Shown in pieces: positions 1-64,000 of a stretch of 64,000 bases of DNA. Under the pieces are notes generated by a model that was not told the DNA's origin, searched no databases, and was given only the letters and a program-made list of their open reading frames with translations. The stretch is from Limosilactobacillus sp. WILCCON 0051 (GTDB lineage Bacteria > Bacillota > Bacilli > Lactobacillales > Lactobacillaceae). Positions within the stretch are counted from its first letter, which is position 1; each line of letters begins with the position of its first letter. The translations under genes and the position numbers were made by a program. The stretch lies in contig NZ_CP154878.1 of assembly GCF_039955095.1 (NCBI RefSeq), positions 992,001-1,056,000 of the forward strand, in the 5' to 3' direction.

Positions 1-1
1 C

Positions 2-853
2 GCAGCCTTGACGTTTAAAAGCGGCAATGCCGTAATTCTGCGGGGCGGTAAGGAAGCACTGCATACCAATGCCGCTTTGGCCAATGTCTTGCGGCAATCA
101 CTGTCAGACCAGGATCTGCCAAAAGACAGCGTGCAGCTGATAACTGATACCAGTCATGAAACGGCCGGCGACTTGATGCACCTTAACGATTATCTGGACG
201 TTTTGATTCCCCGGGGCGGCCGCGGCTTGATTCAGCGCGTAGTTAAGACGGCAACGGTTCCGGTAATCGAAACTGGTGCCGGCAACTGCCACATCTATGT
301 TGATAAGGACGCGCAGCTGAAAATGGCGCAGGCAATCGTGGTCAATGCCAAGGTGCAGCGGCCATCCGTCTGCAACGCGGCCGAAAAGCTGTTGATTCAC
401 CAAGACGTGGCCGCTGCCTATCTGCCGGTCCTGGCCAAGAGTCTGCGGGCTCACGGCGTCGAGTTGCGCGGTGATGAGCGGGCCCAGGCGATCGTTGACA
501 TGCAGCCAGCCAGTGCAGCCGATTGGGATACTGAATATAATGACTTGATCATGGCAGTGAAGGTCGTTGATTCGTTTGATGATGCCGTCAAGCATATCAA
601 TGCCCACAGTACCCACCATTCAGAAGCTATTATTACCGATAATCTGGCAAGCGGACAGGCCTTTTTGAACCGGATCAATTCAGCCTGCGTCTACATCAAC
701 GCCTCAACACGGTTTACGGATGGCAGTCAGTTTGGCTTTGGGGCTGAGATCGGCATCAGCACGCAAAAGCTGCATGCCAGAGGGCCAATGGGGCTGGAGC
801 AGTTGACGACGATCAAGTATCAGATCATCGGCAATGGTCAGGTTCGTCATTAG
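2..853 (+). CDS. proA: Glutamate-5-semialdehyde dehydrogenase (gamma-glutamyl phosphate reductase), 5' end missing
   Basis: The frame is open from the window edge, so the start lies outside; about 283 residues of a family that is usually 410-420 aa are visible. The enzyme reduces gamma-glutamyl phosphate to glutamate semialdehyde in cytosolic proline synthesis. The aldehyde-dehydrogenase catalytic Cys sits in the [12 protein letters not shown] segment, and the C-terminal [20 protein letters not shown] block is typical of ProA. Family assignment is firm. A proB gene would be expected just upstream but cannot be seen. Confidence 0.95.
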
Positions 854-863
854 TTGTTTAAAA

Positions 864-904
864 TTGACAAACGAGTTGCATAAATTGTTTTCTAATGCTA
901 TTCT
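864..904 (+). promoter_or_regulatory. Promoter of the leader peptide and permease unit
   Basis: A TTGACA at 864-869 and a better spaced TTGCAT (877-882) with TATTCT (899-904, 16 bp apart) precede the leader peptide. Which -35 box is used cannot be decided from sequence. Confidence 0.5.
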
Positions 905-937
905 AATAGCATACTAAGTTTTAAGGAGGAAGTTGAA

Positions 938-1003
938 ATGCTAAATATGCAATGTGAAATGTACCTAATTCAGCTAACCTCCACCTCAACCACAACAAAC
1001 TAA
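938..1003 (+). CDS. Thr/Ser-rich 21-aa leader peptide of the downstream permease
   Basis: A short ORF with a strong ribosome-binding site (AAGGAGGA, 9 nt upstream) encodes a 21-residue peptide ending LTSTSTTTN, with five Thr and two Ser among its last eight residues. The stop codon overlaps the first arm of the antiterminator hairpin. This layout is typical of ribosome-mediated attenuation: stalling at Thr or Ser codons when the charged tRNA is scarce would change downstream RNA folding. The peptide itself probably has no other role. Confidence 0.7.
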   Translation: MLNMQCEMYLIQLTSTSTTTN

Positions 1004-1119
1004 AGTGGTTGAGTTCTTCAATCTGGATATCAATAATGCAGCCAACAGCTGATCGAATCCGCTCAACCACTTGATAAATCTTAAGTGGGATTGAGATGGG
1101 TGGATTCGATCGGCTTTTT
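1003..1119 (+). promoter_or_regulatory. Transcription attenuator with competing hairpins
   Basis: Three competing stems can be drawn. The first pairs AAGTGGTTGAG (1003-1013) with CTCAACCACTT (1062-1072) and acts as antiterminator. The second pairs GCTGATCGAATCC (1048-1060) with GGATTCGATCGGC (1102-1114), followed by a T run at 1115-1119, and is an intrinsic terminator. A third hairpin uses CCACTT and AAGTGG (about 1067-1088). The arms overlap so that antiterminator and terminator exclude each other. Confidence 0.7.
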
Positions 1120-1147
1120 GTTTGGTTAAAAATAAAGGAGTTTTTTT

Positions 1148-2581
1148 ATGGAAGAGCAGAACAACAATCATCTGCGCCGGTCAATGACGACTGGGCAGAT
1201 GGAAATGATTGCTATCGGTGGGACGATCGGCAGTGGTTTGTTTATGGGGGCCACCTCAACCATTAAATGGGCCGGTCCATCAGTTCTGTTGGCCTATGCC
1301 GTAGTTGGCCTGGTTTTATATGCCATGATGCGGGCCTTGGGAGAAATGATCTATTTAAATCCAGGCACGGGATCGTTTGCCGATTATGGTACCAAATACA
1401 TCAATCCATTGTCGGGATATCTGGTTAAGTGGAGCAATGTCTTTCAGTTCATTATTGTCGGGATCTCAGACGTGATTGCGATGTCGCAGTATTTGAACTA
1501 TTGGTGGCCAAATCTGCCAGACTGGCTTTCCGGTATTATTCTGATCGTTATCTTGACGCTGGCCAATCTGGTTTCGGCAAAAGCTTATGGATCATTGGAA
1601 TTTTGGTTTGCCATGGTTAAGGTCGTTACGATTATCTTGATGATCGTGGTCGGCTTGATGGTGATCGTCTTTGGGCTGGGCAACAACTGGCATCCAGTCG
1701 GTCTGTCCAATCTTTGGTCGCACGGCGGCTTTTTCCCGAATGGCTGGAAGGGCTTCTTCTTCTCGCTGGCAGTGATTGCTGGGTCTTATCAAGGAATCGA
1801 GCTGCTGGGGATCGCGGCAGGGGAGACGGCCTCACCGCAAAAAGCCATCGTTAAGTCGGTTAAATCCGTTATCTGGCGAATCTTGATCTTCTACATTGGA
1901 GCTATTTTCGTGATCGTTTCCATCTATCCTTGGAATCAGCTGAGCACGGTTGGCTCCCCATTTGTTGAAACGTTTGAAAAAGTCGGCATCACGGGAGCAG
2001 CTGGTCTGATCAACTTTGTCGTATTGACGGCAGCAATGTCGGGTGCCAACTCGGGAATCTACAGTGCCAGCCGGATGCTGTTTAAGCTGTCGGTTGATCA
2101 TGAGGTTTCGCCATTCTTCTCCAAGCTGTCCAAGCGCGTGGTGCCAAACGTCGCGATTTTAACGATTGCCGGCTGGATTTTGGTTGGTTTTATCCTTAAC
2201 ACCATTTTGACGCAGATGAGCAAAACGGCTTCCAATCTGTTCGTCATCGTCTACAGTGCCTCGGTTCTGCCTGGGATGGTGCCTTGGTTCGTCATCCTGC
2301 TTTCTGAATTGCAGTTTAGAAAACAAAATGCCGATCTAATGAAGAACCACCCATTTAAGATGCCGCTGTATCCGTTCTACAACTATTTTGCCACGGCAGC
2401 CCTGCTGATTATTCTGGCATTCATGTTTATCAATCCAGATACGCGGGTTTCAGTTTCGGTCGGGGTAGTCTTCTTGGCAATCATGTCGCTGATCTACTTT
2501 ATTCGGGTCCGCAAGCATGAGGAACCCGAGGCCAGCGAAGAAGCTGATTTTGAAAATGAGCATCATTTAAAGAAAAATTAA
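1148..2581 (+). CDS. Amino-acid permease, APC superfamily (AAT family)
   Basis: This 477-aa protein has about twelve hydrophobic segments and the APC signature IAIGGTIGSGLFMG near residue 20, followed by the GPSVLLAYAVVG helix. It imports amino acids across the cytoplasmic membrane by proton symport, as known for the family. The upstream leader peptide is rich in Thr and Ser codons, which suggests that its substrate is threonine and/or serine; family similarity alone would not tell. RBS AAGGAG lies 9 nt before the ATG. A terminator follows at 2593-2625. Confidence 0.88.
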   Translation: MEEQNNNHLRRSMTTGQMEMIAIGGTIGSGLFMGATSTIKWAGPSVLLAYAVVGLVLYAMMRALGEMIYLNPGTGSFADYGTKYINPLSGYLVKWSNVFQFIIVGISDVIAMSQYLNYWWPNLPDWLSGIILIVILTLANLVSAKAYGSLEFWFAMVKVVTIILMIVVGLMVIVFGLGNNWHPVGLSNLWSHGGFFPNGWKGFFFSLAVIAGSYQGIELLGIAAGETASPQKAIVKSVKSVIWRILIFYIGAIFVIVSIYPWNQLSTVGSPFVETFEKVGITGAAGLINFVVLTAAMSGANSGIYSASRMLFKLSVDHEVSPFFSKLSKRVVPNVAILTIAGWILVGFILNTILTQMSKTASNLFVIVYSASVLPGMVPWFVILLSELQFRKQNADLMKNHPFKMPLYPFYNYFATAALLIILAFMFINPDTRVSVSVGVVFLAIMSLIYFIRVRKHEEPEASEEADFENEHHLKKN

Positions 2582-2592
2582 TGGAAATTAAA

Positions 2593-2625
2593 TTAGCGTC
2601 TGGTCAATTGGCCAGGCGCTTTTTA
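2593..2625 (+). terminator. Intrinsic terminator after the permease
   Basis: The stem GCGTCTGG / CCAGGCGC is followed by TTTTT. Confidence 0.75.
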
Positions 2626-2679
2626 GCAGGGACAGTATGCTATAATTTTCAATAATCATGAATTAAGGAAGGGATCGCA

Positions 2680-4062
2680 GTGAAACATACCTGTACGACT
2701 TTTTTGGCTGGGAAGGCGGCCACGATTGATGGATCGACTTTGATCTGTCGTCAAGAAGACTATAGCAACGCGTTTGATCCACAGCGCTTTGTTGTCGTCA
2801 AGCCAGAGGAGCAGCCGCGCCACTATGCCTCTAAGACGACCAGCTTTACGCTTGAGCTGCCGGAAAATCCGCTCAAGTATACAGCCGTGCCTGATGCCGA
2901 TGATAGTGCCGGTGTTTTTGCGGCTGGTGGCATCAATGCCGCCAACGTTGCCATGACCGCAACCGAAACCGCTACGACCAATGCCCGCGTCCTGGGAGCC
3001 GACCCGTACAATTCGGACAGCGGGATTGGCGAAGAGGATTTTGTCACCTTGGTACTGCCTTATATCAAATCGGCTCGCGAAGGCGTCAAAAGGCTGGGCC
3101 ATCTTTTGGAAAAATATGGCACTTATGAATCCAATGGTATTGCGTTTAGTGATCAAGATGAGGTCTGGTATTTTGAAACGATTGGCGGTCATCACTGGGC
3201 GGCTTTAAAGATTCCCGATGATGCCTATGTGATCGCGCCAAATCAGTTCAACATTACCGATTATGACTTTGAAAGCGATGCGACCATGTATGCAGCTGAT
3301 CTGCCGACTTTTATCAATCGTTATCACTTGAATCCTGAACATGGCCTGAACCTGCGCGAGATCTTTGGCAGTCGTACGGCCAGCGATGCCCGCTATAATT
3401 ATCCGCGCGCCTGGTACGTGCAAAAGCTGCTGAGCGATGAGGAACAAAAACTTCCGACTGACCAGGATCTGCCATTTGTCTGTCATCCAAAGCGCAAACT
3501 GGCGATTGAAGACATTAAGCAGGCAATGAGCATGCATTTTCAGCATACCGACTTTGATCCATATGGTCAGGGATCTGCAAACGATCAGCACAAATATCGA
3601 CCGATCGCGTTAAACCGAAATCTTGAAATTCACATGCTGCAGATCAGAAATCACGTGCCGGACTCGATTGCGGGCGTGCACTGGCTGGCATTTGGTCCCA
3701 ATACGTTTAATGCCGTGGTGCCGTTTTATGCCAACGTTGAAGATACGCCGGCACCATATAAGAATACGACCAGCGACTTTGATCTGCAGAATATGTATTG
3801 GCTGACGCATACGCTGGCGGCGCTGGGCGATCAGAACTATCAGCGCTATGAAATGATGGAAGAAGGCTTTGAGCAGACGGTCATGGCGGCCTGTCGTCAG
3901 CTGCAGTCCCAAACCGACGCGCATGTGCAGACAGTCGATGAGGTCAGTGCCGAACTGACGCAAGTCAACGAGCAGATGGCGCAGGTCTCGCTGACTGAGA
4001 GCACCAAGCTGTTGGGCAGGATGGTCAAAGAAGCATTTAAACACGAGAAACTGCAATATTAA
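2680..4062 (+). CDS. pepD: C69-family dipeptidase
   Basis: A 460-aa cytosolic dipeptidase of the Ntn-hydrolase C69 family. GTG at 2680 is chosen because GGAAGGGA lies at the right distance and because it places Cys5 (MKHTC) near the N terminus, as expected for the nucleophile. Conserved blocks NAANVAMTATET and ESNGIAFSDQDEVWYFETIGGHHW match PepD/PepDA enzymes of lactobacilli. It splits dipeptides delivered by peptide uptake. It is followed after 28 bp by a secreted nuclease gene. Confidence 0.9.
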   Translation: MKHTCTTFLAGKAATIDGSTLICRQEDYSNAFDPQRFVVVKPEEQPRHYASKTTSFTLELPENPLKYTAVPDADDSAGVFAAGGINAANVAMTATETATTNARVLGADPYNSDSGIGEEDFVTLVLPYIKSAREGVKRLGHLLEKYGTYESNGIAFSDQDEVWYFETIGGHHWAALKIPDDAYVIAPNQFNITDYDFESDATMYAADLPTFINRYHLNPEHGLNLREIFGSRTASDARYNYPRAWYVQKLLSDEEQKLPTDQDLPFVCHPKRKLAIEDIKQAMSMHFQHTDFDPYGQGSANDQHKYRPIALNRNLEIHMLQIRNHVPDSIAGVHWLAFGPNTFNAVVPFYANVEDTPAPYKNTTSDFDLQNMYWLTHTLAALGDQNYQRYEMMEEGFEQTVMAACRQLQSQTDAHVQTVDEVSAELTQVNEQMAQVSLTESTKLLGRMVKEAFKHEKLQY

Positions 4063-4090
4063 TAATCATTTGATAGTCAAGGAGAAATAA

Positions 4091-4990
4091 ATGAAGAAGA
4101 AAACGCGTCGAGTCCTGCATTGGCTGACGGCTTTCGTAGTTTTGTTTGCCCTCAGCAGTCTGATCAAGCCGGGGACACAGACCGGCAATTCAGCCACGGC
4201 TACCAGCACCGCCAGCAGTTCAGCCGTTTTAGCCAGTCAGTTAAAAGAAAAGCTGAATGGCCTGGTTAACAAGACCAGCAGCTCAACTGGCAGTCGGCAG
4301 GGTTCCAGTACGCTGATTACGCCCAGTCAGACCAAGGCAGCCTCGGTTTTGTCAGAAGGCGTTAAACAGCAGCTGGGCGGCAGTCTGACTTGGAATGGGC
4401 ATGGTGCATACATCGTCAACAATAACCAGACCCAGCTGAATGCCAGCGTCAGCAGTGCGCCATATGCCGTCAACTATACCGACAGCCGCGGACGAGCCTG
4501 GCGAGGCGAGGCTTGGCTGAACAAGACGACGCGTCAGTATCGCAGTCGTGACCAGACTGGCAACGGCGCTACCAGTTGGAAACCAGCGGGCTTTTTGCAG
4601 GCGACGAATCTTGCCAATGGTCCATCGCATGCCTATGATCGCGGCCACCTGCTGGGTTATGCGCTGGTTGGCGGGATTTCGGGCTTTGATGCCTCAGAGT
4701 CGAATCCTAAAAACATTGCCACGCAGACGGCTTGGGCCAATGAGGCAGCCAGCGAGAGCTCAACTGGGCAGAACTACTATGAAGGACTGGTCAGAAAGGC
4801 GCTGGATCAAAATAAAAAAGTTCGCTATCGGGTAACCGATATTTATGATGGTGCCAATCTGGTTCCATCAGGCGCGCATATTGAAGCTAAATCCAGTGAC
4901 GGCAGCCTTGAGTTTAACGTCTTCGTGCCCAACGTTCAAAACAATATCGTAGTCAACTATGCAACTGGGGCTGTAACGGCAAGCAATTAA
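4091..4990 (+). CDS. Secreted or membrane-anchored DNA/RNA non-specific endonuclease (EndA-like)
   Basis: The 299-aa protein starts with a basic N terminus and one hydrophobic segment (about residues 10-28), which would export or anchor it, then a Ser/Thr-rich linker, then a beta-beta-alpha-metal nuclease domain. The DRGH motif of the catalytic core appears as [15 protein letters not shown] near residue 183, with the metal-binding Asn in [10 protein letters not shown]. Related proteins include streptococcal EndA and secreted DNA-entry nucleases. Likely roles are nutrient recovery from extracellular DNA or biofilm DNA turnover. Confidence 0.88.
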
Positions 4991-4996
4991 TAAAAA

Positions 4997-5036
4997 AACA
5001 GTCGACGAAAAATTACGCCGACTGTTTTTTTACTGT
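4997..5036. terminator. Bidirectional terminator between nuclease and XRE regulator
   Basis: AACAGTCG-type stem with CGACTGTT and A/T runs on both sides serves both convergent genes. Confidence 0.75.
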
Positions 5037-5371
5037 GTGTCTTTAATCGCGTCAATCAACTGTAAAATCGCATAGGCTGCTTTATCAGCCTGCTGTGGAT
5101 CCATCGATTTTAGCTGGTAGATTAACTGATTAACTGAAAGAGAGGTTTCGCGGTCACGCTGACTGTCCTCGACCAATTGTGCAGTTGAGATTTGCATGGC
5201 GTGGGCAATCTTGTTAAGCGTTTTGATGCTGACGTTTTGATCACTTGTTCTCTCTAGTCGTGAGATGAAATTGACAGACAAACCGCTTTCTTCAGCAAGT
5301 TTTTCTTGTGTTATCCCGAGGCTTCTACGGAAGGCTCTGATATTCTCGCCTATATTTAAAATTTCCGGCAC
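5030..5371 (-). CDS. XRE-family transcriptional regulator
   Basis: A 113-aa protein with an N-terminal helix-turn-helix (ENIRAFRRSLGITQEKLAEESGLSVNFISRLE, residues about 9-40, read in two overlapping parts) and a C-terminal alpha-helical segment of unknown role. The start is GTG with AGAGGGG close upstream. It is divergent from the PLD/ATPase gene at 5631 across a 260-bp A+T-rich region and may control it or itself. Confidence 0.8.
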   Translation of the reverse strand: MPEILNIGENIRAFRRSLGITQEKLAEESGLSVNFISRLERTSDQNVSIKTLNKIAHAMQISTAQLVEDSQRDRETSLSVNQLIYQLKSMDPQQADKAAYAILQLIDAIKDTQ

Positions 5372-5630
5372 CCCCTCTTTTTAAATCTAACTAAAAAATT
5401 TGAAATTTTTAACGTTATAGATAAACGGTTTCACGAAACAATTTTTGCAATTAATGCACATATTATAGAATTCACAGAATTTTTGAGTAATTTGGTTTTT
5501 GCATAAAATAAAATCCTGGTGAGTGCACATAAATTTGCCTGTCATTCTTTAGGGCCAAAACTTGCAAACGTTATAAAAATACAGCAAAATGGAACATAGT
5601 ATAAAACGATGACGAAGAAGGAACCAGTTT
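5372..5630. other. Divergent intergenic region between XRE and PLD/ATPase genes
   Basis: This 259-bp A+T-rich stretch must hold promoters for both divergent genes. I see plausible -10 boxes (ATAGTATAAAAC near 5597) but no clear operator. Confidence 0.4.
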
Positions 5631-7958
5631 ATGAGTACGACGACGCAAAATTCGGCCAGTCAAAGACGACGGGTCCACTACGTTTTTAATAATCAAGAGG
5701 TGCCACGCTTGACGATTCGTCAGCTGTTTGACACCCGCCGCTTCAGTCGCTTGACAGCGGTTACCGGAGAGCTGGATGCCGACTTTTTTAATCAGCATCT
5801 CAGCGACTTTATCCAAGTTGAGATTGCCCTGGGCGCCCCAGAACAGACAACGCCGCAGACTGCGGATGAGACGGCCACTAAAGGTGCTTTGACGAATGCA
5901 CTGCTGGCCGCCGCCAATAAGCAGCCGGCGCGTTTGTTTGAGGCCTTGAGCGGGCAGAATCAGCTGAACGTGCTGAATGGCCTGTACACGGTTGAGCAGG
6001 CTCCCGTACAGGCCATTCATTCGCGCTTTTATCTGCTTAGCGATGATACCGGCGCTCAGACGCGGGTAATCCTGGGTAGCATCAACCTAACCGCGGCTTC
6101 TTTTGATGAGCATCATAATCAGCTTGAAGAAGTACTGGTGTTTGATAATAGTCCTTTATACACTAATTTTATGCAACGGTTTAAGAATGATCTTAAACCA
6201 GTCTTAAAAAATTATTTTTCTACTGAGCTGCTCAGTGCCGCGCAAAAACAGCTGGATGCCATGAAAAAGGATCAAAAAGCCGGTAAGGACGTCGGCAACG
6301 TGATCATTCTTGGCAATGAGACGACTGACCAGATCGCGATTGCTGATATGACTGAGCTGATTTCGCATGACGTCCAGCAGCAGATCGATCGGGGAATCGT
6401 TGGCCAGGAGATTACCAAGGCCATGCGCGATATTACGACTGATCGGGCCTTGGTAAAAGATGAGCTGGAGCGTTCGATTCATCAACAGGATGCCATCTTC
6501 AACCTGCAAAAAGACTCGGTTTCGCCACGCGCGGCCAAGCCAACGCTTAAGACGCGCGAAAAGATCTATAAACGAGTGCGGCAGACGTTGATGACTGACA
6601 TGACGCCGCAGGAACGCTCGGCCGAGAAAAAATACACCACGTTTTTGTATGATCGGCCAATGGAGCGGAATCTGGCCAATGACAACAGCGGCCTGTACGT
6701 GCCAAACGATGCAGGAACCTACCCAATTCCATTTGGCAAGCTGGCCACCATCAGTGAGATCCGCGACGGCTTAAAGAGCATTGATGCCGTTATGCAGGGT
6801 TATGCCAAGTACGTGGTCGACTACACGCCTGATTATGGCCGACGCTTTTATGAGGCTATTTTATACAGCTTTACGGCGCCATTTTTATGGGAGATCCGTT
6901 CCAAGGCCAGTCTCAATCCGGAAGACGGCAATGACGTTCCCAACTTTTTGGTATTGGGGGCTACGGCAGGCTCAGGCAAGTCAACGCTGCTTAGAATCAT
7001 CAATCAGCTGACCTGGAATACGGACCGCTCGTTGATTGACTTTGGCACGATCTATCCAACCGAGACGCCGCAAAAGAAGCTGAAGACGGTTCAGGCTTTA
7101 GAGCACTATATGAAGACTGGCAGTACCTACCCAGTCTTGGTTGATGAGATTGAACCCTACTTCTTCCAGCAGGATCAATACAGTCGGCACTTGATCGTTG
7201 ACACCATGAATGATCTGGTCAACCATCCACATGCCGTGGCGCCTTTGATTGGTACGACCAATTATGACTCCGGGTTCACCATGCTGCGAGAAACGGCGCG
7301 CCGGACCTACTATCTGCAGATCGACAAGGTGATTGACGAGGCGCAAAAAGGCGAGGCCAATAAATATATCTACAACGTCCGGCAGACTCTAAACAACACG
7401 CTCTTTAAGGATTTTGTCGTTCGAATGGCTACCCTGCTCAGTGACGACGAGACGCCATGGCGGACTTTTGATAAACAGACGGGGCGGTTGGACTTTTTGG
7501 CCAATACGCGCAAGCTTTTCAAAGAATATTATGAGATGGCGGATCTGCCATTGCCTGATTTCTTTGCCGATGCCATCTGCGACGATTTTCGCGAAAGCGC
7601 GCGGAGTCGGTGGGCCAAGCTGTATCTGACGCAGACTGAGGACTTTAAGCACTATGCCGATAAGCACAGTCTGCTGTTTGACATCTCTAAGCTCAATACC
7701 TTTAACGGCTTCAGTGCCGATAGTATTGAAGAGTACCGCAATGCGCTGCCGGTTGAGATCTGTGTCGATGGCATCAACGGCAAGCGCGGCAAGTTTATGG
7801 AGATCAAAGAGGATGCCTTTTTCAAGTGGATTGGCGAGCCCGATCCCTATCTTGAAGATGACGACTTTGCCAAGGAAACAGCAACAGAGCCAGAACGTTC
7901 AGCAGCTGCCGAACCGCCAAGAAAAAAGAAAGGCTTTTGGGCTCGACTGTTTGGCTAG
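5631..7958 (+). CDS. PLD-fold plus P-loop ATPase protein, possible defence gene
   Basis: This 775-aa protein joins two regions. The N-terminal part has a phospholipase-D-like half-site: H130-S-R followed by ILGSINLT near residue 146 (an HxK with Lys replaced by Arg, then GSxN). The C-terminal half is an AAA-type ATPase with Walker A GATAGSGKS at 443-451 and Walker B VLVDEIEP around D505-E506. PLD-fold nucleases paired with ATPases occur in several antiphage systems, so a defence role is an inference. It is not like neighbouring metabolic genes. RBS GAAGGAA precedes the ATG. I cannot name a family. Confidence 0.6.
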   Translation: MSTTTQNSASQRRRVHYVFNNQEVPRLTIRQLFDTRRFSRLTAVTGELDADFFNQHLSDFIQVEIALGAPEQTTPQTADETATKGALTNALLAAANKQPARLFEALSGQNQLNVLNGLYTVEQAPVQAIHSRFYLLSDDTGAQTRVILGSINLTAASFDEHHNQLEEVLVFDNSPLYTNFMQRFKNDLKPVLKNYFSTELLSAAQKQLDAMKKDQKAGKDVGNVIILGNETTDQIAIADMTELISHDVQQQIDRGIVGQEITKAMRDITTDRALVKDELERSIHQQDAIFNLQKDSVSPRAAKPTLKTREKIYKRVRQTLMTDMTPQERSAEKKYTTFLYDRPMERNLANDNSGLYVPNDAGTYPIPFGKLATISEIRDGLKSIDAVMQGYAKYVVDYTPDYGRRFYEAILYSFTAPFLWEIRSKASLNPEDGNDVPNFLVLGATAGSGKSTLLRIINQLTWNTDRSLIDFGTIYPTETPQKKLKTVQALEHYMKTGSTYPVLVDEIEPYFFQQDQYSRHLIVDTMNDLVNHPHAVAPLIGTTNYDSGFTMLRETARRTYYLQIDKVIDEAQKGEANKYIYNVRQTLNNTLFKDFVVRMATLLSDDETPWRTFDKQTGRLDFLANTRKLFKEYYEMADLPLPDFFADAICDDFRESARSRWAKLYLTQTEDFKHYADKHSLLFDISKLNTFNGFSADSIEEYRNALPVEICVDGINGKRGKFMEIKEDAFFKWIGEPDPYLEDDDFAKETATEPERSAAAEPPRKKKGFWARLFG

Positions 7959-8074
7959 ACAATCTTCTTTGAACAGCCGATTTTAGTTTAGAATTGAAAT
8001 TAGCAGGCGAAAGGGTTTACAATATCTTCTAGAGATAGTTTAATCAAACAATTAACTCAAGGAAGGTTTGGCAG

Positions 8075-8272
8075 ATGCGTTTTAATCGAGAATTTTATAA
8101 GGACGTCTTTTTCTGGGGCGGCATCTTGATCTTTTTGTCAGCGGTTTTATATCAAGGCAGCTGGTCAACCTGGTTTGGCTATTTTGATGTCTTCTTGATC
8201 GTTTTCGGTCTGGCATTGGCAGCGATGACCATGGTTAGCCATGACGTCTCTAAAAACAAACAGTCAAGATAA
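8075..8272 (+). CDS. Small two-helix membrane protein
   Basis: A 65-aa protein with two hydrophobic segments (about 12-27 and 35-53) and a basic tail. RBS GGAAGG is well placed and a terminator follows, so it is a real monocistronic gene. Function unknown. Confidence 0.7.
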   Translation: MRFNREFYKDVFFWGGILIFLSAVLYQGSWSTWFGYFDVFLIVFGLALAAMTMVSHDVSKNKQSR

Positions 8273-8273
8273 A

Positions 8274-8306
8274 AAGGATTTTAGCACGAGGCTAAAATCC
8301 TTTTTG
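8274..8306. terminator. Terminator after the small membrane protein
   Basis: AAAGGATTTTAGC / GCTAAAATCCTTT stem with T run; it also serves the convergent gene at 8321. Confidence 0.8.
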
Positions 8307-8320
8307 TTTGGTCAGCTTGC

Positions 8321-8587
8321 TTAGTCTTGTTCCGCTTTGATCAGCACGCGCTTTTTGGTTTGGCGCTTGGCATGGAACTTTTCCAATACCGGAACGACCA
8401 TGCGCTGATACCAGTGGCGACTCGTAAGCCAGCGATGGAAGCGGGGCGACAGTTTAGAGAGCGCAAACAGCGCCAGCAGGAAAAATGGTACCTGAGGGAT
8501 TACGGGCAGTGCCAACCCAATAATGCCACCGACAAAACCAGTCAGTGCCAGCATTCCCCAGCCAATTTTCTCCAAAATGATCAGCAT
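8321..8587 (-). CDS. DUF454 (YbaN-like) inner-membrane protein
   Basis: The 88-aa product contains the family core LALPVIPQVPFFLLALFALS then SPRFHRWL, typical of DUF454 proteins, with two or three membrane segments. I place the start at 8587 because GGAGATG lies 7 nt upstream; a longer frame to 8659 has no ribosome-binding site. Function unknown. Confidence 0.78.
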   Translation of the reverse strand: MLIILEKIGWGMLALTGFVGGIIGLALPVIPQVPFFLLALFALSKLSPRFHRWLTSRHWYQRMVVPVLEKFHAKRQTKKRVLIKAEQD

Positions 8588-8750
8588 ACGGTCATCTCCT
8601 TTATAAACGCGACTTGATTTTGTTGGCAAGATTATAGCACGTTCAGCTTTAAAACGCATTGAAAACGAATCGACCTTGAGTCTTTTTTAATCTTTGCTTA
8701 ATCAGCGGTGCGTTATAATTAGGCTAGTTTGATGATAAGGGATGATGGTA

Positions 8751-9629
8751 ATGCTGAATAAAAAGCAGCTGGTGATCAAGATAGTCTTAAAACGGTTGTG
8801 GTACCTGATTTTTGGCATTATCGTAATTGCGATGGCCGTTCAGCTTTATTTATTGAAGGGAACGCCCAGCCAGCCCTTGAATATGCATCGGCTGCGCTCT
8901 GATGTCAGCTATACCGATACGCCGACGCTTTTGATCCCGGGACAGGGCGGCAATACGATTACCTTTAATACGTTTATCAAGCGCGCTCAAAATGAAAATA
9001 TCGCGCAAAGTGCCATGGTCGTGCGCGTCTCGCCGACTGGTCAGGTGCGCGTCAAGGGTAGTCTCAAAGGTCAGAAAAATCCGCTGATTCAGATTCTGTA
9101 TGACTGGAATTATAACGTTTCGTTCAAACCGCAGATGCATCAGCTGACGCAGGTCTTGATCGTTTTGCATCAGCGCTATCACGTCAAGCGTTTGAATATC
9201 GTCGCGCATTCTTATGGCGGAACGGAATTTCTCCACGCCTATCTAAGCAATCATAAGCTGCAAAAAGAAATCGCGTTTCAAAAAATCGTGCTGCTGGGCG
9301 TGCCGGTAGAAGAAAGCTTTGGTACCAATACCAAGTATACGGCCTGGCTGTTTAAAAAGTCGCGGGACGCAGAATTCAAGCAGCTGCTGCGACAGGTAAA
9401 AAAGGCACGGTTTGCTAACAATGAAACGGTCTACAACATTATGGGCAAAGAGGCTGATCAAAAGACGGATGGCGAGGTTCCCAACATCCAGTCGCAAATG
9501 ATGGCAACGCTGTTTAAGAACACCTCGGTCAAATACGTACAGCGCTGGTATCCCAAAACCACTCATCGTCAGCTGCATGAAAAAAAGGCGATCCTGGATT
9601 ACGTCATGCAGACACTTTGGGGAAAGTAG
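8751..9629 (+). CDS. DUF915 alpha/beta hydrolase, membrane-anchored
   Basis: About 292 aa with an N-terminal signal anchor (residues 12-32) and an alpha/beta-hydrolase fold: TPTLLIPGQGGN is the oxyanion-side strand and IVAHSYGGTEF carries the nucleophile Ser (G/HxSxG type). This is the DUF915 family common in lactobacilli, presumably an extracytoplasmic esterase. The ATG at 8751 is preferred over 8742, where AAGGG would touch the start codon. Confidence 0.8.
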   Translation: MLNKKQLVIKIVLKRLWYLIFGIIVIAMAVQLYLLKGTPSQPLNMHRLRSDVSYTDTPTLLIPGQGGNTITFNTFIKRAQNENIAQSAMVVRVSPTGQVRVKGSLKGQKNPLIQILYDWNYNVSFKPQMHQLTQVLIVLHQRYHVKRLNIVAHSYGGTEFLHAYLSNHKLQKEIAFQKIVLLGVPVEESFGTNTKYTAWLFKKSRDAEFKQLLRQVKKARFANNETVYNIMGKEADQKTDGEVPNIQSQMMATLFKNTSVKYVQRWYPKTTHRQLHEKKAILDYVMQTLWGK

Positions 9630-9633
9630 CATT

Positions 9634-9672
9634 GCTGAAAAAAAAGAGCACGGTAAAACGCGCTCTTTTTTA
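9634..9672. terminator. Bidirectional terminator between the hydrolase and gluconate kinase
   Basis: AAAAAAGAGC / GCTCTTTTTT stem with A and T runs on both sides. Confidence 0.8.
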
Positions 9673-11217
9673 CTAGTTAAAATGACAGTACTTATGCTGA
9701 AAGTCGGCGATTGCATTGTATTCCTGCTGCAGATCGCTGCTGAGCTGTACATAGATTGGCACCAGCGATTGATAGATGTCATAGGTGGCCGGATCTGGCT
9801 GGCAGGTTGCGGCTTTTTTAAGGTGTTCTTTGATGACATCGATTTTCTTGATCATTCCCAGACTCTTCATGCCCATGACAACGGCGGCCAAGGTTCGGCT
9901 GTCCTGTTCTTGCGGAATGGCCACGGGACTTTGAAAGACATCGGCCAGGATTTGCCGCCACAGGCCAAACCGGGCAAAATTACCAGTTGCCATGATCTGC
10001 CGTGGTTCGCCGACGACCGTTTCCAAGGTTAGACTGATTGCATAAAGCTCATAGACGGTTCCCTCCAAAACGGCCCGTGCCATGTGTGCCCGAGTGTGGT
10101 GCGGCGTCAAGCCAAAGAACGATCCCCGGGCGTTGGCATTCCACATTGGGGCCCGCTCGCCGTTTAAGAAAGGATGAAAGATCAGACCGTCTGAGCCAGC
10201 AGGAATCGTTTTAGCAATCTTGGCCACGACATCCAGACTTTCTTCATGCATCATGTTGGCCAGCTGCTTTTCTGGAGCAAACAGTTTGTCGCCAGCCCAG
10301 CTGAACACCGTATTGCCGGCATTGATCGGACCACCAACGACCCAGTGCTCCTCATCCAGGGCATAGCAGAACAAACGCCCTTCGATGTCAAAGCGCGGCT
10401 GATCAGTAATTACCCGGACCGCGCCGGAAGTATCGCCAATCGTAATAGCCGTGGTTCCCTGATCCAGGGCGCCAACTCCCAGATTATCCATTGGTCCGTC
10501 AGCTGCGCCCAGGATAAATGGCGTATCCATTGGCAGACCGATCTTAGTGGCAATCTGGCTGCGCAGTCCCCGTACCTGTTCATATGGACTGGCCAGCTGC
10601 GGCAGTTGGTCGGCTGAAATGCCAATCAGCTTGAGGGTTTCCTTGTCCCAATCAAGCTCTTTTAGATTTAACAGACCTGAAGCACTGGCTGATGAGATAT
10701 CGGTTTTCAAAACGCCAAACAGCCGCCAGAACACATAGTCTTTGATGCCCAGCCAGCAGGTCGTGCGCTCAAAAATCTCAGGATGCTCATTTTTAAGCCA
10801 GATCAGCTTATATGGCAGGGCCATGGGATGAGTTGGCGTGCCCGTACGCTGATAGATCTTTAGTCCTTCGCCGTTTTGCTTCATTTCGGCCGCATACTTG
10901 GCTGCACGATTGTCGCCCCAGGTCAATACGCGCGTCAGTGGCTTGTTGACGCGGTTTAAACCAATCAGACTGTGCATCATGCTTGAGAAAGAGACGCCCC
11001 GCAGCGTGCCATTGTTTAGATCTGCCTGGCCAACGACCTCGTGCAGCGTATCAACGACCGTCTCAAAGATTTCGTCTGGGTCTTCTTCTAACATCTCCGG
11101 CTCATCGCGGAATAGATGATGTAAACGAGACGCGCTAGCCAACGCATTAAAGTCCTGGTCATATAAAACCGCCTTGGTGCAGGTGGTACCGATGTTTACG
11201 CCGATCAAGTAATCCAT
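9673..11217 (-). CDS. gntK: Gluconate kinase, FGGY family
   Basis: A 514-aa cytosolic sugar kinase of the FGGY family phosphorylating gluconate to 6-phosphogluconate, which enters the phosphoketolase route of heterofermentative lactobacilli. Features are the N-terminal phosphate-1 loop VNIGTTCTKAV, the substrate-binding TWGDNRAA block, and the adenosine-side GDTSGAVR and MATGNFARFGLWRQILADV segments. Other FGGY substrates cannot be fully excluded. An IS3 element sits 65 bp upstream of its start and may have displaced the original promoter. Confidence 0.85.
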   Translation of the reverse strand: MDYLIGVNIGTTCTKAVLYDQDFNALASASRLHHLFRDEPEMLEEDPDEIFETVVDTLHEVVGQADLNNGTLRGVSFSSMMHSLIGLNRVNKPLTRVLTWGDNRAAKYAAEMKQNGEGLKIYQRTGTPTHPMALPYKLIWLKNEHPEIFERTTCWLGIKDYVFWRLFGVLKTDISSASASGLLNLKELDWDKETLKLIGISADQLPQLASPYEQVRGLRSQIATKIGLPMDTPFILGAADGPMDNLGVGALDQGTTAITIGDTSGAVRVITDQPRFDIEGRLFCYALDEEHWVVGGPINAGNTVFSWAGDKLFAPEKQLANMMHEESLDVVAKIAKTIPAGSDGLIFHPFLNGERAPMWNANARGSFFGLTPHHTRAHMARAVLEGTVYELYAISLTLETVVGEPRQIMATGNFARFGLWRQILADVFQSPVAIPQEQDSRTLAAVVMGMKSLGMIKKIDVIKEHLKKAATCQPDPATYDIYQSLVPIYVQLSSDLQQEYNAIADFQHKYCHFN

Positions 11218-11328
11218 TTGATCCCCTCATTTCTAGTTTCTAAATACAAGTATAAAAAAAGCCAGGCAGTGGTTCAAGCATTTGACCCGTACCCCCAAAG
11301 TTGGAAACACAACTTTGGGGGTATTTTT

Positions 11329-12696
11329 ATGACCAAAATCAGCATAGAGACTAAGATCAAGGCAATTGAAGAGTACTGTACAACGGCAAGTTCACTGCGG
11401 GGGATCGCTCGCAAATACGGGATTGCAAAGCTTGACTTTCAAATCTGCGTGGGTATTTATGCACGTTTCGGCAAGGAAAAACTATTGAATCCACCAACCG
11501 TAACTGGGGATTTCCGCTTAAATCTGGTAAAGTGGAAACAACAAAACCGAGCTTCCATTCCAGAGACCTGTATCCACTTTGGCTTTCGTTCATCAGGCTC
11601 TGTCTATCAATGGGAGCGTCAGTACAACGAACATGGAGCACCGGCCCTCTTAAAACTACGACCAGGAAGGAAATCAAAACATGAGCTCAAATCACGAGAA
11701 AGAGATTCAACGTTTAAAAAAACAGAATCAGCTTCTCCAAAAAGAGAACTTATCCTTAAAGATTCAACTCGATGCCTCAAAAAAATTGGCAGCCTTGAGA
11801 AAGCATCCAAAAAAGAACTTGCCCAAGTAATTTATGACCTCAAGGCAAAATATCGTTTGAAAGACCTGATTGAAGCACTGCCAATCTCTATGTCAACTTA
11901 CCAGTATTGGCAGGCCAAATTTGAACACCCTAATGAAGCCGAAGAAGAGCTTAAATCCGTCATCAAGGGCCTGTTTGAATATTTTGAAGGCGACTATGGC
12001 GTTCGTCGACTGAGCGCGCAGGTGCGTGACTACTACCGAATTATTAATCGTCCACTGCCCAATCACAAGCGAATTTACCGCTTGATGCGTGAGATGGGCC
12101 TTCAATGTACGAAATACAGCAAACGCCGCCGCAAGTACGATTCTTCCAAAGGTCCGTCGGGTAAGAAGGCTAAAAACGTAATCCGTCGTCGCTTTATGAG
12201 CAATCGCAAATATCAAAAGATGGTCTGCGACATTACTGAATTGAAGGCTAAGGACGGCAGTAAGGTTTATCTGGAAATTGTCAAGGATCTGGCAACCAAC
12301 CAGATTCTGACTTGGGAAATCGGGACGCATCCAACCCTGGAATTCAGCCTTAAGCCTTTGCGCAAGCTAATCGATCTTTTACCGCACACTGGGTATCAAT
12401 TAACTCTGCATACAGATCAAGGCTGGCAGTATCAGCATCGTGCCTGGCGAGTCTTATTAAAGCATGGTCGGATTCGTCAAAGCATGTCCCATCGAGCAAC
12501 GTGTCTGGATAACGCCGCCTGCGAGACCGTCTTTAGCAAACTTAAAGCAGAGATCAAGCCGGACACTGATTATGCCAATCAAGAAGACTTAACTCAAGCC
12601 ATTGAAGAGTGGATTGACTACTACAACCACCGCCGGATACAAACAAAATTAGGCAACCTGACCCCACTTCAATATGAAGCACGGCTAGTTGCCTAA
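11329..12696 (+). CDS. IS3-family transposase, orfA-orfB in one frame
   Basis: The 455-aa frame contains an N-terminal helix-turn-helix region, a second HTH, and a C-terminal DDE integrase core: MVCDITELK (first D), LHTDQGWQYQ (second D) and NAACETVFSKLK (E). In most IS3 elements orfA and orfB are joined by a -1 frameshift. Here one frame is open throughout, but a 49-codon leucine-zipper-like segment is readable in another frame (11681-11830), so the true product may arise by frameshifting. The start ATG directly follows the left-end hairpin. Confidence 0.9.
   Translation: MTKISIETKIKAIEEYCTTASSLRGIARKYGIAKLDFQICVGIYARFGKEKLLNPPTVTGDFRLNLVKWKQQNRASIPETCIHFGFRSSGSVYQWERQYNEHGAPALLKLRPGRKSKHELKSRERDSTFKKTESASPKRELILKDSTRCLKKIGSLEKASKKELAQVIYDLKAKYRLKDLIEALPISMSTYQYWQAKFEHPNEAEEELKSVIKGLFEYFEGDYGVRRLSAQVRDYYRIINRPLPNHKRIYRLMREMGLQCTKYSKRRRKYDSSKGPSGKKAKNVIRRRFMSNRKYQKMVCDITELKAKDGSKVYLEIVKDLATNQILTWEIGTHPTLEFSLKPLRKLIDLLPHTGYQLTLHTDQGWQYQHRAWRVLLKHGRIRQSMSHRATCLDNAACETVFSKLKAEIKPDTDYANQEDLTQAIEEWIDYYNHRRIQTKLGNLTPLQYEARLVA
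11681..11830 (+). CDS. Overlapping 49-aa leucine-zipper-like frame inside the transposase
   Basis: Starting at its own ATG behind GGAAGG, this frame encodes EIQRLKKQNQLLQKENLSLK, a heptad-repeat coiled coil of the kind that ends IS3 OrfA proteins. The main frame across the same bases is Lys/Ser-rich with no such heptads. This suggests the coiled coil is the natural OrfA tail, reached by frameshift, or an independent small protein. Confidence 0.45.
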   Translation: MSSNHEKEIQRLKKQNQLLQKENLSLKIQLDASKKLAALRKHPKKNLPK

Positions 12697-12846
12697 GAAA
12701 AATTTTTATTCAGTTTACAAGTAATTAATATTCAATTCCAACTTTTTGGGTACACACCAATTTCAAAAGATTTTGTGAAACTACTCACGATAATTTTTGA
12801 AGCATAAAAATGTTAAAATGGACAAAAACCAATGGAAGGTGAAAAA

Positions 12847-13008
12847 ATGCAAAAAGAACATGGCCAGGTAACGGGAATCATTTGGAAAACACCGGAAGAA
12901 ATGGCTGCCTATCAAGAATTACAGCAGTATGCCAAAAATCATAGCATGACGGTTTCAGCGGCTGCCAAGCAATTGCTGATGCAGACTCTGCGCCGCCATG
13001 TCAACTGA
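12847..13008 (+). CDS. Small 53-aa protein of unknown function
   Basis: The ATG follows GGAAGGTG by 6 nt. The predicted product is mostly helical (TPEEMAAYQELQQYAKNHSM, then AAAKQLLMQTLRRH), resembling short ribbon-helix-helix or relaxosome-accessory-like proteins, but I do not recognise it. It lies between the IS element and the aminotransferase. Confidence 0.6.
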   Translation: MQKEHGQVTGIIWKTPEEMAAYQELQQYAKNHSMTVSAAAKQLLMQTLRRHVN

Positions 13009-13143
13009 CGGATCGCTACGACTTAATTTTTTTTGCCAAAAGGACTTGCAGAATTAAAAAAATGCGACTATTATAATAGCCATATTAAAATTTAATGAGA
13101 TTCATTAATAATTTGTTTCTAAGAATGAATAGGAGTGATCGGA

Positions 13144-14337
13144 ATGGTTCAATTTTCAAAACGGGTTCCTGCAGATGGTACGGACGCAGTTGGTGCAATC
13201 CTGGCAGCAGCGGCTGATCCATCAGTAATTTCATTTGCCGGGGGCCTGCCAGCGCCAGAACTGTTCCCCGTCGCAGAAATGAAAAAAGCGGTCGATACGG
13301 TTTTTGACGAACACGGCCGCGAAGCCATGCAATATGGTGCATCGCGCGGGGTAACGGAACTGCGCGAACTGATTACCAAGCGCGTTAAGGAACGTGAAGG
13401 CATTGATTCAAAAGTAGAAAACGTCATGGTAACGACTGGTTCTGAACAAGTGCTGGATCTGGTCGGCAAGGCATTTATTGATGAAGGCGATGAAGTCTTG
13501 GTAGAGGATCCAACCTACCTTTGTGCGCTGGATGTCTACCGTTCCTATGGCGCCAAGTTTGTCTCCGTTCCTCAAGATGACCAGGGACTGCGTGTCGATG
13601 CCCTGGAAGAAGCCTTGAAGAACCACCCAAAGGCCAAGCTGCTTTACACGGTTTCCAACTTCCAAAACCCAACTGGCAAGACGATGCCGGTTGATCGCCG
13701 TAAGAAGGTTGCCGAACTGGCAGCTAAATACGACGTCATGGTGCTGGAAGACAACCCATACGGCGATATTCGCTTTGAAGGTGAACACGTACCAGCTATC
13801 AAGGCATTTGACACGACTGACCATGTTTTGTACATGAGCACGTTCTCCAAGATCCTGGCCCCAGGTTTCCGTTTAGGCTGGGTTCTGGGTGATCCGAAAG
13901 TTATCGACAAGCTGACGGTTCTGAAACAGTCAACCGACCTGCACACTGATCAGCTTGCACAATGGGCCGTTGTTGAATTCTTTGCGCAAAACGATATCAA
14001 CAAGCACGTTGACCAAATCAGTGCTCTGTATGGCAAGCGCAAGGACTTGATGATTGAAGGCATGAAGAAGTACTTCCCAGAAGGTGTCAAGTACACGAAT
14101 CCAGAAGGTGGAATGTTCCTTTGGGTTAAGGTTCCCGGGGTTACGGATACGGTTGAGCTGTTCAAGAAGTGCTTAAAGGAAAAGGTTGCCTTCGTGCCCG
14201 GCGATCCATTCTTTGCCGGTAAGCCAGAACCCGGCACCTTCCGTCTGAACTACTCCAACATGCAGGAAGACAAGATCGAAGAAGGTTTGAAGCGTCTGGG
14301 AAAGGCCTTGTCCGATGCCGTTAATGAAAACAAGTAA
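13144..14337 (+). CDS. PLP-dependent aminotransferase, class I/II (2-aminoadipate or aromatic type)
   Basis: A 397-aa cytosolic fold-type I aminotransferase. Marks are FAGGLPAPELFP near the N terminus, NFQNPTGKTMP, LEDNPYGDIRFEG (Asp that holds the pyridine nitrogen), and STFSKILAPGFRLGW with the Schiff-base Lys. This subgroup includes LysN-type 2-aminoadipate and broad aromatic aminotransferases. ATG 13144 fits the AGGAG signal better than the in-frame GTG at 13135. A strong terminator follows. Confidence 0.85.
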   Translation: MVQFSKRVPADGTDAVGAILAAAADPSVISFAGGLPAPELFPVAEMKKAVDTVFDEHGREAMQYGASRGVTELRELITKRVKEREGIDSKVENVMVTTGSEQVLDLVGKAFIDEGDEVLVEDPTYLCALDVYRSYGAKFVSVPQDDQGLRVDALEEALKNHPKAKLLYTVSNFQNPTGKTMPVDRRKKVAELAAKYDVMVLEDNPYGDIRFEGEHVPAIKAFDTTDHVLYMSTFSKILAPGFRLGWVLGDPKVIDKLTVLKQSTDLHTDQLAQWAVVEFFAQNDINKHVDQISALYGKRKDLMIEGMKKYFPEGVKYTNPEGGMFLWVKVPGVTDTVELFKKCLKEKVAFVPGDPFFAGKPEPGTFRLNYSNMQEDKIEEGLKRLGKALSDAVNENK

Positions 14338-14396
14338 TGCGAATGATTATTGAGTTTAGTTTCATTGATTTTTCAGCCAACAATTACAATTAATGA

Positions 14397-14434
14397 AATG
14401 CAAACTGTCAGCTGCTTAGCTGGCAGTTTTTTTG
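14397..14434 (+). terminator. Terminator after the aminotransferase
   Basis: AACTGTCAGC / GCTGGCAGTT stem followed by seven T. Confidence 0.85.
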
Positions 14435-14680
14435 TCGGGTTTTATTAGATCAATGGATTGACAGCCGCGGCATCAAATCGTCAAGGAGGCGTTTCGCTCA
14501 ATAATCAGCAGAACCGCTTTCAGTTGAGAAATGGCACTGAAATTCTCAACCAGGGGATGGCGGCTTGCTTTTGGCTGCAGGTCAAGGCTGGATTGGTGCG
14601 TGGCAAGTCTTAAGTCAGTTGATCAGATCAGCCAACAGTTTTTAAAAGTATAAAAGCGGTAATTCTGCATCGCCAGCACC

Positions 14681-14980
14681 CATTATGCAAAAAATCCTGC
14701 ATAAAATATATGACGAAAAAATCATTACCTACTTTTCGTCAAAAATCGATGCATAATAGGTAAAAAACAATGTATATCGAGTTAGGTGTACCTAACATTA
14801 CCTACGATTTGCCGAAAAACGCGCAATAGTAGGTAATTCACAAAGTCGGTCTGACCCAATCAGCCCATAAATATACATATTTACCTACGATTTTTAAAAA
14901 AGGCGTTGTAAGTAGGTAAATTCAGATTGAACGAGTATGCAGTTACCTGCTTTCAGTCAAAAAACAGCCCATAGTAGGTA
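14681..14980 (+). repeat. Array of four 37-nt palindromic units (copy 1)
   Basis: Units at 14726-14762, 14799-14835, 14882-14918 and 14944-14980 are each exactly 37 nt, begin TACCTAC (or TACCTGC) and end GTAGGTA (or ATAGGTA), with A/T-rich centres. Gaps are 36, 46 and 25 nt. Between units 1 and 2 lies GTTAGGT-GT-ACCTAAC. The block is an inverted homologue of 25908-26228. The rest of the gene-free stretch 14435-15480 shows no supported gene. Confidence 0.85.
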
Positions 14981-15520
14981 GTTTTAACGTTGACTGCTGG
15001 TTAAAGCTTGTTTTCTTTCACAAAGTTGACCAGCAATCATCGTAAATCCGGCCAGCAGAATTTTAAGAATTTAATTCAAAGCAAACGACAGCTCGATTGC
15101 CCAGTCGCTGCTGCCTAAAAAATTGCTCAGGATGCTGCTTGTTGAACGTCAATGTCGCAGCCTGACAACGCCCACTGACTGGGAGCCCTTTTTGACCCAG
15201 CTTGAGATGATTGATTAAGGTCCGCGACAGATATCACTAATGCCGGCCAGATCCAGCGAGCCCCATTTATGTGATCGATAAATCAAGATAAGAATTCTGA
15301 AATACCTTAAAATCAGGCCATTGCTGACAGCTTGCTTAATCAAAATTTATTTATAAAAATAATTATAGAAATAAGGCCGTCTAGATTTTATAAGATCGTT
15401 TCTATTGCTTACAATTAGCGTCTGATCAATAAATATACTGATTGTAACTTTTAGTAAAAATAATTATATTAGTGGTACGTTTTATCTTTATTAATCAAAA
15501 ATCAGGATGGAGGAATGACA

Positions 15521-16390
15521 ATGTTTCGTCGACATTCGATTCTGTTTTTTCAATTGGCGATTATGATGGTAATCATTGCTTCGATGGCCTTGATCATCTG
15601 GTCATCGCTTTACCAGACCAATATGATGATTGCCATGGCCGTTATGATCGGATTGGGCGTTTTGGTAGGGATGATGATCCCCAGCATTTTAATCAGTTGG
15701 CTGATCATTGCATTAACGACGCTGGGCAGTGCAATTCTGCTGCTTGGCTATGTAGTGATCGCGGCCCCGATCAAGCTGGCCTTGCTGTTTACTTTTCCGG
15801 TGATTGCCTCATTAACACTGGTGGCTAGAGAAATGATAACAGGTTGGGGCTGGCTGGACAAAAACCGCAGCGAGATTCAGTCATATGCGGCTCACTATGA
15901 TCCCGTCACTAAGCTGCTGACTCGCTATAATGCGGTTAAGCTGTATGAAAAGTGCATGCTGTACATTCATGATCGCGACGATATCAATCTCTGGACCAAC
16001 GTATCGGCCGTACATTGGACGCACAGTACTCAGTTTCAGCAGTTTCACGAGCAGGAATATAATCAGATGCTTCAAGAGATCGCGCGGGTTTTAAAAATCG
16101 ACCGTTTGCCTTCTGAATCGCTTTACTACCTTGGCAATGCCACGTTTATGATTATTTCTCATGAACTGTCGGATCGCGTATTGGAGCAGCTGAACGATCA
16201 GACCAAGCACCTGCTCAGCAAGATCGAAATCAATGGGGCCGTGGCTCAGTATAAATGGGGGACGCAGAAGATCGATCGGCAAAACGTGGCACACTTTATG
16301 ACGTTTGAAAAGGTTGATCGGCATCTGCAGCGGGAAATGGAGACTGACATTGTCACTGAATATCTGAAAGGAAATGTGATCGATGGTTAG
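15521..16390 (+). CDS. Membrane protein with degenerate GGDEF domain (PssE-like)
   Basis: About 289 aa: several N-terminal membrane segments (residues 8-105) followed by a cytoplasmic GGDEF-like domain. It keeps YDPVTKLLTRYNAV in place of the DPLTxLxNR motif, but the GGDEF signature is replaced by LGNATF, so it should not be a cyclase. The usual RxxD inhibitory site is also not intact (RLPSES). First gene of the polysaccharide locus; a c-di-GMP sensor role like Listeria PssE is inferred from context. ATG 15521 is chosen because GGAGG abuts the earlier ATG. Confidence 0.65.
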   Translation: MFRRHSILFFQLAIMMVIIASMALIIWSSLYQTNMMIAMAVMIGLGVLVGMMIPSILISWLIIALTTLGSAILLLGYVVIAAPIKLALLFTFPVIASLTLVAREMITGWGWLDKNRSEIQSYAAHYDPVTKLLTRYNAVKLYEKCMLYIHDRDDINLWTNVSAVHWTHSTQFQQFHEQEYNQMLQEIARVLKIDRLPSESLYYLGNATFMIISHELSDRVLEQLNDQTKHLLSKIEINGAVAQYKWGTQKIDRQNVAHFMTFEKVDRHLQREMETDIVTEYLKGNVIDG

Positions 16391-16619
16391 GATCTTTTTT
16401 TGGCTGGCGACGGTAATTACGCTGCTGTTCTTGGTGGCGATGGTTATTTTGTTTATCTGCAACTGGATCATCTACTATCGCATTGAGGAAATGGAGACGC
16501 ATGGCCCAGTCAAAAACGATCTGACACAGGCCAAAGATGATCTTTTAAAATTGCCGCCTAAAGAACACATCAAGCGGCGGCTGCAGGAACTGGGGGTGAA
16601 GTCAACTGATGATCAGTGA
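16383..16619 (+). CDS. Small single-span membrane protein of the polysaccharide locus
   Basis: A 78-aa protein with one long hydrophobic segment (residues 3-30) and a charged cytoplasmic helix. It overlaps its upstream neighbour by 8 bp and the next gene by 11 bp, so it is translationally coupled. Probably an accessory subunit of the synthase complex, comparable in position to PssD. Confidence 0.65.
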   Translation: MVRIFFWLATVITLLFLVAMVILFICNWIIYYRIEEMETHGPVKNDLTQAKDDLLKLPPKEHIKRRLQELGVKSTDDQ

Positions 16620-17919
16620 AATAATGATGGTCGTGACGCTGGTGTCAATCTGGCTTTCACTGTTGATGTCGATCATTACGCTGAGCGGGGCAACCAGTTT
16701 TTGGTTCAAGCACAGCCGGATTCGCGCTGATGTCTTGCCATTGAAACGCTATCCCATGATCACCCTGGTCGTGCCGGCTCATAATGAAGAAATCGTGATT
16801 GCCCAGACTGCCAAGGCGATTTTGGAGCTCAACTACCCGCAAGACAAGGTCGAGCTGCTGCTGTACGCCGATAACTGTACTGACGATACGCTAAAAGAGA
16901 TGCACCGCTTGATTGCGCAGCCCCGCTATTTTGGCCGCAACGTCAAGATCATCAATCGTCATGGCACGGGCGGCAAGGCAGGGGTGCTCAACGATGCCCT
17001 AAAGATCGCGCATGGCGAATATATTGGCGTTTACGACGCGGATGCCATTCCTGAACGCAATGCCTTGTATTTTCTGGTGCAAAAAGCGTTGGAGGATCCT
17101 GAACGCTATGTGGCGGTATTTGGTCGTAACAAAACGCGAAATGCACAGCAGAACTTTCTGACGCGCTGTATTAATCAAGAAATCGTCGTAACTCAGCGAA
17201 TCCAGCATTGCGGCATCTGGCACATGTTTAAGATTGGCCGGATTCCGGGAACCAATTTCATCATTCAGACCAGATTCGTCAAATCAATTGGCGGCTGGCG
17301 CAATGGGGCATTGACGGAAGATACCGATATCTCGTTTAAGATCATGCAGCAGAACCGTTTGATTGCATTGGCCTATAACTCAGAGGCCTTTCAACAGGAG
17401 CCTGAGACGGTACATGACTACTATTTTCAGCGATTGCGCTGGGCCAAGGGCAACTATCAAGTGGTGATCCATAATTTTAGACATCTGTTTGACCGCAGCA
17501 ACTGGCGCGTTAAGCTGGAGACGTTTTATTACTCATGTACGTTCTTTTGGTTTAACGCGGCGATCGTTTTATCAGACGTGATCTTTTTTGCCAACGTGGT
17601 CACGCTGCTTTTGCGAATGGTAGTACCGAGTCTGACGGTGCCGTTTACTTTTGGCGAAAGCAACATCCTAATTGCGCAGCTGCTTTTGTTCAACTGGCTT
17701 TTGATGATCAACCTGTACGTTTTGCAGATCAGCATTGCCATGTCGACGCAGTTTGGCCAGGCGACTACCAGTCAGCTTTGGCTTGCTTTGGCCTCTTACT
17801 TTACCTATTCGCAGCTGTTTATCGTCGTTTCCGTTCACGCGGTCATCTCGGTAACTTTGGATGCGATCCTGCACCGTAACGGCAACGTCTGGGTAAAGAC
17901 CAAGCGTTTTGATGATTGA
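16609..17919 (+). CDS. Processive family 2 glycosyltransferase (exopolysaccharide synthase)
   Basis: The 436-aa membrane protein has an N-terminal helix, a GT2 catalytic domain and several C-terminal helices. Catalytic marks are TLVVPAHNEE, the UDP-binding YADNCTDD, DADAIPE, the base TEDTDIS, and QRLRWAKGN (QxxRW motif of processive synthases such as BcsA, PgaC and HasA). It would polymerise and export a beta-linked polysaccharide. The neighbouring UDP-GlcNAc 2-epimerase suggests UDP-ManNAc as donor, which is an inference. Confidence 0.85.
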   Translation: MISEIMMVVTLVSIWLSLLMSIITLSGATSFWFKHSRIRADVLPLKRYPMITLVVPAHNEEIVIAQTAKAILELNYPQDKVELLLYADNCTDDTLKEMHRLIAQPRYFGRNVKIINRHGTGGKAGVLNDALKIAHGEYIGVYDADAIPERNALYFLVQKALEDPERYVAVFGRNKTRNAQQNFLTRCINQEIVVTQRIQHCGIWHMFKIGRIPGTNFIIQTRFVKSIGGWRNGALTEDTDISFKIMQQNRLIALAYNSEAFQQEPETVHDYYFQRLRWAKGNYQVVIHNFRHLFDRSNWRVKLETFYYSCTFFWFNAAIVLSDVIFFANVVTLLLRMVVPSLTVPFTFGESNILIAQLLLFNWLLMINLYVLQISIAMSTQFGQATTSQLWLALASYFTYSQLFIVVSVHAVISVTLDAILHRNGNVWVKTKRFDD

Positions 17920-17934
17920 TGATGGGAGATTGCA

Positions 17935-19080
17935 ATGAAGCTCAATAAATATACCTGGATCTTCGTAGGCCTGATTGCCGCGGTTTATCTGGGAACCTTG
18001 CTGTGGGTGCGGCTGACCAATCCAGTCTATCTGCAGCAGAACATGTATCGGACCTGGGAAAAAAGCTATGTCATGCATCCCAGAGCCAATCAGTCGTTTG
18101 TCAATACCAGTACGAACAACAACCATCAAAAGCCAGTCGCATTGTCCGAATCGCAGGGCTATGGCATGTGGATTACGATTATGGCCGCTAAAAAAGGCTG
18201 GGCGAGTCGGCAGGATTTTGATCGCTTTGTGAACTATTGGCTGGCGCATCGTGATTATGTTGGCGATCAGCACCAGACGCCGACGTATCTGATGTCTTGG
18301 CGGCAGTGCTATAACCGGCATCATCAGTGGGTGGCTGACGTCAACAGTGCAACCGATGGCGATGTGTATATCGATATGGCATTGGCGCAGGCTGCCAAAC
18401 AGTGGCCGTCAAAAGCAGACTATTATCGCAGCCTGGCCAAGAAATTGAGCCGCGACATTCTGGCCTATGAGTATAATCCACAGACCAGGGCGTTGACGGT
18501 TGGCGACTGGGTGACCAAAGACTCGTCATATTGGCGGCTGATGCGCACTTCTGACGTGATGCCGTTCATGTTTAAGACCTTGGCTGAGACAACGGGCGAC
18601 TCGCGCTGGCAGACCGTCAACAATGCAATGCTGGATCGGCTGATTGACTTGAGCCGCCAGCATCAGACCGGTTTGGTACCGGATTTTGCCTGGATCACCC
18701 GAAATTCTGCCAAGCCGGTCAAGCCCAAGACGATTTCTACCAAACAGGATGGCAGCTATGATTTTAATGCTTGTCGGGTGCCAATGATGATGGCTGCTTC
18801 TGATGATCCGCGCGCTCAAAAAATATTAAGGAAGATGCTGCGTTTCTTCAGTCATCAGCAATATGTCACGGCCGGCTACTCGTTAAGCGGCAAACGCCTG
18901 GTTAAGTATCAGTCGGCCAGCTTTTCGGCACCGATCTTTTTTGCCGTCAGTCATCATCGTGGCGAAGGCTTTGACAATCTGTTTGACAGTCAAAAGTACA
19001 TCTTCAGCCGCCCTCTGACGCGCAAGAACTATTATGACGCGACGCTTACGGTGATCGCGGCTTTGGAAGGACTGAACTAA
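17935..19080 (+). CDS. Glycoside hydrolase family 8, membrane-anchored
   Basis: A 381-aa protein with an N-terminal anchor (residues 7-25) and a GH8 (alpha/alpha)6 domain: SESQGYGMWITIMAA contains the acid Glu, and ATDGDVYIDMALAQAAKQW the conserved Asp region. GH8 partners (BcsZ, Listeria PssZ) trim the nascent polymer of their own synthase. It lies outside the membrane, 15 bp after the synthase gene. Confidence 0.82.
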   Translation: MKLNKYTWIFVGLIAAVYLGTLLWVRLTNPVYLQQNMYRTWEKSYVMHPRANQSFVNTSTNNNHQKPVALSESQGYGMWITIMAAKKGWASRQDFDRFVNYWLAHRDYVGDQHQTPTYLMSWRQCYNRHHQWVADVNSATDGDVYIDMALAQAAKQWPSKADYYRSLAKKLSRDILAYEYNPQTRALTVGDWVTKDSSYWRLMRTSDVMPFMFKTLAETTGDSRWQTVNNAMLDRLIDLSRQHQTGLVPDFAWITRNSAKPVKPKTISTKQDGSYDFNACRVPMMMAASDDPRAQKILRKMLRFFSHQQYVTAGYSLSGKRLVKYQSASFSAPIFFAVSHHRGEGFDNLFDSQKYIFSRPLTRKNYYDATLTVIAALEGLN

Positions 19081-19081
19081 A

Positions 19082-20191
19082 ATGAAGATTATGACGGTAA
19101 TCGGTACGCGGCCGGAAGGAATCAAGATGGCGCCAGTAATCAAGCTGCTGGCCCAAGATCCGGCTTTAAAATCAGTGGTCGTAACGACTGGCCAGCACCG
19201 CGAAATGCTGCAGACCGTTTTTAAAGTGTTTGATTTTAAGCCCGACTACGACTTAAAGATCATGGCGCCCAATCAGACGCTGACCCAGATTACCAGCCGG
19301 GTTCTGCTGGGGATGGAACGCGTCTTGCAGCAGGAAAAGCCCAATCTGATTCTGGTGCATGGTGATACCAGTACGACGATGGCAGCCAGCCTTAGTGCGT
19401 TTTATCATCAGATTCCAATTGGTCATGTGGAAGCTGGTCTGCGCACCTGGGACAAGTATTCGCCATATCCAGAAGAAATGAATCGCCAATTGACCGATGA
19501 CCTGGCCGATCTGTATTTTGCGCCAACCAAGCTCAGTCAGGCCAATCTGCTAAAGGAGCATCATCGGGCCAGTCGGATCTTCGTGACCGGCAATACCGCG
19601 ATTGATGCCCTGCAGTATACGGTTCAAAGCGATTATCACCATGACGTTCTGGCTAAGATCTCGCCCCAGCAGCGCATTATTCTGCTGACGATGCATCGGC
19701 GCGAAAACCAAGGTGCCCCCATGCAGCGAGTTTTTGAGGTCATAAAAAAAGAAGTGGCTCGGCATCCCGATGTTGAGGTCATTTATCCCGTGCATCTAAG
19801 TCCCAAGGTGCAGCAGACTGCCCAGGCGGTATTTAAAGACGAGCCGCATGTCCATCTGATTGCTCCCTTAGACGTGGTTGACTTTCATAATCTGGCCGCG
19901 CGCAGCTATCTGATTATGACCGACTCAGGCGGCGTACAGAAAGAGGCGCCCTCGTTAAACAAGCCGGTATTGGTGCTGCGTGACGAGACCGAGCGTCCAG
20001 AAGGCGTCAAGGCAGGCACGCTGCGCTTGGTAGGGACGGATCCGAATCGTGTCGCCCAGGCAATGGAGGAGCTGCTTTGTGATCAGACCGTCTATCAAAA
20101 GATGGCGCAGGCTCCTAATCCATATGGAGATGGTCATGCTGCTGAGCGCATCGTTGCCATCTGCAAGCAGTTTTTAAATGCCAAAAACTAA
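19082..20191 (+). CDS. wecB: UDP-N-acetylglucosamine 2-epimerase (non-hydrolysing)
   Basis: A 369-aa cytosolic enzyme interconverting UDP-GlcNAc and UDP-ManNAc. The N terminus IGTRPEGIKMAPVI, HGDTSTTMAASL, HVEAGLRTWDKYSPYPEEMNR (in two parts), TMHRRENQG, and the active-site region DSGGVQKEAPSLNKPVLVLRD, also read in two parts, match WecB/MnaA. As last gene of the operon it likely supplies ManNAc for the polysaccharide. Its SD lies in the end of the GH8 gene. Confidence 0.92.
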   Translation: MKIMTVIGTRPEGIKMAPVIKLLAQDPALKSVVVTTGQHREMLQTVFKVFDFKPDYDLKIMAPNQTLTQITSRVLLGMERVLQQEKPNLILVHGDTSTTMAASLSAFYHQIPIGHVEAGLRTWDKYSPYPEEMNRQLTDDLADLYFAPTKLSQANLLKEHHRASRIFVTGNTAIDALQYTVQSDYHHDVLAKISPQQRIILLTMHRRENQGAPMQRVFEVIKKEVARHPDVEVIYPVHLSPKVQQTAQAVFKDEPHVHLIAPLDVVDFHNLAARSYLIMTDSGGVQKEAPSLNKPVLVLRDETERPEGVKAGTLRLVGTDPNRVAQAMEELLCDQTVYQKMAQAPNPYGDGHAAERIVAICKQFLNAKN

Positions 20192-20207
20192 TACATATTT
20201 TAAGAAT

Positions 20208-20247
20208 GATCCCGGTCTCAAGCTTTGGACAGCTGGGATCTTTTTTA
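20208..20247 (+). terminator. Terminator of the polysaccharide operon
   Basis: GATCCC / GGGATC stem with long loop and six T. Confidence 0.75.
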
Positions 20248-20321
20248 TTGATGGGCTGGCTAACTAAATCAAACAGGACTAAACTAAAAATGATTTGAAT
20301 TTATGGAGTAGGGAGAAAAAA

Positions 20322-21515
20322 GTGAAAAATTATCGAATGCAGAGCCTGGTATTGGTCTTGATTGCCTTCGCCCTGGGCTTTAGTGAATTTATTATCGTCG
20401 GCGTTCTGCCTGATATTGCCAAGACGTTTCATGAGCCGGTGACCGTTGTCGGACTGCTGGTGACGATCTTTGCGCTGGTTTATGCAATCAGCACGCCTTT
20501 GATTACGATGCTGATTGGAACGCGCAGTCTGCTGAAAGTCGAGCTGGTATTATGGATTGTTTTTATTCTAGGCAATGCAATGGTGATGGCCGCGCCCAGC
20601 TATCCGATTCTGGTAGCTGCGCGGGTGATCACGGCAATCGTTTCCGGGGTGATCATCTCGATTGCAACGACATTTGCCAACAGTCTGGCGCCGCTTGAAA
20701 AAAGAGCCGGCTTGATTGCCTGGATTTTTTCTGGCTTTTCGATTGCCTCGGTCTTTGGCGTTCCAGTGGGTACCTGGATCTCAATGCACTTTGGCTGGCG
20801 GACCACATTTGGCGTGATCGTTTTCGTCAGTCTGGTTATTTTGTTTCTGATGCGGGCCAGTCTGCCGATTGATCTCAGACAGGGTGCGTCACGACAATTC
20901 AGCGATCAGTTTAGAATCTTTGGCGATCGCCGCATCTATATCGGGATGCTGCTGCCGATGTTTAATCTGGCTGCAACCTATACCTTCTACACTTATTTAA
21001 GACCGCTGCTGGCGGGACCGCTGCATTTTAAGACAGGCGCGATCACGCTGCTTTTATTTCTGTATGGCTTGATGTCGTTGTTTAGCAATCAGTTCTCTGG
21101 CCGGCTGGTTGAACTGGGCGGCTTACGGAAAATGCCGCTTGTGCATGGTCTGCAGCTCATGTTGCTGGCCATGCTGGCGATCAGCCTTGACTGGCGGTGG
21201 CTTGCCTTGATCGTGATTATGCTGATCGGTATGCTGATGTATCTGATCAATTCACCGATTCAGCTTCACTTTATTGATATCGCGACTCATGATTATCCGG
21301 CTTCTTTAGTTATGGCGTCTTCAATCAACTCGATTTTTTCCAATTTTGGCATTGCGTTAGGATCGGCAACGGGCAGTCTGTTGGTTAAGATGCATGGCTT
21401 GAGCGCGGTTGGGCCAGGCGGTGCTGTTTATGCCGGGATTGCCTGTGGATTGATGATTTTCTTAAACCGCATCAATCAAAAAATGGTGCCGACTGCGCAA
21501 AACGACGACTGCTAA
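20322..21515 (+). CDS. MFS transporter, DHA1/AraJ-type efflux protein
   Basis: About 397 aa with twelve predicted membrane helices. The first helices (FALGFSEFIIVGVLPDIA) and the VPVGTWISMHFGWRTTFGV motif C-like region match AraJ/YdhP-type drug/H+ antiporters. GTG 20322 follows GGGAGA by 7 nt; the in-frame TTG at 20295 has no such signal. Substrate unknown. Confidence 0.82.
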   Translation: MKNYRMQSLVLVLIAFALGFSEFIIVGVLPDIAKTFHEPVTVVGLLVTIFALVYAISTPLITMLIGTRSLLKVELVLWIVFILGNAMVMAAPSYPILVAARVITAIVSGVIISIATTFANSLAPLEKRAGLIAWIFSGFSIASVFGVPVGTWISMHFGWRTTFGVIVFVSLVILFLMRASLPIDLRQGASRQFSDQFRIFGDRRIYIGMLLPMFNLAATYTFYTYLRPLLAGPLHFKTGAITLLLFLYGLMSLFSNQFSGRLVELGGLRKMPLVHGLQLMLLAMLAISLDWRWLALIVIMLIGMLMYLINSPIQLHFIDIATHDYPASLVMASSINSIFSNFGIALGSATGSLLVKMHGLSAVGPGGAVYAGIACGLMIFLNRINQKMVPTAQNDDC

Positions 21516-21544
21516 TGAGCCCTTTTTGATTTTAAAAATAATCC

Positions 21545-21838
21545 TTGACATTCATTAAAAAGTGATTAGAATTAACTCATAATCAAAACGAAACAATGCC
21601 CCTGGGATGAGTAGTCGCGATAAGCCTTTCAGAGAGCTCTTGGCTGGTGGAAAAGAGCAGACTTTGGCAATGAAGATGGTCCTGGATCAATGGCGTATTG
21701 GCGAAATGAGTAGTCAGTACCGGCAAGCGACCGTTATCTCGCTGAGTCAATGACTTGATAAGGCTGTTTTGGCGACAAGACGGCAAATAAAGGTGGCATC
21801 ACGAAAAACTCGTCCTTTAACCAGGGCGGGCTTTTTTA
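21545..21838 (+). promoter_or_regulatory. T-box riboswitch, probably Met-specific
   Basis: A promoter (TTGACA 21545-21550, TAGAAT 21567-21572) starts a leader of about 250 nt. It contains the distal stem I element AGAGAGCT...GGTGGAAAAGAG (near 21636-21666), a T-box core AAAGGTGGCATCACG at 21789-21803, and a terminator CGTCCT / AGGGCG with T run (21811-21837). The candidate specifier is ATG in GAAGATGG around 21681. A Met identity fits the downstream omega-amidase and aminotransferase pair, which act in methionine salvage in other Bacillota. Confidence 0.75.
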
Positions 21839-21855
21839 TTAAAGGGAGTGATTTT

Positions 21856-22644
21856 ATGACGTTTAAGGTAGCTGTTGCCCAGATCGACATTGCATTGGGC
21901 GATCCTGACCGCAACTATCAGACGGTTACGCAGGCAGTCAAAGACGCGGCCAAAGCAGGCGCAGACGTGGTGGTATTTCCTGAGATGTGGAATACCGGCT
22001 ATGCCTTGACTGAATTGGCACGGCTGGCTGATCAGGATGGCTGGCGAACCAAGCAGATGCTTTCTCGCGCCGCCAAGGAAAATCAGATTGCCATCGTGGG
22101 TGGATCGGTGGCAACCGTGCGTGCGGGCGGTCAATACTACAATACGACCTATATCTATGATCAAAACGGGAACCTAACTGGCAGCTATGACAAGGTGCAC
22201 TTGTTTGGTCTGATGCATGAAGACGAGTTCATTCAGGCAGGCGATCAAGGCAGCTTTTTTGAATTAAAGGGCGTCAAGAGTGCCAGCTTCATCTGCTATG
22301 ATCTGCGGTTCCCAGAATGGTTTCGGACGGTAGCCAAACAAGGTGCCGATGTAATCTATGTCGTAGCTGAATGGCCGACGCCGCGGATTGAACAGTGGGA
22401 GGCACTGGTCAAGGCCCGCGCAATTGAGAATCAGGCTTTTGTCGTTGCGGTCAATCGCGTTGGTCATGATGCCGAAAACAGCTACAATGGGCACTCGCTG
22501 GTCGTTGATCCGTTGGGGAAGGTGATTGCCAATGCAGGTGAAAAAGCAGGACTGACGCTTGCGGAGCTGGATCTGGAAGAATTAAAGAAAGTACGTGGTC
22601 CGATTCCAGTATTTAAGGATCGACGCCCAGATCTGTATGACTAA
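21856..22644 (+). CDS. Carbon-nitrogen hydrolase, omega-amidase/MtnU-like
   Basis: A 262-aa cytosolic nitrilase-superfamily enzyme with its full triad: Glu in FPEMWNTGYA, Lys in YDKVHLFGLM, Cys in ICYDLRFPEW. Members of this clade hydrolyse alpha-ketoglutaramate or ketoglutaramate-like amides made by glutamine transaminases. The start at 21856 (after AAAGGGAG) lies below the T-box terminator; upstream in-frame codons fall in the riboswitch. Paired with the aminotransferase 44 bp downstream. Confidence 0.88.
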   Translation: MTFKVAVAQIDIALGDPDRNYQTVTQAVKDAAKAGADVVVFPEMWNTGYALTELARLADQDGWRTKQMLSRAAKENQIAIVGGSVATVRAGGQYYNTTYIYDQNGNLTGSYDKVHLFGLMHEDEFIQAGDQGSFFELKGVKSASFICYDLRFPEWFRTVAKQGADVIYVVAEWPTPRIEQWEALVKARAIENQAFVVAVNRVGHDAENSYNGHSLVVDPLGKVIANAGEKAGLTLAELDLEELKKVRGPIPVFKDRRPDLYD

Positions 22645-22688
22645 ATCTTGCCGTATTGACATGACTAAACTTTGAAAGGAAGATCATA

Positions 22689-23867
22689 ATGGAATTTCAA
22701 CAATCAAAACTGCTGGACACGCTGCCAAAACAGTTCTTTGCCAATCTGGTTGCCAAAGTAAATGCCAAGGTAGCAGAAGGCGTGGACGTCATCAACCTGG
22801 GGCAGGGCAATCCAGACAAGCCAACGCCAGAATATATCGTCAAGAGTACTCAAAAGTGGGTGGCGGATCCGAAGACGCACAAGTATTCGCCATTTCAAGG
22901 ACTGCCCGAGTTTAAGCAGGCCGCGGCTGATTTTTATCAGGAAAAATATGGTGCGCATCTTGATCCTAATACCGAGGTTGCGATTCTAGGCGGCTCCAAG
23001 ATTGGACTGGTCGAACTGCCATGGGCGCTGATGAATCCAGGCGACACGCTGCTCTTGCCTGATCCTGGCTATCCTGACTACTGGTCGGGAGCGGCTTTAG
23101 GCGAGGTTAAGTTTGAAACTTTCCCATTGCTGGCTGAAAATGACTTCTTGCCGGACCTGGATAAGATTCCAGAAGCAACGGCACAGCGGGCAAAGTTTAT
23201 GTATCTGAACTATCCCAACAACCCAACTGGCGCCGTGGCAACCAAGGAATTTTACGTCAAGCTGGTTGAATGGGCTAAAAAGTATCACGTTGGCATTATC
23301 AGCGACTTTGCCTATGGCGCGCTGGGCTTTGACGATCAGGCGCCGGTCAGCTTTATGGAAACGCCTGGGGCCAAGGAAGTTGGCGTTGAATTCTATACCT
23401 ACTCCAAGACGTTTAATATGGCCGGATGGCGAATCGCGTTTGCGGTAGGCAATGCTGATATCATTCATGCCTTGAACCTGATTCAGGATCACCTGTTTGT
23501 CAGTCTGTTCCCTGCCCTGCAGTATGCCGCGATCGATGCCTTAAAGAAGCCGGAGCGTGATGCCGAGATTAAAAAGATCGTGCACCGCTATGAAAAACGG
23601 CGCAATGCCTTCGTTCAAGCAGCTGAAAAGATCGGCTGGCATGCCTATGTGCCAAGGGGAACCTTCTATGCATGGATGCCGGTACCAAAAGGCTTTACCA
23701 GCGAGACGTTTGCCGATCTGCTGCTGGATAAGGCGGGCGTAGCCGTAGCACCTGGCAATGGCTTTGGCGAGCATGGCGAAGGATATGTCCGGATTGGTCT
23801 GTTGATTAAGCCTAAGCGCCTGGTTGAAGCTGTTGAACGAATCGAGAAGCTGCATTTATTTAATTAG
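22689..23867 (+). CDS. Aminotransferase, MtnE/YkrV-like
   Basis: A 392-aa fold-type I PLP enzyme. NLGQGNPDKPTPEYIV, NYPNNPTGAVA, SDFAYGALGFDD and YSKTFNMAGWRIAF (Schiff-base Lys) are conserved. Bacillus YkrV (MtnE) uses glutamine to aminate 4-methylthio-2-oxobutanoate, and its partner amidase removes the ketoglutaramate product. The T-box and the amidase support a methionine salvage role here. Confidence 0.85.
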   Translation: MEFQQSKLLDTLPKQFFANLVAKVNAKVAEGVDVINLGQGNPDKPTPEYIVKSTQKWVADPKTHKYSPFQGLPEFKQAAADFYQEKYGAHLDPNTEVAILGGSKIGLVELPWALMNPGDTLLLPDPGYPDYWSGAALGEVKFETFPLLAENDFLPDLDKIPEATAQRAKFMYLNYPNNPTGAVATKEFYVKLVEWAKKYHVGIISDFAYGALGFDDQAPVSFMETPGAKEVGVEFYTYSKTFNMAGWRIAFAVGNADIIHALNLIQDHLFVSLFPALQYAAIDALKKPERDAEIKKIVHRYEKRRNAFVQAAEKIGWHAYVPRGTFYAWMPVPKGFTSETFADLLLDKAGVAVAPGNGFGEHGEGYVRIGLLIKPKRLVEAVERIEKLHLFN

Positions 23868-23878
23868 CCAACCGAACA

Positions 23879-23914
23879 TTCAAAAGCACCAGCTGAAGAT
23901 GCTGATGCTTTTTT
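23879..23914 (+). terminator. Terminator of the T-box operon
   Basis: AAGCACCAGC / GCTGATGCTT stem with six T. Confidence 0.8.
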
Positions 23915-24070
23915 GTTGGCATAAAAAATGGCTTAAAAGCATATTCTGTCTTTCTTTTACCAGAATATACGACAGATTTTGCTGAAAGCGGTTGAAAATG
24001 TTTCCTAAATTGCGTTATCCTTAATAGGTAGTAATATCTTGATAAATCAAACAAGAGGTGGTGTTAACAA

Positions 24071-25360
24071 ATGCTAATTGTCAGCAAAAAACTCACCCCT
24101 GCATTTAAAAAGACGCTGATTAGTGCTCCAGAGCCGCAATACGTTCCGGAAACGTCATTATGCGACTGGATCATTCGTGAGGTAGCCATGCAGGATTATG
24201 GCATGCTGCTGTGTATCAACCGCAATACGCAGATGCCAATCGTGCTGCCGGGTGCCGAGTTTCTAAAAGTCAGTCCCGTTTCGGTTTTAAGACAGGTTTT
24301 AATGTTTGTGATGGCTGGGATGGGAATCAGTTCCATCAAGCTTACTGAATACGTCAACTGCATTGCACACGGTGAGGTCAGCTATCAAAACATGACCGCC
24401 GACTTCCTGGTTGAAAAAGCCTTTCGTGCATATGCGCCCGAGCTGGCCAAGATTGACGTTGAACGACTGGATGATGACCAGCTGCTCAATCAGTTGGGGA
24501 TTCTTTCCTTAACGCTGGGCAGCAGTACGAAGGTTTTTTGCGATCTAAGGGAGCCTAAAATCGCGCCGGCCGTTCGCTTTAAAGACCAGATCAATCAAGA
24601 ATGGCGTCTGCCGGCTCAAAGAAAAGGCAGCATGGCAGAAAAGTCGGCATGGGAATTTGATTATCGCTTGTTCCACCAATGGGATGATCAGATTCAAAAA
24701 ACGCCTGCTTGGACGGGCTATGCCGCAATCGTAAGGGAAATGCGTCAGGTCAATGATGCCTTTTTGCGTCGCTATCATGACTACTTGGAACAGACGGAAA
24801 TGGTTGACGACACCAGGATGCAGCAGTATCTGCGTTTGGCGGATGTTTATCTGAATCGCTATCTGATTGCCAGCCATCCGGAAACCCTAACCAGCGATTT
24901 GACTGCCCCCACAGCCTATCTGTTTGAATGGCTGTTAGAGCATGAGCAGATCAAAGCTGAGAACGTGCAGCTGGTAATTGATGCCATGCTGGCGTTTGGC
25001 GCGTTCGTTAAAGTGGCGGGCGTCTATTCCACGCTGGATGAGGATCTGTATCGTCAAGCGGTTCGCGACGGCGGCGATCGGGTGCGGGCTTTTTTCAAGG
25101 CAGCAGCGGCCCAGGCCCAATTGGAAGCTAAAGACGATGCACCGGTGAGCCGTCAAGAGGTTGCAGGCAGTCAGGTTGACACGCTGGTACAGGAATTGAT
25201 GGCGCTGGCCGATGATGAGCGGCTGGTTGATGCGCTGATCGACGTTTTAAATCAGACGCCGGCACTGATTGATAAGCTGCTGGCTAAGATGACGCCCTTG
25301 CAGCGGCAGAATCTGGCTCGGAAACTGGCACGATTGCTTGCTGATGATCATGATGACTGA
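24071..25360 (+). CDS. Uncharacterised 429-aa protein
   Basis: Not recognised with confidence. The N-terminal 150 residues (MLIVSKKLTPAFKK, then DYGMLLCINRNTQMPIVLPG) resemble small DUF6933-like proteins. The middle is helical and charged, and the C-terminal 80 residues are an acidic-basic helical bundle ending LARKLARLLADDHDD. No signal peptide or membrane segment. GAGGTGG lies upstream of the ATG. It stands alone before a gene-free region. Confidence 0.6.
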   Translation: MLIVSKKLTPAFKKTLISAPEPQYVPETSLCDWIIREVAMQDYGMLLCINRNTQMPIVLPGAEFLKVSPVSVLRQVLMFVMAGMGISSIKLTEYVNCIAHGEVSYQNMTADFLVEKAFRAYAPELAKIDVERLDDDQLLNQLGILSLTLGSSTKVFCDLREPKIAPAVRFKDQINQEWRLPAQRKGSMAEKSAWEFDYRLFHQWDDQIQKTPAWTGYAAIVREMRQVNDAFLRRYHDYLEQTEMVDDTRMQQYLRLADVYLNRYLIASHPETLTSDLTAPTAYLFEWLLEHEQIKAENVQLVIDAMLAFGAFVKVAGVYSTLDEDLYRQAVRDGGDRVRAFFKAAAAQAQLEAKDDAPVSRQEVAGSQVDTLVQELMALADDERLVDALIDVLNQTPALIDKLLAKMTPLQRQNLARKLARLLADDHDD

Positions 25361-25363
25361 TAC

Positions 25364-25402
25364 AATCCCCTCTGCCTCAAAATAGATGCGGCAGAGGGGT
25401 GA
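25364..25402 (+). terminator. Strong hairpin after the uncharacterised gene
   Basis: CCCCTCTGCC / GGCAGAGGGG stem without a good T run; it may still act as terminator or mRNA end. Confidence 0.45.
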
Positions 25403-25907
25403 TTGCTCTAAGCTGGTGAAAAGCAGTCAAAATTGAGGCGGCTAAATACATCGGTTATTGCCATGACGTTTGACTGATTCTGGGCAGTATTCGGGACGGT
25501 CAATGATCATGACTTAAAGACCTGGTCTGAATCTTGCTTTTGAAGGGGCGTTAATCATGGTTAGCAGCGTTGGTTCAATGCAAGCCTGATCTAGTTACAG
25601 TTTCTAATCGCGATCGTTACCGTAATCAATGCTTAGCAGGATTTTATGGCAACGAGGCCGGGGAGCACTTCGCTGTAAAGCATTGAACAAAAATTTTCTT
25701 GCATTGCAACAGCAGTATCTCATTTTTTGAAAACCAGGCTTCATCATGCGCACAGGAAGATTATTTACATAAAATTATTGACACACCCCGATCTTGGTGC
25801 AGTGATGCCTATCATTGAACGTTTTTTGCATGATTAGGTCGCAGATATCCATCAGCCAGCTGATATTGTGAAAAAATTGGACCTCGATAAGTTAAGAAAG
25901 CCGAAAT

Positions 25908-26228
25908 TACCTACTATTCCTTGATTTTTAGTCATAAGTAGGTAACTGTAGAGGGACTGTATATGCGGCCGACTGAACTTTACCTACTATTGACGCCTTT
26001 TTCCGAAATAGTAGGTAAAGATGTATATTTTGGCGCTGATAGGAGCTGATTGGGCCAGACCGACTTTGTGAATTACCTACGATTAGGCCTTTTTTGCTCA
26101 ATAGTAGGTAATGTTAGGGGCCCCTAACTCAATATACATTTATTTTTACCTACTATGCATTGATTTTTTGAAAAAAGTAGGTAATGATATTTTTATCATA
26201 TGTGTTATACAGGATTTTTTGCATAATG
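25908..26228 (-). repeat. Array of four 37-nt palindromic units (copy 2, inverted)
   Basis: Units at 25908-25944, 25981-26017, 26074-26110 and 26147-26183, each 37 nt with TACCTAC...GTAGGTA ends. Read on the minus strand the block matches copy 1, including GCAAAAAATCCTG before the first unit and CACAAAGTCGGTCTG between units. The inter-unit palindrome is GTTAGGGG-CCCCTAAC here against GTTAGGT-GT-ACCTAAC in copy 1, a paired change. Stretch 25403-25907 shows nothing else I can support. Confidence 0.85.
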
Positions 26229-26278
26229 CCTGCTGATAACCTTGATTACGATGATATAAAATCCGTGATTCATGATTA

Positions 26279-26515
26279 ACAAAAAAGCCGCTAAGAAACA
26301 GGGGAGTTTCTTAGCGGCTTTTTCTCATACCAGGGGGGGTCCTGATAATTTTGACAATGGATTGCGCGACTTTTTATTATGGGGAGGATTGGTTGAATGC
26401 AGCTGTCCACTCACAGCTATCACAGGGGTTGTCAACCAATCGTCGCGTTGTTGTCTGCATCAGCAGGCAATCGTTCCATGCCCAAACCAGACGAGGTGCG
26501 TTCGTCATGATTTAT
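26279..26515 (-). ncRNA. Candidate structured small RNA with promoter and terminator
   Basis: On the minus strand an extended -10 (TGATATAAT, -10 at 26522-26527) precedes about 237 nt ending in a strong terminator (GCCGCTAAGAAA / TTTCTTAGCGGC, 26283-26321). A 10-bp perfect stem GATTGGTTGA / TCAACCAATC encloses a second hairpin AGCTGT / ACAGCT (26386-26442). A 43-codon ORF inside lacks an RBS. No known family was recognised. It borders the integrase. Confidence 0.55.
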
Positions 26516-26667
26516 GTTTGCATTATATCACACTGACTTCAGAATGCCATAGTTAGGTCTCAAAATCATCAATAGCTTTTAACATTCATTTTGCAAATGC
26601 TTTAGCCTTAATATTTTCAACGATTGCAGACCTGTTAAAAAACCGTGAGAGACATTGAAGGGGAAAA

Positions 26668-27807
26668 TCATACGTCAAGACTATTAATCAGACCGCTGTA
26701 TCGTTCAGCGGCCTTTTTTGTTACATGCAGATAGATCTGGCGCGTAATGGTGGAATCCTTATGACCCAACCGCTTTGAGATCAGCTCAATTGGCACGCCT
26801 AGCTCAGCTAATTTAGAAGCGTGGGTATGGCGAAAAATATGAGTCGACAGCGGTTTGTCTAATTCCAACATTTTTTGAACAATTTTAAGCCGATTATCTA
26901 TTGAAAGGGGGTGAAGAAAAGTACCGTTTTTAGTTTCAACGCTAAACAAAAGTTGATCAGGCTGCTTGCCCAAACTATAAAGGCGATAAATTTTGACTGC
27001 CTTATCTGGCAGAAGGATAGTACGGTTGCTGCTTTGGGTTTTAGGGGTGCTGCTAATCGTAAACTCGCTTTTGCGTTTGTTAAAGTACTCCAACGTACAG
27101 TCAATTTTGACAAACCACTTGCCTGCTTCTTGAAAAACTTTCTTGACTTGCAGAGCGAGGACCTCACCGATTCGCATACCGGTAAGATATTGCCACATCA
27201 AGACGTCAGCATATACTAAATTAATCGCTCTAACGGCTTCTAGGACCTGTTTGACTTCATCATCATCAAGGTACTTATCTTCAATGCTTTTCGCAGAGTT
27301 ATCGCGTTTCCAATTGATTTCAAGCTGACCAATTGGGGCTGCGATATAGTCGTGCCGGTACGCATAGCGCATCAGCTGATTGATCTTAGACTTGATCTGA
27401 CCAACATAAGCATTGTTGTATCCGCGCTGATAGATCATGGCTTCTATTGTGTTGGTCAGATATTTATTGGTGATTTTAGAAACTAAAATGTCAGAAGCAA
27501 AGTTTTTCAGAATACAAGCTTTGAATTTTTTCCATTGTGCAAATGTTGAAGACTTGACCGTTTGCTGATAGTAATTATCAAATTCTTCAATCAGTTCACC
27601 GAATGTAACACCTTCTTTGATCTGACCGTCCTCAAGATAATGAAGCTTCTCTTCAATCCGCTTGTTTAGGGTTTGTTGCGCCAACTTGCGCGTGGTATTG
27701 GTTTCTTTGTCCATCGTGATTGATACGCGCGTGTACTTGAGCGTCAGAGGGTTTTTGAATTGTTCGACAAACTTAACTTTGCCGGTTTTTGTGGGTTCAG
27801 TCCACAT
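26668..27807 (-). CDS. int: Tyrosine recombinase integrase of the conjugative element
   Basis: A 379-aa phage-type integrase. An N-terminal SAM-like core-binding domain (about residues 65-160) precedes the catalytic domain with Arg in GMRIGEVLAL, HIFRHTHAS (HxxR) and the nucleophile Tyr in TRQIYLHVTK. Start ATG has AGAAGGA upstream. It reads outward to the left boundary, with the excisionase-like gene divergent. It should catalyse excision and integration of the element. Confidence 0.93.
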   Translation of the reverse strand: MWTEPTKTGKVKFVEQFKNPLTLKYTRVSITMDKETNTTRKLAQQTLNKRIEEKLHYLEDGQIKEGVTFGELIEEFDNYYQQTVKSSTFAQWKKFKACILKNFASDILVSKITNKYLTNTIEAMIYQRGYNNAYVGQIKSKINQLMRYAYRHDYIAAPIGQLEINWKRDNSAKSIEDKYLDDDEVKQVLEAVRAINLVYADVLMWQYLTGMRIGEVLALQVKKVFQEAGKWFVKIDCTLEYFNKRKSEFTISSTPKTQSSNRTILLPDKAVKIYRLYSLGKQPDQLLFSVETKNGTFLHPLSIDNRLKIVQKMLELDKPLSTHIFRHTHASKLAELGVPIELISKRLGHKDSTITRQIYLHVTKKAAERYSGLINSLDV

Positions 27808-27910
27808 GATTGATCCTTCTTTCTATGAATTTACGGCTGCCGGGCACGCGCATAGCTAAAGGATCAATCGAAATTCTAACGATTTAATCTAATGATACTA
27901 CTTTTGCCGC

Positions 27911-27938
27911 AACCTCGTTCCAACCTTGGAACGAGGTT
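27911..27938. repeat. 28-bp palindrome, copy P1
   Basis: AACCTCGTTCCAA, centre CC, then the exact reverse complement. It lies in the int-xis divergent region and has no T run. Confidence 0.9.
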
Positions 27939-28046
27939 AAACGAAAAGAAGGCCATTGTTGCATTGATTCAATTACCGGGTATTTTAGTTTTAGAGTGTG
28001 AATTCCCACATTCCTACTATATTTAATTTATAAAGAGGTGAACGAT

Positions 28047-28352
28047 GTGTCAGCAACTACTGAGAATACAAGCAAGGTCAAGCTGGAACTGCCAGATGAT
28101 TTGAAGCAGGCGATTTTAGAAATAGTAAAAGATGCAGCAGTCCAGGTGGTTGGATCGGCAACTCGGCGCGATGAACAAACGTGGCCAGAGTATATGAATA
28201 AGCAGCAGGCTGCAAAATACTTGAATATTTCCGTAAACACGCTGCAAAACTGGATCGCAGATGGCGATATACCGTTCGTCGTTGTTGGCAAAATGGTGCG
28301 GTTGAATCGCCACCAGCTTGATGCCTGTATGTTAAAGAAAACATTGCATTAA
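28047..28352 (+). CDS. Excisionase-like helix-turn-helix protein
   Basis: A 101-aa protein whose C-terminal half is an HTH_17/MerR-like DNA-binding domain: MNKQQAAKYLNISVNTLQNW, then VVVGKMVRLNRHQLDA. The N-terminal helix is basic-acidic. GTG 28047 suits the AAAGAGG signal better than GTG 28038. Position opposite int suggests an excision directionality factor or a regulator of the element. Confidence 0.75.
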   Translation: MSATTENTSKVKLELPDDLKQAILEIVKDAAVQVVGSATRRDEQTWPEYMNKQQAAKYLNISVNTLQNWIADGDIPFVVVGKMVRLNRHQLDACMLKKTLH

Positions 28353-28401
28353 ACAGTGACGCAAAGTCTTGCCGGGCACGCGCGTCAAAAGAAGAATCAG
28401 T

Positions 28402-28429
28402 AACCTCGTTCCAACCTTGGAACGAGGTT
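28402..28429. repeat. 28-bp palindrome, copy P2
   Basis: Same sequence and same orientation as P1, 42 bp upstream of the topB promoter box. Confidence 0.9.
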
Positions 28430-28433
28430 AACC

Positions 28434-28466
28434 AAAGGCGACGAAACAATCGTTGCCTTTTTTATA
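28434..28466 (+). terminator. Terminator between xis-like gene and topB
   Basis: AAGGCGACG / CGTTGCCTT stem with T run. Confidence 0.7.
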
Positions 28467-28471
28467 TATTC

Positions 28472-28508
28472 TGGCGAAAGTTGAACAAAGTCTGATTTCA
28501 ACTAACTT
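28472..28508 (+). promoter_or_regulatory. Element-type promoter A (topB)
   Basis: TGGCGAAAG directly followed by -35 TTGAAC (28481-28486), 16-bp spacer, -10 TAACTT (28503-28508). One of six copies of this design. Confidence 0.75.
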
Positions 28509-28552
28509 TATTAAGTACCATTGAATTAAGGGAATCTAGAAGGGAGTCCAAA

Positions 28553-30607
28553 ATGGCAGAATACATGATTTTAACGGAAAAAAAGTCAGCAGCCGACAAT
28601 TTCGCCCAAGCGCTGGGCGGCATGAGTGGCAGCTTTGACGGTCATAGCTATCAGATCGTGCATGCGCAGGGACACTTGATGGAACTGGCAGAGCCAAAAG
28701 ATCAGGTATCCAATGATTTAAAAGATCGCTACAGTTCCTGGGAGCCGGAGAATATGCCTTGGAATCTGGCTGATTTCAGTTGGAAAAAGGAGCCAACGAA
28801 AGGGTCCAATATCAGAAAGCTCTTAAGCCAAATTAAAAAAGTCAGCCAATCTTCGCAAGCAATTGTGATTGCTACTGATAACGATCCGTCTGGCGAAGGG
28901 GAGCTGCTGGCCTGGGAAATTATCAATGCAATCGGCTGGGACGGCAAGGTTTATCGTGAGTATCACGACGATGAGACGCCTAAGTCAATCGTTAAGGCAA
29001 TGCGCAATCTTAAGGACGTTTCGGACCAGTCGCAAGACGGCGACTACTTGAAAGCCAATGTCCGCTCTAAGTGGGACTTTGCCTCGATGCAACTAACACG
29101 ACTGGCTACCAGCTACATTCGCAATGCCGGCTACTACGTCAAGGTAGTTAATCAGGGACGCTTGAAGTCAGTCATGCTGTCGATGGTCTATCAACGTGAG
29201 CAGGCAATCAAAAACTACGTCAAGAAGCCATATTTCGAGGTTAAGTTTCAAGACGATCAAGGCCATGTCTATGCTCGCAAGGTAGCCAAGGACGATGAAG
29301 AGCAGCTGGCTAAGATTCGGCATAGCGACAAAGCAATGGCGGAACAGGAGCTGCAGCAGTATCAGTCGCCGGTGCATGTTAAGCGTTTGAAAATGGAAAA
29401 TAAGCGGAACATGCCCAAAACACTGCTTGATCTGGCCAAAGTCGATGCGCTGCTGAGTAAAAAAGGATATTCATCGAATCAGATCAAAAACGTCTACCAG
29501 CAACTCTACGAAGCCGGTTATGTCTCCTACCCACGAACTGAGGATAAAGTGATTACCAGTGAGCAGTTCAATGAGCTGGTGCAGAATTCAAAAGAGATTG
29601 CCCTGCTGGTAGGTGTCAACGTTAAGCTATTGACGCATACAGCGCCACGCAAGGAACTGGTCAAGGATTCTGCTACGCACGGTGCTAACCGGCCGGGATC
29701 CAAGGTACCAGCCAGCCTCGATGAATTGGGAAAGGCGCTGAAGAATAAAAATGACCTGCAATGCGCCAAGGATATCTATTGTCTGCTTGGTCGGACGGCC
29801 CTGGCAATCCTGGGCGAAGACTACCTGTATCGGGTCGTAACCGCAGTTATTGAAGAATATCCGGCCTTCGGAACGCAGTACAACGTGCCAGCCAACTACA
29901 ACTACAAGCAGATCTATTGCGAGGGTGAACTGCCTAAAGCGCCAAAACCATTAGGCAAGCAAGCTAAGTCGATCGTTGCCGAGGGAGCTAATCCAAAGCC
30001 ATCTAAACCAACCAAAGCCTGGCTGTTCAAACGGTTGGCTAACTACGGCAAGTATGGGATAGGTACTGGGGCTACCCAGCAGAGCACCATGGCTGAGCTG
30101 ACCTCGGCCAAAAGCAACTCACACTTGCTGAAGGATACCAAAGGTGTGCTGTCACTGACGGAAACCGGCTTGATGTCGGCTGTAATTGCCCGGGGAACCA
30201 TGATTGCTTCGCCGAAGGCTACAGAACAGCTTTTTCGCGGTATGGATGCCGTGGGTGCTTTTAAGCTGGAACCGCAAAAGGTACTTAATTCCATTAATAC
30301 GGTCATTACGCATGATAAGCCACTGCTGCAGCAGAACATGGCATTAGTTGAGCAAACCATTGGCAAGCCGGAAAAGAAGCAATATCCAAAACGAGACAAG
30401 GTAGACGTAACCTACCAAGGAAAGCCGGTCCAGATCAATGCCAAATGGGGCGAACATACCTGGACGCAAGGGGAGCTAACAGAGCTTTCCGCAGGCAATA
30501 CCATTACGTTTGACTACAAGAAGGGCCAAATTACCGGCCAACTCGGCGAACGAGAATACAAGGGCCACAAATTTATCGCTTTTGTTCCTGATTTTGACAA
30601 GGACTAA
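28553..30607 (+). CDS. topB: DNA topoisomerase III (type IA)
   Basis: The 684-aa protein has a TOPRIM domain (ILTEKKSAADNFAQ, then ATDNDPSGEGELLAWEI near residue 108) and the active-site Tyr326 in EAGYVSYPRTEDK. It relaxes and decatenates DNA and is commonly carried by Gram-positive conjugative elements, where it probably helps plasmid-like replication or transfer. It is the first gene after promoter A, followed closely by the acidic protein gene. Confidence 0.93.
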   Translation: MAEYMILTEKKSAADNFAQALGGMSGSFDGHSYQIVHAQGHLMELAEPKDQVSNDLKDRYSSWEPENMPWNLADFSWKKEPTKGSNIRKLLSQIKKVSQSSQAIVIATDNDPSGEGELLAWEIINAIGWDGKVYREYHDDETPKSIVKAMRNLKDVSDQSQDGDYLKANVRSKWDFASMQLTRLATSYIRNAGYYVKVVNQGRLKSVMLSMVYQREQAIKNYVKKPYFEVKFQDDQGHVYARKVAKDDEEQLAKIRHSDKAMAEQELQQYQSPVHVKRLKMENKRNMPKTLLDLAKVDALLSKKGYSSNQIKNVYQQLYEAGYVSYPRTEDKVITSEQFNELVQNSKEIALLVGVNVKLLTHTAPRKELVKDSATHGANRPGSKVPASLDELGKALKNKNDLQCAKDIYCLLGRTALAILGEDYLYRVVTAVIEEYPAFGTQYNVPANYNYKQIYCEGELPKAPKPLGKQAKSIVAEGANPKPSKPTKAWLFKRLANYGKYGIGTGATQQSTMAELTSAKSNSHLLKDTKGVLSLTETGLMSAVIARGTMIASPKATEQLFRGMDAVGAFKLEPQKVLNSINTVITHDKPLLQQNMALVEQTIGKPEKKQYPKRDKVDVTYQGKPVQINAKWGEHTWTQGELTELSAGNTITFDYKKGQITGQLGEREYKGHKFIAFVPDFDKD

Positions 30608-30630
30608 GAAAATAAGAGGAGTGAATCATT

Positions 30631-31557
30631 ATGTTTAAAATCCGCGGACACTTTATCAAACAAGAACCATACTTCAACAACCTAATGCAGCTGACGTTCA
30701 GCACTGAATGCGGCGATCTGGATATCATGGTGTCGCAAGACGACTACCAACAGTACTTCGTAACCGATACTGAACCGAAAATGGGGTCTTACTGGAGTCT
30801 AAGACTTTTCCAAAAGAACTACGCTGATCTGGGAGGCGTCATGTTATTCAGGTTTGGAACGGCAGAACAGATCGCTGAGGCACCGGCAGCACCTGCTCCT
30901 ACAGAAAAAATTGAAGAAAAACCAATGGTACCTGTATCTGCAGATAAAATCGAAGAATCCCCGGCAGCCGAATCCGAAGCAAAATCAGCAATGGCAAGTG
31001 AAGAATCACTGCCTGCTGATTCAGACGATACAGCTGCAGATGAAATGCCGGCAGCCAGTTCAAATATTGAATCAAGTGAAGCGGCTGATGCCAAAAAAGC
31101 AGACGAACCTGAAGAAATGCCAGCAGAGCAGCCGATTAAACTGGCGTCAGTTAATAAGGAAGCATCAACTACCGATACGAGTCTGATTGACGACTACGAT
31201 CCTGCTAAGGAATTTCAGAATGACGACGATGATGAAGAAGATGAAGACGATGACGACTTTATCACCGATGAAGTCCAAAACGTCGATGGCTTTAACTGGG
31301 ATTTTCAAGAAAAGCAACCAGATGAATCTGCTGACGTTGTAGAAGCCAAAACCGTTGGGACTGGCGATGACGTGGCAGAAAAGTTCGCTGAACACGAGGC
31401 TGAAAAAACAGCCAGCGAACAAGCAGCCGAAACTGATCCCACCGACTTGGCCGGTAAATGGTCAGAAGATGCAGCAGACGACGATGATGAATGGTCTGAT
31501 GATGGTGAAGCTGATTCTGATGAAGAAGATGATGACGATAGCGAAAATCTTTGGTAA
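30631..31557 (+). CDS. Highly acidic 308-aa element protein
   Basis: An N-terminal globular part (residues 1-85, beta-rich, ending GGVMLFRFGTAEQ) is followed by about 220 residues of low-complexity Ala/Glu/Asp sequence with runs such as DDDDEEDEDDDDF and an end DDDDSENLW. The acidic tail with a terminal hydrophobic residue recalls SSB C-terminal tips or DNA mimics, but there is no recognised family. It may act in DNA processing next to topB. Confidence 0.6.
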   Translation: MFKIRGHFIKQEPYFNNLMQLTFSTECGDLDIMVSQDDYQQYFVTDTEPKMGSYWSLRLFQKNYADLGGVMLFRFGTAEQIAEAPAAPAPTEKIEEKPMVPVSADKIEESPAAESEAKSAMASEESLPADSDDTAADEMPAASSNIESSEAADAKKADEPEEMPAEQPIKLASVNKEASTTDTSLIDDYDPAKEFQNDDDDEEDEDDDDFITDEVQNVDGFNWDFQEKQPDESADVVEAKTVGTGDDVAEKFAEHEAEKTASEQAAETDPTDLAGKWSEDAADDDDEWSDDGEADSDEEDDDDSENLW

Positions 31558-31589
31558 GGATCGGATCAATGTGAATGGGGGTGCAGACC

Positions 31590-32024
31590 ATGGAGCAGAA
31601 ACATTTTCAGACGCTTCGTGCACTTAACCAAAGCGGCTACACAGCTGATGTCGTCCACAAGCTGAATAAAGACTCCCGTCAGAGTGCGCAACGCTGGTCA
31701 GATAAGTCAATCATGACTGACTTGACTGCGCCGAACCGGTTGCCAATTGGCTGGCGGGAAGATGGACTAAGTACACTGACCAGGCTGCGCATTTACGAAC
31801 TGCGCGATGCGATGGAGCGGGCGGGTCTGAACAGCAACTACTGGTTCGTATCTAATCAGCTGACCAAGGATACATGGGAGATCGACAACCCATTTTTAAT
31901 GCGTCGCTTTGAGGTCAGCTTCTGTCAACGGAACGAAATGATTGAGTGCTACTGGTATGACACGGGTGTTAAACAGATCAAGACTTCCAATATCATTGAG
32001 GCGATCTTGCTTTCACAACCGTAG
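31590..32024 (+). CDS. Uncharacterised 144-aa element protein
   Basis: Begins MEQKHFQTLRALNQSGYTAD and has a basic-aromatic C-terminal half (NYWFVSNQLTKDTWEID, MRRFEVSFCQRNEMIECYW). No family recognised. ATG 31590 is preferred since GGGGGTG lies at proper distance; an in-frame ATG at 31575 is less well placed. It sits between the acidic protein and the AAA+ gene in one operon. Confidence 0.55.
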   Translation: MEQKHFQTLRALNQSGYTADVVHKLNKDSRQSAQRWSDKSIMTDLTAPNRLPIGWREDGLSTLTRLRIYELRDAMERAGLNSNYWFVSNQLTKDTWEIDNPFLMRRFEVSFCQRNEMIECYWYDTGVKQIKTSNIIEAILLSQP

Positions 32025-32039
32025 AAAGGAGGCGGTACA

Positions 32040-33890
32040 GTGACTGAAACACCATTGATGGATAAATACACTGATGATCTAACAGCAGCCGTAGCACTAA
32101 ATCCTGATGCCTACCGGGCGATTGCCCGTGATGACGAGATTCGGCAGGTAATTTACAACCTAAATCGCCGCTCTAAAAACAATCCGATTCTGATTGGTGA
32201 GGCGGGTGTTGGTAAGACGGCCATTGTTGAGGGCCTGGCTCGGCTGATCGTCCGAAAAAAGGCCGGCCGGCAGCTTAATGACAAACGAATTCGGGTTCTA
32301 CAGATTGCTGCGCTTGGGCAGACCGATACGGTAAGTAAAATGTTAGGTTTGATTCAAGAATTTCAAGCAACAAAAGGCCAGAATATCCTTTTCATTGATG
32401 AGGTTCACACTATTATGGGCGTGGATTCAACCAATGGTGCAATGGATCTGGGCGACGTCTTAAAACCGGCAATGGCGCGGGGCGATATACAGCTGATCGG
32501 ATCAACAACGCTTGACGAATACGATAAGTTCATCGAACGCGATCCAGCTCTGCAGCGAAGGTTCCAGCAGGTGCTGGTCAATGAGCCGACAAGGGCAACG
32601 GCGATCAGAATTCTGCGTGGCATCAAGGGAACCTATGAGAAGTATCATCAGGTTAGATATTCTGACAAAGCCGTCGTTGGCTGCGTTGATCTATCAATTC
32701 GCTATATTGCTGACCGCTATCTGCCTGATAAGGCAATCGATCTATTGGATCAAGCCGGAGCCATTGCTGCAACGCATGGCAAAGATAAGGTCGGACTAAA
32801 AGAGATTGCCTTGGTGCTTCAGGAAATGAAGGGTATTCCAGTAACCAACGTGCTGCGCAATGATAACGTACGTCTGCGCAATATGCGGCAGAAGCTGGGC
32901 GAAACCGTCAAGGGACAGCCCGAAGCTATTAAAGCCGTGGCTGATGCGATCACGATTGCCAAGGCCGGCCTGCAGGCACCAAATAAGCCACTCAGCTCGT
33001 TTCTTTTCCTGGGTACGACGGGAACAGGCAAAACGGCATTATCAAAGGCCCTGGCCAAGGTCATGTTTGACGATGAAGAGGCAATGGTGCGGTTCGATAT
33101 GTCAGAATTCAGTGAACGTTCCTCACTGGATCATTTTCAAGAACTGCTGACTGATCAAATTAAACGACAACCATATTGTATTCTGCTGTTTGATGAAATT
33201 GAAAAGGCATGTACGGCTGTGCATGATCGGCTCTTACAGGTGCTTGATGATGGTGAGCTGCGCGACAAGCGTGGGCGGTCAACCAACTTCCGCAACTCAA
33301 TTATCATCATGACGACAAACCTGGGGGCGGATCTGATTGCAGATAAGGAATCCTATGAGCACGCCATTGACGAGGCTTCACTGGTCGATGAGACGCCACG
33401 GCAACGCATTCGTCGTCGGGACGCCTTCCGCAAGCAGGTACAGATGGAGCTGACCAACATTTTCCGGCCGGAGTTTGTAAACCGAATCCAGCACAAAATT
33501 GTCTTTAACATGCTGACACGCGATATCATCGAACAGATCGCCAGAAACGACTTAAAGGTCATCAATCAGCGCTTGGCCGAACACGGCTTTAAGCTGGAAT
33601 TCCAACAGGATCTGATTGATTATCTGGCAGATGTCGGCACTGACGTTAAGAATGGCGCCCGGCCGTTGGAGCGCGTTATCGAACGTGATGTCACGGCGCC
33701 ATTATCCATGATCATTCTGCAGTTGGAAAGCACGCCGGATAATCACTATCACACGATTCAGACCGAGGTTTCTGACCATCGGACGCAACTAGAACGTCAG
33801 CCGCTGCAGCGTCATTTGATCAATGGCCGGCAAATTGTCTTTAAGCAGCTGCTGGACACCAATTCGAAAGAAGGCACAAAAGTTGGCTAA
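32040..33890 (+). CDS. Two-domain AAA+ ATPase, ClpB/ClpC-like
   Basis: A 616-aa protein with two AAA+ modules: Walker A GEAGVGKT at 53-60 with FIDEVHTI as Walker B, and GTTGTGKT at 325-332 with LLFDEIEKA. It lacks the Clp N domain and has almost no middle domain, so it is shorter than ClpB (about 860 aa). Clp-like ATPases occur in conjugation operons of Gram-positive elements, presumably remodelling transfer proteins. GTG start after AAGGAGG. The next gene overlaps by 8 bp. Confidence 0.82.
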
Positions 33891-34206
33891 AGCTAAATTT
33901 ACGAATAAAAAAACTCTCAATGCTCAGGAACAGTATGAGCAGGCACTGGCCAAGCTGAAGGCAGCCCGCTCAAAACTAAACCGGATCAGTCAGGAAGAAG
34001 AGGCCAAGGTTGCCCAACAGATCGGTGAACGCGTTATGGAACTGTATCACCTTGAGTCCACGGACCAGGTTAGGCAGTGGCTGGCTAAACTGCCGGTAGT
34101 TATGCCACCAGAAACAAATTCTTTTGAAAATGAGACGTCGACGCCAACGGAAACTTTCCGTCCTGACGCGGGCGATTCTAAAACAGATTCAAACCAAAAT
34201 TATTAG
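33883..34206 (+). CDS. Small helical protein of the transfer operon
   Basis: About 107 aa, starting at TTG 33883 inside the end of the AAA+ gene with GAAGG upstream. Residues 15-60 form a charged coiled coil (NAQEQYEQALAKLKAARSKL); the tail is Pro/Thr/Ser-rich. Not recognised; possibly an accessory DNA-binding or mobilisation factor. Confidence 0.55.
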   Translation: MAKAKFTNKKTLNAQEQYEQALAKLKAARSKLNRISQEEEAKVAQQIGERVMELYHLESTDQVRQWLAKLPVVMPPETNSFENETSTPTETFRPDAGDSKTDSNQNY

Positions 34207-34208
34207 CG

Positions 34209-34245
34209 TGGCGAAACTTAAACTAATGAAAAAAATGTTTATTCT
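34209..34245 (+). promoter_or_regulatory. Element-type promoter B (pilin-like gene)
   Basis: TGGCGAAAC directly followed by TTAAAC (34218-34223), 16 bp, TATTCT (34240-34245). Confidence 0.7.
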
Positions 34246-34295
34246 GGGTAAAAGATCGTTTGTAAAAACGAAATTTGTTAGAAGGGAGAACGAAA

Positions 34296-34613
34296 ATGCC
34301 TACTTGGATGCTTAATCTCTGGGCTGGATACCAAACGCATGTGGTAAGTCCCCTGTACTTTAACGCGGACGTTGGTCAGAACACGGCCAACACGATCAAG
34401 ACGATTGCTAATGACCTTAAGATCGCTGCGCTGGTTGGTATGGGTGCTTCTATCATGTGGGGCGCCGGCCTGTTTGGTATTGGTGGCGAAGAAGCTGCGC
34501 GGAAAGCAAAGAAACGCTGGATTCAAGCCAGTGTTGGTATTGTTGTCTGCATTGCCGCTTGGTTCCTGCTGAGCTGGCTGGAAGGCTACGCTAACCAAAA
34601 CTTCTCAGAATAA
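34296..34613 (+). CDS. VirB2/TrbC-like small membrane protein
   Basis: A 105-aa protein with two hydrophobic helices (about 44-65 and 80-98) joined by a short basic loop (ARKAKKRW). This is the topology of pilin-type T4SS subunits. No signal peptide is obvious. It has its own promoter and terminator, so it may be made in larger amounts than other subunits. ATG 34296 follows AAGGGAG. Confidence 0.6.
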   Translation: MPTWMLNLWAGYQTHVVSPLYFNADVGQNTANTIKTIANDLKIAALVGMGASIMWGAGLFGIGGEEAARKAKKRWIQASVGIVVCIAAWFLLSWLEGYANQNFSE

Positions 34614-34642
34614 CTACTCAATAAATCTCCTAATATTATTTC

Positions 34643-34670
34643 ACCAGTCGAATCTTCGGCTGGTTTTTTG
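34643..34670 (+). terminator. Terminator after the pilin-like gene
   Basis: CCAGTCG / CGGCTGG stem with TTTTTT. Confidence 0.8.
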
Positions 34671-34672
34671 TT

Positions 34673-34709
34673 TGGCGAAACTTGTCTAACTATAAAATCC
34701 GTTTAGGCT
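34673..34709 (+). promoter_or_regulatory. Element-type promoter C
   Basis: TGGCGAAAC directly followed by TTGTCT (34682-34687), 16 bp, TAGGCT (34704-34709). Confidence 0.75.
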
Positions 34710-34752
34710 TACTCATGTATTAATTTTTAAAAATAAATAAGGAGATTTAGCG

Positions 34753-37194
34753 ATGGGACTTTTTCATAGAAAAAATAAAAAGAAAAGCATCATGCTTGAT
34801 GACAAATATACGATTCGCTTAGAGTTTGCCGATCAATTCAAACCGGAAAACAATACGCAGGTTGCCGAGGCAATTCAAAGCGCCTCTGAAACGGAAAAAA
34901 ATAATGGTCTGCCAGCTTTGGATCAAACCTTGCCGTTTGCGACACTTAAGACGGCTGAGGATCTGTTTGATAATCTGCGTGACGTGGTTGCCGAAACCGC
35001 AGATCCGATCGAGTTTGACTATCTGGCTATTTGGCTGTTTGACAAAACTAAAAAAGCCAAAATGGGCAAGCCAAACTCTGAAGACGGCAATCCGCACGAA
35101 TACATTACTTTGCCAGGCTTTAAACTTAACTACGACTACCAAAATCTGACTAAAGTAATTTTTGAAACGATCTTCAATCTGCCAGAAAACAGCGATGTTT
35201 CCTATGATGAAAAGATTGAGATCTGCCAAGACTTAAAGCAGGCCTATCTGGAGTCGGTGAACGTTGGTGAAAATGAAATTGCCCGCCTGCCAAAAAAGGC
35301 TGAGATTGAAAAGGGAGCTGTTACGCTTGACGTGCCAGCCTATTCAACCAGCGAACCGCCGGCGGAAGAACCCAAAAAACAGTATTATGACGCAAAAACG
35401 CATACCTTCAGCGATCATCCAATTGAAGATGATAAGCCAAGCACAACTGAAACAGTTGCTGCTGAACCGGTAAGCACGCCAGCACCGGTGCCAATTGAAA
35501 AGCCAAAGCCTGCTGCCAAGTCAGCTACACCGGCTGCTCCAGTACATGAGACGCGCTCAGCTGTCAGAGCCGTAACCGATGCGGCGGACGATGAACAAAA
35601 ACTTGCCCGTGAAAAGGGGCATGTTTCGGCACCGCAGTTCGAGGTGGAAGAACTTGATCCGGTTGAACCAGGGCAGCATGGCTACGTTGAGTATCAGCTG
35701 AACCAGCGCAAGAAAACCTTTAATGCACTGCTGCAAAACAGCGCGGAAAAAATCAATGACAAAAATGAAAAAGCCATTCTTGATCTGCGCGAAAGTTATA
35801 AGACTAAGGTTGAAAAGGCCATTGCAAATTTCCGCAAGCAGCACAAAAACGATGCAGCAAATCTGCATGCTAAGATTGCCAATGAGCTGTATGCTGCAAA
35901 ACAGCGCGAATTAAAAGCCGAATATGCCAAAATCGATCGGCAACGCGAAGATGATCTGGAGCAAGCTGAACGTGTCTATCACCAACAGCAAAGCAAAATC
36001 AATAGCGATTCCGAAAACAACAAACAACAGGCTGAACAGCGACTTAGCAAGCGTTACGAACAGCTAGCCAATAAGAAGTTTGATACGGAGTGGGCTGAGA
36101 TCAAGCGACGGAATGACGATGCGGAAGCTAAGCTGCGTCAAGAGAAACAGCGACACTACGAATTGCAGGCTCGCGAAGATGCTGCCCAGCTGCGCGTCAA
36201 TGGCTTGGATCTGCTCCAGCAGATGCTGACTGATGAAACGCAAGAATTGGACGATTATCGGACGCAAGTGACGAATGAGCATTTGAATGCTAAACAGATT
36301 GTCATTTCAGAAAATCGTTCGGAGACAGAAAAGCAGCGAATTCAAGCGCCATTTGAGGAACTGCGAGAAGCCAACAAGACGATCAGCGACTTAAAGGAAC
36401 AGCTGTCTCGCACTGAAGCACTGCGGGCGACAGCGGAAAATGAAAATGCTGCGCTCAAGAGCGATAAACAGCTGCTGCAGGAGAAAAATGATTCTTTAAT
36501 GAATGAAAAACTGGCAGCTGCCAAGGAACTGAGCACTAAGGATTCCGAGAATAAAAACGATGAGCTGAATTCAACGCTGTCCAACTACATTAAATTCAAG
36601 TTGGCCACCGAAATGCAGCCGCAACAACCAGCAACGCGTGTCGCTACAGTTGACTCTGCAGCAGTTGCCGCCGATGATCATCAAACGTCAAAAGGGCACG
36701 GCGAACAATACACTAAACAGATGGACGGCATGCTGCATGGAGTCAAAAGACTGGTTGTCATGTTCTTCCTGCTGCTGGTACTGATGATCTGCGGATTTAG
36801 CTACTACACTTACCGGCAGCATAAGGAAAACGCTGCTCGCGTAGAACAGATTACGCAGACGATGAACAAGAAGGTTGCTAAGGCTAAACAAGCCAACAGC
36901 AACGTTGTGCAGGAATCCTACAAGACCAGCTCAACGACCGATGAGACTCAGGCTGCCTTGAATGCCCTGCATGCAAGCAACGGTACTGAACTCGACAAGT
37001 ACAAGAACGAAAAGTACTACGCCTTGGATAAGGCAATTATCAACAACGACGCTAAGGCTGCCGATGCAGCGGTTAAAGCAATGGGAACCGACTTGACCAT
37101 GAACGATCGCTACCGCTCAACGCAGGCAGTATCATTGCTGAACCAAGCCGGCGATGCTGATCTGGCTAATAAGGTCAGCGATGCTAACAAGTAA
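34753..37194 (+). CDS. Large coiled-coil membrane protein of the transfer region
   Basis: An 813-aa protein: N-terminal globular domain (1-190), Pro/Ala-rich linker (about 190-290), long coiled coil (about 310-620), one transmembrane helix (LVVMFFLLLVLMICGFSYY near 655-673) and about 140 outside residues rich in Lys/Ala/Asp. The layout suggests a scaffold or gate linking cytoplasm and envelope, but no family was recognised. It has its own promoter and terminator. Confidence 0.65.
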   Translation: MGLFHRKNKKKSIMLDDKYTIRLEFADQFKPENNTQVAEAIQSASETEKNNGLPALDQTLPFATLKTAEDLFDNLRDVVAETADPIEFDYLAIWLFDKTKKAKMGKPNSEDGNPHEYITLPGFKLNYDYQNLTKVIFETIFNLPENSDVSYDEKIEICQDLKQAYLESVNVGENEIARLPKKAEIEKGAVTLDVPAYSTSEPPAEEPKKQYYDAKTHTFSDHPIEDDKPSTTETVAAEPVSTPAPVPIEKPKPAAKSATPAAPVHETRSAVRAVTDAADDEQKLAREKGHVSAPQFEVEELDPVEPGQHGYVEYQLNQRKKTFNALLQNSAEKINDKNEKAILDLRESYKTKVEKAIANFRKQHKNDAANLHAKIANELYAAKQRELKAEYAKIDRQREDDLEQAERVYHQQQSKINSDSENNKQQAEQRLSKRYEQLANKKFDTEWAEIKRRNDDAEAKLRQEKQRHYELQAREDAAQLRVNGLDLLQQMLTDETQELDDYRTQVTNEHLNAKQIVISENRSETEKQRIQAPFEELREANKTISDLKEQLSRTEALRATAENENAALKSDKQLLQEKNDSLMNEKLAAAKELSTKDSENKNDELNSTLSNYIKFKLATEMQPQQPATRVATVDSAAVAADDHQTSKGHGEQYTKQMDGMLHGVKRLVVMFFLLLVLMICGFSYYTYRQHKENAARVEQITQTMNKKVAKAKQANSNVVQESYKTSSTTDETQAALNALHASNGTELDKYKNEKYYALDKAIINNDAKAADAAVKAMGTDLTMNDRYRSTQAVSLLNQAGDADLANKVSDANK

Positions 37195-37204
37195 TATCCA
37201 ATTA

Positions 37205-37240
37205 AGCGACTGTTGTCTTGCAGACAATGGTCGTTTTTGT
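37205..37240 (+). terminator. Terminator after the coiled-coil protein
   Basis: GCGACTGTTGTCT / AGACAATGGTCG stem with TTTTT. Confidence 0.8.
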
Positions 37241-37245
37241 TTTGA

Positions 37246-37282
37246 TGGCGGAACTTGTCTGAACTGGAATTTAAACTAAGCT
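37246..37282 (+). promoter_or_regulatory. Element-type promoter D (virD4 operon)
   Basis: TGGCGGAAC directly followed by TTGTCT (37255-37260), 16 bp, TAAGCT (37277-37282). Confidence 0.75.
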
Positions 37283-37315
37283 TTTGTCTGAAGTTACGAA
37301 AGGATGGTGGTGCTA

Positions 37316-40300
37316 TTGGCCTTTAACTATGATAGGGAAAGACACCGTAAAGATGGAAAACAGGGACGCTTGATCGGACAACCAATCGTCCTGACGATAA
37401 TTTGGATCTGCTGGGCGCTCTTTGTCGGCTGGCTTAACTGTTGGCTGACCGCGGGAATCCGGGCAACGATTGACTGGTTTCATTCGCCGGATAGCTATCA
37501 GTTTCTGAATGGTCAAGTCAACGCACAAGTATTTGCAATACTGAGCAACGGTTGGCAAACGGCCAACTTAGGCAATTATCAGGTCATGCGGAGCAATCCG
37601 CTGATTTTTGCAGTGATTGAACTGATCGGTGCCGGGGTAATGCTGCCGCTGGTGATCAAGACTTGGCTTAAATGGCGGCCGAATCATGGCAATCAGTATG
37701 GCAATGATCGACTAACAACGGAAGATGAGGTGCTGGTACAGTATCCGCAGATTCCAGATCGCGGCTTTGAATATGATGGCGTCGGCGGGATTCCCGTCTC
37801 GCATATTAAAGCCACGGCACCGGTTTTTCTGAAGCATCACCCGGTTGCCTGGCTGCGCTATTATTTCGCGCCGGAGGTCAGTCAGCTGGCAACGCGCTTG
37901 CCAATGCTCAAGAATGCTTTGCCATTTGTCGAACCGGCCAAAGGGTTCTACTCAATTGATCAGACAACGGTTAATTCCCTGATTGTCGGGATTACTCGTT
38001 CTGGTAAAGGTGAGACGCTGGTTATGCCGTTAGTTGATATTCTGTCACGCGGTTCGGAAAAGTGCTCTATGGTCGTTAACGATCCAAAAGGTGAACTGTA
38101 CCAGATGAGCTATGAGACGCTGAGGAAGCGGGGCTACAACGTACAGGTGCTTAACCTTCAGAATACGGACTTCTCCATGAGCTATAATCCGTTGCAGCAG
38201 ATAATCTCATTTGCCAAAGAAGGTTACTATGATGAAACGCAGCAGGCTGTCAATACCTTGTCGTCAAGTATCTATGTCGATCCGAATGCTAAGGATAAAT
38301 TCTGGCAGAACTCATCGATCAACCTGCTGAACGCATTGATTCTGGCAGTTGTTGACTATGCTAAACGTAACGATCGCTGGGACGAGGTAACGATGGACAA
38401 CGTACTGCATATGATGACGGAGCTTGGTTCTAAGCAAGTCAACGTCAATGCGAGTGGCGATATCGTACCAAGTGCAGAGGAATTGATGGCGGACAAAAGT
38501 CTCAAAATGCCTAGCGATTCATCGATTGCCGGGCAGAAAAACAAGCTGCTTGTCTACTTTGCACAAATGCAGAAACTCAACGAAAAGCACTATAGCCAGT
38601 TTCGGCAGATGGCACTGGACTCGTTTGCGCAATCAAAATTTGCCGGTGATGAGACTTCAGGTAACATTTATTCTTCGGCAATGGAAGGAATCAAGATCTA
38701 TCAGCAGTCCAATATTGCCAAGCTGACCTCAAAAAATTCAGTTAATTTTGAGAGTATCGGTTTTCCACGGACGATGCGCTTTCGGCTGCCAGAACGCTAC
38801 AAGTTTAAGACGGCGGTGATTGAGATTGATGATGATAGTGGCAAAAAGCTGGAGAAGCGGACGCAGATCGTTGATAAGGTTGGTATGCTCAACTACGCGA
38901 TCAAGGCTAAGCTGCCAGATAATTTTACGATCAAAATTGATTTCGACTATCGCAAAAACGAACCGGACTATCGTGATGCCAAACTCGTGGTCACTGGCCG
39001 CAAGCTGTATCAGCGCAATGGTTTTACGGCGCATTCGTTTAAACGTGATCCATATACGCATCAGCCATTGCTAAAAGAGGTCAAGCTGACGATCAAGCAG
39101 AATGAGCTGGCTGGCGACGTTGCGGAAATGAAGATGGACTATTCAGAGTCGCCAGTGGCCCTGTTCCTGGTGACGCCGCCAAACAATCCATCGTACAACC
39201 AGCTGCCGGCATTTGCCGTTGATCAGATTTTCAACACGATCTACTCTACGGCGCTGGCTAACGGGCGTAAGTCTTTTACGCGAGTGCATTTCTTGCTTGA
39301 TGAATTTGGGAACTTGCCGCCAATTTCGCATATGGATACTAAGGTATCGATTGGTCTGGGGCAAAACCTGCTGTTTGATATCATCGTGCAAAACCTGGAG
39401 CAACTGCAGATCAACTACTCACAGCAGCAGGCAGATACGATTGAGTCCAACTGTGCCAATCTCCTATACATTCTGACGGAATCCAAAAAGACGGCAGAAA
39501 CTATTTCGGCCAAAATCGGTAAGCGGACTGTCAACGTGCAGACCAGTTCCGGCAAAATGGGCGATGTGCATGGCACCAGCTTCTCAAACCAATTCATCAG
39601 CCAGGATATCATGTCAATGAATGACCTGATGAAGCTGATGGGTGGGGAAATGGTCGTCTTGCGGTCAGTCTATCGTCAGGATCAAAAAGGCCATTCGGTT
39701 GCTGCAATGCCAATTTTTGACCATGGTCAGACGGCCATGCCATTCAGATATACGTTCCTGCGGCATGAGTTCAATGATCAAATGACCTTATCCGATATTG
39801 GCATTAAATCGCCGCATCGCTCGCTAGACTTAAAAGCGTTGCGCATCAACTACGATAACGCCTATAATCAGCTGCTTGAGCTGATGGACGATGGCCAACA
39901 GGCAACACCGGTAGATCCGTTTGGCAACGACGATTCGATGGCCAGCGATCAGCCGCATGGAGCTAAGCCTCATCTGGGCGATGAAGATTTCATGAAAGAA
40001 TTTCTGCAGCCTGATGATGTTTTTGGCACGAATGATCTGGTCGATGATGACGATCAGATTTTTACAGCGGACGAACTGCAAAACCAAGAACTGCTAGATG
40101 GCACGTTTCGAGTAGTCTATACGCTGCTGGCACAAGGCTTGCCAAGCGAACGACGCATGCGCTTCTTGAAAGATACGCATGACTACTGGTCGAAGCCGGA
40201 AAACAACAGCTGGAAAAGCTTGGCTGGCCTTTTTGATGGCAAGCCAGAGTTTTTTGACAAAGCAAAGGATCAAATATTGCAACTAAAAACTGAAACTTCT

Positions 40301-40318
40301 GAAGGGGGGAACGCTTAA
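37316..40318 (+). CDS. virD4: VirD4/TraG-type coupling ATPase
   Basis: About 1000 aa: two or three N-terminal membrane helices, then a TraG/VirD4 ATPase with Walker A GITRSGKGE (near residue 225) and Walker B VHFLLDEFGNLPPI (near residue 660), plus an acidic C-terminal tail. It recruits the DNA-protein substrate to the secretion channel. The insert between Walker A and B is long for the family. TTG 37316 is preferred; an in-frame ATG at 37304 touches the AAAGG signal. Its stop overlaps the next ATG (TAATG). Confidence 0.9.
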   Translation: MAFNYDRERHRKDGKQGRLIGQPIVLTIIWICWALFVGWLNCWLTAGIRATIDWFHSPDSYQFLNGQVNAQVFAILSNGWQTANLGNYQVMRSNPLIFAVIELIGAGVMLPLVIKTWLKWRPNHGNQYGNDRLTTEDEVLVQYPQIPDRGFEYDGVGGIPVSHIKATAPVFLKHHPVAWLRYYFAPEVSQLATRLPMLKNALPFVEPAKGFYSIDQTTVNSLIVGITRSGKGETLVMPLVDILSRGSEKCSMVVNDPKGELYQMSYETLRKRGYNVQVLNLQNTDFSMSYNPLQQIISFAKEGYYDETQQAVNTLSSSIYVDPNAKDKFWQNSSINLLNALILAVVDYAKRNDRWDEVTMDNVLHMMTELGSKQVNVNASGDIVPSAEELMADKSLKMPSDSSIAGQKNKLLVYFAQMQKLNEKHYSQFRQMALDSFAQSKFAGDETSGNIYSSAMEGIKIYQQSNIAKLTSKNSVNFESIGFPRTMRFRLPERYKFKTAVIEIDDDSGKKLEKRTQIVDKVGMLNYAIKAKLPDNFTIKIDFDYRKNEPDYRDAKLVVTGRKLYQRNGFTAHSFKRDPYTHQPLLKEVKLTIKQNELAGDVAEMKMDYSESPVALFLVTPPNNPSYNQLPAFAVDQIFNTIYSTALANGRKSFTRVHFLLDEFGNLPPISHMDTKVSIGLGQNLLFDIIVQNLEQLQINYSQQQADTIESNCANLLYILTESKKTAETISAKIGKRTVNVQTSSGKMGDVHGTSFSNQFISQDIMSMNDLMKLMGGEMVVLRSVYRQDQKGHSVAAMPIFDHGQTAMPFRYTFLRHEFNDQMTLSDIGIKSPHRSLDLKALRINYDNAYNQLLELMDDGQQATPVDPFGNDDSMASDQPHGAKPHLGDEDFMKEFLQPDDVFGTNDLVDDDDQIFTADELQNQELLDGTFRVVYTLLAQGLPSERRMRFLKDTHDYWSKPENNSWKSLAGLFDGKPEFFDKAKDQILQLKTETSEGGNA

Positions 40319-43026
40319 TGCTGACAATGCTTAAAAGCCTGCTGCTGCAGTTGGTGCCGATCATTGCAGTCAAGGCGCCAACAGATAGTGAATTGTCGCA
40401 GGCAGTCAGCAACAGTCCAATTACGGACGGATCTAGCAGCCAAATTGTCAAATTTTACCAGGAATGGGGACCGCATCTGCATCTGACCTGGGGTATGTTT
40501 CGCAAGATGGCCGGTTGGTTTCAATCCGTGCCGGTACACTGGATTTACGATTTTAACCGCGGCTTTGAAAAAATCTTTACGGCAACCTTCAGCCTGCTGG
40601 GCTGGGACGGTACCTTGTCCAGCAAGGGATCGCCACTGCATGGACTGTACGTCGTGATGTTTTCGATTGGCTGGGCTTTACTGGGAGCAGCATTAATCGT
40701 GATTGTGCTGCAGTCGCTGGGTCACGCTGTCAAGTGGGGCAAGATCTTGCCGAACGTCTTAATGGTTGCCTTGACGCTGACGGTTCTGCCATTGATGATG
40801 CGTACGGTCAGTGGCGCCGGATCAACATCAGGTGTTGGCAACGTCGCAATCTCGGCCCGTAAGGACTTAAATAAGGCTAGCGACAAAGGCATGACTGATG
40901 ATCTGGCAATTCAGCCAATTAAAAACAATATCATTGATCTAAGTACCGTTGTCCGGCACGGCTGGCAGGAAAACCCAGATCGGCTGAATATCTCTAAACT
41001 TAATACGATTAGTGATGAAAACGATGTAAGCAATTTGGATTTTGGCGATTATCTGGATAAAGATACGCTCAAAAATCTGGGCTTGGATAAGGATCCTTAC
41101 AAGAACTATACGGCACCGCTCCAGTATCACTTAAATGATGAGTCTAAGCAGACTGGCGGCGGCTATATTCTAGTAAAAAACGCTACTGGTGTTGGGGCAG
41201 GCTCTAACAACGATGACGTCTATGCGCGCTATGACGTTGACTGGATGGGACTGTTGGGACAATCAATTATCTTAGGCGTCATTCTTCTGATTGCCTCAAT
41301 CCGTGTGGTCAAGGATATCTTTGAGCTGACGGCCATGAATCTGGTTGCGCCGATTCTGGCGTTCCAGTCAGTGCGCAGTCCAAAAAAACTGCGCGATCTG
41401 GTTAACTCGATCGTGGGTCTGTATCTTTCTATGGTCCTGATCGTTCTGGTCCTTAAGATGTTCTTCATCTTCATTTCCGTAGCACCATCAAAGCTCCCAA
41501 CTGATATGACGTGGATCACGCACGCTCTGGCCGTGATCGTGATCTACGCCGGTGCCGGCTATGCAATGCTGGCCGGGATCAGCTACTTTGAACGCGTTAC
41601 TGGTGTTTCGCAGGGCTTTGCCGACGAAAGCGGGCATGCCCTGGCGGCCGGCGCGATGGGCGGTGCCATGGCTGGTATGGGTGCCAGAGCTGCTGGCTGG
41701 GGCTTCAACAAGGTTTCCAGTTTTGGCAAAAGCGCCAGCAAGGGAATCTATAGCAACAACGGTTCCAACAACTCACACAATCAGTCGCATGATTCCAGCA
41801 ACAACACGGCACTGGGCAATCAATCGCAGAATAATCACGGTATCAACGATAACGATAATCTGCAGAATAACTCAGCCAACCATAACCTGAGTCAGAATCC
41901 GTCCAATAATCACAACGCAACCGGAATCAACAGCAATACTCAAAATGCTGACAATTCCAGTGAAAACAACAATTCTGGCCAGACTGACACCAGTGTCGAC
42001 AACAACGCTGACAACAGCATGAACAATAATCCTTATGATGCTACTAACTATGATCAACAGGGCGACACGATCGATGGCCCGGCAACAGGAATTGGCGGCA
42101 GTGATGAGTTGGGCGAAGAAGCCGGCTATGGCAGCGATGGCCAAGGTGGTCAGGGAATTGGCGAAGTCGACGGTGAAAATATCGGAGATGCAGGCAGCGA
42201 TCAAAACCTGGATGGTCAGCCGAGTGCCTATGAAGATCCAGCTGTGGACGGTGGCATTGCTGAACCTGGAATCGATGGTCAAGACGATCAGCCATTTGCT
42301 GACTCTGAAATGGGCAGCGGAATTGCCGAACCTGGAATCGATAGTCAAGACGATCAGCCATACGCTGACTCTGAAATGGGTAACGGTATTGCTGAACATG
42401 GAATCGATGGTCAAGACGATCAGCCATTTACTGACTCTGAAATGGGTAACGGTATTGCCGAACCTGGAATCGATGGTCAAGACGATCAGCCATTTACCGG
42501 CTCTGAAATGGGCAGCGGCATTGCTGAACCCGGAATTGATAGTCAAGGCAATCAGCCATTTGCTGACTCTGAAATGGGTAACGGTATTGCTGAACCTGGA
42601 ATCGATGCTCAGGAAGCATATGGCCATAGCGGCAATGCTCAGCCAGGATTAGCAGATCACGGCATTAATGGCGAGGCGCCGGATAAATTTGATATGTCGG
42701 AAAAAGCGCATCAATCAGCAGAACCAACCGGAACGTTAGAGCCAACGAGAGGCGGTGGCTATGAATATGATAACGGTAATGCTGGTTATGCTAGTCAAGG
42801 AACTGCACCGTCGATTAGTGACGAAAAGGCACCGGATACGAAGACGGTAACGCACGATACGCCGCAAACGACGGTTGAAAAGCCAAGCGTAAGCGAACGA
42901 ATCAATCAGGCTGGTAAGAAACTGGAGAAGTCCAGTACCAGCTATCTCTCGAGTCGACGCTTCAACATGTCCCAGCGCGGGCACGTCAGCGGACGAGAAT
43001 CAGCACCGTTTGAAGATGATGAATAA
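40318..43026 (+). CDS. VirB6/TrbL-like channel protein with repetitive tail
   Basis: A 902-aa protein. The N-terminal half has five to seven membrane helices (from about residue 105 to 435), fitting VirB6/TrbL inner-membrane channel subunits. From about residue 480 it becomes hydrophilic and low-complexity: an Asn/Ser-rich stretch followed by five 22-aa tandem repeats (GIAEPGIDGQDDQPFADSEM type) and a basic end. Coupled to virD4 through a TAATG overlap. The role of the repeat tail is unknown. Confidence 0.75.
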   Translation: MLTMLKSLLLQLVPIIAVKAPTDSELSQAVSNSPITDGSSSQIVKFYQEWGPHLHLTWGMFRKMAGWFQSVPVHWIYDFNRGFEKIFTATFSLLGWDGTLSSKGSPLHGLYVVMFSIGWALLGAALIVIVLQSLGHAVKWGKILPNVLMVALTLTVLPLMMRTVSGAGSTSGVGNVAISARKDLNKASDKGMTDDLAIQPIKNNIIDLSTVVRHGWQENPDRLNISKLNTISDENDVSNLDFGDYLDKDTLKNLGLDKDPYKNYTAPLQYHLNDESKQTGGGYILVKNATGVGAGSNNDDVYARYDVDWMGLLGQSIILGVILLIASIRVVKDIFELTAMNLVAPILAFQSVRSPKKLRDLVNSIVGLYLSMVLIVLVLKMFFIFISVAPSKLPTDMTWITHALAVIVIYAGAGYAMLAGISYFERVTGVSQGFADESGHALAAGAMGGAMAGMGARAAGWGFNKVSSFGKSASKGIYSNNGSNNSHNQSHDSSNNTALGNQSQNNHGINDNDNLQNNSANHNLSQNPSNNHNATGINSNTQNADNSSENNNSGQTDTSVDNNADNSMNNNPYDATNYDQQGDTIDGPATGIGGSDELGEEAGYGSDGQGGQGIGEVDGENIGDAGSDQNLDGQPSAYEDPAVDGGIAEPGIDGQDDQPFADSEMGSGIAEPGIDSQDDQPYADSEMGNGIAEHGIDGQDDQPFTDSEMGNGIAEPGIDGQDDQPFTGSEMGSGIAEPGIDSQGNQPFADSEMGNGIAEPGIDAQEAYGHSGNAQPGLADHGINGEAPDKFDMSEKAHQSAEPTGTLEPTRGGGYEYDNGNAGYASQGTAPSISDEKAPDTKTVTHDTPQTTVEKPSVSERINQAGKKLEKSSTSYLSSRRFNMSQRGHVSGRESAPFEDDE
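42253..42612 (+). repeat. 66-bp tandem repeats within the VirB6-like gene
   Basis: Five full units of 66 bp (22 codons) from 42253 to 42582 and a partial sixth, differing mostly at scattered bases. Units could expand or contract in frame. Confidence 0.9.
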
Positions 43027-43032
43027 CCACTA

Positions 43033-43063
43033 AAGAGTCAGTCGTAAGGCTGGCTCTTTTTTT
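43033..43063 (+). terminator. Terminator after the VirB6-like gene
   Basis: AGAGTCAG / CTGGCTCT stem with seven T. Confidence 0.8.
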
Positions 43064-43091
43064 AACCTCGTTCCAAGGTTGGAACGAGGTT
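43064..43091. repeat. 28-bp palindrome, copy P3
   Basis: Same arms as P1 with centre GG instead of CC, so it is in the opposite orientation. It touches the promoter E box. Confidence 0.9.
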
Positions 43092-43127
43092 GGCGAATGT
43101 TGAGTGATTGGCACTGCTAGGTATTAT
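43091..43127 (+). promoter_or_regulatory. Element-type promoter E (PrgI-VirB4 operon)
   Basis: TGGCGAATG directly followed by TTGAGT (43100-43105), 16 bp, TATTAT (43122-43127); the best -10 of the set. Confidence 0.8.
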
Positions 43128-43165
43128 TGGTTGATGAATTAATAACAAGAAAAGGAGGCCGTCAT

Positions 43166-43510
43166 ATGGATTTTGGCGTTGTTCCTGACGTCCGATCGGA
43201 AATTAAGTTTTTTACCGGTGTTTTTCTTAAGGACGTTGGATGCTTTGGAATTGTAATTGGCAGCGCCTTTCTGCTTGGCAATCTGTTTCCAGCTGAGCAG
43301 ACAGTGCAGCAGACGCTGTTTATGATCACGTCAGTAATTTTGGCGATTTATCTGGATCTGCGTCCGCATACGAACCCAGGCAAGCGTAATTTTGAGGTGA
43401 TCTGGATGCTGATTGTTAATCGGCAGCCAAGACTGTTTAAGTCATTCGGCTACTACGAATTTAAAACGGTAGCTCAGATGAGAGAGGAGGACCAGAACTT
43501 TGGCGATTAG
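43166..43510 (+). CDS. PrgI-like T4SS membrane protein
   Basis: A 114-aa protein with two adjacent hydrophobic helices (about 22-42 and 52-70) and a C-terminal cytoplasmic part. Small size, topology and position before virB4 match PrgI/VirB3-type subunits. ATG 43166 follows AAAGGAGG. Its end overlaps the next gene by 11 bp. Confidence 0.7.
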   Translation: MDFGVVPDVRSEIKFFTGVFLKDVGCFGIVIGSAFLLGNLFPAEQTVQQTLFMITSVILAIYLDLRPHTNPGKRNFEVIWMLIVNRQPRLFKSFGYYEFKTVAQMREEDQNFGD

Positions 43511-44195
43511 AGGAACCGCAAGTGCAGATATGGCTGGTCAGCAGCGGCATGGAGCTTTTGCAGGACTTTTTGGTAAAAAACGTCAACAAGAGCAATTAGA
43601 TAGCGAACACTACCGCGGATCAGAGAACGTACCCAGTGCCACGATGCTGGAATTGCTGGCCTATCGCGGCTTTACCAAGGACGCCGATCACTTTATCATG
43701 CTGCGGGAAAAAGCTGATGGTTATGCCGATATGCTGAATATTCGCGGGCAAGGCGTCGGCACGATGTCCGGCCGAGAACAGCAGCAGATCATTGACGGGT
43801 TTCATCATTTCTTACAGACCGCAGTCGATGATATGAAAATTATTATCAGTCCTTTCCCGGTCGATGCTTCTAAGCAAAAGTCATACTGGCAGAGTCGGTA
43901 CGTTAAAGTGCTGAAGGCAGTGCAGCGGGAAACCGATCCACGACGCCGGCAGCAGCTGCGCACACAACTGCGCTATATCGATATCAAACAGAAACAAAAC
44001 GTAGCCGTAGAAAAAAAGCTGGTATCTGAAGAGTTTATCTTGATCATTTTCGGCAAGCGAAAGCAAGAGTTGCGCAATCTACGCGATGCGGTTATCAGCT
44101 GGGGCGGCGATTCGTTGATTCTGGAACCAATGGATCTGGAACGTAAAGAAGAGACGCTGTTTCGGATCAACAACTTAAATACGCAGATTAAATAA
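43500..44195 (+). CDS. Cytoplasmic T4SS accessory protein preceding VirB4
   Basis: A 231-aa soluble basic protein starting at TTG with AGGAGG. It contains MLELLAYRGFTKDADHFI and a helical, Arg-rich segment (TDPRRRQQLRTQLRYIDIKQ), and ends with an alpha/beta piece (EEFILIIFGKRKQELRNLRD) like the N-terminal domain of VirB4/TraC proteins. The following VirB4 is short (642 aa), so this may be its separated N-terminal domain. Confidence 0.6.
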   Translation: MAIRGTASADMAGQQRHGAFAGLFGKKRQQEQLDSEHYRGSENVPSATMLELLAYRGFTKDADHFIMLREKADGYADMLNIRGQGVGTMSGREQQQIIDGFHHFLQTAVDDMKIIISPFPVDASKQKSYWQSRYVKVLKAVQRETDPRRRQQLRTQLRYIDIKQKQNVAVEKKLVSEEFILIIFGKRKQELRNLRDAVISWGGDSLILEPMDLERKEETLFRINNLNTQIK

Positions 44196-44207
44196 GGGGG
44201 GAATCCA

Positions 44208-46136
44208 ATGAAACGAAAAGAAATTCTACGCTTAACGCAGGCGGGCTATGATCTTGACTTTCTGGCGCGGATTCAGCCGCAAGGCAATTTAAAGCGGCAT
44301 GCGCGCTACCTGGAAATGGGCGACGGATACGTCACGTGTCTGCGCGTCTACAAATATCCAGCACACGGACTGATGCCGTTTTGGGGCGTGCCATTAACCA
44401 ATAATGATGCAACCATGGCCGTGATCAGTCTAGGTACGGAAGACCGGACGGAAATTCTGAAGCAGCTGTCACGATCCGCAACGGAACAAAAAATTCGAGT
44501 TTCCGGCAAAGCTAAGGAAATGGATAACGTAGAAGCGTCCGGTACTTACATGGACCAAATGCGGCTGATGAGCCAGATCTCGCAGGCTAATGAGGTCATG
44601 AAACGCGTCTACATGCGTATTTTTGTCTATGCACCAACACTAGCCGAACTTGAGAAGCGGACAAAACGGCTGATTCGGGAAAACGGCCAGTTTATGATGG
44701 CTCGATATGCTGATGAGCAGCTTTCTGATTTTGAGTCGATCTTCATTCCAACGATGAGTGAGCAGGATATGCTTAATCACCCGGTTGGTGTACCAATTTC
44801 GGCCCGCTCAATGTCAGGCTCCTATCCGTTCAACCACGTCAAGCTTGAGGATCCAAACGGCTCCTACTACGGCTATACACGGACTTCTGGCGAGGTTATG
44901 TTTGATCCGTTTCAGCGGGATCGACACCGGACGCGTTCCTTTTTCTTCGTGACGGGGAATGCCGGTATGGGTAAGTCAACCCTGCTGAAAAAGCTGAACG
45001 ACGATGTTTTTGCAAGAGGGGCCTACATTCGCAACTTTGACGTCTCCAGCGAGTATACAGATCAGACGCGTGATCAGAACGGCGTCATCATCAAGCTTGA
45101 TCAGCCGGAAAACATGATCAACCCGTTTGAAGTCTTTCCTACAGTGGTAAATGACGATGGTACGGTCGACGAGATCAACTCCTTTGCCCAGCACGTAACC
45201 AAGCTCAAGAACTTCTTCAAGTTTCTGAGCGAGGACGCCAACAGTGACGATATGACGATGCTAGACAGCTGGATTCAAGATTTCTACATTGATCAGAACC
45301 TCTGGGTCCGCAATCCGCAGCAGAACGCGCGATCAATGCGCATTACGGGTCTGGATCACGATATGTACCCAACGCTGCGAGATTTCGTGCTGTACGCGAA
45401 TGAACGTCAGCGAAAAGCGGAACGTGATCCGCGTATGCGACTGACCAGCAACATGGTGACGTCAATGAACCGAATCACCTCTACTTTTGCCAACATCGAG
45501 GAATCCAAGGGCGATATGTTTGACGGCATCACCAGGTTTCCTGATCTGACGAACGAACAGGTGGTAACGTTCAACATTCAAGGGCTACTGGCCCAAGGGA
45601 AGCCGATTTTTAACGCGCAGATCTACTCGGTCTTGACGCTGTTATCCGCTGATATCATCAAAAACGGTATGAAGCTTCGCCAGCAGCTGAAAAACGGCAC
45701 GTTGGATATGTATTCGATCCCTTGGTACTACCTGAATGTGGATGAGGTTGAAAACATTATCAATCCAAAGTTTACGTTTGGCGTTGAGTTTTTGGCATCA
45801 ATGATGGAACAGATGCGCAAAAACTTCTGCGCTATCACGATGGCCGCACCGACGATCAAGGACTTGATCATGAACGGCAACTCGCATGATCCGTACGTTT
45901 TGGCCGTGCAAAAGATTTTCTCGCTGTTTCAGATTCGCTTCTTCTTCCAGATTTCTGATGACGATTTACCGCGTCTGCAGATGGCACTGGGCGGCTCAAC
46001 TACGACTGATGAGCTGCAGGGGCTGACCAAGCTGGAAAAGACGGAGGTTCTGATGAATATCAACGGTGATCGCAATGTGCAGTTTAAGGTTGAGATTACG
46101 CATGACGAGGAACGGCGGTATGGAGGTGGCATTTGA
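44208..46136 (+). CDS. virB4: VirB4-family conjugation ATPase
   Basis: The 642-aa ATPase has Walker A TGNAGMGKST near 249-258 and Walker B YYLNVDEVENII near residue 510, with the usual arginine-rich motor domain. It energises the T4SS. The family is usually about 800 aa; the missing part seems to reside in the gene upstream. RBS AGGGGGG. It overlaps the next gene (TGATG). Confidence 0.92.
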   Translation: MKRKEILRLTQAGYDLDFLARIQPQGNLKRHARYLEMGDGYVTCLRVYKYPAHGLMPFWGVPLTNNDATMAVISLGTEDRTEILKQLSRSATEQKIRVSGKAKEMDNVEASGTYMDQMRLMSQISQANEVMKRVYMRIFVYAPTLAELEKRTKRLIRENGQFMMARYADEQLSDFESIFIPTMSEQDMLNHPVGVPISARSMSGSYPFNHVKLEDPNGSYYGYTRTSGEVMFDPFQRDRHRTRSFFFVTGNAGMGKSTLLKKLNDDVFARGAYIRNFDVSSEYTDQTRDQNGVIIKLDQPENMINPFEVFPTVVNDDGTVDEINSFAQHVTKLKNFFKFLSEDANSDDMTMLDSWIQDFYIDQNLWVRNPQQNARSMRITGLDHDMYPTLRDFVLYANERQRKAERDPRMRLTSNMVTSMNRITSTFANIEESKGDMFDGITRFPDLTNEQVVTFNIQGLLAQGKPIFNAQIYSVLTLLSADIIKNGMKLRQQLKNGTLDMYSIPWYYLNVDEVENIINPKFTFGVEFLASMMEQMRKNFCAITMAAPTIKDLIMNGNSHDPYVLAVQKIFSLFQIRFFFQISDDDLPRLQMALGGSTTTDELQGLTKLEKTEVLMNINGDRNVQFKVEITHDEERRYGGGI

Positions 46137-46417
46137 TGGCAATTCGATCACGAGTCCAACTGCGTAAAGATGCCGAACATAAGCGCCAGTCTGAGATTAC
46201 CGATAAAGCGGTGCGGAAGGCAGAGAAAAATCACCTGGTCAAACACCCGATCAATCGTTATCGGCGGCTGCGCGATGATACCAATGCAGCCGTTCAGAAA
46301 CGCAAGCAGCAGCTCTTAGATAATGAGCGCGTCCCCGACTACCAGAATGAGAAGCTGAAATTCATGCTGATCGCACTGGGCATTATGGCGCTGATTATGC
46401 TGCTGTTGCTGATCTAA
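46136..46417 (+). CDS. Small basic single-span protein
   Basis: A 93-aa protein with a basic cytoplasmic part (RSRVQLRKDAEHKRQ) and one C-terminal membrane helix (LKFMLIALGIMALIMLLLLI). Tail-anchored. Coupled to virB4 through a TGATG overlap with GGAGGTGG upstream. Probably a T4SS accessory subunit. Confidence 0.6.
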   Translation: MAIRSRVQLRKDAEHKRQSEITDKAVRKAEKNHLVKHPINRYRRLRDDTNAAVQKRKQQLLDNERVPDYQNEKLKFMLIALGIMALIMLLLLI

Positions 46418-46431
46418 GGGGGCGGGATTTT

Positions 46432-47646
46432 TTGAAGAAGAAAAAGTATTGGATTATTGGCGGTGTTGCTGCAGGTCTATTGCTGTTGCTAAGTATCATC
46501 ATGGCTATGATGATGATGCTCAGCAATAAATCATGCAAGACCGGTGGCACTGCTGATATTGGTGGAGGCAGTACCGGTGGCGGCGGAGCCTGGACGCAGG
46601 TGGGAACCGAAGCCTATAAAAATGCAGAAGCCACGTTTAAATCCTGGACCGAAAAAGGTATGAGCGGTGCACAAGCTGCCGGCATCGTCGGCAATATTGG
46701 CGGGGCTGAAGATACCGGGTTCGTACTTAATCAAGCTGAAATTGGCGGCGGAACTGGTGGTGGCCTCTATCAATTCACCCCAGCCAGCAAGTATCTCAAC
46801 GATCCCAAATCCGATAAGTCGTGGTCCGTTGAAAACCAGCGAGACGTAGTGATTGACTTGGAACCGGCAACCGTTAAACAGTTTTTTGCCGACACAAAGG
46901 GCGGTTCGCCTGAAGATGCGGCAACCGCTTGGATGAATTACTATGAGCGACCATCTGCTGCAGCCAGAGCAAATACGAACAGTGCGCGACGGGCGGCCGC
47001 ACGGACTGCCTATGAGCTGTTTGGTGGTGCCAACATTAGCGGTTCAGACTCAATCTTAGGCGATGCCGCAGCAACGGCTGATGGTGGCTCTAACGCGCAA
47101 AATGATGAGAACCAGTGCAGTTCTTCAAGTACTGGAGCTGGTGGTGACTGGGGCTGGCCGTTTGCGTCAATCAAAAACAACAATCCGGCAATTTCCGGTG
47201 AGCAGCTGTTTGGCCATAGTACGAGTCGGACGGGTAACTTCCACGATGGCGTCGACTTTGGCGATGCCGCCTATGGCGGGCAGGAAATTAAGGCCATTCA
47301 CGGCGGAACCGTCTATAAGATTGGCCACAAAGGGGTTACGCAAAACGATTTAGGCTACTACGTCTGTGTCAAGTCTGATGATGGCTATTACGAGGTCTAT
47401 CAAGAGTTTGCCTTCTCAGATAGCCAGGCCGCTAAGTACATTAAGGTCAAGGAAGGCGACACGGTTAAGACCGGCGATACGATTGGCACCTTGCCTAAGT
47501 CCGGTTCCGAAACCAGTCCATTGGTCAATCACGTGCATATCGGCGTTTCCAAAAAAGAAATTAGCGCTGCTGAAAGCTCAGCGTTCCGCAATGACGGTAC
47601 GTGGCTGGATCCGGTACAGCTGATCAAGGACGGGCAATCAAAGTAG
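46432..47646 (+). CDS. T4SS cell-wall hydrolase: phage-type lysozyme domain plus M23 peptidase
   Basis: A 404-aa protein with an N-terminal membrane anchor (7-26), a lysozyme-like domain (about 45-195; MSGAQAAGIVGNIGGAEDTG, GGLYQFTPASKYL, as in phage tail lysozymes), a Ser/Gly linker, and an M23 endopeptidase with zinc ligands in FHDGVDFG and HVHIG. Such two-domain VirB1-like enzymes open peptidoglycan for the conjugation channel. TTG start with GGGGGCGGG. Confidence 0.85.
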   Translation: MKKKKYWIIGGVAAGLLLLLSIIMAMMMMLSNKSCKTGGTADIGGGSTGGGGAWTQVGTEAYKNAEATFKSWTEKGMSGAQAAGIVGNIGGAEDTGFVLNQAEIGGGTGGGLYQFTPASKYLNDPKSDKSWSVENQRDVVIDLEPATVKQFFADTKGGSPEDAATAWMNYYERPSAAARANTNSARRAAARTAYELFGGANISGSDSILGDAAATADGGSNAQNDENQCSSSSTGAGGDWGWPFASIKNNNPAISGEQLFGHSTSRTGNFHDGVDFGDAAYGGQEIKAIHGGTVYKIGHKGVTQNDLGYYVCVKSDDGYYEVYQEFAFSDSQAAKYIKVKEGDTVKTGDTIGTLPKSGSETSPLVNHVHIGVSKKEISAAESSAFRNDGTWLDPVQLIKDGQSK

Positions 47647-47657
47647 GGGGTTAGATT

Positions 47658-48230
47658 TTGAAGAAAAACGAAATAGTGCTCTGGGCAGTGGCGATTCTTT
47701 GTGCCGTCTTGGTGGTAGTCAGCATTCCTGATACTACCAAGCTAAAGACGGTTAACGCGCAGATTCGGCAGACGCAGCTGAAAAAGAAGGCCGTGGCCAC
47801 GCAGGCAGTGATGAATTCACCGTATTCAAACGAATTTGATTTAAAAAGTGCCGAACAGCATGCCGAAACAACGCTGAAAGGCGCAATTGCCAAGGAACTT
47901 GGAGACCTGCACTCCAAAAAAGATTATCAAGCTAATAAAAAACAGCTGCAAGCCGCACTTGGCAAACAGCTGACAACGGAACTGATCAATCTAAACGAGG
48001 ATCCCAACACGAAAAAATGGGTAATTACTAAAAACGATGCCACAATGGTTGCATTCGGCAATGCCGACAATGTCAACAAGGTTCCAGTCTATGTAACAAC
48101 AGAGTTTGAGCAGCAGGGCGGGACGAAAAAGCTCTATCTGATCACCTTAAACTATGATCTGGAAAATCTGAGCGTCAACTCATATCAGATTCACGTCATT
48201 ACCAGCAGCAAAACGAATGGAGGCAATTAG
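47658..48230 (+). CDS. VirB8-like single-span protein
   Basis: A 190-aa protein with an N-terminal membrane helix (6-24) and an outside domain of helices then beta strands (VPVYVTTEFEQQGGTKKLYL), the order found in NTF2-like VirB8/TcpC domains. TTG start. Identity as VirB8 is inferred from topology and position. Confidence 0.5.
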   Translation: MKKNEIVLWAVAILCAVLVVVSIPDTTKLKTVNAQIRQTQLKKKAVATQAVMNSPYSNEFDLKSAEQHAETTLKGAIAKELGDLHSKKDYQANKKQLQAALGKQLTTELINLNEDPNTKKWVITKNDATMVAFGNADNVNKVPVYVTTEFEQQGGTKKLYLITLNYDLENLSVNSYQIHVITSSKTNGGN

Positions 48231-48231
48231 T

Positions 48232-48885
48232 ATGGAACAAAATAAGAAATCCACACTGGCTGCCGTGCTGGTGATCTTTATCAGTCTAGTCTTGCTGGGA
48301 ATCTTTAAGTATCAGCAGAACGCTTATGATCAAAAGCTTCAGAAAGCGCAGACGGAGTTGGCAACGGAACAAAAGGCGCTTAAACAGGCGAAGAAGCAGG
48401 AACAGCGAAAGCTTCAAGAAAAAGCGGCTACCGGTACAGCGGCGCAACAGGATTCTGCCAAGCAGGCCAAAGCGGAAAATGAAGCCAGCACGCAGGCGGC
48501 CAAACTGTTTAAGATCTTATTTACCTACAGCTCGCAAGCAGACTGGGCTGCACGCAGCGCTCAGGCTAAATCGCTGGTGACGGATACGATCCTAAACGAC
48601 AAGACCTATTTCAATGACGGAAAGGACAACACGGGCAACAGCATCATTGACACGATGAAGCTGCAGTCCAGCTTTATCAGCGCCGATACGCGCGTCAGCC
48701 TGATCAATGAAGAGGCCAATACGGTTGACTGTGTTTCAGTCGTTAAATATGCCGCACAATACGGCTCAGAGCGTTCTGCAACGACTACCGTTGTCTATAC
48801 CAGCACGTATGATTTGAACCAACAGAAGTTTACGAAACTGCAAAAGCTTGGCACTACGATGGTTGACGCGACGACGGATCAATAG
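48232..48885 (+). CDS. Membrane-anchored coiled-coil protein of the T4SS operon
   Basis: A 217-aa protein: N-terminal membrane helix (10-30), coiled coil (about 33-90, QKLQKAQTELATEQKALKQA), then a small outside domain with NTF2-like character (SRVSLINEEANTVDCVSVVKY type). Likely a second VirB8/TcpC-like component. ATG 48232 after GGAGGC, directly behind the preceding stop. Confidence 0.5.
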   Translation: MEQNKKSTLAAVLVIFISLVLLGIFKYQQNAYDQKLQKAQTELATEQKALKQAKKQEQRKLQEKAATGTAAQQDSAKQAKAENEASTQAAKLFKILFTYSSQADWAARSAQAKSLVTDTILNDKTYFNDGKDNTGNSIIDTMKLQSSFISADTRVSLINEEANTVDCVSVVKYAAQYGSERSATTTVVYTSTYDLNQQKFTKLQKLGTTMVDATTDQ

Positions 48886-48902
48886 AAAAGAGGAATTGAT
48901 TG

Positions 48903-49061
48903 ATGATCAACAAACAATTGACGCAGGTGCAGAAGGCCGATTCGGCTGTTTACGAAACGCCTTCCTGGCTGGGCCGGCATATTTTCGGACTGCTGCTGGC
49001 GGCAACGGTCGCCACCTTCGCAGGGACAATCACGGCTTGGGCACTGGGGGCGTTTAATTGA
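48903..49061 (+). CDS. Small 52-aa membrane protein
   Basis: One hydrophobic helix (about residues 27-50) behind a polar N terminus. AGAGG lies upstream and its stop overlaps the next ATG (TGATG), so it is coupled to the protease gene. Function unknown; a lipid-embedded partner or substrate of the protease is possible. Confidence 0.6.
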   Translation: MINKQLTQVQKADSAVYETPSWLGRHIFGLLLAATVATFAGTITAWALGAFN

Positions 49062-49705
49062 TGACGGAAGATACGACGCAACGAACGGACTGGACGATTG
49101 TTATCAGCTATTATCTGATCTGGCTTGGCTCGTCCCTGCTTGCCGGCAAGACTTCTTATCTCAGTTCCTACGCAATGGCCGGGCTGGATACGGTCATGCT
49201 GATCGCCATATTTTGGCGCTCTAAGGAGCTCAAACGGCCAATTGATATAAATCTCCTTAAAGGTATTGGCTGGGGCTTAATCGCGTGGGGAGCCGTCCTG
49301 CTGGCCATGCTGGGAATCAAGGCATTGACTAATAATACAGTTGGCAGCAGCAATACCGGCCTCATACTTCATATGATGCGCAAACAATGGCTGTATACTA
49401 TCTATATCGTGATCGTGGCGCCATTGCTGGAAGAAATTGTGTTTCGGCAGTGTCTTTACCGACGGATTGATACCTGGATGACCAAACACTGGCCTGGCAT
49501 GCTGCCTAAGGCCCAATTCATCGCAGCAGCATTGGTCGTGGCACTGTTCTTTGCCGCCATGCACGGGGACACGTCGCTATGGGAATACGTGCTGATCAGT
49601 TTGGTGCTGCAAGGATTATATCAGCGATATGGCGATTTACGCGTCAGCATGGCCGCGCATCTGGTGTTCAACTTAACGACTCTGATTGTTCTGACTTGTT
49701 TATAA
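49061..49705 (+). CDS. CPBP-family intramembrane metalloprotease
   Basis: A 214-aa polytopic protein with the three CPBP motifs: EEIVFRQ (EExxxR), FAAMHGD (FxxxH) and HLVFN (HxxxN type). These CAAX-like proteases are common in lactobacilli beside bacteriocin or transfer genes, often in self-immunity or peptide maturation. Here it is the last gene of the transfer operon; an entry-exclusion or envelope role is speculative. Confidence 0.85.
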   Translation: MTEDTTQRTDWTIVISYYLIWLGSSLLAGKTSYLSSYAMAGLDTVMLIAIFWRSKELKRPIDINLLKGIGWGLIAWGAVLLAMLGIKALTNNTVGSSNTGLILHMMRKQWLYTIYIVIVAPLLEEIVFRQCLYRRIDTWMTKHWPGMLPKAQFIAAALVVALFFAAMHGDTSLWEYVLISLVLQGLYQRYGDLRVSMAAHLVFNLTTLIVLTCL

Positions 49706-49707
49706 AA

Positions 49708-49748
49708 AAACAGCGTTATACCGGGAAATTCCTGATATAACGCTGCTT
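49708..49748. terminator. Terminator closing the T4SS operon
   Basis: CAGCGTTATA / TATAACGCTG stem with A and T tracts on either side; also serves the convergent fic gene. Confidence 0.8.
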
Positions 49749-50372
49749 TTATCTTTTGTGTGATTGTTTCTTTTTTTGATTATATAGATACTGAAATGCG
49801 ATATCTTTAGTACGAGTATTTTTTAAAGACAGCAGTTTGGAAATTTTTCCAACATCTGCATCGTTCAATGCTTCAATCATTTCATCATTATGCCTTGGAT
49901 AACAAATAATTTGTTGATGATTTGCGGCAAATGATTGAACGAAAAGCTTTGTTGACCGGCCATTACCTTCCCTAAAAGGGTGAATATAATTGAGTTCATC
50001 AAGAATAACTGCATATTGCTCCGCAGATAATGTTTTAATTTTACTAGCATTTACTAATAAATTATCAATATTCTGGATTGCGTAGCCAAAACGATCTGGT
50101 TCAAGAAATGTGTAGCCGTTTTTAGATAAATTATAGTTCCTAACAGTTCCAGCCCATTCATAAATATTTTGAAAAAGAAATTTATGAATTTTAATTAGAT
50201 TGGCAAATGTTTTGGGATAAGGGCGAGGCTTTCTCTGTAGATAAAACAATTCATGTTTAGCAACCTCTTTGTATTCATAATCTTTTAATGCTTCAGCATC
50301 TAAGATATTGAGTTTGTTTCTTAGAGTTCCGTTGGGGTATAGAAAAAATTTTTCTAATTCATTATCGTTCAT
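49749..50372 (-). CDS. fic: Fic/Doc-family toxin with intact active site
   Basis: A 207-aa protein with the canonical motif IHPFREGNGRSTKLF (catalytic His, phosphate-binding loop) and a preceding flap region. Such enzymes AMPylate or otherwise modify target proteins. It overlaps the upstream HTH gene by 4 bp (ATGA), the usual layout of a toxin-antitoxin pair. A+T content is clearly higher than the transfer genes, so it is probably recent cargo. Confidence 0.88.
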   Translation of the reverse strand: MNDNELEKFFLYPNGTLRNKLNILDAEALKDYEYKEVAKHELFYLQRKPRPYPKTFANLIKIHKFLFQNIYEWAGTVRNYNLSKNGYTFLEPDRFGYAIQNIDNLLVNASKIKTLSAEQYAVILDELNYIHPFREGNGRSTKLFVQSFAANHQQIICYPRHNDEMIEALNDADVGKISKLLSLKNTRTKDIAFQYLYNQKKKQSHKR

Positions 50373-50809
50373 TGATCATTACCAAATATTTCCTGATATT
50401 CCTTTTCAAGCTTAGGATCCGGATGTTCTGCACTATCTACTAAGAATAGTATGTCTTCAGTTGTTGGCTCCCAGCCTTCCAAAACGTTGTTTTGTACAAC
50501 AAATCTAATATTTTGGTATAGCTCTAAATCATTGATTTTAACACCTTGGATGGTTTGATATTGGTCATTAATTTCTAGAGAATATTGACTTTTTTGCAAT
50601 CTATCTAACAATTTACCTGGACTTTGATGTAGAACTTCTGCGATTGCATTTAGTATACGGATAGACCAGCTTGAGACGGGCTTTTTAATTGCTTGATTAA
50701 TGGTTGCTAAGCTAATACCACTTGCTCTAGCTACATCACTTTGAGTAAGGTTATTTTTTTGTAAAATTTCTTGAATCGTTTCCAAAATGATCACGTCTTT
50801 CTGTTTCAA
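50369..50809 (-). CDS. HTH antitoxin/regulator of the fic gene
   Basis: A 146-aa protein with an XRE-type HTH (LTQSDVARASGISLATINQA, residues 17-36) and a C-terminal acidic helix (EHPDPKLEKEYQEIFG) that could bind Fic. I do not see the classic (S/T)xxxE(G/N) inhibitory helix, so inhibition may work differently. First gene of the pair, likely autoregulated. Confidence 0.75.
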   Translation of the reverse strand: MKQKDVIILETIQEILQKNNLTQSDVARASGISLATINQAIKKPVSSWSIRILNAIAEVLHQSPGKLLDRLQKSQYSLEINDQYQTIQGVKINDLELYQNIRFVVQNNVLEGWEPTTEDILFLVDSAEHPDPKLEKEYQEIFGNDQ

Positions 50810-50850
50810 ATATCATATTTGTATAAATTATATCATATAAAAGATAAAAA

Positions 50851-51058
50851 GAAAAAGGCCAGCACTTGGCTGACCTAACCACAAGAAACGTGGTACTCGA
50901 TTAATGGAACCCTTAGTACCATTAGTAAAAGCAAAGGTGAAAGTTTGCGCCGTATTCAGGTTATCGCCCACGCCTGTTACCACTTGCGGACCCCGGGGCA
51001 GCCGGCTACCCGATCAAGTCTCTTCTTGATCCTCTAATTTAGTCGCCTTCTATTGAGT
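50851..51058 (-). ncRNA. Candidate structured RNA A
   Basis: An extended -10 (TGTTAGAAT, minus strand, plus-strand 51065-51073) starts about 208 nt ending in a terminator GGTCAGC / GCTGGCC with T run (50852-50875). The 5' half has hairpins GATCAAG / CTTGATC and GGGTAG-CCGG-CTGCCC and matches RNA B; the 3' half differs. A further stem ACCAC / GTGGT precedes the terminator. No Rfam family is recognised by eye. Confidence 0.6.
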
Positions 51059-51087
51059 AACTGTATTCTAACATGTTACAAACAAAA

Positions 51088-51270
51088 GAAAAAGCCTGCG
51101 AATTAATCGTAGGCTTTTGTTCTGCTCATTGAGTCGTGGAACAGAGAGGACGAGAGTATACGCCGTATTCAGGTTACGCCTGCTCATGTTTCCAATACGC
51201 AGACCCCGGGGCAGCCGGCTACCCGATCAAGTCTCCTTGATCCTTTAATTTGCAGGTCCTTCTTCTTTAC
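51088..51270 (-). ncRNA. Candidate structured RNA B, paralogue of RNA A
   Basis: Same extended -10 TGTTAGAAT (51277-51285), same 5' hairpins and conserved GTAACCTGAATACGGCG, with a different 3' part and its own terminator (AAGCCTACG / CGCAGGCTT). The two genes lie in tandem on the minus strand, 30 bp apart. Confidence 0.6.
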
Positions 51271-51315
51271 TGATTAATTCTAACACAATGAGTTTTAGCA
51301 TGCCAGACTGAATCT

Positions 51316-51343
51316 AACCTCGTTCCAACCTTGGAACGAGGTT
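51316..51343. repeat. 28-bp palindrome, copy P4
   Basis: Identical to P1/P2, 12 bp upstream of promoter F. Confidence 0.9.
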
Positions 51344-51355
51344 GATTTTTTTAGA

Positions 51356-51392
51356 TGGCGAAACTTGTCGACAACCAATTTTTATTTATAAA
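51356..51392 (+). promoter_or_regulatory. Element-type promoter F (noncoding leader)
   Basis: TGGCGAAAC directly followed by TTGTCG (51365-51370), 16 bp, TATAAA (51387-51392). Unlike the others it is followed by about 900 bp without a supported gene. Confidence 0.75.
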
Positions 51393-51397
51393 GAAGT

Positions 51398-52200
51398 CTG
51401 GAAGCTCAGCAGTCAAAAAACTTTCTTTAAAAATAATGACTCCGAAGCTTCCTGAATGTGTTGGGGGACCTGCGGGTGTCCGTGTGCAATTCGCATTCCT
51501 AACTGAATATTTACAGGCAAGAAGAGCAATCTTTTTCGATTGGCCATCGTTAATTGCCGCTCAGCAGCGACTCTGCGCCGTTAGCCACCCGAAGCGTCCG
51601 TGATTTCGAAGCACACACGGAGTGAAGTTTACCTAAAGAGCAAACAACACCCGGAGCAGGAATTGTAGTCAACAACAGGTATGCGACACCTTCTGCCACA
51701 GCAGGCGGTAAAAAAGTGGCTGGATGTCTCGGAAATGCAACAGACCATCCTTTAGATCAAACGCGTTTTTCATGGGTTATCGCGAAGTTTTGCTCGAAAT
51801 TGTAGTAGAGCAATCGTACGAATCAACTGTATGATCTGAAGGAGCAAGGGCGAGATGAGCTTAAACGGTTTGCCGAAATTTAAGTCTTAATTGCTTAATA
51901 TTGCTAAATATTAAGATGTTATTGAGAAGTAAAAAATAGGGGTGTAATGGTGTGCGCACTTTTTGCCGCAGATAGGCAAGGTGCGCAGGTACCCCAGGGG
52001 GTGGCTTGAGGTCAAGCCATAACGGGGAAGTTAAGTATAAGTGGGCTTAATGGCAGGCAAGCTGTAGAGGCTGCAGGGTGCTGATATTAAGGGACAAGGG
52101 AAATGCGCACTGAATAGCAAGCAGGCTAGATAGCTGGATAGAGCTGCTAGAGAGTAAACAAGAGACCTCGCGCCAGAGACGACGCGGGCTATTATCAGAT
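51398..52200 (+). ncRNA. Candidate large noncoding RNA or long 5' leader
   Basis: Downstream of promoter F there are about 800 nt without a plausible gene; the one 82-codon ORF (51355) overlaps the promoter and has no RBS. Many local stems exist, such as TTGCTC / GAGCAA (51793-51816) and the G-rich block 51950-52040. It could be a large structured RNA of the kind found in lactobacillus phages and plasmids, for example ROOL-like, or a leader of parM. No family identified by eye. Confidence 0.4.
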
Positions 52201-52213
52201 TTAAATATGTATA

Positions 52214-52295
52214 ATATTATTTTATATATCTTTTATTTGAAAATACCCTTGTAATTAAAACTAGTCGTATATATAATAGATATATAAAATAATAT
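52214..52295. promoter_or_regulatory. 18-bp perfect inverted repeat upstream of parM (operator or centromere)
   Basis: ATATTATTTTATATATCT at 52214-52231 and its exact reverse complement at 52278-52295 surround a very A/T-rich 46-bp centre just before parM. Such a site fits ParR binding (parC) and autoregulation. Confidence 0.6.
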
Positions 52296-52329
52296 AACAA
52301 ATATACGTTAACTATTTTGAGGTGATTTT

Positions 52330-53547
52330 ATGGAATATATTTTGAACGTAGCAAATGATTTAGGGTATGGCTCAATCAAAGCAACCTTAAATGATGAAAA
52401 GGTCAAGATGCCATCGGTGATTGCCAGCGAGAAGCCGCAGGATATTACGGAACCGGTATCGTTTGATGATCAAGAACAGCAAGCGGCCTACATGAAAGAC
52501 TTTATCAATAAGATGGACGTATCGGTTTCAAGCTCAGTCGTAACCAAGCAGGGTCGTTATTTGATTGGCCAGGCAGCGGTTAACAGCAATCTGCCATTGA
52601 CGGCCTTTGACGTTAACGATTTCGCCGGTAAGAGCGACGATGATCTGGCGATGGTCCTGACGCTAAGTCTGATTGCCGGCAAGCGGGTCAAGGACGCCTT
52701 CTTCAACAGCGAAGACCTCGGCGAGACGCTGAAGGTTACGGTCAACATGGCCACGGCACTGCCCGTTGCGGAAGGGAAGAATACCGGTGTGATTGACCGC
52801 TATAAGAATAAGTTTCTAGGCAAGACGCATACGGTAACGTTCCACAACTTCAAGGATCCAATCACGGTAGCCATCAAGTTCCGGTCGGTCTACGTAGCTT
52901 TGGAAGGCGAAGTAGCGCAGCTGTATATCAAGTACGCTGATAAAAAATTCAAGGAAACGCTGGTGGCCGACTTGAAAGCCAACTACGCCGATATGGCCGA
53001 AATTACGGCTGATGATATCGTCCAAACACAGAACGTGTTGGGAATCGATATCGGCGAGGGTACGACTGATCTGGTTATGCTTGTGAACAACCTGGTCAAC
53101 GCTAAGGCCTCTACGTCGCTGGCCAAAGGCTATGGCAACGTCCTGCAGCTGGCCAATGACGTTCTGCAGAAACAGCAGATGGGCTTGTTCGATAGCCGGG
53201 CTCAATTGCAGAAATATCTGGCCCAGCGCGTCAGTCCATTCGCACGCAAGCATCAGCAGCGCGTGCAGAAGGTCGTTTATGAACAATTGGATCCGTTCGC
53301 TGACGAGATTGTTACCGCAGTCTCAAAAACGATGCGGGCGGCTAACGCTCAAGCAGAACTGATCTATGTCTACGGTGGCGGCTCGATCCCAATGGCTACG
53401 CAGTCCAGTCTGCGAACCAAGCTGGCGGAGAAGCTGCGCCGCTTTACCGGTGGCGATGAGGTGCCGATTATCTGGATCGCGCCGGAATATGCTCAGTTTC
53501 TAAACGAAAAGGGCCTGGAACTGCTCTTGAGTGCAATTTCTGAATAG
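52330..53547 (+). CDS. parM: ParM/Alp-type actin-like segregation ATPase
   Basis: A 405-aa protein with the actin fold: phosphate-1 loop ANDLGYGSIKATL at the N terminus, phosphate-2 GIDIGEGTTDLVM near residue 238, and adenosine motif YVYGGGSIPM near 345. It would form filaments that move element copies apart when bound to ParR at a centromere. Presence on an integrating element suggests a plasmid-like circular stage. RBS GAGGTG. Confidence 0.85.
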   Translation: MEYILNVANDLGYGSIKATLNDEKVKMPSVIASEKPQDITEPVSFDDQEQQAAYMKDFINKMDVSVSSSVVTKQGRYLIGQAAVNSNLPLTAFDVNDFAGKSDDDLAMVLTLSLIAGKRVKDAFFNSEDLGETLKVTVNMATALPVAEGKNTGVIDRYKNKFLGKTHTVTFHNFKDPITVAIKFRSVYVALEGEVAQLYIKYADKKFKETLVADLKANYADMAEITADDIVQTQNVLGIDIGEGTTDLVMLVNNLVNAKASTSLAKGYGNVLQLANDVLQKQQMGLFDSRAQLQKYLAQRVSPFARKHQQRVQKVVYEQLDPFADEIVTAVSKTMRAANAQAELIYVYGGGSIPMATQSSLRTKLAEKLRRFTGGDEVPIIWIAPEYAQFLNEKGLELLLSAISE

Positions 53548-53558
53548 GTGGTGATTGA

Positions 53559-53930
53559 ATGGCTCGAAAAAACTATAGCTTCGGCTTTCCGGTCGGCTCA
53601 ACGGCCTATGAATGGCTAGAAGCGCAGGACAACAAAACCTTGTCGCTAAGCCTGGCAATCGATTTTCTCGTTCAAGTGTATGGCAAGGGCGATTTCATGC
53701 AGGTTGTGATGGGTGCCATGGCCAACAACGTGGCAGATCCGGCTGATCTGCTGGCAGAAAAGGTCAATCAGATGAACCAACAGCCGGATCCAAAGCAGTC
53801 GGCTTCAGAGAATGCTTCTGAAGAAACCACAACGCCGGTCAAAAAGTCACCGGAAGCTAAGACGCCCAGTGGACCAGTATCAGGCAAAAAGAAGATTGAC
53901 GTCAGCATGCTTTCCACGGAGCAGAACTAA
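53559..53930 (+). CDS. parR: ParR-like adaptor
   Basis: A 123-aa protein 11 bp after parM. The N-terminal 60 residues (KNYSFGFPVGSTAYEWLEAQ, then LSLSLAIDFLVQVYG) fit a ribbon-helix-helix DNA-binding domain; the rest is Pro/Ser/Lys-rich and ends KKKIDVSMLSTEQN, probably the ParM-binding tail. Assigned mostly by context. Confidence 0.65.
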   Translation: MARKNYSFGFPVGSTAYEWLEAQDNKTLSLSLAIDFLVQVYGKGDFMQVVMGAMANNVADPADLLAEKVNQMNQQPDPKQSASENASEETTTPVKKSPEAKTPSGPVSGKKKIDVSMLSTEQN

Positions 53931-53940
53931 GCAGAACAGT

Positions 53941-53968
53941 GGCAATCAGGAGACTGGTTGCCTTTTTT
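53941..53968 (+). terminator. Intrinsic terminator between parR and the Cas9 homologue
   Basis: GGCAATCA / TGGTTGCC stem (53941-53948, 53955-53962) and six T. Transcription of the Cas9 homologue from the par promoter must read through it. Confidence 0.75.
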
Positions 53969-53985
53969 AGAAAGAAGGTTTTTTA

Positions 53986-56900
53986 ATGACTACTAGCAAA
54001 GATTACAGTCTGGCATTAAGCATTGCATCAGATCGCATCGGCTATGCCGCAATCGACAATAACTTTAAGGTGATTCATCGTGACCGCAAGCGAGTTGTAG
54101 GCGTCAGCAAGTTCACACCGGGCGAGACGGCTGAAGAAACCCGGCTGAAACGCACCAGTCGCCGCAATACGGCACGGCGTCGGCGGCGAATCAGCTATCT
54201 AAACGATTTTTTCGCGCCGCACCTGGCAAAAGTCGATCCAGACTTTCTGCACCGCCTGAAGTACTCTTTCGTCAACAATGAAGGCCTGTTCAGCGAACCT
54301 AAGCTGACGGCTCAATATTTTCAAAAGTATCCTACGATCTACCACCTGCGCCAGGCGCTGATGACGGAGAAACGACAATTTGATCTGCGCTTGATTTATT
54401 TGGCCATTCATCATCTGGTCAAATACCGGGGGCATTTTCTAAGCGATCTGCCAATGGCTAGCTTTGCGGAAGATGACGCACTGGATCTCGATGTCTGCCT
54501 GCAGACGATCAACTCACTGCTGGCCGCGGATCCTGCCACGGCAATGATTGAGCTGAATGCTGATACCAAAACCGGTACGCAGCTGAAAACGCTGCTGCTC
54601 GATAAGCAAGCGAAAAAAGGGCAGCTTAAAAAAGCCGCAGTAGAGCTTTTGATCAACAGCAGTGAAAAAGGCAAGCTGCTCAAGCTGGAAAAACAGGCGG
54701 CCACCGCAGTCGTCAACGCCATTACCGGCGACGACTTCAGTATTGATCAGCTGTATCGGCCGGAAACGCCAACTGGCATCAAACTTAATTTCGGCTCCGA
54801 AACGTTTGATCAAGACGTACTTGAACTGGGCGATCTGCTTACGTCGGAACGGCAAGCAATTCTGCAGGTGCTGGAACGACTGTACAGCCGTTTAACCTTA
54901 GAACGACTCGTTCCGGACGGCAAAAGCATTTCGCAGGCTAAGATTGAAGCCTACGATCGCTATGATCAGCAGCTGCACGTACTGAAACGCTTCTGGCTGG
55001 ACGCTGATCTGAAAGACTATCGAATCCTAAAGGACGCCTATGACCGCTATGCCGGCAAGAAGCGCAATGCTAGACCAGACAAGAACCTGACGCGCGAACA
55101 GTTCAATGATGTGGTCAAAAAGGTCTTAAAACAGCAACGCTATCAAGCAGTTCCGGCAGCTCAGCAGCTGCTTGCTTGGATTGATGCCGATAATTTTCTG
55201 GTTAAGCAGCGGATTCGGGAAAACAGCGCCATTCCGCACCAACTGATTCAGCATGAGCTGGACCTGATTATTAACAATCAGTGGCAGTACTATCCATTTC
55301 TGGCAGAGCCGAATCCGGTTGAAGAACGACGTGACGAAGCGCCTTACAAGCTGGATGAGCTGATTGCCTTTCGGATTCCTTACTACATTGGTCCTTTGAC
55401 GGAAGCAGGGCAGAACCGCTTTGCTTGGATGATCCGCAAGCCAGACGAAAACGGCACGATTAATCAGCAGGAAATTACGCCATGGAATTTCACGCAAATG
55501 GTTGATCAGGCCGCGTCCGCCAATGCGTTTATCCGCAATATGACGGCGCATGATACCTATCTGCTGGCCGAAGACGTACTTCCTAAAGCCAGTCTGCTGT
55601 ATCAGCGCTTTAAGGTCTTAGATGAGCTGAATACGATTCGAATCAACGGCCAGCAACGGTTAACCGTCGCGCAGAAGCAAAGCATCTATCGTGATTTGTT
55701 CATGCAGACCAAGACGGTTACTGTAAAAAGACTGGCCCGATATATGGTCGATCAAAAGTGGTTCAAGGGAACTGACGCTGATAATCGAACCAGTCTACCG
55801 ACAATCAGCGGTCTAACTGATCCAAAACGGTTTGTCAGTTCTTTAAGCAGCTATTTAGACCTGCGGCGAATCTTAGGCAGTCAGGCAGACAAGCCGAAGC
55901 ATTATCGTGATCTGGAGCGGATCATCGAGTGGTCAACCGTTTTCCCCAGCGGTCATATCTACAAGGAAAAGCTGAATGAGCTGCACTGGCTGGGCGTTAT
56001 GGAGCGCAGTCAGCTGGCGGGCCTGCACTATGCCGGCTGGGGACGGCTTTCGAACCGACTGCTGACCAAGCTGTATGACAACGAAGGACGATCGATCATG
56101 GATCTACTCTGGCAGACCAATCAAAACTTCATGCAGATCATTTCCAAACGGGTTTTCCAAGCACAGCTGCAGGCAGAAAACGCGGCCTATCTGAGCAATG
56201 ATACGCTGGATAGCGTGCTGGACCGGGCCTATCTTTCGCCAGTCAATAAAAAGGCGATTCGTCAGGCACTCTATGTCATTAACGATGTGCAGAAATTTAT
56301 GGGGTCTGCGCCCAAAACCATCAGCATTAATTTTGTCCGTCAGCAGCAGCCGTCAACTGCTTCAAATGAGCGCAAAAAGAAGCTCCAGAAGCTTTACGAT
56401 GCCTTGCCAGGGGAATTTGTCAAACAGCACAAAGAACGCTGTCAGAAGCTTAAAATGGCGCTTAAACAAACGAAGACGATTGATGATCGCTTGTATCTGT
56501 ATTTCCAACAGTTCGGTACGGATCTCTATACTGGTGGAAGCTTAAATCAAGACGATCTTGATCTTTATGCGGTCTCACCGATTCTGCCTATGAATCTGAC
56601 CAACGATGACTCAATGAACAATAAGGTGCTGACGGCTCGGAAAGTTGCTGCTGCAGATTGGACGACGGTCCGTACTAAACGCCGGCAGCTTTGGGACGAT
56701 CTGGCACGGGCGGGACTGCTGCCGGTCTACAAGAAAAACCGCCTGCTGCAGGATCCGCAGCATTTAAGCGATGTTGAACGGCTGCACTTACTGAATCGCG
56801 CGCTGAATGAAAAATCTACGGTGGCCAGATTTACGGCAGCACTTTTGACCGATCGCTATCCGCAGGTTGAGGTCATCGAAGTACGGCAAGCAATGATCAA

Positions 56901-58098
56901 TCAGCTGCGCAGAGGGTGGCAGATGCCACGCATGCCATTGATCAACGACTACGATGCCGGTATGGACGCCTACCTAATTGGTGCGGTTGGTCAATACCTG
57001 TATCAGGCCTATCCGAAACTGCGCAGTTTCTTCGTTTACGGCAGATATCAGCGCACGCCGGTTGACAGTGAGCTGAAGAATCGTCAGTTCATTCGCCGCC
57101 TGCGCGACTTAAACCTGCTATATCCGCTCGTGGCCAAACGCAAGCCGGCAACATTAAGCAGGGAACGGGAAGTGATGGCTGATCAGATTGCAAGAGAAGC
57201 ACGAATCGTTTACGGCTATCACTACATGATCGTGCACCAGATGGCCACGGAGTTCAGGGGCGCCTTGTTTGATGCCACCAAGGTCTCACACTTGAAAGCC
57301 ACTGACAAGTTCATTCCGCTGAAGAAGGGCCTGCCAACCACTATTTATGGCGGATATGCCAAGAGCAACATGGGCTTTATGACGATTCTGCGCGTTGAGC
57401 CAAGTCAGCGTCAAAAACCGGCCTACCTGCGTGTGCTTGGAATTCGGCGGATCGATTCTGACCGCATCAATCAGCTGCTGGCAGCCAACCGCCGGCAGGA
57501 GGCAGAACAGGCCATCATCAAAGCCGTACAGATCTATCTGACCAAGGGAGAACGGCAGAGCCGGCTAACGGTGGTCGTGCCTAAGGTGCTGCATGGTCAA
57601 GAAGTCAAGACAATGGCCGGCAGCTATCAAATGAGCAGCTTCAAGTACAAGCGCAGCAGCAGTCAGCTGATTTTGACGCCGCAGACGCGCTGGGAGCTGT
57701 ACCAGGCAATGGCTGGCCGAATGGACGATGAACAGGCTGAACGAGTGCTACTACAGGCCTATGACGAAATTCTAAGCCAGCTGGATCACTTTACTCTGTT
57801 CATGCAGGCAGGGAACCAGCCAGCGCCGGCCGAACGCTTAAAAGCCTATCAGCAAGTCTTTGAGCAATTGCCATTAAGGAATGGTCTCAAGGGATCCGAC
57901 AAACTGACGATCTTCCGGAACATCTTGATGAGCCTGCATGCCGATGCGTTCTTTGCTACACTCACGGATAAGCAGGGACGGCCGATTATTAAGAATTTTG
58001 GACTGTTTTCAACAACAGCAATCAGTCTGCCGATTGGAACCAAACTCTGGTTCAGCTCGCCGACTGGCCTGCACCGCAGCTATAAATCATTAGGATAA
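53986..58098 (+). CDS. Cas9 homologue (type II-A like) with inactivated RuvC and HNH sites
   Basis: At 1370 aa it equals SpCas9 (1368). Conserved parts: RuvC-I strand YSLALSIASDRIGYAAID (6-23), Arg-rich bridge helix (RLKRTSRRNTARRRRRIS, 53-70), REC lobe start (RLIYLAIHHLVKYRGHFL), LYLYFQQFGTDLYTGG before HNH, DAYLIGAVGQYLYQAYPKL of RuvC-III and a C-terminal PI-like region ending PTGLHRSYKSLG. Catalytic changes in SpCas9 numbering: D10 to Ser12, E762 to Asn782, H983 to Ala991 (D986 kept as Asp994), D839 to Ser864, H840 to Pro865, N863 to Ala888. It should bind a guide RNA and DNA but not cut. Placed behind parMR; no cas1, cas2, csn2 or array. Codon use resembles the transfer genes. Confidence 0.92.
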   Translation: MTTSKDYSLALSIASDRIGYAAIDNNFKVIHRDRKRVVGVSKFTPGETAEETRLKRTSRRNTARRRRRISYLNDFFAPHLAKVDPDFLHRLKYSFVNNEGLFSEPKLTAQYFQKYPTIYHLRQALMTEKRQFDLRLIYLAIHHLVKYRGHFLSDLPMASFAEDDALDLDVCLQTINSLLAADPATAMIELNADTKTGTQLKTLLLDKQAKKGQLKKAAVELLINSSEKGKLLKLEKQAATAVVNAITGDDFSIDQLYRPETPTGIKLNFGSETFDQDVLELGDLLTSERQAILQVLERLYSRLTLERLVPDGKSISQAKIEAYDRYDQQLHVLKRFWLDADLKDYRILKDAYDRYAGKKRNARPDKNLTREQFNDVVKKVLKQQRYQAVPAAQQLLAWIDADNFLVKQRIRENSAIPHQLIQHELDLIINNQWQYYPFLAEPNPVEERRDEAPYKLDELIAFRIPYYIGPLTEAGQNRFAWMIRKPDENGTINQQEITPWNFTQMVDQAASANAFIRNMTAHDTYLLAEDVLPKASLLYQRFKVLDELNTIRINGQQRLTVAQKQSIYRDLFMQTKTVTVKRLARYMVDQKWFKGTDADNRTSLPTISGLTDPKRFVSSLSSYLDLRRILGSQADKPKHYRDLERIIEWSTVFPSGHIYKEKLNELHWLGVMERSQLAGLHYAGWGRLSNRLLTKLYDNEGRSIMDLLWQTNQNFMQIISKRVFQAQLQAENAAYLSNDTLDSVLDRAYLSPVNKKAIRQALYVINDVQKFMGSAPKTISINFVRQQQPSTASNERKKKLQKLYDALPGEFVKQHKERCQKLKMALKQTKTIDDRLYLYFQQFGTDLYTGGSLNQDDLDLYAVSPILPMNLTNDDSMNNKVLTARKVAAADWTTVRTKRRQLWDDLARAGLLPVYKKNRLLQDPQHLSDVERLHLLNRALNEKSTVARFTAALLTDRYPQVEVIEVRQAMINQLRRGWQMPRMPLINDYDAGMDAYLIGAVGQYLYQAYPKLRSFFVYGRYQRTPVDSELKNRQFIRRLRDLNLLYPLVAKRKPATLSREREVMADQIAREARIVYGYHYMIVHQMATEFRGALFDATKVSHLKATDKFIPLKKGLPTTIYGGYAKSNMGFMTILRVEPSQRQKPAYLRVLGIRRIDSDRINQLLAANRRQEAEQAIIKAVQIYLTKGERQSRLTVVVPKVLHGQEVKTMAGSYQMSSFKYKRSSSQLILTPQTRWELYQAMAGRMDDEQAERVLLQAYDEILSQLDHFTLFMQAGNQPAPAERLKAYQQVFEQLPLRNGLKGSDKLTIFRNILMSLHADAFFATLTDKQGRPIIKNFGLFSTTAISLPIGTKLWFSSPTGLHRSYKSLG

Positions 58099-58107
58099 CT
58101 CAAAATC

Positions 58108-58147
58108 AAAAAGGCGAATCGCTCCTGCTGGAACGGTCCGCCTTTAT
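58108..58147 (+). terminator. Terminator of the Cas9 homologue
   Basis: AAAAAGGCGAATCG-type stem with CGGTCCGCCTTTATTT (58110-58146). Confidence 0.7.
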
Positions 58148-58158
58148 TTAACGACAAA

Positions 58159-58404
58159 ACAGCCGCTAGAATCATCTAACGGCTGCCTGGCTGGCACAAG
58201 GTTGATTGTATTCAAGTCAACCACCATCGGCTAAAGTCGATGGCTTGTGGGCAAACACCCCAGTATTGAGTATCTGAACCACAATTTGCATAGATACAGA
58301 CGATTTACTCAAACAGCCACGGCTGCTTGAGCAGTGATCATCTAATTACCAATGCCTTTTACGTCCCCAGGTTGCCATAGGGACGATATATCTCATTACT
58401 ATCT
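58159..58404 (-). ncRNA. Candidate structured RNA D, convergent with the Cas9 homologue
   Basis: On the minus strand an extended -10 TGATAGAAT (-10 at 58411-58416) precedes about 246 nt ending in the terminator CAGCCGTTAGA / TCTAGCGGCTG with TTTTGT (58159-58185). Internal stems: CGTCCC / GGGGACG, CTCAAGCAGCC / GGCTGTTTGAG, CCATCG / CGATGG and GGTTGA / TCAACC. No ORF. It could be a guide/tracr-like RNA for the Cas9 homologue, an IS605-derived RNA, or unrelated. Confidence 0.5.
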
Positions 58405-58455
58405 ACAAGTATTCTATCATAGTAGGCCTATCTATCCCATGACTAAAATCACGGG
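58224..58455 (+). mobile_element. Possible IS200/IS605-derived remnant (two like-oriented hairpins)
   Basis: CCATCG-GCTAAAGT-CGATGG (58224-58243) and CCCATGA-CTAAAA-TCACGGG (58436-58455) share the CTAAAnTC loop and orientation, as do the subterminal palindromes of IS200/IS605 elements. No tnpA or tnpB is present. May be a non-autonomous derivative overlapping RNA D. Confidence 0.35.
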
Positions 58456-58521
58456 ATTTCCGGCTAGACATAATTAAATAGTTTGAGTATACGGTACTTC
58501 AGCTGATTAGGCAACCGAAAG

Positions 58522-58617
58522 CTAACGAAGATCAGCCTCGATAATCTCAACGTCGGAGTTCTTGCCGGCCAAAAAATCCTGGTATTCCTGAAGCGATTTT
58601 TCGATAATCGAAGTCAT
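58522..58617 (-). CDS. Short 31-aa ORF, possibly a gene remnant
   Basis: Encodes MTSIIEKSLQEYQDFLAG then KNSDVEIIEADLR, behind AGAGGGA. Could be a truncated gene or small antitoxin. It lies divergent from the Doc/Fic-like gene. Confidence 0.4.
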   Translation of the reverse strand: MTSIIEKSLQEYQDFLAGKNSDVEIIEADLR

Positions 58618-58695
58618 AACCATTCCCTCTTTCCCTAAACCTCAGCGTTTGCCTTAATATTATAGATAATTATACCTGCAAATAAGGAGAATTTT

Positions 58696-59358
58696 ATGTT
58701 AGAAGATAAGTTTGAGCTGACCAAAGATCTAAATAGACGTTTTGCGAGAAGTAACTTAACCCATCTGGTTTATATCACTTCACGGTTTGAAGGTATAAAG
58801 GCGACTCTTTCCCAGACGCAAATGATAATCGATGGATTAGGGGTTGATGATGTACCTACTGACGATATAAATATTATTGTTCAACTGAAACGAGGTTGGC
58901 AATATGTAATCAACTCTGATGAAAAACTTGATTTAGATTTTTTAAAAAACGTAAATCGAATTGTAGCATTAAACGAATCTTTGGCACCAGGCGAGTTGAG
59001 AACTGGTGAAGGAGGAGTTGATACCGAATTAGGCGAATATAAGCCGCCAATGGTTAATAGTGAAGCAGAAGCAGGATACTTGAGCGAGTTATTGGCAAAC
59101 AAAAATAGTTCAATAACTGATAAGTCGTTAACTCTGATGTATCACTTAATGCGGAACCAAATCTTTTGGGACGGCAACAAGCGAACCGCAACATTAGTCG
59201 CTAATAAGCTTATGATCGACAATGGGGCTGGGCTAATAAGCGTTCCGCTTGATAAGTGGCCGGAATGGAATAATTTAATTGCCAAGTACTACATGACGAA
59301 TGATATATCAAAATTAAAACATTGGACTTACGAGAATGGCATTGAGGTTCATATATAG
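58696..59358 (+). CDS. Fic/Doc-like protein lacking the catalytic histidine
   Basis: A 220-aa protein with an N-terminal helical part (SNLTHLVYITSRFEGIKATL, like Fic_N) and a Fic-fold motif NQIFWDGNKRTATLVANKL. In Doc/Fic proteins the motif starts H-x-F; here His is Gln. The rest of the anion-binding loop (DGNKR) is intact. It may be a degenerate toxin, an inhibitor, or a protein with altered chemistry. A+T-rich compared with the element. RBS AAGGAG. Confidence 0.7.
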   Translation: MLEDKFELTKDLNRRFARSNLTHLVYITSRFEGIKATLSQTQMIIDGLGVDDVPTDDINIIVQLKRGWQYVINSDEKLDLDFLKNVNRIVALNESLAPGELRTGEGGVDTELGEYKPPMVNSEAEAGYLSELLANKNSSITDKSLTLMYHLMRNQIFWDGNKRTATLVANKLMIDNGAGLISVPLDKWPEWNNLIAKYYMTNDISKLKHWTYENGIEVHI

Positions 59359-59449
59359 ATAACGTACTGAATCGTATATATGATCCCGATATAAATCTGA
59401 TAGTGTATAATCATTACTGTATAAATACTTTACATTCGAGGTTTGATTT

Positions 59450-59515
59450 ATGAACAACTCAACTCAACTCAACTCAACTCAACTCAACTCAACTCAACTC
59501 AACTCAACTCACTGA
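59450..59515 (+). CDS. Leader ORF containing the AACTC repeat tract (presently out of frame)
   Basis: ATG 59450 follows CGAGG. With 11 repeats the frame reads MNN then STQLN-type repeats and stops at TGA 59513-59515. Adding one unit, or losing two, would open a frame through 59615 that stops at TAA 59616-59618, immediately before the ATG of the restriction enzyme. Confidence 0.6.
   Translation: MNNSTQLNSTQLNSTQLNSTH
59456..59510 (+). repeat. Pentanucleotide simple-sequence repeat, (AACTC)11
   Basis: Eleven perfect 5-bp units. Tracts of this type change length by slipped-strand mispairing, and a 5-bp step shifts the reading frame. Confidence 0.97.
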
Positions 59516-59557
59516 TTATTTAGCTCAGCGCTTTTTTGTCAAGCAATTTTTCGGGGG

Positions 59558-59591
59558 TTCACTGACTGTTTCAGTTAGTGGATCCTTTTTT
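59558..59591 (+). terminator. Intrinsic terminator inside the leader frame
   Basis: CACTGACTG (560-568 of the 59 kb series) pairs with CAGTTAGTG (572-580) over 9 bp with one G-T pair, followed by CCTTTTTT. It lies between the repeat ORF and the restriction gene, wholly within the alternative frame. Confidence 0.6.
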
Positions 59592-59618
59592 GCTGCCGCT
59601 GGAAAGGCGGTGGCATAA

Positions 59619-62600
59619 ATGGCAAATGTCGAAACTACAAAGAAACAACTTAGAGAAATGGGCTTTTCACCAAAAGATGGTGTGGAAAATAAGTATGAAT
59701 ATGCCCTCTACTATAAAGATCAGTATGTAGACACAATTACGGTGGATTTTAACGAAAAAAAAACAGGATTAGTTAATTGGGGACATGTAAAATCTTTAGA
59801 TCGTAAGACGAGTTCAGTTTTAAATAAGCCAGAGTTTATAATTCAATTATTTTGGTATATTAGACTGATTAAATCAGGATACAGGCCGGAAAATATTGCG
59901 ATTGAAAAAGCAATTCAGTTAGGGAGAAAACCTGCGTATATTGACTTAGTAGTATTTTCACCTAGTGGTGTACCATTTATGGTCTTAGATGTTAAAACTC
60001 CTGGAAAAGAATTTAAACGAAATTCAAAAGAATTAAGTAGAAGTCAAGGACAGATAGCAAGTTATTACGCACTAAGTTCCAATCTGCAGTATGTGGGGGT
60101 AGTTTCTGCCGACTTTAACGACACGTATATTAGTCCTGAACAATTTATAGTAACAACTTCTGAATGGAAAAAATATGGAAGCTTAGAGGAATATGTACAA
60201 AATGGTAACGTACATATTCTTAATGAAGCCTTTGAGATATCTCCATCTATCTTGCCTTATAGTTTGGAAGGAATTCAGAGAAAACCAAAGGACCTTATAG
60301 ATTTGGATGAGTCTACTTCCTCATTGATGTTTCACAATTTTCTGAAAATTCTTAGGAAGCATGGAATTTCTGATAAAACGAATGCTTTTAACAAAGTGCT
60401 GAATCTATTCGTAGCTAAAATTGTTGATGAGTTTAATACCCCTGAATCAGAAAATTTATCTTTTCAGAAGCGAAATAATGAATCACTAGAAGATTTGTAT
60501 GCACGGATTGAGTCTTTATACTCACAAGGACTACGTGACTTCATTCAAATATATATCGACACCGATAAAGATATGGATGAAATTAAGCAGCTTATTTCTA
60601 CGTTTGCTGGAACCAAGACGGACGATTTAATAAAGAAAATAGAACATTTACAGAGTAAAACCAACTCTGACTTTCAATTTAAAGATGTTTATGATGAAAA
60701 AACATATCATGATAATTTAATAATCCTTAAAGAACTGGTAGACCTTATAGCGCCGTATAAACTAAAATATGCGAAAAAACAACAATTTTTAGGCGACTTT
60801 TTTGAAAATATTCTATCCAATGGATTTAAGCAAGAAGCGGGCCAATTCTTTACACCAGTTCCTTTAGCGAAGTTCATGGTTGAATCATTACCACTAAAAG
60901 AAAAGACTAATCATATAATGAATGATTCAATGACTCGGCAGCTCTTACCAGAGATGATCGATTTTGCTTCAGGTAGTGGACATTTTCTTACTGAATATAT
61001 GGATCGTATGCAACGTATAATTTCTAATATAGATATTACCGGTCTATCGAATGCCAATAAAAAAATGTTCCAACAGTTTAAGACTAATCCATTCGAATGG
61101 TCGAGAAATTATGTTTATGGGTTGGACGTTGATTATAGATTGGTAAAAACGTCTAAAGTTAGTACCTTTTTGAATGGTGATGGTGATGCCATAATCCGTC
61201 GGGCAAACGGATTAGATTCATTCACCTCGCCAGATTATGTAGGCGATTTACATGTTGACAAGAAGCAATATGCAAATCCGGTTTTCGATGTTTTAATCGC
61301 AAATCCACCGTATCATGTCGATGAATTTAAATCTGAACTACCAAATCTAGAAGAGGATTTTAAATTAGGCAGTCTAATTACGGAAAACAGTTCAGAAATT
61401 GAAGCTTTATTTATTGAAAGAGCCTCGCAGTTATTGAAGGCGACAGGTTTGATGGCAATTGTTTTACCTTCAGCTATCCTAAATACAGAAAATAAAATAT
61501 ATGTTCAAGCCAGACAGATCTTATTACAGCGATTCAAGATAGTTGCAGTAATGAAGAATCCAAGTAGGTCTACTTTTGCGGCAACCAAAGTCGAAACAGT
61601 TACAATTTTTGCAATTAGGAGAAAGGATGCCGATATAAGAAGGATTCAAGAGGATATTGAACACTTGTTAAATGGGACTTCTATAAATGACATTACCCTT
61701 AATGGCAATGAAAAATGTATTAGTTCTTATCTAAGAGAGGTTTTTGGAAATAACTTTGGTATTTCTGACTACGAAAAGCTATTGAATGATACCTATGATG
61801 GGGAAAACCAAACAGCTAACGACTATCTTAAGCAATATAAAAAATTGAAAGAGCCATTAACTAAAACTGAGTATATAAAGCAAGAAGAGATTACTAGACT
61901 ACTAAATTATTCTTTATCAATGCATGAATGTGTCATTATACAAACACCAGATAATAAGAAAGATGAAGAAGAATTATTATTGGGTTATAAATTCAACACT
62001 CGTAGAGGTCACGAAGGAATTCATCCAAGAATTAAAAATTATTCAATTGAAGATCTTACGCTTCTATATGGCAGTAAGGGTAATTTCTTGAATAAAGTTG
62101 TTCACGATGCTTTCTTAGGGAAAGCTAAAAGTACCGTAATTGATGATGTCGCTAAGCCTTACTTCAGAGTTACCAGGTTAGACAAACTATTGGATTTTAG
62201 TGTTAAGGACAACACGTTTAAAATTTCGCTTAATAAAGCTCTTAAAGAAACTGTTTCAGATTATGGCGATGAAGGAACAATCTCACTAGAAAAAGTTGCG
62301 GAACTTCTAAATGGTGATGCCATAAAAGCATCAGCGGTATCCCCGGGTGAGATACCGGTTATTGCAGGTGGCAGGGAACCTGCATATTATACGGCTGAGC
62401 CAAATCGTCTAACTCCAACAATAACGGTTTCTAAAAGTGGAGAATATGCCGGCTACATTGCATACCATAGTGATCCAATATTTGCATCAGATTGTTTTAC
62501 CATTACTGCAAAAGAAGATTCGGGATACACTACTTTGGATCTATACTATCTGTTAAAAAACAAACAGGATGATGTATATTCTTTTGCTACAGGTTCAGTA

Positions 62601-63353
62601 CAGAAGCATGTTTATGTTAAAAACATGGAAAGATTCAAGATACCGAATGTCAAAATACAAAAAGATAAGGTTACAAACCTTATATCAAAGCTCAAAGCAA
62701 CAGCAGACGAACAGAAAAACTTATCTATAAAATTGCAAAAATTACAAAGAGACCTGCTTGGTTCCATTGATGCAATCTACACCAAGAATTCTGATAAGTT
62801 AATTACACTAGGGGAGTTGGAATCAGAAGGTATTATTAAAGTAAAAGGCGGTAAAAGGATTCCTAAAGAGTATGACTATGCTCCGTTTAAAACCAATCAT
62901 TTTTATCCAGTAATTAGTGATTTTGAGAATAATAGTATTAACTTAGAAAATGCAAAGTATATTGATGATGAGACATTTGATCACATTAAAAATTATATAT
63001 TAAATGATTCTGATGTTTTCATTTCTGCTGCTGGAACTATTGGAAAAGTTGGTATGATTCCGCGTTTACAAGATAAAAACGTTACTATCTCTTTAACTGA
63101 AAATGCACATAAGATTGTCACAAAAAATCCCAACAAGATTAATAGTCGATACCTTATGTTTATACTGAACGCAACTCAAGTGCAAAAATCAATTCTTGAT
63201 TCGATAACAAAAACAGGTACACCAAAATTAGCCATTGATTCCTTGAGAAATATTAAAATTCCTTTTATATCGCAAGAAGAACAAACTAAGATAGCTGGCG
63301 AATTAAATGATATTAATGATCAAATTGCCTATGATCTTACCTTGTTAAAATAA
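59619..63353 (+). CDS. Single-chain restriction-methylation-specificity enzyme (type IIG/type I-like)
   Basis: A 1244-aa fusion. The N terminus has a PD-(D/E)xK nuclease like HsdR_N (AYIDLVVFSPSGVPFMVLDV, D109 and D124-x-K126). The middle is an N6-adenine methyltransferase with motif I DFASGSG (448-454) and motif IV NPPY (562-565). The C terminus carries two HsdS-like target-recognition regions (about 900-1060 and 1080-1240) separated by helices. All catalytic residues look intact. It would cut unmodified DNA and methylate its own sites. A+T-rich; expression appears to be under the upstream repeat switch. Confidence 0.9.
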   Translation: MANVETTKKQLREMGFSPKDGVENKYEYALYYKDQYVDTITVDFNEKKTGLVNWGHVKSLDRKTSSVLNKPEFIIQLFWYIRLIKSGYRPENIAIEKAIQLGRKPAYIDLVVFSPSGVPFMVLDVKTPGKEFKRNSKELSRSQGQIASYYALSSNLQYVGVVSADFNDTYISPEQFIVTTSEWKKYGSLEEYVQNGNVHILNEAFEISPSILPYSLEGIQRKPKDLIDLDESTSSLMFHNFLKILRKHGISDKTNAFNKVLNLFVAKIVDEFNTPESENLSFQKRNNESLEDLYARIESLYSQGLRDFIQIYIDTDKDMDEIKQLISTFAGTKTDDLIKKIEHLQSKTNSDFQFKDVYDEKTYHDNLIILKELVDLIAPYKLKYAKKQQFLGDFFENILSNGFKQEAGQFFTPVPLAKFMVESLPLKEKTNHIMNDSMTRQLLPEMIDFASGSGHFLTEYMDRMQRIISNIDITGLSNANKKMFQQFKTNPFEWSRNYVYGLDVDYRLVKTSKVSTFLNGDGDAIIRRANGLDSFTSPDYVGDLHVDKKQYANPVFDVLIANPPYHVDEFKSELPNLEEDFKLGSLITENSSEIEALFIERASQLLKATGLMAIVLPSAILNTENKIYVQARQILLQRFKIVAVMKNPSRSTFAATKVETVTIFAIRRKDADIRRIQEDIEHLLNGTSINDITLNGNEKCISSYLREVFGNNFGISDYEKLLNDTYDGENQTANDYLKQYKKLKEPLTKTEYIKQEEITRLLNYSLSMHECVIIQTPDNKKDEEELLLGYKFNTRRGHEGIHPRIKNYSIEDLTLLYGSKGNFLNKVVHDAFLGKAKSTVIDDVAKPYFRVTRLDKLLDFSVKDNTFKISLNKALKETVSDYGDEGTISLEKVAELLNGDAIKASAVSPGEIPVIAGGREPAYYTAEPNRLTPTITVSKSGEYAGYIAYHSDPIFASDCFTITAKEDSGYTTLDLYYLLKNKQDDVYSFATGSVQKHVYVKNMERFKIPNVKIQKDKVTNLISKLKATADEQKNLSIKLQKLQRDLLGSIDAIYTKNSDKLITLGELESEGIIKVKGGKRIPKEYDYAPFKTNHFYPVISDFENNSINLENAKYIDDETFDHIKNYILNDSDVFISAAGTIGKVGMIPRLQDKNVTISLTENAHKIVTKNPNKINSRYLMFILNATQVQKSILDSITKTGTPKLAIDSLRNIKIPFISQEEQTKIAGELNDINDQIAYDLTLLK

Positions 63354-63397
63354 ATGTTATACTTTATGTAGGCAGTATTGCCTAGCGTATCAAAAAC

Positions 63398-63426
63398 GCC
63401 TCACGGTCAATGATCGTGGGGCGCTT
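63398..63426. terminator. Terminator between the restriction enzyme and the small membrane gene
   Basis: CGCCTCACG / CGTGGGGCG stem; serves both convergent genes. Confidence 0.65.
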
Positions 63427-63441
63427 CTTGTATTGATATAA

Positions 63442-63732
63442 TTAATTTTTGACGGTCTGCCGAATGCGGTGCCACTTGAGCGTGTCGCCCAGCAGGACGA
63501 TCAGGGAGATACCGCAGGCGGAGGCGTATTGACTCTTGAACAGCTGCCAGCCAACCAGGATCAGCAGCAGAATGTTCAAGCCGGTAAAGATGGCGTTGAG
63601 CTTGAGCCAGCTTTGATAACGCGGGCGGTTGAGCTGCTTAAGCTGATCTAAGAAGCGCTCGGTCTGGCTGGCAAGCGCATGATCCAGGGCCAGAATGGCC
63701 AAAAACAGAATGATTTCAATGATAATTGGCAT
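63442..63732 (-). CDS. Small membrane protein, 96 aa
   Basis: Two or three hydrophobic helices (residues 3-20, 46-63, 70-86). AAGGAG precedes the ATG. No family recognised; codon use and G+C return to host or element level after the A+T-rich defence genes. Confidence 0.65.
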   Translation of the reverse strand: MPIIIEIILFLAILALDHALASQTERFLDQLKQLNRPRYQSWLKLNAIFTGLNILLLILVGWQLFKSQYASACGISLIVLLGDTLKWHRIRQTVKN

Positions 63733-63761
63733 GATGTTCTCCTTGTTTTAGGGTAAAAGAA

Positions 63762-63889
63762 AAGGCCAGCACTAAGCTGACCCTGACCGCAAACCGAGTG
63801 CGGTACTACATATGAAAAGCTTGGGCGTTTGCCCTTGCGTGATTTTTACTTGGGTATCACTTCAGCTATGCTCTACCTTGGTAGTTATA
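63762..63889 (-). ncRNA. Candidate small RNA C upstream of the membrane protein
   Basis: A -10 (TATTAT, plus-strand 63897-63902) precedes about 128 nt ending in CCGCA / TGCGG and GGTCAGC / GCTGGCC hairpins with a T run. These last two hairpins closely match the 3' end of RNA A. It may be a separate sRNA or a terminated leader of the gene at 63732. Confidence 0.45.
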
Positions 63890-64000
63890 ATAGCATGAAT
63901 TTTATCGAATATCAATATGATATTGATTAAAAAGCTAAAATATTATTTTAGCAATTAAATGAAGTGATACCGATCAAAAACAAAAGTACTGCCTTTCTTT

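Follow-up and report, generated by a model that had tools for sequence, protein, structure and literature searches.

The locus at 53986-58098 raises the question of what use an integrative conjugative element (ICE) might have for a Cas9 whose catalytic residues are replaced. An initial annotation of the 64,000-nucleotide stretch analysed here (the window) proposed three possible roles for such a protein (dCas9), i.e. a decoy for the guide RNAs of the host, a repressor of host or rival-element genes, or a DNA anchor for the ParMR apparatus.

The Cas9 homologue and its conjugative element

The dCas9 gene and its surroundings comprise:
26668-27807, minus strand: tyrosine integrase of the element
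37304-40318, plus strand: VirD4-like coupling protein
44208-46136: VirB4-type ATPase, a name resting on size and position (Pfam gives AAA_16 only)
52330-53547, plus strand: ParM/Alp7A-like actin, upstream of dCas9
53559-53930, plus strand: 123-residue protein (orf123), probably a ParR-like partner, without a Pfam match and with a relative (59.5 bits) in a sibling element
53941-53962, plus strand: terminator-like hairpin between orf123 and dCas9
53986-58098, plus strand: nuclease-dead Cas9 (P0001, 1370 residues), with RuvC and HNH catalytic residues replaced and the REC lobe, bridge helix and PAM-interacting domain recognisable
58696-59358, plus strand: Fic-domain protein, cargo neighbour
59619-63353, plus strand: type IIG restriction-modification enzyme, cargo neighbour
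C1:1076303: MobL relaxase, a gene of the element

The presence together of integrase, relaxase, coupling protein and secretion genes supports the original assignment of this segment to an ICE, whose other genes encode an HTH_17 protein, a topoisomerase, a T4SS-pilin and a pLS20_p028-like protein; neither the ends of the element nor a direct repeat fit to be att were found. A sibling element in genome G026 contains the parM/orf123 pair (parM 85% identical), yet has no dCas9 match and carries a type II restriction-modification cassette in the slot of dCas9, so that a role for dCas9 as a ParMR anchor is unsupported. For Fic, parM and a duplication at 50939-51251, no connection to dCas9 was found.

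The reading frame holds 1370 uninterrupted codons, and its product matches NCBIfam TIGR01865 (cas_Csn1) over residues 7-1361 with 696.9 bits (cut-off 100), i.e. as a full-length Cas9. Pfam scores of 420 bits for Cas9_REC, 53.6 for Cas9_RuvC, 38.4 for Cas9_PI and 25.1 for HNH_4 (cut-off 22), together with 23.0 for the bridge helix, which lies under its cut-off of 26.3, agree with the earlier recognition of the REC lobe, bridge helix and C-terminal region, and a predicted structure of residues 1-1200 resembles SpCas9 structures. When 232 proteins were aligned, SpCas9 being taken from vector record KY563785, all seven substitutions named in the initial annotation were reproduced (D10 to S, E762 to N, D837 to A, D839 to S, H840 to P, N863 to A and H983 to A), as was the retention of D986 and N854; S15 to R and H982 to D are further replacements. 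Six of the seven scored catalytic residues are replaced in P0001, which does not have RuvC and HNH intact; none of the seven is replaced in 215 of the 232 alignment rows (gaps not being taken as losses). From these residues we infer that P0001 would be unable to cut DNA.

The clade of dead Cas9 proteins

P0001 grouped with 12 database proteins in a single clade in each of two trees (SH-aLRT 100; 13 of 229 aligned proteins), both of them "quick" trees, one of which came with a warning that long branches may be meeting (P0098 and P0005 with the dead rows). E762 and D839 are absent from all 13 proteins, and the HNH segment from N854 to W883 comprises 24-25 residues in every one of them, as against at least 28 in the 219 others. 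By sequence comparison, the dCas9 of the window is not a single decayed copy, a possibility that the initial annotation had itself raised.

Conservation was examined at 108 columns that are invariant in 82 thinned other Cas9s and were checked in nine thinned dead ones, with assumed borders for the RuvC, HNH and L2 domains. Changes in at least one of the nine affected 27 of 44 columns within RuvC/HNH/L2 and 11 of 64 elsewhere (p=4e-6), and the eight columns lost in all nine lie, without exception, in RuvC/HNH. R63, R66, R70, R74, R78, K163, R165, R403, Y450, R661, N692 and Q695, which we take to be guide-contact residues, are retained in 13/13 dead Cas9s; R71 is replaced in eight of the 13, and Q926 in P0001-P0004. 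The view that selection has favoured RNA-guided binding without cleavage is thus supported by the clade of 13, by the retained binding residues and by the element's own array and anti-repeat, described below.

Searches of viral contigs with P0001, P0005, P0009 and P0010, and of genome contigs with P0001, returned no related loci. With the dead-clade alignment as query, genome contigs yielded 11 loci, the catalytic residues of which were intact in all wherever covered; amongst 60 open reading frames from 56 returned loci, truncated ends aside, the Cas9 of the window was the only one with replaced catalytic residues.

The array, the candidate tracrRNA and the spacer matches

Beyond the cargo genes, and running past the window end, lie:
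63756-63874, minus strand: candidate tracrRNA, with anti-repeat (63844-63870), nexus-like hairpin CAAGGGCAAACGCCCAAG, second hairpin and terminator-like hairpin
63946-63981, minus strand: terminal degenerate repeat of the ICE array
63982-64000, minus strand: start of spacer S0 (S0-S8 run on past the window end)
L081:6013-6614, i.e. window coordinates 64012-64613, minus strand: nine more 36-nt repeats

The element carries an array of its own, as a type II system does: ten degenerate repeats and nine spacers, from 63946 to about 64613, with a period of 66 nt, the crRNA on the minus strand, and a distance of 5.8-6.5 kb from dCas9. Eight of the spacers are 30 nt long and one is 68 nt, within which one repeat has apparently been lost. 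The initial annotation was made without the array, most of which falls outside the window.

Computed pairing of the ICE anti-repeat with the ICE repeats gave -33.4 to -44.2 kcal/mol for nine of them and -25.4 kcal/mol for the degenerate end repeat, as against a mean of about -11 to -14 and a strongest value of -27.5 kcal/mol for shuffled repeats. In a scan of 23,592 forty-base tiles from 118 kb, the 120 best by one repeat being rescored with nine and sense array tiles being excluded, the anti-repeat scored -38.8 and was beaten only by the complement of a solitary repeat, the next unrelated tile scoring -26.7; by an ungapped count allowing G:U, two unrelated sites score above the anti-repeat and one equals it. 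A covariance model built from 30 active tracrRNAs did not recover the ICE RNA at an E of 5 or less, and Rfam gave no match above gathering score in the window or in L004. The RNA at 63756-63874 is likely to be the tracrRNA of the element.

Three of the nine spacers have matches in other genomes. S3 matches at 30/30 positions beside a relaxase gene in G032, S2 matches at 26-27/30 positions at relaxase-bearing loci of the same genome, with mismatches near the PAM side, and S7 matches at 29/30 positions inside a PIF1-helicase gene in G111; the nature of this last target is uncertain, since genome G111 has a completeness of 65% and the contig with the match spans 3.2 kb. The actual array gave E values of 8.0e-9 and 3.8e-7, compared with a best of 2.9e-4 for a reversed-array control, than which S2 by itself was no better. 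Three target flanks fit NNRAR. Because the S2 and S3 sites are mostly intergenic, promoter repression is not evident. Neither the plasmid collection (72,556 records; best E 0.005) nor the 40 listed of 56 phage records with matches (best E 0.8) contained a convincing target, and viral contigs scanned with the repeat and with portions of S7, S3 and S5 returned nothing.

Our preferred explanation, to which we assign a probability of roughly 0.6, is that dCas9, the array and the likely tracrRNA form a nuclease-free type II CRISPR system directed against rival mobile elements, predicted to bind its targets and not to cut them. It is the rival-element half of the proposed repressor role that is best supported of the original suggestions, because the spacers match in other genomes. 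dCas9 would load the crRNA and tracrRNA of the element, presumably processed by host RNase III, and would recognise a 3' PAM at loci that we take to belong to rival mobile elements, where stable binding could act as a roadblock to transcription, replication or transfer. New spacers would need a host adaptation module in trans: a whole-genome search found just two cas1 genes in this host, at C1:813 kb and 847 kb, both lying beyond the element as far as it is known, so that the cas1 of a type II-A locus does not accompany dCas9 there.

The ICE system resembles the type II-A systems of Lactobacillaceae in the family and architecture of its Cas9, in having repeats of 36 nt and spacers of 30 nt, and in an anti-repeat RNA whose AATCA..CAAGGGC..GCCCAAG motif is similar; it differs in the replaced catalytic residues of both nuclease centres, in its degenerate repeats, in lacking cas1 as far as the element is known, and in that the anti-repeat RNA shares the strand of the array and lies downstream of it. 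The spacer matches are consistent with nuclease-free interference of the kind attributed to types V-M and IV-A. Portions of PMC12669027 and PMC11656645 report non-cutting interference for Cas12 (V-M, V-C) and type IV. Type V-M Cas12m shares with the predicted action of dCas9 interference by binding without cleavage (PMC11013384, in part) and includes plasmid-borne examples (PMC11656645, in part), although its effector is of the Cas12 lineage and unrelated to dCas9. Type IV-A, as described in sections of PMC11656645, likewise resides on mobile elements, often without an adaptation module and with spacers against other elements, and interference via non-coding targets is reported for it; it differs in using a Class 1 complex with DinG helicase. 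In our searches of the CC-licensed literature, including portions of PMC12669027, PMC11656645 and PMC10910872, no Cas9 dead in both centres was found, and the consulted part of the 2025 classification names only the RuvC-dead, HNH-active II-C2 variant. If our explanation is correct, a dCas9 arose in evolution long before engineers made one, work on lactic acid bacteria could draw on the family for natural dCas9s, each with dual RNAs of its own, and mobile elements competing without DNA cutting would have a testable example.

Alternative explanations

The rival that survives best, albeit as an unlikely one, is that the tracrRNA and dCas9 regulate the element's own conjugation genes through a solitary CRISPR repeat (L094:4981-5015) carried by the relaxosome operon's 5' leader, the array being secondary. 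This repeat lies 23 nt ahead of the first gene of an operon ending in the MobL relaxase, pairs with the ICE anti-repeat at a computed -35.7 kcal/mol, and falls in a gap when the element is aligned to the dCas9-less sibling in G026, an absence that rests on the alignment, given that a pattern search missed even the element's own one-base-shorter copy. Against this, it is a single case, none of the array spacers has a site in the element when up to five mismatches are allowed (there is one eight-mismatch site, at 51619), and the spacer matches in other genomes would be left unexplained. A broader and speculative picture, which we also consider unlikely, though slightly less so, would combine the two: an ancient Cas9 family that lost both nuclease centres once, giving a nuclease-free type II effector in conflicts between mobile elements, and that is here also wired into conjugation through the solitary repeat, inserted between what may be the origin of transfer and the genes of the relaxosome, silencing rivals and timing the element's own transfer.

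We give little credence to the array and tracrRNA serving the host's or another active Cas9 that cuts, with dCas9 incidental or protecting the element. The host does encode a Cas9 (1396 residues, C1:842597-846787) that keeps all seven scored residues, and the array sequence by itself does not require dCas9; however, the host and ICE RNAs are unlike in anti-repeat and nexus. Dual RNAs are usually swapped poorly between distant Cas9s.

The same host Cas9, which belongs to a II-A system, is a premise of the decoy proposal, in which dCas9 would absorb host crRNA:tracrRNA and so starve that enzyme. A phage II-C Cas9 with dead RuvC, for which the same role is proposed in part of PMC10910872, offers a precedent, and the phage II-C2 proteins are, in the available text of PMC10910872 and PMC12669027, similarly element-borne, catalytically damaged and encoded near a tracrRNA. 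They nevertheless differ in that, according to passages of PMC10910872, HNH is active, an array is absent and the tracrRNA fits host repeats, whereas the ICE dCas9 has both centres affected, its own array and weak pairing with host RNAs, which places it outside II-C2. Computed energies were -7.9 to -19.7 kcal/mol for ICE repeats with the host anti-repeat, and -14.5 kcal/mol for the host repeat with the ICE anti-repeat as against -35.1 kcal/mol with the host's own; dCas9 and the host Cas9 are only 36% identical, and none of 44 extracted host spacers matches the window at up to six mismatches. Because the ICE RNAs pair with each other and weakly with those of the host, and none of the extracted host spacers matches the window, the decoy role is disfavoured and we consider it improbable.

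Repression of host chromosomal genes, the other half of the repressor role, is scarcely credible, no array spacer having a convincing match in its own genome. The analogy in its favour is TldR, a protein of the TnpB lineage. Excerpts of PMC13418256 describe TldR as RNA-guided, carried on a mobile element and acting without cutting, in common with dCas9, and as repressing host genes, its flagellin target in the host being the difference.

That dCas9 is a decaying and functionless former Cas9, as the degenerate repeats and the apparent repeat loss might suggest, is just as remote, given that the proteins are 1356-1385 residues long in 13/13 dead clusters, even where identity to P0001 falls to 36-44%, that the binding residues are retained, and that the dCas9 gene has a GC3 of 0.585, close to that of the element genes.

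A minus-strand fold following dCas9 (58140-58660 folded, z -6.2) was considered as a guide RNA and rejected; it belongs to a relict insertion element, presumably of IS605 type, of which a part of 165-184 bases has 12 further copies in the genome.

A predicted nuclease-dead Cas9 in a cargo slot of a conjugative element

The reading frame encoding the 1370-residue Cas9 homologue dCas9 (53986-58098, forward strand) is unbroken, and its product is a full-length Cas9 by matches in three profile libraries. Alignment to SpCas9 bore out the residue calls of the initial annotation, with D10, E762, D837, D839, H840, N863 and H983 replaced and D986 and N854 retained. Structure prediction, which that annotation had proposed as a check, yielded, for residues 1-1200, an AlphaFold2 model (mean pLDDT 78.1, pTM 0.55, 41 sequences) whose best matches are SpCas9 structures (7z4j_B: E 2.5e-60, query TM 0.68, rmsd 11.6 across 1280 columns); the overall Cas9 fold is therefore retained in the predicted structure, with domain placement uncertain.

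The simplest account of the sequence data is that dCas9 is part of a type II CRISPR system, carried by an integrative conjugative element (ICE), that works without a nuclease and is directed against other mobile elements. Bound dCas9 would form a roadblock to transcription, replication or transfer of the target element, making the system analogous in action to types V-M and IV-A. The protein lacks the features that define an active Cas9, and the system lacks those of the phage II-C2 decoy and of type II-A, there being no cas1 in the known part of the element.

The dcas9 gene sits in a cargo slot that follows parM and orf123, and genes for Fic and for two restriction enzymes of type IIG lie around it; the same slot in the sibling element of another genome (G026) holds a type II restriction-modification pair. 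Its GC3 (0.585) is close to those of the VirB4-type gene (0.61) and parM (0.63), whereas that of host cas9 differs (0.43). A further feature follows the gene:

58215-58478, insertion-element relict directly after dCas9; a 165-184-base part of it recurs 12 more times in the genome

We take this relict to be of IS605 type. Elsewhere in the window, two stretches of about 100 bp with terminator-like hairpins (50939-51040 and 51152-51251) are repeated 213 bp apart, possibly representing a duplicated small RNA, and a weakly structured region without a long gene (51920-52210, z -2.1) precedes parM and is followed by long inverted repeats (52205-52304).

A clade of dead Cas9 proteins

Sampling (the best 120 from each of three protein searches, in each of which only some 8,000 candidates sharing most words were scored) gave at least 227 database proteins; the set used comprised 229 (227 from the database, the window's own and the host's own), and the residue alignment 232 rows, including three yardsticks. 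Both E762 and D839 are absent in 13 (dCas9 itself, P0001, with P0002-P0007, P0009-P0011 and P0140-P0142), 12 of which also lack D10; four further proteins (P0041, P0084, P0103, P0110) carry one or two substitutions, and 215 of the 232 rows, yardsticks counted, carry none. The dCas9 is thus not the one decayed copy that the initial annotation had allowed for, as these 13 dead Cas9s fall in one clade, recovered in two trees (10 and 9 of the 13 included) with SH-aLRT 100. Whilst the first tree was flagged for long branches meeting, a mixture-model tree rooted on Spy and Listeria Cas9 recovered the same clade with no such flag.

The HNH segment is shortened in all 13 (24-25 residues, against at least 28 in the 219 others), which fits a single origin. 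Eight of the 13 retain His840 of HNH, so that loss is more advanced in the P0001 branch. Conservation among the dead Cas9s, as judged from the alignment, is selective: otherwise invariant columns are changed at 27 of 44 positions in RuvC, HNH and L2 but at 11 of 64 elsewhere (L1 grouped with the latter). Twelve residues with roles in RNA or DNA contact are retained in all 13; R71 is not.

Outside the clade, P0110 (from a Lentilactobacillus diolivorans MAG) carries His in place of E762 and Ser in place of N863, and may have been partly inactivated independently. Cas9 genes lie in separate pieces in two genomes of the same genus (L009/L014 in G034; L012/L013/L017 in G037).

The array and a candidate tracrRNA

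The host genome is a single 2.36-Mb contig with a II-A locus (Cas9, cas1 and array) 200 kb from dcas9; its Cas9 retains the catalytic residues and is 36% identical to dCas9. The Cas9 of another genome of the genus is nearly identical to one from Limosilactobacillus fermentum, which makes Limosilactobacillus the likely genus of the host. None of the 44 host spacers extracted (degenerate array tail excluded) has a match in the window, with as many as 6 mismatches allowed. A second host cas1 at 813 kb (C1:813019) points to another CRISPR system. The ICE has its own array:

63946 to about 64613, past the window end, minus strand, ICE CRISPR array of ten 36-nt repeats (66-nt period) and nine spacers (S0-S8)

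On the minus strand it is followed by an adjoining anti-repeat RNA (63756-63874). In the active Lactobacillaceae Cas9 loci examined, the tracrRNA lies directly downstream of cas9 on the opposite strand. A 17-nt tracrRNA motif of those loci has six window sites at 3-4 mismatches, of which only that on the minus strand at 63835 is accompanied by both a nexus-like hairpin (AATCACGCAAGGGCAAACGCCCAAGCTTTT) and an anti-repeat flanking it. Computed duplex energies of ICE repeats with this anti-repeat were -33.4 to -44.2 kcal/mol for nine repeats and -25.4 for the end repeat; the host anti-repeat paired with them at -7.9 to -19.7, and shuffled repeats had means of -11 to -14 (strongest -27.5). The host repeat gave -35.1 with its own anti-repeat and -14.5 with that of the ICE. 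In a tile scan of 118 kb the ICE anti-repeat ranks first, the complement of a solitary repeat aside. Although pairing and motif favour it, a covariance model built from 30 active tracrRNAs does not find the ICE RNA, and two other sites outrank it in an ungapped count allowing G:U pairs; we therefore regard it as a likely tracrRNA. The region L081:6784-7300 encodes a small protein that looks like orf123 by eye, and the AT-rich repeated motifs after it may be a second partition-like site adjoining the array.

Spacer targets and a solitary repeat

A DNA search of 50 genomes of the genus, among them the host's own, with at most 9 candidate places scored per genome, placed S3 (30/30) and S2 (26/30) on contig 12 of G032; on contig 23 of that genome S2 matches twice at 27/30, and a shifted variant of S3 matches at 24/30 ungapped. 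The S2 matches carry weight only by virtue of lying 200-370 bases from S3 at both loci. On both contigs a MobA/VirD2-type relaxase gene is followed, 0.6-1.5 kb downstream, by the S2/S3 sites; a NikA/MobC-like gene adjoins one locus, and we infer that the targeted loci are mobilizable elements. The sites lie under no long gene; the S3 variant is inside a 114-codon open frame. An elongation-factor-G-like protein near one locus (L109:10840-12759) resembles a tetracycline ribosomal-protection protein.

Across 396 genomes of the family (2 places scored in each), S7 matches G111 at 29/30 (E 3.8e-7), inside the gene for a PIF1 helicase whose phage relatives are <60% identical. With the array reversed, the same genomes gave a best E of 2.9e-4, and 18 genomes reached E ≤0.02 against 36 with the real array (own included); by this control the S3 and S7 matches stand out and most weaker ones do not. 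Target flanks ATGAGCG, GCAAGCA and TCAAATA fit NNRAR, three sites being too few to define a PAM. Searches of plasmids, phages, viral contigs and the own genome returned no convincing spacer target.

Beyond the window, the ICE carries a further repeat:

L094:4981-5015 (C1:1074980), 35-nt solitary CRISPR repeat, relaxosome-operon leader of the ICE

It stands 23 nt ahead of the first gene of this operon, which includes the MobL relaxase. Opposite it, the aligned G026 leader has a gap of 34 columns (89% identity over the 56 bases before it, 67% over the 312 after). The preceding 30 nt are part of a hairpin-rich stretch that may be the oriT; the G026 copy of these matches at 26/30, with the mismatches toward the PAM side.
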